Shown here: positions 1 through 36,592 of the stretch, piece by piece
How the letters are laid out: each line of letters begins with the position of its first letter
Numbering within the stretch: the stretch's first letter is position 1
DNA from: Methylococcales bacterium
Lineage (GTDB): Bacteria; Pseudomonadota; Gammaproteobacteria; Methylococcales; Methylomonadaceae
Length of the DNA: 36,592 nucleotides
Direction of reading: 5' to 3'
NCBI GenBank assembly: GCA_003584895.1
Contig: QVQF01000091.1
Span: forward strand, 1-36,592
Translations under genes and position numbers: made by a program
The notes under the pieces: model-generated
The model's input: the letters and a program-made list of their open reading frames with translations, nothing else
What the model was told of the DNA's origin: nothing
Databases searched by the model: none

Positions 1-596
1 ACTACAATCTTGGCGGCTAGGGTTTTAACTTTATTTTCAAGAGTATCTAAGACATAGGCGCCAATGATTCTTTTGCCATGCGCATCGTCTGTAGCTGCGG
101 TGATGAGTTCGACCACGTTATGATGATCTAATAATTCAATGTTGGGATGTTGTTGCGCACGTTCAATCAGTGATAGCGATACTGCTTTTCCAGTGGCATC
201 GTCAGAGTGAACTACGCGTCGGTGTGAATGTCCGCCTTCACGGTTTAAATGTAGTTGTGTTTCGCCCGAGGCGTTCTCTTCTTCAGTAAATACGACGCCT
301 TGTGCGCGTAACCATTCTATGGAATTTTTACCTTGAGTGACTGTCAGTCGGACTATGTCTGGATTACAAAGCCCTGCACCGGCATCAAGGGTATCTTCGA
401 TGTGTGATTCTATAGAGTCTTCGGCATCAAATACTGCGGATATGCCACCTTGGGCATAATAAGTACTGCTAGAGGTGAGTGCAAACTTCGATAATACGGC
501 AACCGATGTGTTTTGTTCTGCCAGTTTTAACGCTAGAGTAAGGCCCGCTCCGCCGCTGCCAATAATGAGTACGTTTAGTTTTCTGGTATAGGGCAT
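1..596 (-). CDS. nadB: L-aspartate oxidase, N-terminal part (3' end truncated by the window edge)
   Basis: Reverse-strand frame from ATG at 596 reads MPYTRKLNVLIIGSGGAGLTLALKLAEQNTSVAVLSK...STYYAQGGISAVFDAEDSIESHIEDTLDAGAGLCNPDIV..., with an FAD-binding GxGxxG motif and a NadB-like AQGGI segment. It is open to position 1 and absent from the ORF track because it is truncated. Divergent nadB/rpoE arrangement is classical. Confidence 0.9.
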   Translation of the reverse strand, partial: MPYTRKLNVLIIGSGGAGLTLALKLAEQNTSVAVLSKFALTSSSTYYAQGGISAVFDAEDSIESHIEDTLDAGAGLCNPDIVRLTVTQGKNSIEWLRAQGVVFTEEENASGETQLHLNREGGHSHRRVVHSDDATGKAVSLSLIERAQQHPNIELLDHHNVVELITAATDDAHGKRIIGAYVLDTLENKVKTLAAKIV

Positions 597-740
597 GGCG
601 GTCTATCTGTTAGTCTGTACTAAAAAGTGAATAATATGTTGGTTGCTAACTGAAGGTTGTGGCTTAGTTGGCAACGTTTATGGATAATAACGCTTTTTAG
701 CGTGATAGCACAAATTTGTACATAAGAACTTTATGATAAT

Positions 741-1364
741 TTGACTGTCCATGACCTTATTGTAAGAGCCGAAGTGATCAATCAGCCCAGAAATAGCGAG
801 CAGTTAGACGAAGAGTTAGTGTCGCGTGTGCAGCATGGCGATAAAGCGGCTTTTGATTTATTAGTGATCAAATATCAGCATAAAATAATTCAGTTAGTTA
901 ATCGTTATGTTAAAGATCCCAGTGAAGCGCAAGATGTCGCACAAGAAGCTTTTATTAAGGCTTATCGTGCCTTAGGTGCTTTTAGAGGTGAGGCTACTTT
1001 TTATACTTGGTTATATCGCATTGCTATTAATACCGCTAAAAATTATTTAATTTTAAGAACTAGAAGGCATTCCAATTATCAGCTTGATATACAAGAAGTA
1101 GAAGCTATAGGAAATGAACCTCAATTACAGGGTATGGATACACCTGAACAATTAATACTGAATGAAGAAATAATGACTACTCTTAACAAGGCTATTGAAG
1201 ATCTTCCAGAGGAAATGCAGCTTGCATTTAAACTGCGAGAATTTGAAGGCTTGAGTTACGAAGAGATTGCCCTAGCGATGGACTGTCCTATTGGAACGAT
1301 ACGCTCACGACTCTTTAGAGCGCGTGAAGCGATTGATAAACAATTATCGCCTTTACTTGAATAG
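741..1364 (+). CDS. rpoE: ECF RNA polymerase sigma factor RpoE/AlgU
   Basis: Region 2 (DLLVIKYQHKIIQLVNRYVKDPSEAQDVAQEAFIKAYRAL..FRGEATFYTWLYRIAINTAKNYL) and region 4 (LPEEMQLAFKLREFEGLSYEEIALAMDCPIGTIRSRLFRAREAI) are typical RpoE. The track start is TTG at 741. Confidence 0.95.
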   Translation: MTVHDLIVRAEVINQPRNSEQLDEELVSRVQHGDKAAFDLLVIKYQHKIIQLVNRYVKDPSEAQDVAQEAFIKAYRALGAFRGEATFYTWLYRIAINTAKNYLILRTRRHSNYQLDIQEVEAIGNEPQLQGMDTPEQLILNEEIMTTLNKAIEDLPEEMQLAFKLREFEGLSYEEIALAMDCPIGTIRSRLFRAREAIDKQLSPLLE

Positions 1365-1375
1365 GATGATTTGAA

Positions 1376-1876
1376 ATGTCAGAAGATTTAAATCAGAAAA
1401 TATCTCAGTTTATGGATAATGAATTGGAGCATGCTGATGCTCTACAATTATTAGCTGCCTTAAATGCGCAGCCTGAACTACAACATAAATTGCATCGATA
1501 TACAGCGATTAGTCATGCTTTAAAGAACCAAGTTTATTTAAAGGTAAAAGATGATTTCTCAGCCAACATAGCTGAGCAGATACAACAAGAGCCTGTGCCT
1601 GTTATAGAGCAAGCACCCTCTTTTAAGCAAACTTATCAATGGCTAGCTTTGGCAGCATCACTCGCGTTTATTGCCTTTATTGTCGATCAAAGTTTTAATG
1701 CCCAGCTATTTACACCTGCTGCAACCTTACAGATGGCGCAGCGATGGCTGCCTGAGCAGTCAAATCTGAATAAACTGATTGGTCAGTATCTTAAGGAACA
1801 TAGTCTTGATGCTTATGCGAAAAGCGAGGTGGACGATAAACCTTACGGAAAGGTGACGACCTATAATCAAAAATGA
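1376..1876 (+). CDS. rseA: Anti-sigma-E factor RseA/MucA-like
   Basis: Directly downstream of rpoE. N-terminal anti-sigma segment (ISQFMDNELEHADALQLLAAL), single TM helix (WLALAASLAFIAFIV), periplasmic tail. Confidence 0.88.
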   Translation: MSEDLNQKISQFMDNELEHADALQLLAALNAQPELQHKLHRYTAISHALKNQVYLKVKDDFSANIAEQIQQEPVPVIEQAPSFKQTYQWLALAASLAFIAFIVDQSFNAQLFTPAATLQMAQRWLPEQSNLNKLIGQYLKEHSLDAYAKSEVDDKPYGKVTTYNQK

Positions 1877-1944
1877 AGTCGCGTGGATTGATTAATCTGT
1901 AACAAACATGTTTTTTTTTATTACTTTTAGGGAATGGAGTTGTT

Positions 1945-3363
1945 ATGCTTAAAAAGCTTGCTTGGTGTGTAGTTCTCGTTTTTATGTTTAATCAAAATGG
2001 CTTAGCGCAATTGCCAGACTTTACCGAAATGGTAAAGACTAATGGCGTTGCTGTGGTAAATATTAGTACCACGCAAAAAGCAAAACCTGAAGCTGCTGAG
2101 GGTCCTCAAAAAGAAATTCCTATGCCTGAAGGCATGCCACCTGAAATGGAGGAATTATTTAAACGTTTCTTTAATAATCCTAATGGCGGTGGTAATGGTC
2201 CAGAGGGTGAGGGAGATACTCAGTCTTTAGGATCAGGCTTTGTGATTGATAAGAGTGGTTACGTGCTCACTAATCATCATGTTGTTAAAGACGCTGATGA
2301 AATTATTGTTAAATTTTCTGATCGACGTGAATTAATTGCCAAGCTCATTGGTTCTGATGCGCGTACCGATGTGGCGTTATTAAAAGTTGAAGCAACTGAT
2401 TTGCCAGTAGTGAGTATTGGTGATCCTAGTAAACTTCAGGTTGGTGAGTGGGTGCTCGCTATTGGTTCGCCGTTTGGCTTTGAACAATCAGTGACAGCGG
2501 GTATTGTCAGTGCTAAAGGCCGCAGTTTGCCTGGTGGTAATTATGTGCCGTTTATACAAACCGATGTAGCCATTAATCCTGGAAATTCAGGAGGACCTTT
2601 GTTTAATATGGATGGCAAAGTGGTGGGTATAAACTCACAGATTTATAGCCGCACTGGTGGCTTTATGGGGCTTTCATTTGCAATCCCTATGGATGTGGTT
2701 ATGAATGTGGTGGCACAAATTAAAGCCAATGGTAAAGCTGCGCATGGCTGGTTAGGTGTACAGATTCAAGATGTAACTAGAGAGCTCGCTGAATCTTTTG
2801 GTATGAAAAAACCTCAAGGTGCTTTGGTTTCTAAAGTGATACCTGATAGTCCTGCAGAAAAAGCGCAGTTACAAATTGGTGATATTATTACTGAATTTAA
2901 CGGGCAATCCATAGAAAAGTCGGGTGATTTGCCACCTATGGTTGGCATGACGCCGATTAAAGATAAAGCTACGCTGAAAATCATCAGGCAGGGCGATGAA
3001 AAAATCATTAACTTTAATATCGGCTTATTGCCTGAGCAAGTTGATAAGGTCGCTGACAGTAAGGCTGAAAAAGCTAAGCCGACTAACCGATTAGGCGTTA
3101 CTGTGACAGATTTAACAGTTGAAGAAAGACAATTGACACAAGTTAGTAAAGGTGGCGTGTTGGTACATAATATAGCTAAAGGTGCCGCCAAGAGTGCAGG
3201 TGTTCAGTTAGGTGATGTTATTCTACGTCTTGATAATCAACTTATTCAGGATGTGGCTGGCTTTGAAAAGATTGTTAAAAATTTACCGGCCGGTAAGTCT
3301 GTTGCTGCTTTAATTCAACGACGTGGTAATCCTGCCTTTTTAGCGCTTAAGATTGATAAATAA
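1945..3363 (+). CDS. degP: Periplasmic serine endoprotease DegP/MucD (Do family)
   Basis: Signal peptide, HtrA catalytic region (TNHHVV, DARTDVALLK, NPGNSGGPLFN) and two PDZ domains. Confidence 0.95.
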   Translation: MLKKLAWCVVLVFMFNQNGLAQLPDFTEMVKTNGVAVVNISTTQKAKPEAAEGPQKEIPMPEGMPPEMEELFKRFFNNPNGGGNGPEGEGDTQSLGSGFVIDKSGYVLTNHHVVKDADEIIVKFSDRRELIAKLIGSDARTDVALLKVEATDLPVVSIGDPSKLQVGEWVLAIGSPFGFEQSVTAGIVSAKGRSLPGGNYVPFIQTDVAINPGNSGGPLFNMDGKVVGINSQIYSRTGGFMGLSFAIPMDVVMNVVAQIKANGKAAHGWLGVQIQDVTRELAESFGMKKPQGALVSKVIPDSPAEKAQLQIGDIITEFNGQSIEKSGDLPPMVGMTPIKDKATLKIIRQGDEKIINFNIGLLPEQVDKVADSKAEKAKPTNRLGVTVTDLTVEERQLTQVSKGGVLVHNIAKGAAKSAGVQLGDVILRLDNQLIQDVAGFEKIVKNLPAGKSVAALIQRRGNPAFLALKIDK

Positions 3364-3426
3364 GCTTATGCGTGTGTGTTAAAACAGCACTCTATCTTGA
3401 GTTGCTGTTTGCATTACAAACAACAG

Positions 3427-3450
3427 CGGCGGATTTATTCCGCCGTTTTT
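3427..3450 (+). terminator. Rho-independent terminator after degP
   Basis: CGGCGGA-TTTAT-TCCGCCG perfect 7-bp stem followed by TTTTT. Confidence 0.85.
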
Positions 3451-3484
3451 GTGGACAAAGGCCTATACAACGTAAATACATTAA

Positions 3485-3610
3485 CCGTCTTTCCGGCATG
3501 GACTGCCGGAATCCAGTTGCCATGGATGGCATTACAATATTTCCACATAGCATTTAGTCGGTTAATACATCCATGTGTTCTGGATCCCGGCAGTCCATGC
3601 CGGGATGACG
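3485..3610. repeat. MITE/REP-like element with long inverted ends (family A, copy 1)
   Basis: Left end CCGTCTTTCCGGCATGGACTGCCGGAATCCAGTTGCCATGGATG. Right end ACATCCATGTGTTCTGGATCCCGGCAGTCCATGCCGGGATGACG is its near-perfect inverse. Each end carries an internal palindrome. Confidence 0.85.
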
Positions 3611-3779
3611 ATTTAGGTGTTTTCGGCTACATATAATTAGATTTTTTTTATTCGCTACGACTTGCATAGGACCGCTTTTTTTGTGCGTGATGGTGTATAA
3701 AACTTAAACTGAGAAGGCTGGATTAGTTTAAAATCCTCGCTTTAGTCAAAATCTCTCACTCTTGCTTAATAATTGACTC

Positions 3780-4712
3780 ATGCAATCTACACATACTGAT
3801 GTTTTAACGACCCTTTCAACGCTGCGTGATTATATACGCTGGGCAGCCAGTCGCTTTTCCATCGCTGGCGTTAGTTTTGGACATGGCACTCTGACTGCGC
3901 TTGATGAGGCGGCAGCTCTCGTCTTACATACGGTGCATCAACCCTATAATTTGGCTGAAGCATACCTGGATGCGGCATTAACCATGGCAGAGCGGTCATC
4001 GATTATTGATATCATCGACAGACGTATTAATGAAAGAACTCCTGCAGCTTATTTAACGAATGAGGCTATTTTCGCTGGTCTTGCCTTTTATGTTGATAAT
4101 CGGGTATTAGTGCCAAGATCACCTATTGCTGAACTCATTGAGCAGCGGTTTTCTCCGTGGGTGGAAGAAGAGCAGGTCGTTCGTATTTTAGATTTGTGTA
4201 CGGGTAGTGGTTGCATTGCGATTGCCTGTGCTTATGCTTTTCAAGAAGCCTACGTGGATGCAGTTGATTTATCTGCTGATGCCTTAGATGTGGCTACTAT
4301 TAATGTTGATAAACATCAGGTAGCTGAGTCGGTAACCTTATATCAATCAGATTTGTTTAATGAATTGCCTGCGGCGAAATATGACATTATTGTCAGTAAC
4401 CCGCCTTATGTTAGTCATCAAGAATGGTCAGAGTTGCCTCAAGAGTTCCGTGCAGAACCTGATATGGGTTTTAAAGGCGGTGAGTCAGGTTTGGATCTTG
4501 TTATACGTATTTTGGTGGATGCCGATGCGTATTTGGCAACGCAGGGTATTTTATGTGTGGAAGTGGGCAGTAGCGCTCAAACCTTACAAGATACCTTTCC
4601 GAACGTGCCCTTCTTTTGGATGAATTTTGAACGAGGTGGTGATGGCGTATTCTTACTGACGGCAGGGCAGGTTCATGAGTATCACAATTTATTTATAGCG
4701 GCGTTAGATTAA
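3780..4712 (+). CDS. prmB: 50S ribosomal protein L3 N5-glutamine methyltransferase
   Basis: SAM-MTase motif [19 protein letters not shown] motif ([10 protein letters not shown]), PrmB-like N-terminus; located upstream of aroC. Confidence 0.92.
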
Positions 4713-4713
4713 T

Positions 4714-5802
4714 ATGTCTGGAAATACGATAGGAAAATTATTTACGGTCACCTCCTTTGGTGAAAGTCATGGTCCTGCCATAGGTTGTATTGTTGATGGC
4801 TGTCCTCCGGGATTGTTGCTGTCAGAAGCTGATTTACAAGAAGATCTTGATCGCAGAAAACCAGGTACCTCAAGACATACCACGCAACGTCGTGAAGCTG
4901 ATGTAGTAAAAATATTATCGGGTGTGTTTGAGGGCAAAACGACAGGTACGCCTATTGGCTTATTAATAGAAAACACCGATCAACGTTCAAAAGATTATTC
5001 TAAAATTGCTGATACTTTCAGGCCTGGTCATGCAGATTATACTTATCAGCAAAAGTACGGCTTTAGAGATTATCGCGGTGGTGGTCGCTCGTCGGCCCGT
5101 GAAACGGCCATGCGCGTTGCCGCCGGTGGTATTGCTAAAAAATATCTTAAAGAATTGGCGGGCATAGAAGTTCGTGGTTATTTATCACAATTAGGCCCAA
5201 TAAAAATAGAAAAACTGGATTGGTCTATCATCGATAGCAATCCCTTCTTTTGTCCTGATATCGATAAAGTGGCCGAAATGGAAGCTTATATGGATGCCTT
5301 ACGTAAGGAAGGTGAATCCATAGGCGCAAGAATAGAGGTGGTCGCAACCAATGTGCCGCCTGGCTTAGGTGAACCTATTTTTGATCGTTTAGATGCTGAT
5401 TTGGCTCATGCCTTGATGAGTATTAATGCGGTTAAAGGTGTAGAGATCGGTGATGGCTTTGGCTGTGTGAACAGTAAAGGCACACAGTTTCGTGATGAAA
5501 TAACGCCTACAGGCTTTTTGAGTAATCATGCGGGTGGTATTTTAGGCGGTATTTCTAGTGGTCAGTCTATTACGGCTAGTATTGCCTTAAAACCGACCTC
5601 AAGTTTACGCTTACCAGGTAAGAGTATTAATCAACAAGGTGAGGCCATAGAGGTGAGTACTGAAGGTCGTCATGATCCTTGTGTAGGAATACGCGCTACA
5701 CCAATTGCCGAAGCGATGATGGCTTTAGTCTTAATGGATCATTTGTTAAGACATAGGGCACAAAATCTACATGTTCAATCGGGCTTGCCCATTATTCGGT
5801 AA
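4714..5802 (+). CDS. aroC: Chorismate synthase
   Basis: [63 protein letters not shown]. Confidence 0.98.
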
Positions 5803-5840
5803 ATGGTAGAAGATAATTCCGAGTCATTATTTCTATTATG

Positions 5841-5979
5841 CCGTCATCCCGGCATGGACTGCCGGGATCCAGTGTACATGGATGTACTCATCGAATGTAA
5901 ATAGTGAATATAAACAATTTTTTGATGCTTTTTACTTGCATTCTTGGCAACTGGTATCCGGCAGTCAATGCGGAATAAC
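5841..5979. repeat. MITE/REP-like element (family A, copy 2, right end degraded)
   Basis: Left end CCGTCATCCCGGCATGGACTGCCGGGATCCAG...ACATGGATGTAC matches copy 1. Right end GGCAACTGGTATCCGGCAGTCAATGCGGAATAAC is a degraded inverse of it. Confidence 0.8.
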
Positions 5980-6036
5980 TTAGTAATGTTATTACCCAAT
6001 GTAAATCACATAAAGCCTTTTTTATAACGTAAATAA

Positions 6037-7200
6037 ATGTCTATTCCTTACTGGCGGCTGTCAGGTTTTTATTTTTTATATTTTGCAACCTTAGGTGGCT
6101 TTATACCTTACTGGAGTCTTTATTTAAAAGATTTTGGTTTTGATCCCATTGAAATTGGTGAGCTTTCTGCACTCTTGGTTGGTACAAAAGTCATCGGACC
6201 TATTTTATGGGGCTGGATAGCCGATCATACCGGTAAAAGCATAGGCATTATTCGATTGGCGGCTTTTTTTGCTACGCTGATCTTCGCAGGGTTTTTATGG
6301 GCGCATGATTATGTAGGCTTTGCCTTGATCACCGTAGGTTTTAGTTTCTTTTGGAATGCCATGCTGCCGCAATTTGAAGCAGTGACTTTAGCGCATTTAA
6401 GAAATGAATCACATCGTTATAGTCGAATAAGATTGTGGGGGTCTATAGGTTTTATTGTCGCGGTACTGAGTATCGGTGCTGTTTTAGAACACTATCCAGT
6501 CACCTTGCTGCCGCTAATTATTGCTGCATTATTATTGTTAAATGCGGGTATTACCTTTGTCACTCCCGAAGCTAAAAGTATTAGTTTTGATGTGGCAGCA
6601 CATGGCATATTAAAAATCATTAAGATGCCAGAAGTATTAGCCTTTATCGCAGTTAATGTATTGTTGCAAATGGCGCATGCTCCTTATTATGTTTTTTACT
6701 CCATTTATCTAAAGCATGCTCAATACTCAGCCATGGTCACAGGGTTGCTTTGGGCATTAGGGGTCTTGGCTGAGATCGTGTTATTTATTTATATGCGCAA
6801 TGTGTTAAAACATTGTTCATTACGCGCCATTCTTTTGCTGAGTTTAGCGTTGGCAACCGCTAGGTGGCTAATGATAGGCTGGGGGGCAGATTATTTGTGG
6901 GTGCTCATTGTTGCGCAACTATGTCATGCCGCCACTTTTGGGGGTACTCATGTCGTTGCTATGTATTTGCTGAAGCGTTATTTTGGTGAGCAACATCAAG
7001 GTAAAGGCCAAGCTTTATATACCAGTCTTTGTTTTGGCTTAGGTGGCGTGTTGGGTAGTCTTTATAGTGGTTATTATTGGGATTTACTAGGTTCACGTTT
7101 TGTGTTTTCAATGGCTGCCGCGTGTTGTGGCTTAGCTTTTATTATTGCTTATGTTTGGGTAGGTAGGGAAAATACTCAAGATAAGCTTGTGGTAGGTTAG
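6037..7200 (+). CDS. MFS transporter, HcaT/LacY-like family
   Basis: About 12 hydrophobic segments; MSIPYWRLSGFYFLYFATLGGFIPYWSLYLKDFGF resembles the MFS_1-like/HcaT family. Confidence 0.82.
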   Translation: MSIPYWRLSGFYFLYFATLGGFIPYWSLYLKDFGFDPIEIGELSALLVGTKVIGPILWGWIADHTGKSIGIIRLAAFFATLIFAGFLWAHDYVGFALITVGFSFFWNAMLPQFEAVTLAHLRNESHRYSRIRLWGSIGFIVAVLSIGAVLEHYPVTLLPLIIAALLLLNAGITFVTPEAKSISFDVAAHGILKIIKMPEVLAFIAVNVLLQMAHAPYYVFYSIYLKHAQYSAMVTGLLWALGVLAEIVLFIYMRNVLKHCSLRAILLLSLALATARWLMIGWGADYLWVLIVAQLCHAATFGGTHVVAMYLLKRYFGEQHQGKGQALYTSLCFGLGGVLGSLYSGYYWDLLGSRFVFSMAAACCGLAFIIAYVWVGRENTQDKLVVG

Positions 7201-7281
7201 AATAAGCCATTACTAATGTTTAAAATAAAGCTCTATGATATTACCGATAATCCCTTGCCTTTTGAAGCTTAAGGCAACAGC

Positions 7282-8280
7282 ATGAAGAAAACCCTTGCTC
7301 GTTGGGCCTTAGATATTTGGTATAAAGACCCTTTCATTGGTGTTTGGCTAATGCCTTTTGGTTTTTTATTCAGTGATGTGGTTCGCTTTAGAAAGTTTTT
7401 ATATCGAATAGGATTACTAAAAACCCAGACTTTACCCGTGCCTGTTATTGTCGTTGGCAATATTACTGTGGGCGGTACTGGTAAAACACCTTTAGTTATT
7501 TATTTGGCCGAACTCCTTAAGAACTCAGGCTTTAAGCCGGGCATCATTAGTCGAGGTTACGGTGGTCTAGCCGAATCTTGGCCGCAATGGGTAGATACAG
7601 ACAGCCTAGCAAAAGACGTCGGTGATGAGGCGTTGTTAATTGCTAAACAAACAGGTTGTCCTGTGGCAGTCGGGCCGTTGCGTGTAGATGCCGCTCGATT
7701 ATTATTAGAGAAAGCTGATTGTGACGTCATTTTATCGGATGATGGTTTACAGCATTATTCTTTACACAGAGATATTGAAATTGCTGTGATTGATGGTGAG
7801 CGACGCTTTGGAAATAGTTATTGTTTACCCGCAGGACCTTTGCGCGAGCCTATAGAACGCTTAACCAGTGTCGACTTTATTATCGTCAATGGTGAAAAAC
7901 AAGAGCCCAATGAGTTTTCTATGCGCTTAGAAGGTGATATCGCTATCAATTTATTAACGGGTGAGCAAAAGCACTTAGTTGACTTTATAACGGAGGATTG
8001 TCATGCCATTGCTGGCATAGGACATCCAGAACGGTTTTTTAAACAGTTAGCTTTAGCAGGACTCAACACTAGCAACAAAAGTTTTCCCGATCATTACTCA
8101 TTTAAACGTGAGGATATTGAGTTTTCTGATCAACAGCCCGTGCTGATGACAGAAAAAGATGCGGTAAAATGCACGTTATTTGCAGGTCAGCAACATTGGT
8201 ATGTGCCAGTGACAGCTAAGCCTGACAGTCTTTTTACAGAACAATTATTAAATCTTTTAAGAGAAAAGCATGATAGATAA
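7282..8280 (+). CDS. lpxK: Tetraacyldisaccharide 4'-kinase
   Basis: [25 protein letters not shown] (P-loop), [22 protein letters not shown]; upstream of ycaR-kdsB. Confidence 0.96.
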
Positions 8281-8464
8281 AAAATTACTCGATATTCTGG
8301 CTTGCCCACTATGCAAAAGCCCATTGCATTATGATAAGGTCGCTGATGAACTGATATGCAGAGCCGATCGTTTAGCTTTCCCCGTTCGTGATGACATCCC
8401 TGTGATGATTGAAGATGAAGCGCGTCAGTTAAGTAGTGAAGAAGTAGACGCTTTATATCAATGA
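8270..8464 (+). CDS. ycaR: Trm112/YcaR family protein
   Basis: [22 protein letters not shown]...[18 protein letters not shown], a typical YcaR sequence between lpxK and kdsB. Confidence 0.93.
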
Positions 8465-9231
8465 GTCACCGTTTTAAAGTCGTTATTCCTGCTCGATATG
8501 GTTCAAGTCGCTTACCTGGTAAACCCTTATTAGATATAGCTGGCAAACCTATGATTGTTCATGTTTGTGAACGTGCTCAAGAAGCCGATGCTGAAGAAGT
8601 GGTCGTAGCAACGGATGATCAACGCATCTTTCAGGCCGTCACCGATTTAGGTATAAAAGCGGTGATGACACGAGTCGATCATCAAAGTGGTACAGAAAGA
8701 ATTGCTGAAGTGGCAAGGCTTTGTGGTTGGTCGGCGGATGACATTATTGTTAATCTGCAAGGTGATGAGCCCTTAATTCCTCCCGAAGCGATAAGAGAGG
8801 TTGCGCTAGCTTTGGCCAGTCAAAAGCTAGCCGGCATTGCTACTTTGGCGGCTAATATGCTGGATTCAGAAGAAATATTTAATCCCAATGCGGTTAAAGT
8901 GGTTTTGAATCAAGCTGGTTATGCACTTTACTTTAGTCGTGCGCCTATCCCGTGGGAAAGAGGTGTTTTTGATCAGATAAATAGAACACCGTCAGGTGCT
9001 GTGCCTTATCTTCGGCATATTGGTTTATATGCTTATAGGGTTGATTTTTTAAATCGCTATTGTTCCTGGCCAGCCTCAGCGCTGGAGTCTGTCGAAGCTT
9101 TAGAACAATTGAGAATACTTTGGCAGGGTGAGGCAATTTTAGTCAAAGTCATTGCTAAAACGCCTGAAGCTGGTGTGGATACTCATGAAGACCTACTAAG
9201 AGTGGCTAGAGTATTGGCATTGGCTCATTGA
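8461..9231 (+). CDS. kdsB: 3-deoxy-manno-octulosonate cytidylyltransferase
   Basis: [52 protein letters not shown]. Confidence 0.97.
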
Positions 9232-9410
9232 TTAAATCAACTGTCGATTTTAATGTCAGTCAATTAATAGTAAAATCGTCGCTATTATTTGACAGAAGCT
9301 GATTACATCAGTAATTTACTCTGTTTTGTTGTGACTTCTCATGACCTAAGTGTTTTTTGAGGAGCTATTTTTTTAATCTTACTCATACTTGGGTTGCTTA
9401 AGAGCTGTTA

Positions 9411-10598
9411 ATGCAAGAATTTCAAAGAATAAATCGTTTACCTCCCTACGTATTTAACATAGTTAATGAGTTGAAAGCCAAAGCTCGTGCGGCTGGAGAG
9501 GATATTATTGATTTTGGCATGGGTAATCCCGATCAACCTACGCCGCAACATATTGTTGATAAATTGATAGAGGCCGTTCAGCGTCCTGATACCCATCGAT
9601 ATTCAGTTTCTAAGGGTATTCCTAGATTAAGAAAAGCAATCTGTGACTGGTATAAAACCCGTTATGATGTGGACTTAGATCCTGAAACAGAAGCCATTGT
9701 TACCATAGGCTCTAAAGAAGGGCTTGCGCATTTAGCCTTAGCAACATTGGGCCCTGGTGATGTGGTATTGGTACCTAATCCTGCTTATCCTATACATCCT
9801 TATGGTGTCGTTATTGCCGGAGCTGATCTTCGCCATGTGCCTATGACACCGGGTGGTGACTTTTTTGAAGAGTTGCAAAAAGCGATCGTTGATTCTTGGC
9901 CTAAGCCTAAGATGCTTATCCTTAATTTCCCAGGAAATCCGACTACCGAATGTGTGGAGCTCGATTTCTTTGAGAAAATTATTGCTGTCGCTAAAGAGCA
10001 TAATATCTGGGTAGTTCAGGATATTGCTTATGCTGATATCGTTTTTGATGGCTATAAAGCGCCTTCTATACTTCAAGTCGAAGGTGCTAAAGATATTGCA
10101 GTCGAATTTTTCTCCATGTCTAAAAGCTATAACATGCCTGGCTGGCGTGTCGGTTTTATGTGTGGTAATAAAGAGTTAGTCTCGGCTTTAGCAAGAATTA
10201 AATCTTATCTGGATTATGGCACTTTTGCGCCCATACAAATTGCAGCGATTGCCGCATTAGAAGGTCCCCAAGAATGCGTGACTGAAATTGCCGAGATGTA
10301 TAAAAAAAGACGCGACGTGCTGTGTGAAGGTTTGAATGCTGCAGGCTGGCCGGTTGTAAAACCCAAAGCAACTATGTTTGTTTGGGCAAAAATCCCCGAT
10401 GCTTATTTAGCAATGGGCTCCTTAGAGTTTTCTAAAAAACTGTTATTAGAAGCCCGCGTCGCAGTGGCTCCCGGCGTAGGTTTTGGTCAGTACGGCGATG
10501 ATCATGTGCGTTTTGGCTTAATTGAAAATGAGCATCGTACCCGCCAAGCTGTTCGTGGCATTCGTCTGATGATGAAAAAAGATGGCTTAGCTACTTAG
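9411..10598 (+). CDS. alaC: Class I/II aminotransferase, alanine transaminase AlaC-like
   Basis: [37 protein letters not shown] (PLP lysine motif); upstream of hom-thrC. Confidence 0.9.
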
Positions 10599-10607
10599 AA
10601 AAGTTAC

Positions 10608-10642
10608 GTAGGTCGGGTTACGCTATCGCTAACCCGACCTAC
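10608..10642. repeat. Dispersed hairpin element (family B, copy 1)
   Basis: GTAGGTCGGGTTA-CGCTATCGC-TAACCCGACCTAC, a perfect 13-bp inverted repeat in the alaC-hom gap. Confidence 0.85.
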
Positions 10643-10680
10643 AAAATATAAAGATGAATAATGTTTAACTGGAGCTTGAA

Positions 10681-11991
10681 TTGAAACCGGTAAAAGTTGG
10701 TGTATTAGGATTGGGTACAGTAGGCGGTGGTACCGTTAATGTACTAAAGCGCAATGCGGCAGAAATCGCTAGGCGTGCAGGTAGGGAAATCACTATTACC
10801 CGTGCTTCAGTTAAAGACTTAGATAAGCTGCGTATCTGTGATACCCAAGGTATTATTTTAACTACCGACCCTATGGATATCATTAACGATCCCGACATTG
10901 ATATTGTTGTGGAGTTAATCGGTGGAGCCGGTCTAGTTAAAGAATTGGTTTTAAAAGCTATCAGTAATGGTAAACATGTCGTCACAGCGAATAAGTCGCT
11001 GATTGCTTTACACGGTAATGAAATCTTTGCCAAAGCTAGTGAAAAAGGCGTTATTGTCGCTTTCGAAGCAGCGGTTGCCGGTGGTATCCCTATTATTAAA
11101 GCTATACGTGAAGGCTTAAGTGGTAATCAAATTGAATGGTTAGCCGGTATTATTAACGGTACCGGCAATTTCATTTTGACCGAAATGCGCGATAAAGGCC
11201 GGGACTTTAATGATGTCTTAGCTGAGGCTCAAGCCTTGGGTTATGCAGAAGCAGATCCTACTTTTGATGTTGAAGGTATCGATGCCGGTCATAAATTGAC
11301 TATCTTAGCGTCGATTGCTTTCGGTATTCCTTTACAGTTTGACAAGGTTTACACCGAAGGTATTACCGGAATTACTCGTCTTGATGTTGAGTATGCTGAA
11401 CAACTAGGTTATCGCATTAAACATTTAGGCATCGCCAGAAAAATGCCAAATGGTATTGAACTTAGAGTACATCCTACCTTAATCCCAGAGCGTCGTTTAA
11501 TTGCTAATGTGAATGGCGTGATGAATGCTGTTGTCGTAAAAGGCGATGCGGTAGGTCCTAGCCTTTATTATGGAGCCGGTGCCGGTGCAGAGCCCACGGC
11601 ATCTGCGGTAGTCGCTGATTTGATTGATGTCGCTAGAGCACTAACTAGTGACCCTGAAAATCGCGTGCCGCATTTAGCCTTTCAGGCAGATGCCTTAGTT
11701 GATATTCCCGTTTTACCGGCGGCTCAATTTAGAACAGCTTATTATTTACGCTTAAATGCAGAAGATAAGCCGGGCGCCCTAGCCGATGTCACACGCATTT
11801 TGGCCGACCATCACATTAGTATTGAAGCGATTATACAAAGAGAGCCAGCAGGTGATGCCACAGCTATCCCTATTATTTTGCTGACTGAAATAACTCTGGA
11901 ACATGAAATGAATGCTGCGATTACAAAAATCGAAGCCCTAAAAACTGTGACCGGAAAAGTCAATCGTATCCGTTTAGAAACCTTGAGATAA
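10681..11991 (+). CDS. hom: Homoserine dehydrogenase with C-terminal ACT domain
   Basis: VKVGVLGLGTVGGGTVNVL, VVTANKSLIA, GIINGTGNFIL, ACT segment YYLRLNAEDKPGALADVTRILADHHISIEAI. The track start is TTG at 10681. Confidence 0.96.
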   Translation: MKPVKVGVLGLGTVGGGTVNVLKRNAAEIARRAGREITITRASVKDLDKLRICDTQGIILTTDPMDIINDPDIDIVVELIGGAGLVKELVLKAISNGKHVVTANKSLIALHGNEIFAKASEKGVIVAFEAAVAGGIPIIKAIREGLSGNQIEWLAGIINGTGNFILTEMRDKGRDFNDVLAEAQALGYAEADPTFDVEGIDAGHKLTILASIAFGIPLQFDKVYTEGITGITRLDVEYAEQLGYRIKHLGIARKMPNGIELRVHPTLIPERRLIANVNGVMNAVVVKGDAVGPSLYYGAGAGAEPTASAVVADLIDVARALTSDPENRVPHLAFQADALVDIPVLPAAQFRTAYYLRLNAEDKPGALADVTRILADHHISIEAIIQREPAGDATAIPIILLTEITLEHEMNAAITKIEALKTVTGKVNRIRLETLR

Positions 11992-11997
11992 ATAGTT

Positions 11998-13077
11998 ATG
12001 TCTACCCATAAACACCATACTGGATTAATTGAACGTTATAGAGACCGTCTGCCGGTTAGTGCAAATACGCGCATCATCAGTTTAAACGAAGGCAATACGC
12101 CGCTGATCGAGTTGCAAAATATTCCTAGATTACTGGGTAAAGACGTAAAGATTTATGCCAAGTTTGAAGGCTTAAATCCAACCGGTTCTTTTAAAGATCG
12201 CGGTATGACCATGGCGGTTACTAAAGCGGTAGAAGAGGGTAGTCAAGCTATCATCTGTGCCTCTACCGGTAACACTTCTGCGGCTGCTGCGGCTTATGCA
12301 GCTCGAGCCGGTATTAAAGCCTTTGTGTTAATTCCTGATGGCAAAATAGCCCAAGGTAAATTAGCGCAAACTCTAATGTACGATGCGACTATCATTCAGA
12401 TTAATGGTAACTTTGATCAAGGTATGGCATTGGTTAAAGAAGTGGCAGAACAAGCGCCTGTGACTATCGTTAACTCCATTAATCCTTATCGTATTGATGG
12501 TCAAAAAACCGCAGCCTTTGAAATTGTTGATGATTTAGGTTTTGCGCCAGATTATCACTGTTTGCCAGTCGGTAATGCCGGCAATATCACCGCTTATTGG
12601 AAAGGCTATAAAGAATATGCGACCGATAGAGTGTGTGGTAATCGCCCTGTTATGTGTGGATATCAAGCAGCAGGAGCAGCCCCCTTTGTAGCCGGTCTCA
12701 TGATTGATAACCCAGAAACGATAGCCACCGCTATACGTATTGGTCATCCGCAGTCTTGGGACTTCGCTTGGGCTGCACAACAAGAGTCTGGCGGTTGGTT
12801 TGATAAGTTTAGCGATGAACAAATTTTAGTAGCTCAAAGAATGCTCTCACAACATGAAGGTATATTTTGCGAGCCTGCATCGGCGACCTCATTAGCCGGT
12901 GCTATGCAAGACATTGCTTCTGGTAAAATCCCTGAAGGTAGTATCATTGTCTGTACTTTAACGGGCAATGGCTTAAAAGATCCAGATACCGCTATAAAAC
13001 AATGTGCTTCCGCTCATCCTGTGACCATAGAGGCCAGTTTGGATGCCGTTAAACGAGCCATCTTGGATAATTTATAA
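11998..13077 (+). CDS. thrC: Threonine synthase
   Basis: GNTPLIEL, KFEGLNPTGSFKDRGMTMAV (PLP lysine), ICASTGNTSAAAAAYAARAGI. Confidence 0.97.
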   Translation: MSTHKHHTGLIERYRDRLPVSANTRIISLNEGNTPLIELQNIPRLLGKDVKIYAKFEGLNPTGSFKDRGMTMAVTKAVEEGSQAIICASTGNTSAAAAAYAARAGIKAFVLIPDGKIAQGKLAQTLMYDATIIQINGNFDQGMALVKEVAEQAPVTIVNSINPYRIDGQKTAAFEIVDDLGFAPDYHCLPVGNAGNITAYWKGYKEYATDRVCGNRPVMCGYQAAGAAPFVAGLMIDNPETIATAIRIGHPQSWDFAWAAQQESGGWFDKFSDEQILVAQRMLSQHEGIFCEPASATSLAGAMQDIASGKIPEGSIIVCTLTGNGLKDPDTAIKQCASAHPVTIEASLDAVKRAILDNL

Positions 13078-13086
13078 TTTAGTTGC

Positions 13087-13150
13087 CTGGAGTAAAACAG
13101 CTTTAGCTGTTTTAAAGTGCTATAGCTGAAGCTATTGCACTCCTGACTTA
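13087..13150 (+). repeat. Double-hairpin dispersed element (family C, copy 1)
   Basis: CTGGAGTAAAACAGCTTTAGCTGTTTTAAAGTGCTATAGCTGAAGCTATTGCACTCCTGACTTA. Two adjacent palindromes; nearly identical to the reverse complement of 18468-18529. Confidence 0.85.
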
Positions 13151-13184
13151 CTGTTTTCGCTTAACTGTGGGCAAGTTTATGTAG

Positions 13185-13249
13185 GTTGGGTTAGCGTAAC
13201 GTAACCCAACATTACAGGAATTGTCGGGTTACGCTTTTGCTAACCCGAC
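13185..13249. repeat. Tandem pair of family B hairpins (copies 2 and 3)
   Basis: GTTGGGTTA-GCGTAACG-TAACCCAAC (13185-13210) followed by GTCGGGTTA-CGCTTTTGC-TAACCCGAC (13223-13249). Confidence 0.82.
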
Positions 13250-13306
13250 CTTGTGTTTCTGGAATAATGATCGATCTAAAGATAACGATACAGAGCTTAC
13301 CATCTC

Positions 13307-15097
13307 GTGCAATCAAAAACGGCTAAACCATCCTACACTTGGGGCACGATTTATCGTATAGCCTTAGAGCATAAAAAAGCGCTGATTTATTCTCATTTCA
13401 TCGCTGTTTTAGCGATGATGGCCAGTGTACCGGTGCCGTTGTTGATGCCGATGTTAGTGGATGAAGTCTTGCTTAAAAAGCCAGGCGTGGCGATGAGTCT
13501 CATCAATCCGTGGTTTCCTCCAGAATGGCACCAACCAGTCCTTTATATTGCGGTTATATTGATAGTCAGTTTATTGCTGCGCATCATAGCCATCATCTTT
13601 AATATCATCCAAGCACGTCATTTCTCCTGTATTGCTAAAGATATAGTGTTTCGTATACGCCAAAATCTTATTGGCCATTTACAAACCATCTCTATGTCCG
13701 AATATGAAAGCTTAGGCACGGGCACAGTAGTCACGCATTTAGTTAAAGACCTAGATACCATTGATACATTTATCGGCTCCACAGTTAGTAAGTTACTGGT
13801 GGCCAGTTTAACGATTTTAGGCACGGCGGTGATACTCTTATGGATGCACTGGCAGTTAGGCTTATTTATCATGCTGTTAAATCCAGCGGTCATTTACTTT
13901 ACTCGCGTAGTGGGTTCACGCGTTAAGGATCTTAAGGCTAAAGAAAATTCAGCTTACCAAGTGTTTCAACAAGCACTAACCGAAACCTTAGAAGCCATCC
14001 ATCAAATTCGTGCCAGTAATCGCGAGCAACATTATTGTGCGCAATTAATTAGTACCGCACGATCGGTTAAAGACTATTCGGCGGCTTATGCTTGGAAAAG
14101 TGACGCGGCCTCTCGCATTAGTTTTTTAGTATTTTTGTTCGGTTTTGATATATTCCGCGCTTGCGCGATGTTGATGGTGTTTTATTCTGATCTGAGTATC
14201 GGCCAAATGCTCGCCGTGTTCGGTTATCTGTGGTTTATGATGGCGCCAGTACAAGAAATATTAAGTATACAATATGCGTTTTATGCCGCAAAAGCCGCCT
14301 TAGTCCGTATTAATTGTTTGTATGCTTTAAAACAAGAGCCCGCTTATCCGCATCTTGAAAATCCTTTTCTGGATAAAAAAACCGTCGCTATCCGCGTAGA
14401 AAACTTACACTTTAGTTATGGCGAAGAAACCATCCTTAACGGTATTAACCTAAGCATTAAAGCTGGAGAAAAGGTCGCCTTAGTAGGCGCTAGTGGCGGT
14501 GGTAAATCAACCTTAATACAAGCGCTGATTGGACTTTATACGCCTAGTTCGGGGCAAATCTATTTTGATAATGTGCCGATAGAGCATATAGGTTTGGATG
14601 TAGTTAGAGAGCATGTTGTTACCGTACTGCAACATCCAGTGTTATTTAACGATAGCATACGTGCTAATTTGACTTTGGGTAAACAGGTTGCTGATGCCGA
14701 ATTATGGAACGCCTTGGCGATTGCGCAATTAACCGATACCGTAAAAGATCTAGCTCAGGGTTTAGATACCATTGTTGGTAGACAAGGGATGCGGTTATCC
14801 GGTGGTCAACGTCAACGTATGGCCATTGCTCGTATGGTGGTGGCTGATCCTAAAGTGGTGATCTTAGATGAGGCGACCTCAGCACTGGATAGCGAAACCG
14901 AACATCATTTACATGTGGCTTTGGCTGAGTTCTTAAAAGGCCGTACCACGCTGATTATTGCTCACCGCTTAAGTGCTGTTAAACAAGCTGATCATGTTTA
15001 TGTGTTTGAACAAGGTCTGGTAATAGAGCAGGGTAATCATGAAACTTTACTAAACCAAAACGGTCTTTATGCGAAGTTATATGATGAATATCAATAG
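13307..15097 (+). CDS. ABC transporter, fused permease and ATPase (MsbA-like exporter)
   Basis: N-terminal TM domain; Walker A GASGGGKST, signature LSGGQRQRMAIAR, Walker B VVILDEATSALD. GTG start in the track. Confidence 0.92.
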   Translation: MQSKTAKPSYTWGTIYRIALEHKKALIYSHFIAVLAMMASVPVPLLMPMLVDEVLLKKPGVAMSLINPWFPPEWHQPVLYIAVILIVSLLLRIIAIIFNIIQARHFSCIAKDIVFRIRQNLIGHLQTISMSEYESLGTGTVVTHLVKDLDTIDTFIGSTVSKLLVASLTILGTAVILLWMHWQLGLFIMLLNPAVIYFTRVVGSRVKDLKAKENSAYQVFQQALTETLEAIHQIRASNREQHYCAQLISTARSVKDYSAAYAWKSDAASRISFLVFLFGFDIFRACAMLMVFYSDLSIGQMLAVFGYLWFMMAPVQEILSIQYAFYAAKAALVRINCLYALKQEPAYPHLENPFLDKKTVAIRVENLHFSYGEETILNGINLSIKAGEKVALVGASGGGKSTLIQALIGLYTPSSGQIYFDNVPIEHIGLDVVREHVVTVLQHPVLFNDSIRANLTLGKQVADAELWNALAIAQLTDTVKDLAQGLDTIVGRQGMRLSGGQRQRMAIARMVVADPKVVILDEATSALDSETEHHLHVALAEFLKGRTTLIIAHRLSAVKQADHVYVFEQGLVIEQGNHETLLNQNGLYAKLYDEYQ

Positions 15098-15148
15098 AGA
15101 AATCTTCATCAAGGCTAGGTTTTATAATATCAATCACAGAGGCACACC

Positions 15149-15505
15149 ATGTTGATCAACAAATCATTAATAATACTTATATTAAGCTTACTCGTTAGCC
15201 CAATGGCAAAAGCCGTTGGCGAAGAACAATCTTTATCGGCGATTAAATCATTAGTAACACCTCAGCAGCTTGAGTTACTGATACAAAAGTTTCAACCTAC
15301 CATGAAGCCAGAGCAACGCACTCAACTTTCTGGCTTAGTTCAACAGCAGCTTAATAATTTAAGTCCTAAGGAATTGATGGAATTTGGCAATGCCAAAATG
15401 ATAGAGATGCCTGAGCTAGTGAAAAAGCATATTAGTAAAATGCCAGCTAGTGAATTAAAGCAAATTCAACAAACCTTAAAATTACAAAAAAGTCCGCAAC
15501 CATAA
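15149..15505 (+). CDS. Hypothetical small exported protein
   Basis: N-terminal signal peptide (MLINKSLIILILSLLVSPMAKA) followed by about 95 polar helical residues; good start context downstream of the ABC gene. Confidence 0.65.
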   Translation: MLINKSLIILILSLLVSPMAKAVGEEQSLSAIKSLVTPQQLELLIQKFQPTMKPEQRTQLSGLVQQQLNNLSPKELMEFGNAKMIEMPELVKKHISKMPASELKQIQQTLKLQKSPQP

Positions 15506-15578
15506 AGCCGTTGTTATTAACCAAATCGTCATTCCAGTGGAAAGTCTTACGTAAATCCCTACCGGAACTGAAGCGGGA

Positions 15579-15595
15579 CGGGGTTACAAACCCCG
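15579..15595. repeat. GC-rich hairpin between convergent genes
   Basis: CGGGGTT-ACA-AACCCCG perfect 7-bp stem in the convergent gap; no T-run. Confidence 0.55.
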
Positions 15596-15671
15596 ACCGG
15601 CATCGGCCGATTAACCACTAGCAAGCATCTTCTCTACTAGGGCTTAGATTTTTAAATGCCCATTAATATTA

Positions 15672-18356
15672 TCAAGCTAGTCTTAAATCTTTTACCACTC
15701 TGACGATGTCTTGATTTTGGGCAATGGCTTCTATGCTGAAACCTAGCTTACTAACTAGCGATAGCATGGGTTGGTTGATGGCCAGTACTTCACCTTCAAA
15801 AAATAACATGCCTTTGGTTTTGGCTGATTGCATTAAGCTGGTCATCAGGCGTGTGCCTATGCCTAGATTATGACAATCATCAGCTACCACTAGTGCAAAT
15901 TCGACGGATTGACCGTCGGGATTGGTTAGGTAACGTCCTACGGCGAGTTCAGTGATTTTGTGTTCATCTTCGGTAATGGCAATAAAAGCCATTTCTCGGT
16001 CATAATCAATTTGTGTAAAGCGCACGATCATTTCTGGGGTTAGTTCATGCAAGGCTTGCATAAAACGAAAGTATTTAGTGCGATCTGACAAACGACTGTG
16101 AAAGTTGGTTTCTAAGTCGGCATCTTCGGGACGTATGGGACGTATGCAGATATTAATGCCATTGCTTAATTGATGATGTGAGATCAGTTCATGAGGGTAG
16201 GGATGTATCGCCATGTGGGCATAATGACTGAGTTGGTTGCATAACTGCGCTTTAATACGAGCATCTACGGCAATGGCACCGTGCTCATCAACGATTAAAG
16301 GATTAATGTCCAACTCTAAGATTTCTGGTAATTCGCTGACCATGGTTGAGACATTCAGCAGTACTTCAATTAGAGCTTTTGTGTTGGCGGGGGGTAATTG
16401 TCGAAATGCCTTTAAGTATTTGGCCGCTTTGGTTTTGGCAATGAGTTGCTCAACCATATAGCTGTTAAGTGGGGGTAGGGCAACGGCATTATCTTGTAGG
16501 ATTTCTACCAAAGTCCCACCTAAACCAAAACTAATCGCCGGACCAAACAAGGGATCTCTTACTACGCCTATCATCAGTTCTCTGCCACTAGCGCTTTTAA
16601 ACATGGGTTCAACGGTCATACCTACCGTTGTGATCTCAGGATGTGTGAGTTTAATGGCTGCTTCCATCTCAGTGTAGTGTTTAGAAATTTCTTGAACGCT
16701 GTTTATGTTGAGCCTAACGCCGCCTATATCAGATTTATGGCTGAACTCAGCCATATTCACTTTTAAAACGACCGGGAAACGTAAGGTTTCTGAGGCAATC
16801 ATAGCGTCTTTTGCGCTAGCAACACTGATGGTTTGAGTGACGGGGATATTAAAGGCGGCCAAAATGGCTTTAGATTCTTGTGCGGTTAATACTTGGCGAC
16901 CTTCTGAAAGGACGCGTTCAATAATTAAGCGTGCGCCTGCAACATCGGGCTGGGCGAGTTCATCCGTTACTGTTGGGATTTGTTTAAGCAGGATTTGATT
17001 TTCTGCATAATTGGCTAAAAAAGCAAAGGCATCGACTGCTGTTTCAGGGGTATTAAAGTGCGCGACTTTGCTGTTTGCAAATAAATCACGCCCCGCCTGT
17101 ACTTTAGCTCCTCCGGTCCAAGACGCTAGCACTGGTTTATGGCTAGTCTTGGCGCCATCAATAATATATTCAGCGACTAAGGTGGGTTCGGTCATGGCTT
17201 GGGGCGTTAATATGACTAAGATGCCATCAATATTGTCGTCGTTAATGCAGACCTCTAAGGCTTGCCGATATCGATCAGCCGTGGCATCCCCTAAAATGTC
17301 GATAGGATTGGCGTGAGACCAATGCGGCGGTAATACAGCATTTAAACTTTCTAAACTGGTAGGATTTAATTGAGCCATTTGTATGCCTACATCTTCGGCG
17401 CGATCGGTACTCATCACACCAGGACCGCCGGCATTGGTAATAATAGCTAGGTGATCTTTTTTGACCACATAATTATTCGCTAGCACTCTGGCGGCAGAAA
17501 ATAACTCGGTAATGCTATAGGCTCTAACTACACCGGCTCTAGCAATGGCTGCATCGAAGACCTTGTCGCCGCCCACCATCGCGCCGGTATGAGACATGGC
17601 GGCTTTGCAGCCAGCTTCGTGGCGACCAGACTTTATCAGGATCACCGGTTTTAAACGTGCAGCGGCTTTAAGGCCACTTAAAAAGCGTCGGGCATCGCGT
17701 ATGCCTTCGACATACATTAAGATGCCGGTGGTTTTACTGTCGGTGGCTAGATAATCTAAGACTTCACCAAAATCAATATCAGCTGCACCACCCATAGAAA
17801 CCACGGTGGAAAAGCCTATGTCCTGAACTTTTGCCCAATCTAATATAGCTGTACAGACAGCGCCTGATTGCGATAACAAGGCAAGACTTCCATCTTTAAC
17901 AATACCATCACCAAAGGTAGCATTCAATTGGCCACTAGGACCTATGACGCCTAGGCAATTAGGGCCAATAATACGAATGCTGTAGCGATGGGCAATGCCT
18001 AGTATCTCTTGTTGTAAACGCTGGCCTTCTGCGCCTAGCTCTCCAAAACCAGCGCTGATGATAATGACTGAACTAACACCTTTGTCACCACATTGTCGCA
18101 ATATGCAGGGCACTGTCGGTGCGGGTGTGGCGATGACCACTAGATCTAAGTCTTCTGGAACAGCATGTAAATCAGGGTAAGCTTTGAGTCCTAATAATTG
18201 CTCATGTTTAGGATTGATAGGATAAAGTCCGCCGCTAAAGCCTGCTTCTTGCATGTTAAGCAGTAGTCTATAGCCCACACTATTTTCGCGTTCTGATGCG
18301 CCAACGATAGCAACAGAGTTAGGAGTAAAGAAATGTTGTAAATAATGAGGTCCCAT
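15672..18356 (-). CDS. PatZ/Pat-like protein: NDP-forming acyl-CoA synthetase domains fused to a C-terminal GNAT acetyltransferase
   Basis: CoA-binding N-terminus (FFTPNSVAIVGASERENSVGYRLLLNM), ATP-grasp segment (RFPVVLKVNMAEFSHKSDIGGVRLN), C-terminal GNAT (MAFIAITEDEHKITELAVGRYLTNPDGQSVEFALVVADDCHNLGIGTRLM). Confidence 0.9.
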   Translation of the reverse strand: MGPHYLQHFFTPNSVAIVGASERENSVGYRLLLNMQEAGFSGGLYPINPKHEQLLGLKAYPDLHAVPEDLDLVVIATPAPTVPCILRQCGDKGVSSVIIISAGFGELGAEGQRLQQEILGIAHRYSIRIIGPNCLGVIGPSGQLNATFGDGIVKDGSLALLSQSGAVCTAILDWAKVQDIGFSTVVSMGGAADIDFGEVLDYLATDSKTTGILMYVEGIRDARRFLSGLKAAARLKPVILIKSGRHEAGCKAAMSHTGAMVGGDKVFDAAIARAGVVRAYSITELFSAARVLANNYVVKKDHLAIITNAGGPGVMSTDRAEDVGIQMAQLNPTSLESLNAVLPPHWSHANPIDILGDATADRYRQALEVCINDDNIDGILVILTPQAMTEPTLVAEYIIDGAKTSHKPVLASWTGGAKVQAGRDLFANSKVAHFNTPETAVDAFAFLANYAENQILLKQIPTVTDELAQPDVAGARLIIERVLSEGRQVLTAQESKAILAAFNIPVTQTISVASAKDAMIASETLRFPVVLKVNMAEFSHKSDIGGVRLNINSVQEISKHYTEMEAAIKLTHPEITTVGMTVEPMFKSASGRELMIGVVRDPLFGPAISFGLGGTLVEILQDNAVALPPLNSYMVEQLIAKTKAAKYLKAFRQLPPANTKALIEVLLNVSTMVSELPEILELDINPLIVDEHGAIAVDARIKAQLCNQLSHYAHMAIHPYPHELISHHQLSNGINICIRPIRPEDADLETNFHSRLSDRTKYFRFMQALHELTPEMIVRFTQIDYDREMAFIAITEDEHKITELAVGRYLTNPDGQSVEFALVVADDCHNLGIGTRLMTSLMQSAKTKGMLFFEGEVLAINQPMLSLVSKLGFSIEAIAQNQDIVRVVKDLRLA

Positions 18357-18467
18357 GTTTTTTCCGTAGCTAAGATAGTTAGAAAATCGTTGTTTTACGA
18401 CCTACAAGGTTTTATGGTTTATGTTGTTCAAGGAAGAAAAAATTATAAGTATATGAAACTTGAGGAG

Positions 18468-18529
18468 TAAGCAGGAATGTAATAGCTTCAGCTATTACTT
18501 TTAAAACAGCTAAAGCTGTTTTACTCCAG
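18468..18529 (-). repeat. Double-hairpin dispersed element (family C, copy 2, inverted relative to copy 1)
   Basis: Reverse complement reads CTGGAGTAAAACAGCTTTAGCTGTTTTAAAAGTAATAGCTGAAGCTATTACATTCCTGCTTA, matching copy 1. Confidence 0.85.
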
Positions 18530-18561
18530 TAGGTCATAAGTTCTGCAAGATAAAGCGATTG

Positions 18562-18579
18562 GGCTGCAGGTTTGCAGCC
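18562..18579 (-). repeat. Hairpin downstream of ftsK
   Basis: GGCTGCA-GGTT-TGCAGCC perfect 7-bp stem with a 4-nt loop; no clear U-tract. Confidence 0.5.
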
Positions 18580-18586
18580 TAACACT

Positions 18587-20917
18587 CTAGTCTTTAATAG
18601 GTGGTGGTGCCAATACTACGCGTGAGCCATTAGATTCGGCGGAACTTACCACACCAGCCGCTTCCATGGCTTCAATCATAGTAGCTGCACGGTTGTAGCC
18701 GACTTTAAAGCGGCGCTGAACGCTGGAGATAGAAGCTTTTCTAGTTTCGGTTACAAACTGTACAGCTTCATCATATAAAGCATCTGATTCTGAATTACTG
18801 CTGTCGCCACTGGGGCTATAACCATCATTACTTTCTGAAGAGTCACGAGTAATATCTTCCAGATAATTTGGGGGTGCGGTTTGTTTTAAAAATTCAACTA
18901 CGCGATGAACTTCGTGATCATCAACAAAAGCACCGTGTGCGCGTATCGGAATGCTAGTGCCTGAGGGTAAAAACAACATATCACCATTGCCTAACAAGGT
19001 TTCTGCGCCACCTTGATCAAGTATGGTGCGTGAATCTATGCGTGAGGAGACTTGAAAAGAAATACGAGTGGGTACGTTGGCCTTAATCAATCCCGTTAAT
19101 ACATCAACCGAGGGGCGTTGAGTGGCTAAGATTAAATGTATGCCTGCTGCTCTGGCTTTTTGAGCCAACCTAGCAATCAGTTCTTCGACCTTTTTACCGA
19201 CTATCATCATCATGTCGGCTAATTCGTCTATGACGATAACAATGCTGGGTAGTTTGGTTAGTACAGGAAAGCTTTCACCATCTTCAAACGGATTAAGGAT
19301 TTGATACATGGGGTCTCTGATGGTTTCGCCTCTGGCGGCAGCATCATCGATCAATTGGTTAAAACCGGCTAGATTTCTAACGCCCATCTTGGACATCAGT
19401 TTGTATCGTCGTTCCATTTCAGCAACGGCCCAACGTAAGGCGTTACTGGCCTCTTTCATGTCGGTTACAACCGGTGTTAATAAATGCGGGATACCTTCAT
19501 AAACTGAAAGCTCTAGCATTTTAGGGTCGATCATGATCATACGTACTTCTTCAGGCGTCGCTTTGTAAAGCAAACTGAGGATCATAGTATTGATGGCGAC
19601 TGATTTTCCTGAACCGGTGGTGCCTGCGACTAAGGCATGAGGCATTTTCCCTAAGTCAGCAACCATAGGTGCGCCGGCAATATCTTTGCCCATAGCTAAG
19701 GTCAGCATGGATTTTGCGTTGACAAAGTTAGGAGAAACCAGCAGTTCGCGTAAGGTAACCATTTCTCGAGCGCGATTAGGAATCTCTAAGCCGACAACTG
19801 ATTTGCCCGGTATGATTTCTACTATGCGCACACTGGTGACTGACAAGGCTCTGGCTAAGTCTTTAGACAAGGTGCTAATGCGACTGACCTTAACGCCAGC
19901 AGCCGGTTGTAGTTCGAAGCGAGTAATTACTGGCCCAGGGTAAAATCCAACAACAGTAACAGCTACATTGAAATCTGCTAGGATAGCTTCAACCAATCGA
20001 GACATTTCTTCTAATTCAGTTTCTGAATAACCAACTACGCGGGTGTCTCGCTCATCAAGTAGGGCTAAGGAGGGCAATACGCCTTCACTAGCAATATATT
20101 TTGGAGGTGCTTGATGGGTAGTCGTTTTAAAATTTGATTCTACGTTTTCTTCTACTTGGGGCAGGGTAATCGACGGTGTGCTTTTAATGCTATCTTTCTT
20201 AGGGTTGTTTGGCTGTTTTTGTATGGCTGTGGGCTGATAAATTTCATCATCAATTTGAACCGTTACAGTTGAACGCCTATGGCCCGAATAATTAAAGCCA
20301 TAGGCTATGAATTGATAAAATAATACGCAGTATCGACCAATAGCGTCTATAAGGCTAAGCCATGATAGATTGGTAGTGAGCGTCAAGCCTGAAAGAAATA
20401 ACATGATTAAAAACAACGTTGCGCCAGAATTGCCAAATAGCACTAGAGTTTTATCACCAATTTCTTGGCCCAGATAGCCGCCTGTAGTGCCAGGCAATTG
20501 AACAGCTACACGATAGATATATAGATAAGATAAAGCCGCGCTAGAAACTATGAGTGCTAAAGAACCTAAGCTACGTAAGGAAAGGGATAGTTTTTCTTCA
20601 TTAAAGCGGGGCTCAGCGAAAACTAAATAGCCATGCCAAGTAATAATTAAAGGAAATAAATAAGCTGATAAGCCAAAAAGGCTTAGCATTACATCTGCGA
20701 TCCATGCGCCTAAAACACCGCAGCAATTAGTGATCGTTGTGAGTTCACTACTATGAGTCCAAGCGGCATCACCCGTATTGAAGGTAAATAAAGCTAATAA
20801 AAGAAATAAGGCTCCCGTAAAAAAACTTAGGATGCCAATTTCACGTAAGCCCCTGATCGGTTTTTTATCTATTATTGCAGACATATCTAAGAGCTCGACT
20901 TGTATGGAATCATACAA
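18587..20917 (-). CDS. ftsK: DNA translocase FtsK
   Basis: N-terminal TM helices; [19 protein letters not shown] (Walker A), [48 protein letters not shown], gamma domain [43 protein letters not shown]. Confidence 0.97.
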
Positions 20918-21086
20918 AACAGGGTTAAGTGGTAATTAGTTGCGTATTCTACATGACTATTGTCCATATAAAAAACATAAGAATACATTTTGGTATCATT
21001 AAATTGAGGTTATGCATAATAATATTTACGAAAGCTTATTTCATGGGCATAATCTTAGGCAACTTACTGAACATAGAGGATTTTAA

Positions 21087-22040
<954 letters not shown>

Positions 22041-22069
22041 GCGGTATGTGCGCCGCAGTAAAAATAAGT

Positions 22070-22197
22070 GTAAATATAAATATATTTACTGCTAAGTAAT
22101 TTTTAATTACTCAATAGAAATCTAACACAACTAGGTTGTTTTTTAACCTAATATAACTTCGGCATCATGTTGAGTTGCGAAAAGAAGCGGCTCAACA
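22070..22197. repeat. Series of short inverted repeats in the trxB-aat gap
   Basis: GTAAATAT-AAAT-ATATTTAC (22070-22089), GTAATT-TTT-AATTAC (22096-22110), TAGGTT-GTTTTTT-AACCTA (22132-22150), TGTTGAG...CTCAACA (22168-22197). Confidence 0.55.
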
Positions 22198-22237
22198 CAT
22201 GTCACCTTGATTTCTGTATTTGTGAATAAACTAACTC

Positions 22238-22933
22238 ATGCAACTGACATTATTAGATCCCCATAATCCAAGACAAGATTTTCCTCCTTTAACAAAAGCC
22301 ATGACTGACCCCGATGGATTGTTGGCAGCGGGTGGTTGTTTGTCAGAAAAACGATTGCTTAAGGCTTATCGATTAGGAATATTTCCTTGGTATAGTCCAG
22401 GTGAACCTATCCTATGGTGGTCCCCTAATCCAAGATTAGTTTTATTTCCAGAGCAACTGAAAGTATCACGCAGTCTTAGTAAAACATTACGTCAAAATAC
22501 TTTTACCTTCACTATTGACCGAGCCTTTAATCAAGTTATTGCAGCTTGTGCAAAGCCACGCAGTTACAGTGAAGGAACATGGATTAGTGACGATATACAG
22601 CAAGCGTATCGTCGATTACATCAATCTGGTTACGCTCATTCTGCTGAGGCTTGGCTGAATGGTGAGTTGGTCGGTGGTTTGTATGGTATTGCTTTAGGAA
22701 AGGTGTTTTTTGGCGAATCTATGTTCCATACTTGTACGGATGCATCAAAAGTTGTTTTTGTAAGCTTGGTTGAACAGCTTAAAGCTTGGGATTATCAGGT
22801 TATTGACTGTCAGGTCCACAGCGAACACTTAGCGAGTTTGGGTGCGATCAATTGTGAGCGCAGTGAGTTTATAGGCTTACTTAATCAGTATTGTGATGAG
22901 CCTGCTAATGATTGTGCTTGGCAACAACTATGA
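22238..22933 (+). CDS. aat: Leucyl/phenylalanyl-tRNA--protein transferase
   Basis: LTKAMTDPDGLLAAGGCLSEKRLLKAYRLGIFPWYSPGEPILWWSPNPRLVLFP, GKVFFGESMFH. Confidence 0.97.
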   Translation: MQLTLLDPHNPRQDFPPLTKAMTDPDGLLAAGGCLSEKRLLKAYRLGIFPWYSPGEPILWWSPNPRLVLFPEQLKVSRSLSKTLRQNTFTFTIDRAFNQVIAACAKPRSYSEGTWISDDIQQAYRRLHQSGYAHSAEAWLNGELVGGLYGIALGKVFFGESMFHTCTDASKVVFVSLVEQLKAWDYQVIDCQVHSEHLASLGAINCERSEFIGLLNQYCDEPANDCAWQQL

Positions 22934-23628
22934 TATCCATCCCACTTTATTTAACTGCAGCGCATGAGTGTAGTTATTTAGATGATCAGTCTGCTCAGTC
23001 GGTATTTGTGCATCCTTCTTGTGCATTAACGAGTGACCTATATGCTCAGCTAATTGAACAGGGTTTTCGACGTAGTGGTGATGAGGTTTATAGGCCGCAA
23101 TGCGCTCAATGCAGTGCATGTATTCCGGTTAGATTAGCGGTAGAGCACTTTAAGCCTAATAGAAGGCAAAAGCGCTGCCTAATTAAAAACAGTCAAATAA
23201 CAGTCGAAGTTAAACCGGCAATATTTGAACAAGCCCATTACGAATTGTATATACGTTATCAGATGATTCGTCATGGTAGTGGCGATATGGCTAAAGCTAG
23301 CCCAGAAGAGTATCTTGGTTTTTTAGGATCTACTTGGTGTGATACCCTGTTTGTGGAGTTTTCAATTGACAATGAGTTGGCAGGTGTTGCTGTAGTGGAT
23401 CAGTTTGAAAACGCTTTATCTGCTGTTTATACTTTTTTTGATCCGAAGTTCGCCAGCGCCAGCTTGGGTGTCTATGCGGTTTTATGGCAAATTGAGCAAG
23501 CACGCTGCATGAAAAAAGAATTTTTGTATTTAGGATATTGGATAAAAGCCTGCCAAAAAATGAGTTATAAAAGCGACTATCAACCGCTACAAGTATTAGT
23601 AGGGGGGCAGTGGATAGATGAGCGATAA
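22930..23628 (+). CDS. Arginyl/aspartate-glutamate leucyl-tRNA--protein transferase (Ate/Bpt)
   Basis: DLYAQLIEQGFRRSGDEVYRPQCAQCSACIPVRL, YLGYWIKACQKMSYKSDYQPLQVLV. The more plausible start is ATG at 22930 (ATGA overlap with the aat stop), not the track's TTG at 22912. Confidence 0.93.
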   Translation: MISIPLYLTAAHECSYLDDQSAQSVFVHPSCALTSDLYAQLIEQGFRRSGDEVYRPQCAQCSACIPVRLAVEHFKPNRRQKRCLIKNSQITVEVKPAIFEQAHYELYIRYQMIRHGSGDMAKASPEEYLGFLGSTWCDTLFVEFSIDNELAGVAVVDQFENALSAVYTFFDPKFASASLGVYAVLWQIEQARCMKKEFLYLGYWIKACQKMSYKSDYQPLQVLVGGQWIDER

Positions 23629-23802
23629 GTATTTTGTATTATTTGTTATAATGCTAAAAATATTAAGTTTCTGATGTTTGCTATCTTTACCCCATCTTTT
23701 AACGCACAACTTAAAAAATTAGATAATCATTTTGAAATCAATTCTTAAGAACTTAATCTTAGGTGCCCCTTGTTTGAGAATATTATCTTTTAACAAGCAT
23801 CA

Positions 23803-26800
23803 ATGGCCGTTATGAGAAGGCGTACCCCAAAGAAAGTGCAGAAGTTTCGATCTGTGTACATCGCTGTGGCATTGGTTGTTATTGGCCTTGTTGTGACTAA
23901 ATTAGTCCGTGATGAAGTTAAGACCTCTAAATATCAGGCACGTTATTTATCTTCTATTAGTGAACAATTAAGCTTTAAATTAGTTTCAGGCCCTAGTACC
24001 TCTATACGTTATCCTGAATATGGACCATATGACGAAAGGTTAGGGTATACCTTATTACCCGATGTCATTGAGCGTTTAGAAAGCACAGGCTTTAGCGTGA
24101 CCTCGCAAGCCTATGTTTCACCGATGATGACTGAGTTGGCTGATTATGGCTTATTTACGGTATATCATGAAAAAAGTCAGGCTGGACTTCGTATTACTGA
24201 TAAAAACGATCAAGTCGTTTTTAATGCATTATTCCCTGCTTATGGTTATTCAAATTTTAAAGCGATCCCGCCATTAATTCTTAACACCTTACTGTATATA
24301 GAAAATAGAGAATTACTAAGCGACGATAATAGTACGGTTAATCCTGCTATCGAATGGGATCGTCTAGGTTTTGCCGGTTTGCAATTAATGGCTCATAAGT
24401 TGGGTGTAACGGGTGCGGTTCCTGGTGGAAGTACGCTAGCGACGCAACTTGAAAAATACCGACATTCAAAGAATGGCTACACCAATTCCATTATGGATAA
24501 GTTTCGTCAGATGGGATCGGCTTCAGTACGCGCCTATTTAATGGGGCCGAATACGCTTGAAATGAGACAAGAAATAGCGCTGTCTTATTTAAATTCAATG
24601 CCATTAGCCGCAACACCTAAGCTTGGTGAAGTGCATGGCTTAGGTGATGGCTTATCCGCTTGGTTTAATGCAGATTTTGAGCAGACAAATCTATTACTCA
24701 AAGCTGATGCGTTAAAGCCACCTAAGCAGATTACTCCACAACAGGCACTCGCTTATCGCCAAGTGTTAAACATATTATTGTCGCAAAGAAGACCCTCGTA
24801 TTTTCTTGGGCGAGGTTTTGATGCCTTACAAAGGCTTACCGATAGATATTTACGTGTCATGACTGAACAAGGCGTGGTGTCGGTAGCTATGCGTGATGCG
24901 GCATTAAAGTTATCGAGCGTAACTCCGAATCGAAACATTAGTGCACCTACCAAGTTTATGGCCGAAAGAAAGACGCAAAATGTATTACGCACTCGTCTAG
25001 CTAAAGCACTGGGTGTTAGATCAAATTATGAACTAGATCGCTTAGATTTAACCGTTAAAACCACCTTAGATTATGACACTCAGCAAGCAGTCACTGATGC
25101 CCTTAAACAATTAAGTAAACCTGAGGCCGCTCGCAAAGCAGGTATATTAGGTTTTCGGCTGCTAAATGAAAACACTGATCTTACGCCTATAGTCTATAGC
25201 CTGATGTTATTTGAACGTAGTAATGCCGGTAATCTATTGCGAGTTCAGACCGATAATTATGATCAACCTTTGGATATCAACGAGGGTATAAGAATAGATT
25301 TAGGCTCTACTTCTAAATTACGTACCATGGTGCATTATCTTGAATTAGTCACTGATGTCTATCAACAGTACAAAAAATTATCTATCAAAAATTTAAATAC
25401 GCTAGAACTACACCCACGAGATAATTTGTCGACTTGGGTGGTCGAGCAGTTACGTTTGACGCCTAAAATCAATTTAGAAGATTTACTTAATCGAGCTCTT
25501 GATAAAACCTATTCTTCAAGTCCTGGCGAATATTTCTTTACTGGAGGTGGCCTACATCATTTTAATAACTTTACGCCCGATGAAGATGGGAAAATGATGT
25601 CAGTGCGCGATGCGTTACGCGATTCTGTCAACTTAGTGTTTATACGTTTGATGCGTGAAGTAGTTTATCATCATCTTTATAAACCAGATGGTCTTGCACG
25701 CTGGCTAGATAGTCCTGATGACCCAAAGCGAAATGAATATTTACAGCGTTTTGCTGATAATGAGGGGCGTGTTTATTTACAACGCTTTTATGCCAAATAT
25801 AAAGATAAAACACCTAAAGAAGTTTTGGCTATGTTATCAGGTAGGGTCGGCGTTACCCCTGCACGATTAAGTATGTTATTTCGCTCTGTCTATCCTGATC
25901 AAGATGAGGTCGCGTTAACTGCTTTTCTAAAAGAACATTTTGCAAAAACTGTAACGACTAATGATTACGATTCGTATAGTTTGTTTGATAAATACTCAGT
26001 GGAAAAATTTGATCTACAAGATCAAGGCTATATCACCAAAATTCATCCCTTAGAGTTATGGTTGGCGGGTTTTCTAGCCAAACACCCTAAAGCAAGTCAA
26101 GAACAAATCATGGCTGCCAGTGTCGATGAGCGCCAGGAAGTCTATCGATGGTTATTTAAAAATCATCGCGTCAATGCCCAGCAACAACGTATTATGACCT
26201 TGCTGGAAGAAGATGCCTTTAATGAAATCCATACCGCTTGGAAGCGTGTCGGTTATCCCTTTGATGCACTCACGCCTTCTTATGCAACCTCTATTGGAGC
26301 CTCAGGTGATAGACCAGCTGCTCTAGCCGAACTGACCGGTATTCTGGTTAATGATGGTATAAAATTACCTGTGGTGCGTTTTGATAGTTTGCATTATGCC
26401 CAAGGTACGCCTTATGAAACTCTGCTTAATAAAACGATTACTCCAGGTGAGAGGATTTTTGCTCCAGAAATTGCCAAAGTAGCTAGGGGCGCCTTAGTAG
26501 GTGTGGTTGAAGGTGGAACTGCCTCAAGGCTAAACGGTATTTATAAAGATGAGCAGGGTCAGTTATTGTCAGTGGGTGGCAAGACCGGCACTGGAGATCA
26601 TCGTAAGCAAATTTGGGGCCCAGGTGGACGACTCATAGAGTCAAAGTTTGTGAGTCGGGCGGCTACTTTTACCTTTTTTATTGGCGAGAAATACTTTGGG
26701 GTGATGACCGCTTATGTCGAGGGCGAGAACTCAGGGCTTTATCACTTTACCAGTTCATTGCCTGTGCAAATCATGAAATTTCTAAAGCCGACTTTATCAC

Positions 26801-27606
26801 CGTTGATTAATGGTTTAACTAAAGAGGCGCAGGCAAAACCAGAAGATCAGGAAGTGATTGCAGAAAAAGCTAAGCCCGTAATGACGTCAAATAGTACTAG
26901 TATAGTTCAGCCATCATTAGCGCCTGTTGCTAAAGCTACGATTGTTGAAAAACCCAAGCCCATACTTACTTCAAACAATACAACTGTAGTGCAGCCATCG
27001 GTAGCACCTGTTACAAAAGTAACGATTGCAGAGAAAGTTAAGCCTGCAATAACACCTAGCAACACAGCTATAGTTCAGTTGTCTGCACAGCCTATCTCTA
27101 AAGCAACAAATGTTGAAAAACCAAAGCCCGTGGTGGCTTCAAGCAATGCTACTTTAGTTCAGTCATCATTAGCACCTGTTGCAAAAGTATCGATTGCTGA
27201 AAAACCAAAGACCGTAATAAATCCAAGTAATCCTGCTTTAGCTCAGTCATCTGAAAAGCCTGTGGTTAAAAACAATTTGCCGTCCAGTGATAAGACTAGT
27301 GCTAATAAGGTAGTGAGTATTAATGATGCCAAGTCTGTAATTAAACCAGACAGCTACAAAATACCTAATCCGCCAGTAAAAGAGGCTACCGCTAAGGTGT
27401 TAACATTGCCTATTAAAAAAGCTACGTCTGAAGTGCCGGCTGGTATTAGTAAGGTTGTTAAAGCAGCAGTGGCAGAAACATCAATCAAATTGCCTAGTTC
27501 GGTTACAGAAAATACTAAGCCGCCTGTTTTAGGCTCTTCAGAGCCCGCAGATAAAAGTCGCTATTATAAATATCCCGAGTCACAGAAAGCTGTCATTAAT
27601 CATTAA
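23803..27606 (+). CDS. Bifunctional penicillin-binding protein-like (GT51 transglycosylase region + transpeptidase) with a C-terminal repeat tail
   Basis: TM near the N-terminus, GT51-like GGSTLATQL, transpeptidase motifs STSK (GSTSKLRTM), SVN (DSVNLVFIRLM), KTG (GGKTGTGDH), then a low-complexity Pro/Lys/Ser/Val-rich tail. Confidence 0.85.
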   Translation: MAVMRRRTPKKVQKFRSVYIAVALVVIGLVVTKLVRDEVKTSKYQARYLSSISEQLSFKLVSGPSTSIRYPEYGPYDERLGYTLLPDVIERLESTGFSVTSQAYVSPMMTELADYGLFTVYHEKSQAGLRITDKNDQVVFNALFPAYGYSNFKAIPPLILNTLLYIENRELLSDDNSTVNPAIEWDRLGFAGLQLMAHKLGVTGAVPGGSTLATQLEKYRHSKNGYTNSIMDKFRQMGSASVRAYLMGPNTLEMRQEIALSYLNSMPLAATPKLGEVHGLGDGLSAWFNADFEQTNLLLKADALKPPKQITPQQALAYRQVLNILLSQRRPSYFLGRGFDALQRLTDRYLRVMTEQGVVSVAMRDAALKLSSVTPNRNISAPTKFMAERKTQNVLRTRLAKALGVRSNYELDRLDLTVKTTLDYDTQQAVTDALKQLSKPEAARKAGILGFRLLNENTDLTPIVYSLMLFERSNAGNLLRVQTDNYDQPLDINEGIRIDLGSTSKLRTMVHYLELVTDVYQQYKKLSIKNLNTLELHPRDNLSTWVVEQLRLTPKINLEDLLNRALDKTYSSSPGEYFFTGGGLHHFNNFTPDEDGKMMSVRDALRDSVNLVFIRLMREVVYHHLYKPDGLARWLDSPDDPKRNEYLQRFADNEGRVYLQRFYAKYKDKTPKEVLAMLSGRVGVTPARLSMLFRSVYPDQDEVALTAFLKEHFAKTVTTNDYDSYSLFDKYSVEKFDLQDQGYITKIHPLELWLAGFLAKHPKASQEQIMAASVDERQEVYRWLFKNHRVNAQQQRIMTLLEEDAFNEIHTAWKRVGYPFDALTPSYATSIGASGDRPAALAELTGILVNDGIKLPVVRFDSLHYAQGTPYETLLNKTITPGERIFAPEIAKVARGALVGVVEGGTASRLNGIYKDEQGQLLSVGGKTGTGDHRKQIWGPGGRLIESKFVSRAATFTFFIGEKYFGVMTAYVEGENSGLYHFTSSLPVQIMKFLKPTLSPLINGLTKEAQAKPEDQEVIAEKAKPVMTSNSTSIVQPSLAPVAKATIVEKPKPILTSNNTTVVQPSVAPVTKVTIAEKVKPAITPSNTAIVQLSAQPISKATNVEKPKPVVASSNATLVQSSLAPVAKVSIAEKPKTVINPSNPALAQSSEKPVVKNNLPSSDKTSANKVVSINDAKSVIKPDSYKIPNPPVKEATAKVLTLPIKKATSEVPAGISKVVKAAVAETSIKLPSSVTENTKPPVLGSSEPADKSRYYKYPESQKAVINH
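26863..27280 (+). repeat. 84-bp (28-aa) tandem repeat array inside the PBP gene, about 5 units
   Basis: Units begin at 26863, 26947, 27031, 27115 and 27199 (spacing exactly 84). Protein consensus EKpKPvitpSNtaivQpSlaPvaKatia. Confidence 0.9.
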
Positions 27607-27612
27607 AGTCGT

Positions 27613-28215
27613 TTAGGTATCTTGAGCTTCAAGTGCCGCTAATTCATCTGAACTATTAATATTTATAAAGATAGTGGGCTCATGGCTAAAGTCGACATAG
27701 ACGCTATTTAGCGGCTTTAGCCAATCTCCAACCTTACGCTGACCACTAGCCAAAAAGTCCTGTAGGTTCTGGGTTAATGAAGCTTTAAGCGCTAAAAATA
27801 GTGGGTGTAGTTGTACACCATCAAAAGCGATAGCAATATCGGCATCGTGTTCTGTCCTAGCAGTCAATAGCTGTTGTAAGTGTTCTGCCTTAAAATAGGG
27901 AGTGTCACAGGGCATAACAAGCAATACCTCGGTATCTGTATGGATCAACGTCGTTAAGATACCCGCTAAAGGGCCATCAAAACTATGGGTTTGATCTGTA
28001 ATAACAGGCAGGCCAAAGGCTTCATAAGCTACGAGGTTACGATTGGCATTAATGAAGGTTAGGTCGGAAACAGCTTTCAAGGCCTCAAGGGCATAACTGA
28101 TCAACGCTCTATTTTTAAATTGAATTAGACCTTTATCTTGATTAGCCATACGCCTAGCACGCCCCCCCGCTAATACTACACCGGCTATTTTAGAGTTCTT
28201 TATTTGAGTAGACAT
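27613..28215 (-). CDS. mobA: Molybdenum cofactor guanylyltransferase
   Basis: IAGVVLAGGRARRMANQDKGLIQFKNRALISYALEAL, DGPLAGILT, VMPCDTPYF. Confidence 0.93.
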   Translation of the reverse strand: MSTQIKNSKIAGVVLAGGRARRMANQDKGLIQFKNRALISYALEALKAVSDLTFINANRNLVAYEAFGLPVITDQTHSFDGPLAGILTTLIHTDTEVLLVMPCDTPYFKAEHLQQLLTARTEHDADIAIAFDGVQLHPLFLALKASLTQNLQDFLASGQRKVGDWLKPLNSVYVDFSHEPTIFININSSDELAALEAQDT

Positions 28216-28318
28216 AGTTCATGAAATATTGCGGAAATATTGAGCTCTGTAGGTTGAGTTGTTTGTTTTTTTACTCAAAACTTATATTTAAATACCGACA
28301 GTATAAATGATCTTAAAC

Positions 28319-30478
28319 TTACCAGCCGCTTTCTCTGATCATAACGGCAAGTGCAGAACGAACTAAACGTCCAGATATACTTTCAGCAGGTGTAGTTAGT
28401 TTCAATCGACCTCGAACGGCATACGGAAGTGTATCGCTGGTATTTTTAATGTCTAATTGTAGACGATAAACACCTTGCTCAGGAATCAAGTGATGTTGCT
28501 CATCTTCTCTGACGGCAATAGCGCCACCATAGCGCGAACTGAGTTCAGCTAAACTTAATTGGCGTGTGCCAGAAGGATCAATACTGAGTACGTTAACTAA
28601 AATAGGCGCTAAATCAGCACCATCAGGATAAAAAACACCACTTGCTCCTAGTTGTAAGCGTTGTAAATCAGCTTCTTCAGTATAAGCGATGACTACGTTA
28701 CTGGGACTAATCACTACACCTAAGGGTTCGTCTTTTGCTAGCCATTCACCTGAGCGCAAAGAGTCAGATAAATCTCGTATTTGGCCATTAAAGCTGGCAC
28801 GTATGGTCAGTTTATCATATGCAGCGTGCAGACCTTGTAGTTCGGCTAAGGTTGACTGTAAGGCTTCCATATCCATAGGGTTATGTCTAGCTAAGGTCAA
28901 GTCAAGGCTCTGTGATGCGAGTTGTTGCGTTAACTCAGCCCAACGTAGTTCAGCGGTATGTATACGAAAATCAAGGTCTGGCGAGGTTAATTCCAACAGT
29001 ACTTGTCCTTCTGTAACTGCATCACCCTCATGAATTAATACGTGTTTAACCTTTGAGGGTTGAGGACTATATAAGATAAATTCAGCTGTCCCTTTAAGTA
29101 AGCCTGGAATCAGTATATGTGTTTGCCAAGGTACAACGAGTATGGCGATAGCTATAATAGGTATAGACCAAGCTAGATGAGGTCTAGGACTAGCGTCTTG
29201 CTTCGTAAATAACTCACGCCAAATAACGATTTCTTTAAAAATAGGCCTAGCGACAAACCAGATAATTTCTACGGCAAATAAGCCTAAACCCAGTGCTTTA
29301 AAGAAAAAATGATAAACCGCCCAAGCGATGCCGGTAAATAATAATAAGCGGTAAACCCAAGTCGCGTAAGCATAGGCAATGAGTAAACGTTGTCGATTTT
29401 TATGCCATAATTCAGGTGGTGATAAGTTAAAGCGAAATAGACATTCGCGTAAATGCCAACGCGCTAAAGCAAAGGAACGGTCTTGTAGATTAGCAATGTC
29501 GAGTAGATCAGTGAGTAAATAATAGCCATCAAAACGCATAAAAGGGTTTAGATTGATGGCTAAGGTGACTAACCAGGTTGAGCTAGCCAAAACATAAACC
29601 CCACTGCGCAAAGAGCCATCGGGTAATAAAGCCCATAACAAGGTTGCTAAGGCTGCCAATATCAATTCGGCAAACATGCCTGCAGCATCAATGATTAAAC
29701 GATCTTGGCGACGAGGCAAACGCCAAGCATCGGTAACATCGGTCCATAGTACCGGGAAACCCATCATAAGAGCGATACCCATGCTAGGCACACGACAGCC
29801 AAAATGGCTGGCAGCTAAAGCATGACCTAACTCGTGTATTAGCTTAGCTAATGACAGCATGACCGCTGTCGTTAGCATGCCTTCTGGTGTAACTACATAA
29901 AGAAAACTATGGCTAAAACTTGTCCATTGCTGCGTGATTAGATAAGCCGCTAATACAGACACTAATAGTAATATTAGCAAGCTGCGGCGATTAAAAAATA
30001 GGTTAACGATGGGCAGAGCTCTTTTTAAAAAAGGCCCAGGCTTTAATAAGGGTACGCGCATAAACAAATAGTTATGCAATAGCCATAGCCAAAACCCAGT
30101 ATGTGAGTTCTTTTTAAGCTGAGCTAAAAACTGACTCGCTTCGGCACCTTTAGGTTTAGATAAGTGATGATTGAGGAGGAATTTAGCAAAAGCTTCAATT
30201 TCCGAGATTGAGGTACTTATAGGTGTAGAGTGTTCGATGGCTGCGACAATTTGTTCTGCGTTAGCTAATGACCAATATTGTAAACATTCGAACTCTAACC
30301 AACCTAATCGATAATAGCGATGTGCAGCTTGATCATATAAAGTCCAAGTAGGTGAACCATCAAGTGCTCTAGGTCCTGGATAAATAGCTAAGTCTTCACG
30401 TAGTTGTGGCCAGCTTGCTAAGCTTTCTACCATGGTAACCAGAGTCTTGCCGTACGTAATGGCTTGCGTAGCAACCAT
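28319..30478 (-). CDS. M50 (site-2-type) peptidase / HlyD periplasmic adaptor fusion with a PqqD/RRE-like N-terminus
   Basis: HELGH metalloprotease motif (LAKLIHELGHALAASHFG), NLNPFMRFDGYYLLTD S2P motif, several TM helices, C-terminal biotinyl-lipoyl/HlyD region (VKHVLIHEGDAVTEGQVLLELTSPDLDFRI). Alternative ATG at 30433 reduces the overlap with the upstream gene to 7 bp. Confidence 0.85.
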   Translation of the reverse strand: MVATQAITYGKTLVTMVESLASWPQLREDLAIYPGPRALDGSPTWTLYDQAAHRYYRLGWLEFECLQYWSLANAEQIVAAIEHSTPISTSISEIEAFAKFLLNHHLSKPKGAEASQFLAQLKKNSHTGFWLWLLHNYLFMRVPLLKPGPFLKRALPIVNLFFNRRSLLILLLVSVLAAYLITQQWTSFSHSFLYVVTPEGMLTTAVMLSLAKLIHELGHALAASHFGCRVPSMGIALMMGFPVLWTDVTDAWRLPRRQDRLIIDAAGMFAELILAALATLLWALLPDGSLRSGVYVLASSTWLVTLAINLNPFMRFDGYYLLTDLLDIANLQDRSFALARWHLRECLFRFNLSPPELWHKNRQRLLIAYAYATWVYRLLLFTGIAWAVYHFFFKALGLGLFAVEIIWFVARPIFKEIVIWRELFTKQDASPRPHLAWSIPIIAIAILVVPWQTHILIPGLLKGTAEFILYSPQPSKVKHVLIHEGDAVTEGQVLLELTSPDLDFRIHTAELRWAELTQQLASQSLDLTLARHNPMDMEALQSTLAELQGLHAAYDKLTIRASFNGQIRDLSDSLRSGEWLAKDEPLGVVISPSNVVIAYTEEADLQRLQLGASGVFYPDGADLAPILVNVLSIDPSGTRQLSLAELSSRYGGAIAVREDEQHHLIPEQGVYRLQLDIKNTSDTLPYAVRGRLKLTTPAESISGRLVRSALAVMIRESGW

Positions 30479-31761
30479 AACAAAAAGGGTCTACGTGTAC
30501 CGTATAATTTAGCAATACCGTGATAACCTAAACGCGGTAACTCTGAGCCCTCAGTAAATTCTGCTTTAAGTCGATAAGCCATAACATCCGCTGGAGTAGG
30601 ACTAGTACGATAACTAAAATAAGTCAATTTAGCTTGTAAAGGTTGATGGGGAGATACATTAGAGAAAAACTGCACCAAATCGCCTGCCTGCAGTTCGATT
30701 AAATCATCCATGGGTAAGCGTATTTCCAAATCAATCGTTTGAGGATTGGCGATTGCTAGAATTTTTTCACCCTGAGTAACAGGACGTCCCAGCCAATCAT
30801 TGGGATCATCAAATACGGCGACACCTGATTGATTGGCCACGACCTCGCAACGCTCGAGTAGGGTGTGTACATAATCGGCTTCTGAGTTTTGTTGATCCCA
30901 TTTGCTTTTTAAACCGGCTAATTTAGCTTTTACAGTAGGATCCAGTAAGGCTTGCTGGGTCATTTGTAAATATTCAGTTTGGGCAATATCACGCGTTTCT
31001 TCAGCGACATTAAGACGGCTTTGTAATTGCGCCTTATCTAAAGAAAATAATTTTTGGCCGGCACTGACGCTTTCATTAGGTAATACATAAAAGTTTTCTA
31101 CTACACCTTCAAGCGGCGCTCTAACCAGATTGGGTTGATGAGGAACTACTTCCGCTTCAGCCAACACAGATTGATGTATAGGAAAAAAAGTTGCGGCCAG
31201 TAGCAGACCTCCGACTATAAACCCCCGTCGGTGTCCTTTTACATGCGTTTGCCAAGAGACTTTAGTTTGATTAGCTTCCGACAACGCTAAGGTATAGCCA
31301 TAGGCTTCACCTAAATAAGCCAGTAAATGCAGCTCTGCTTCATGCCAAGAAGTCTCTCTAAATAATACCAAGACATAAGTGCCGCCTGAGGGAGCAGGTA
31401 AGGGGAGCCATAAGGCATATTCAGGTGCCCAACTGGGCCAATCATGAGCCAGTTCCTCAGCTAAGTCTTTAGCACTAAATTCTGCAATATTATCGGCACG
31501 AATATCGTTACTAAAGTGTTTTAACACAGGCAGCAGCCAAAGTGCGTAAGGACTGTTTTTTTCTAGACTGACAACGCCTGAAGCGGCGTTAATAGTATTG
31601 CTAGCTTTATTCCACAGTATTGCCTGTCGATAAGGCAGTAACTCGCTAGTTTCATTGACTATGACATAAGGCAATTCTGCAGCAGGCGCTAACCTAGCGC
31701 GTGATTCTAACTGCAGTAAAAGTGTCAGCCTTATTAAGCGAGGATCAGGAAGTTCTGTCAT
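30427..31761 (-). CDS. HlyD-family periplasmic adaptor with an N-terminal cytoplasmic GAF-like region
   Basis: First ~170 aa are soluble (GAF-like), then a TM (GFIVGGLLLAATFFPI), then a lipoyl/HlyD region (VRAPLEGVVENFYVLPNESVSAGQKLFSLDKAQLQSRL). ATGA start overlaps the previous gene's stop. Confidence 0.8.
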   Translation of the reverse strand: MTELPDPRLIRLTLLLQLESRARLAPAAELPYVIVNETSELLPYRQAILWNKASNTINAASGVVSLEKNSPYALWLLPVLKHFSNDIRADNIAEFSAKDLAEELAHDWPSWAPEYALWLPLPAPSGGTYVLVLFRETSWHEAELHLLAYLGEAYGYTLALSEANQTKVSWQTHVKGHRRGFIVGGLLLAATFFPIHQSVLAEAEVVPHQPNLVRAPLEGVVENFYVLPNESVSAGQKLFSLDKAQLQSRLNVAEETRDIAQTEYLQMTQQALLDPTVKAKLAGLKSKWDQQNSEADYVHTLLERCEVVANQSGVAVFDDPNDWLGRPVTQGEKILAIANPQTIDLEIRLPMDDLIELQAGDLVQFFSNVSPHQPLQAKLTYFSYRTSPTPADVMAYRLKAEFTEGSELPRLGYHGIAKLYGTRRPFLLWLLRKPLRTARLWLPW

Positions 31762-32504
31762 GGGTTGCTGATAAATTCTATTGCACCGCTCATGCCCGGT
31801 AACAACTCATCCGCTTTATCAATAATGTGACCATACACTTTAATGGTTTGACTAACAGGATCGACCTTGCCGCCCACTTTAGTGATTTCAGCAGTATACG
31901 ATTTAGCGACTTCATCTAAGGTGACTTTAAAATGCTTACCCACCGTTAGGTTGGGCATGGAACGAGAAGGTGCCATAAACTCAATTTCTAAGTCTTTATC
32001 ATCTAAAATTTCTAGCAATGGATCGCCAGGACGGACTGATTGATAAAGACGAGCATTGACTTCAGAGACTCTGCCAGAAAAAGGAGCATGTATCACACAT
32101 CGATCCAGCATAGCTTGAGTGATACGAACATCGGCTTTAGCTTCTTCTGCCTCGGCTTTAGATACAGCGAGTTCTAAGGCACCAATTGAACGGCGAGTTT
32201 CTAGTTGTTGATTAACTTCATAGACTTTAAGTTTTTTGCCAAGAGTCGCTTGGCTTTTGCTTAATTGGGCTTCCTCAAGAGTACAATGAAAGCCCACTAG
32301 CACTTGTCCGGCACTAAAACGTTCCCCATCATGCAGTTTAAGCTGGCTGATTCTAGCGCTAATTTCACTAGAAATCAGAGTGCTTTGCCTAGATTTAAGT
32401 TGTGCGCGTAAATGCAGGTCTGAACTCATAAATTGAGCCTCGGCCAGTACCGGCAGTTGCCAAAATACCAAGCTCAAAGTTAGTAATAAGCAGCGAAAAC
32501 TCAT
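31758..32504 (-). CDS. Short HlyD/RND-type periplasmic adaptor, secreted
   Basis: Signal peptide; ISARISQLKLHDGERFSAGQVLVGFHCTLEEAQL, IHAPFSGRVSEVNARLYQSVRPGDPLLEI, LPGMSGAIEF. Confidence 0.88.
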   Translation of the reverse strand: MSFRCLLLTLSLVFWQLPVLAEAQFMSSDLHLRAQLKSRQSTLISSEISARISQLKLHDGERFSAGQVLVGFHCTLEEAQLSKSQATLGKKLKVYEVNQQLETRRSIGALELAVSKAEAEEAKADVRITQAMLDRCVIHAPFSGRVSEVNARLYQSVRPGDPLLEILDDKDLEIEFMAPSRSMPNLTVGKHFKVTLDEVAKSYTAEITKVGGKVDPVSQTIKVYGHIIDKADELLPGMSGAIEFISNP

Positions 32505-34036
32505 TCTGTGATGGCTTCCTGTGTTGGGGGTGTAGATATTTCTGGAAGTTTGGGTAAATCACCGGCATACCAGCGGTTTAAAGTCTTTTCTAGTTGAACT
32601 GACAGTGTTCGTACAGTGACATGTTCAATAATGCCGCTAGCAGGGTCAAGGCCAATAGACGCATAAATATTGCCTAAAGCAGTATAAACATCGGCTAGAC
32701 TTTGCTCTTTTTCTAGTTGAGAGGCTAAAGCTGAGGTTGCCGCGTGAATACGATCTAGCTCAGAGCCCGCGTCAACTTCGGTATTATTGCTAATGGCTTT
32801 AAACAGGCTTTGGTCTATATTGCTTAATTCACTGGCACTTTGATAACCGTCTAAGGCTTTAAGATATTGCTGATAACCAATGTTAATTTGCACTACAGCA
32901 GCAATGCTTAAAGCTTTGCGTCGAGTTTTGGCCACTTCAATTTGAGTTTGGGCTGTTTTCCATGTTTTAGGTGCTGAGACCAAATTAACTAAATTAAAAG
33001 TTGTGCGTGCACTCGCTTCCAGCCACGTTGTGTGTACCAAAAAGGAATTGCTATCCCAGTTAGCTGAAAGAGGAATGGTTAAACCTGGCATAGCTTTTAA
33101 CAGTTCTTTCCAGACTTCGTTACGACTGATACGTTCCTGATAAAGTTCTTCACGCAATTCTGGTCTAAAGAACAAGCCCATGCTTTCTAATTCAGCTGGC
33201 GTAGATTTTAATACTGGTGCTTCTGGGGTTTGTTCAGGATGCGCCAAGGTAAAGTTAGAGTTCATAGGGACATTAATTAAACCGGCTAATTTAGGCTTAG
33301 CAGAGTTTAAATCGGCTCTTAGTTTTTTTAATTGAGCAATGACACGTAACAAACTACGTTGATATTCTAGGACGCCCACCACTGGTTGCAAGCGGTCTTC
33401 GCCGATAGCTTTGCTTAATTTAAGCGCTTCTTCTGCTTGGGCCAGTACCGGTATCAGTTGTGGCAATAAGCGTTCAGCAATATTAGTACTCCAATAAGCC
33501 GACAGCACTTCTTTAACCAAATTATTGATTACTTTACGGCGACGTTCTTGCGCGATTAAGATTCTGTCCGCTTGTTGTTTGGCTTGAAAATAACTGGTAC
33601 CAAAGTCGAGTAAATTCCAAGTAAAGGCCAAGTCAGCAACACCTCGGTTAGTATCTTGAGATGTTGACGGCACCAAAGATTGGACACGTGTAGTCACATT
33701 AGTGCTAGATGATGCCAGCTCACTTTGTCGTCCCATATAGCCCGCATCAACCGCCAATCGTGGCAACATGTTGAGTGTAGCCACTTCAAGTTGAGAATCT
33801 TGTAATACTTTTTCCATCATAGTTAAACGATGATCAAAGTTATATTTAAGAGCCCGTGCTAAGGCATCATAAAAAGTCAAAGGCTGAGTGATAGGTTCCT
33901 GGTGACTATAAATTTCTGTTTGGTCACTCAACATAGTGTTTAAGCGCGATTGGGCATCTATGGGTTGTGGCGTAATGGAGCAACTGCTTAAGGTGCTTGC
34001 TATCAAGGCAAGACTAACGGTTTTGTAAAAAGACAT
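32501..34036 (-). CDS. TolC-family outer-membrane channel, lipoprotein-type
   Basis: Lipobox-like LSSC after a hydrophobic segment (MSFYKTVSLALIASTLSSC); long coiled OEP repeats (FYDALARALKYNFDHRL..., AFTWNLLDFGTSYFQAKQQADRILIAQERRRKVINNLVKEVLSAYW). Confidence 0.88.
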   Translation of the reverse strand: MSFYKTVSLALIASTLSSCSITPQPIDAQSRLNTMLSDQTEIYSHQEPITQPLTFYDALARALKYNFDHRLTMMEKVLQDSQLEVATLNMLPRLAVDAGYMGRQSELASSSTNVTTRVQSLVPSTSQDTNRGVADLAFTWNLLDFGTSYFQAKQQADRILIAQERRRKVINNLVKEVLSAYWSTNIAERLLPQLIPVLAQAEEALKLSKAIGEDRLQPVVGVLEYQRSLLRVIAQLKKLRADLNSAKPKLAGLINVPMNSNFTLAHPEQTPEAPVLKSTPAELESMGLFFRPELREELYQERISRNEVWKELLKAMPGLTIPLSANWDSNSFLVHTTWLEASARTTFNLVNLVSAPKTWKTAQTQIEVAKTRRKALSIAAVVQINIGYQQYLKALDGYQSASELSNIDQSLFKAISNNTEVDAGSELDRIHAATSALASQLEKEQSLADVYTALGNIYASIGLDPASGIIEHVTVRTLSVQLEKTLNRWYAGDLPKLPEISTPPTQEAITE

Positions 34037-34062
34037 AGTAAGAGAATTAATGAGTTAAATGA

Positions 34063-36592
34063 TTACAGGTTTTTTAAGCTATCTAGCAGGGCACGACTTT
34101 CTTGCAGTCGACTTAGTTTTCCTGCCATGTGTACTTGTTGGGTAAAGCTTTGTTTGCTATGCAGTGCTTCAAAATGATTAACCAAGCGAGTATTGCTTAT
34201 AGGTTTTTGAATGCTGGCATTGGGACTCGGTGTATTAGGTAATACAGGGATATCTCCTTGCTGATTATCTAATTGGGGTTTTGTTTGGGTATTATCCTCT
34301 TTACTAATGCCAACTTTAAAAGTAGCACTCACTTCTTTGCCATAACTATCTTTAGCCGTCACTGTTACCGTTTCTGGCGTAACACCTTTAGGCGGGACAC
34401 CAGAGAACTTTAAGGTTTTTGGATCAAAGTTTAACCAAGCGGGCAAAGCTTTACCTGAGCTGGTTGTAGCTTCAAAAACCAATTGTTCATTAGGATTACT
34501 ATGCACAAATATTGAAGCGGGGATTTGAAAGGAATAATTTTGGTTCTCCGTGACCAACTGGTTACGAACAGATCCTACTAGCGATAGTTCGAAATTTAAG
34601 GCGTTATCTTGTGATTTAGCTTGTTGTGATGGAGAGGAAAAATCATTGCTGCTAGTAGTAGCTTCATTTTTAGCACCAGAAACAGGGTTCATTACAGTTA
34701 CAGTGCTAGGAGTACTGGGAGGCGAGTATGTAAACGGCGAAGGAGTCGGGTTAGCTAACTGAATACTTGAACCTGGTGAGCTAAAAGTACCGTTGATAGT
34801 AATAGTTAATACTGTGGTGCTATGGTTGCCATCGCTATCAGTGATAGTGTAAGTAAAAGTTTCGGTTAGTGTTTGTCCAAAAGGTAGTGCCGATACCGCA
34901 GCATTGCTGTTATTTAGTGTGTAAGTATAGTTTCCATCAGCGTTGAGGATCAGGTTGCCGTAAGTTGAGGCAAAAGCAGAGCCTACTGTGTAAGGAACGC
35001 CGTTAAAGCTGACAGCAGATACGGGCGTTGCTGTCGTGTCAGCACCAATACGATCGTTAGTGACTACATTGCCGGAGACGATTACGGCAGTGTTGCTTTC
35101 AGTAACACTGGCTGTATCAGGGTTAGCGGTAGGCACATCATTAATGATGTCGACGACTAAACTACCATTGCTGCTAGTATCCGCCGCGTTAGTAATGACT
35201 AAAGCGATAGTATCAGTGCTGTCAGTTCCCCCTGTTTGAATGAGGTTATGAGGTAAGCTGTAACTGTAATTTAAAGTGCCAGTGGTCGTTACACCGCCGA
35301 CACTCGTCGTGGTTGTAAAGCCGGTCAGCGTCAGAATGCCACTGCTAGTCGTTATCGCCACCGGTGTAGTGGTTAAGTGATTCAAGGCTTCGACGTTAAA
35401 AGATTGCCCAGCCACCGAGACGCTCGTTAAGCCATCCAGTGCACTGAGGGTAATAGCGCCTGTGGTTGTTTGGCTATTATCTGAAGGTGTAACCAGTCCC
35501 TTTTCATAAACAGTGATTTGACCCGGTGCACTATCGTTAGCATCTACTGGCGTAATAGTGGGTGCGCCATCAGTATGGCCATTAATGGTGATCGTCAGCG
35601 TAGTGGTTGAGGTGCCGCCTCTGCCGTCATTAATAGTGTAGGTGTAAGTATCCTGTAGGGTTTGACTAGTCAATAGTCCGTTGACCGTAGGGTTATTGTT
35701 ATTCAGCGTATAGGTGTAACTGCCATCGGTGTTCAGCACGATGCTACCGTAGTTACCAGATACTGTGTTACCGACATTGGTATTACTCACCGGACCGCTA
35801 TTGCTTCCAGATACTATACCCTGCACCGCTAATGTATCGCCATCTTGGTCAGTGGCAGGGCTATTGCTAGCGCCGGCGCCTGAAATGACATTTCCGGTAG
35901 CTGTGTTAGGTGTTGCATCTTCGGTAATGCTAGTAGTTTGAGCAGGAGTGACCGGTAGACGGTCGATGTTGACGGTGATAGTGCCAACGGCCGTTAATAG
36001 GCCGCCGCCGCCTTGATCTTGTCCGCTACCTGCTGTGCCGCTACCCGTATTATTGTTGTTCTGGTCATTAATGGTGATAGCTAAAATCACGCTGTTATAA
36101 CTTAAATCACCAGGGGTAGTGACTGCATTGCTATAAGTAATATTCTGTAAGGCTGTATTAACTAAAGACGCAGTGGCATTACTATTAAAGGTAAGCTCTA
36201 AGGTGCCGCCGCTGTTGGTGTAACTGCCTATATTGGTTGAACTGACCAGCAAATTACTGGCAGTTAAGCTAAGACTGCCGCTGGCGCCGAATTGGTCATC
36301 GGCACTTGAAATGCCTTGACGGGTAACAGTTAGCGTCGCGCCGCTCCAATTATTGCGTTCGGTGACCAATTCTTGATCGACCAAGGTCAAGGTGGCGATG
36401 CTTTCTAGCACTACAGCAGTTCCAGACTGTATGTAAAGATTGGTGGAAGTCGCAGGTAGGTCGATAATTGTGGGAGCATCGTTGATAGCAGTAACACTGG
36501 TATTCAGCGTTACTGCATTGCTGCTGTTGCTGTAACGAGTAGTGCCACCTGATAAGCTGGTGTCATTAGATACGTCAACTGAAGTTCCTGTC
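34063..36592 (-). CDS. Very large VCBS/cadherin-like repeat surface protein, C-terminal part (5' end beyond the right edge)
   Basis: VCBS-type repeats (YGSIVLNTDGSYTYTLNNNNPTVNGL...DTYTYTINDGRGGTSTTTLTITING; YGNLILNADGNYTYTLNNSNAAVSAL...), Ig-like/dystroglycan-type domain (NYSFQIPASIF...ALPAWLNFDPKTLKFSGVPP). The same frame is open from the track's GTG at 36411 to 36592. Confidence 0.87.
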   Translation of the reverse strand, partial: TGTSVDVSNDTSLSGGTTRYSNSSNAVTLNTSVTAINDAPTIIDLPATSTNLYIQSGTAVVLESIATLTLVDQELVTERNNWSGATLTVTRQGISSADDQFGASGSLSLTASNLLVSSTNIGSYTNSGGTLELTFNSNATASLVNTALQNITYSNAVTTPGDLSYNSVILAITINDQNNNNTGSGTAGSGQDQGGGGLLTAVGTITVNIDRLPVTPAQTTSITEDATPNTATGNVISGAGASNSPATDQDGDTLAVQGIVSGSNSGPVSNTNVGNTVSGNYGSIVLNTDGSYTYTLNNNNPTVNGLLTSQTLQDTYTYTINDGRGGTSTTTLTITINGHTDGAPTITPVDANDSAPGQITVYEKGLVTPSDNSQTTTGAITLSALDGLTSVSVAGQSFNVEALNHLTTTPVAITTSSGILTLTGFTTTTSVGGVTTTGTLNYSYSLPHNLIQTGGTDSTDTIALVITNAADTSSNGSLVVDIINDVPTANPDTASVTESNTAVIVSGNVVTNDRIGADTTATPVSAVSFNGVPYTVGSAFASTYGNLILNADGNYTYTLNNSNAAVSALPFGQTLTETFTYTITDSDGNHSTTVLTITINGTFSSPGSSIQLANPTPSPFTYSPPSTPSTVTVMNPVSGAKNEATTSSNDFSSPSQQAKSQDNALNFELSLVGSVRNQLVTENQNYSFQIPASIFVHSNPNEQLVFEATTSSGKALPAWLNFDPKTLKFSGVPPKGVTPETVTVTAKDSYGKEVSATFKVGISKEDNTQTKPQLDNQQGDIPVLPNTPSPNASIQKPISNTRLVNHFEALHSKQSFTQQVHMAGKLSRLQESRALLDSLKNL

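Follow-up and report, generated by a model that had tools for sequence, protein, structure and literature searches.

A site-2 protease fused to an RRE-like domain and a HlyD adaptor probably reads, and may cut, the N-terminal tag of giant adhesins

Introduction

When an intramembrane protease and an export adaptor share one polypeptide, what does the protease cut, and does it do so during export? The question is raised by a gene on a 36,592-nucleotide contig of a Methylococcales bacterium, which was analyzed over its whole length and is referred to here as the window. A sequence-only reading of the window had described the gene product as an M50 site-2 protease (S2P) with intact motifs, fused to a HlyD adaptor and coupled to a TolC-type conduit, and had likened it to RiPP maturation and export proteins. 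In one such RiPP system, the M50 protease EpeP is thought to both cleave and export EpeX in coupled steps (PMC10885120). We describe the domains of the fusion, the operon that carries it, and a conserved tag on its genomic partners.

A fusion with invariant catalytic residues

The open reading frame initially annotated for this gene (28319-30478, minus strand, 719 codons) is real and open throughout, and only its start, placed at an upstream ATG at 30478, needs revision. The start codon is probably the ATG at 30433 (M16), which yields a 704-residue protein. This start is likely because the 15 preceding codons are unconserved among relatives, the corresponding stretch of the nearest relative (L004) contains a stop codon, and the ATG sits on the stop of the upstream gene as ATGGTAG. 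Features of the fusion and its neighbors are listed in Table 1.

Table 1. Features of the fusion gene and its operon in the window
Feature	Position	Strand	Evidence or remark
RRE - site-2 protease (M50) - HlyD fusion, likely 704 aa	28319..30433	minus	
RRE/PqqD-like domain (aa 11-95 of the 704-aa form), predicted cytosolic	30149..30403	minus	AlphaFold2, Foldseek
M50/S2P transmembrane core (aa 149-433)	29135..29989	minus	PF02163, hmmsearch, Foldseek
HELGH zinc-binding/catalytic motif	29822..29836	minus	codons 215-219; 77/77 invariant
NLNPFMRFDGYY, second S2P motif; its Asp is the third zinc ligand	29519..29554	minus	codons 309-320
HlyD/MacA-type periplasmic adaptor half (aa 437-704)	28322..29125	minus	HlyD_3, Foldseek
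HlyD-family adaptor (444 aa)	30427..31761	minus	N-terminal region weakly GAF-like in relatives
HlyD/RND-type periplasmic adaptor (248 aa)	31758..32504	minus	TIGR01730 103.8 bits, above cut-off
TolC-family outer-membrane factor (511 aa)	32501..34036	minus	PF02321 70.2 bits
Conserved C-terminal tail of the giant, SFTQQVHMAGKLSRLQESRALLDSLKNL	34066..34149	minus	alignment of operon giants across phyla
Giant adhesin gene, 3' part (last 842 aa)	34063..36591	minus	VCBS/cadherin/Ig repeats, He_PIG

Both S2P motifs attributed to the protein, HELGH and the downstream NLNPFMRFDGYY, can be read directly in the frame, and they match the M50 signature of an HExxH in a transmembrane helix followed by the NPxxxxDG aspartate. 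H215, E216, H219, D317, G318, and Y320 (the second tyrosine of FDGYY) are unchanged in all 77 family sequences compared, a sample that reaches down to about 36-40% identity. This invariance indicates that the motifs are not chance occurrences and that catalysis is under selection. The proposed union of protease and adaptor in one polypeptide is borne out by a Pfam search, in which Peptidase_M50 (PF02163, 29.9 bits, cut-off 27.2) and HlyD_3 (30.9 bits, cut-off 22.2) both score above their cut-offs.

Structural evidence agrees with these assignments. The site-2 protease mjS2P (3b4r) is matched by hmmsearch at an E-value of 4e-4. An AlphaFold2 model of the whole protein, built from a 55-sequence alignment, has a pLDDT of 86, and residues 1-438 modeled separately reach a pLDDT of 85.6 and a pTM of 0.80. 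The top Foldseek matches of this separate model are SpoIVFB (8vjl) and mjS2P, with probability 1.00 and modest E-values of 0.003-0.02. Judged by its motifs, Pfam score, and predicted S2P fold, the fusion is a member of the M50 family and is predicted to be proteolytic. The fold match also bears, indirectly, on the objection named in the sequence-only reading, that the zinc ligands might be unable to co-localize. The C-terminal half shows the lipoyl/barrel-sandwich flanking an alpha-hairpin of HlyD/RND adaptors (HlyD_3, Foldseek), with MacA (3fpp) matched at an E-value of 4.9e-14 and MexA and EmrA also matched.

An RRE-like domain at the N-terminus

A third domain, overlooked in the sequence-only reading, lies ahead of the protease core. 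Residues ~11-95 are predicted to fold like a RiPP recognition element (RRE/PqqD), a module that binds leader peptides, with the order beta-beta-beta-alpha-alpha-alpha in the AlphaFold2 model. After the two site-2 proteases, the next-best Foldseek matches of residues 1-438 are RRE-leader complexes; the RRE structures matched are TbiB1-leader (5v1u/5v1v), the lasso B1 protein 6jx3, and CteB (5wgg), with probabilities of 0.99-1.00 and E-values of only 0.05-0.5. In an M50-HlyD relative from Rhizobium johnstonii, a paralogue, Pfam detects PqqD at the aligned position (28.9 bits, cut-off 23.4). In the window protein itself, the sequence alone gives weak support for PqqD: a profile comparison between the window domain and a methylotroph PqqD gives P 0.007, and a PDB sequence search with the domain profile returned only chance-level matches. 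The RRE assignment thus rests on the fold and the Rhizobium paralogue. Assuming the usual S2P orientation, the RRE-like domain would be cytosolic and the active site would open on that same side of the membrane, with the HlyD half in the periplasm.

The fusion belongs to a recurrent operon

On the minus strand, the genes run in the order giant adhesin, TolC, HlyD, HlyD, and finally the fusion. Neighboring genes of the four-gene run that begins with TolC overlap by 4-7 bases, and a 26-base gap precedes TolC. The contig stops at 36592, so that only the C-terminal 842 residues of the giant fall within the window. The next gene after the operon, mobA (molybdenum cofactor guanylyltransferase, 27613-28215, minus strand, TIGR02665 above cut-off), appears to be unrelated.

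The complete four-gene set is present at 61 of 80 loci, and many of the remaining loci are truncated by contig ends. Where the position upstream of TolC could be tested, a giant or an edge-running ORF lies immediately upstream in 39 of 54 loci; a non-giant gene occupies this place at some loci. The same gene order is found in Alpha-, Beta-, and Gammaproteobacteria, in Nitrospira, where the giant comes after the protease gene, and in Desulfobacterota-type bins. Annotated examples include an Azospirillum plasmid locus encoding a DUF4347 protein, TolC, and three HlyD-type proteins, as well as plasmids of Kosakonia and Escherichia coli. The E. coli G5 plasmid (L187, IncHI1B) carries the entire operon at 692-18070 with a 3,668-residue DUF4347/cadherin giant, and of 5,426 E. 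coli genomes, 24 have the M50-HlyD gene at 99% identity or more, in most cases on a plasmid. Operon conservation, together with catalytic invariance, strongly supports the suggested link between an intact site-2 protease and a TolC-type conduit.

Other candidate associations were discarded. A recurrent "ABC ATPase" neighbor cluster has no fixed position and is a superfamily artefact, and the other recurrent neighbor clusters are antisense ORFs of GC-rich genomes. PADLOC gave no defence match, and a Foldseek search against viral proteins returned nothing.

Giant adhesins carry a tag that co-occurs with the protease

The giants open with a conserved motif, xLE[PQ]Rx(M/L)(F/Y)D(G/A)A, that resembles the LEPR-XLL domain. 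Its distribution was surveyed in 299 Pseudomonadota genomes, 59 with the full-length protease and 240 without. DUF4347 giants are present in 52 of the 59 protease genomes and 17 of the 240 others (Fisher p 2e-35), and a 26-residue tag profile matches 59/59 versus 1/240 (p 3e-62); these p-values overstate independence because the genomes are related and the counts are of genomes rather than independent events, and the profile, having been built from protease-positive genomes, might overlook divergent tags in others. The tag is also found on some frame in each of the seven protease genomes that lack DUF4347.

The association also holds at the level of individual loci. A slightly relaxed motif, xLE[PQAR]Rx(M/L)(F/L/Y)D(G/A)A, stands at the N-terminus of DUF4347 giants in 39 of 40 loci, with LS replacing FD in three tagged DUF4347 loci, whereas it is found in none of 25 DUF4347 loci from 13 protease-less genomes (one of these loci is cut by a contig end). 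Some untagged DUF4347 proteins, such as L158 (genome G100) and L168 (genome G175), have N-termini that look like Sec signal peptides. The contrast extends to a single genus (g104), in which two genomes have both protease and tag and three have DUF4347 with neither. Operons outside the profile training set carry the tag as well: LESRQLFDGA on the E. coli G5 plasmid, LEPRMLFDGA in Kosakonia, LEPRLLYDAA in Cupriavidus, and LEPRFMFDAA in Azospirillum. The longest frame found, a DUF4347 frame of 14,920 residues, lies near 2731072 on contig C1 of genome G016.

DUF4347 is absent from the window genome, where MMLALEPRMVFDGAVAV begins a 2,625-residue cadherin-repeat frame that runs to the end of contig C83. 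The 26-residue profile matched this start, whereas a search of the same genome with a degenerate nucleotide pattern based on the tag gave no match. The frame lies on a different contig from the 3' giant piece of the window and could be part of the same gene or of another; its start resembles that of the operon giant of M. tundripaludum (a 6,234-residue frame). At the other end, a common C-terminal tail with the pattern GLSxQ(V/L)...ALLxSL is found in the giants and is possibly a secretion signal.

Two genomes that have only a distant protease type, G142 and G175, carry LLSAD- or LLFSA-type tags in place of MFDGA on the giant adjoining the protease. These two data points suggest protease and tag subtypes with matched specificities.

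A proposed role in adhesin processing and export

The domain architecture, the invariant catalytic residues, the conserved operon, and the near-perfect tag co-occurrence are the observations from which a function can be proposed. Because the fusion occurs almost only where giants begin with the tag, it probably reads this tag during export, and it may also cut it. The giant's tagged N-terminus is the most likely substrate, given the RRE-like leader-binding domain and the conserved tag on its genomic partners. The same two features give the RiPP analogy, which had been put forward in concept, a physical basis. On balance, we favor the view that the fusion is a dedicated leader-recognizing protease-adaptor that processes giant adhesins, with cleavage as a predicted step, and helps their export.

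In this capacity, the fusion would act within a dedicated giant-adhesin exporter as its inner-membrane subunit, responsible for processing and also serving as an adaptor. The cytosolic RRE-like domain would bind the tag, and the S2P core, with its active site toward the cytosolic side, would cut at or beside it, presumably during export. Together with both HlyD partners and the TolC-like protein, the periplasmic HlyD half would then form a conduit that could carry the giant directly to the surface. A broader possibility, which we hold tentatively, is that these genes constitute an unnamed secretion system widespread in Proteobacteria. In it, the type I ABC exporter would be replaced by an RRE-guided intramembrane protease that reads and cuts an LExR-type leader on giant adhesins and feeds a HlyD-TolC conduit, and RRE subtypes would pair with tag subtypes (MFDGA versus LLSAD).

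The conservation of the giants at both ends also fits the main alternative, itself rather unlikely, namely regulated release of the kind known for LapA and LapG. LapA-type adhesins are held by their N-terminus and freed by proteolysis. By analogy, the giant would be exported C-terminus first, with its tail as the secretion signal, and tethered in the envelope by its RRE-held tag until a signal-triggered S2P cut frees it. The signal could perhaps be sensed by the 444-residue partner adaptor, whose N-terminal region is weakly GAF-like in 4 of 10 relatives, but these matches fall under the Pfam cut-offs. Furthermore, an RRE fold favors a role in recognizing a leader over one in tethering alone, and no LapD/LapG-like regulator was recognized among the recurrent neighbors.

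How the chain crosses the inner membrane bears on a second alternative. Classical type I secretion combines a dedicated ABC exporter with HlyD and TolC, and the operon contains no ABC gene at all. Within a distance of 6 kb, ABC genes are present at just 3 of 80 loci. In the window genome, which is 96.4% complete, no type I ABC exporter scores above cut-off; its full-length ABC exporters are MsbA-, CydC-, CydD-, and MsbA-like, and none of them exceeds the LssB cut-off. One MsbA-like exporter is encoded in the window itself (13307-15097, plus strand; best match TIGR02203, 354 of 602 bits, below every curated cut-off listed) and is unlinked to the operon. The operon has no conserved motor of the ABC, RND, or MFS type, and the chain needs some inner-membrane carrier. 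This would suit an S2P fold whose main part in the exporter is that of an inner-membrane platform or channel and for which proteolysis is a secondary activity. We regard this as improbable, since the invariance of all catalytic residues in the 77 sequences argues for catalysis. Envelope-stress signaling in the manner of RseP, in which the S2P would cut an anti-sigma factor or signal peptide and the adhesin linkage would be only regulatory, shares the S2P fold and a role common among M50 proteases but is highly improbable: the window genome encodes another M50 on contig C13, no sigma/anti-sigma gene was found among the recurrent neighbors, and its fusion to RRE and HlyD parts, like its co-occurrence with the tag, directs attention to the exported protein.

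Comparison with known systems

Leader recognition and processing by the fusion, as favored here, has partial parallels in several known systems. The RiPP proteases EpeP/YydH-LiaK and daptide DapM have an M50 core of the same branch. The fusion scores 150 bits over residues 113-403 against the daptide HExxH model (NF041824, cut-off 300) and 44 bits against the YydH/LiaK model (NF058609, cut-off 225), which places it outside DapM and epipeptide-protease membership. Unlike EpeP and DapM, the M50 domain of the window is fused to an RRE-like domain and HlyD and sits with TolC and giant adhesins rather than with short modified peptides. The lasso-peptide RRE TbiB1 and PqqD share the predicted fold of the N-terminal domain, with PqqD detected by Pfam in the Rhizobium relative. 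Here, however, an intramembrane metalloprotease and an export adaptor belong to the same polypeptide as the domain, and the presumed leader belongs to a protein of thousands of residues.

The type I systems of LapA/LapBCE, BapA, and SiiE likewise place a giant repeat adhesin with a conserved C-terminal tail beside HlyD/TolC-type components. In contrast to them, the window operon lacks an ABC exporter and has three HlyD-type adaptors, a protease-adaptor fusion, and a conserved N-terminal tag. That tag resembles the LEPR-XLL domain (NF012209, cut-off 17), to which no function is attached in the open-access literature searched, where it is mentioned only in passing. The Neptunomonas giant tag LEPRILLSAD reaches 28.2 bits against this model, whereas the dominant type here, LExRx(M/L)(F/Y)D(G/A)A, stays below the cut-off in the two MFDGA/MYDAA-type examples scored (13.7 and 15.0 bits).

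Distribution and significance

Beyond its methane-eating host, the fusion is carried by hundreds of other Proteobacteria, and the survey, in which 59 of 299 sampled genomes were positive, suggests that roughly one in five Pseudomonadota species has the full-length system. Searches of the open-access literature found no paper describing the system, and its genes, present even on some E. coli plasmids, are annotated just generically. The link to the protease offers a testable function for the LEPR-XLL-type tag and a context for DUF4347 giants. It also raises the question of how, with no ABC motor linked to the operon, an adhesin of several thousand residues gets across the inner membrane. If the proposed role is true, RRE-guided leader recognition would apply not only to small peptides but also to surface proteins that are thousands of residues long.
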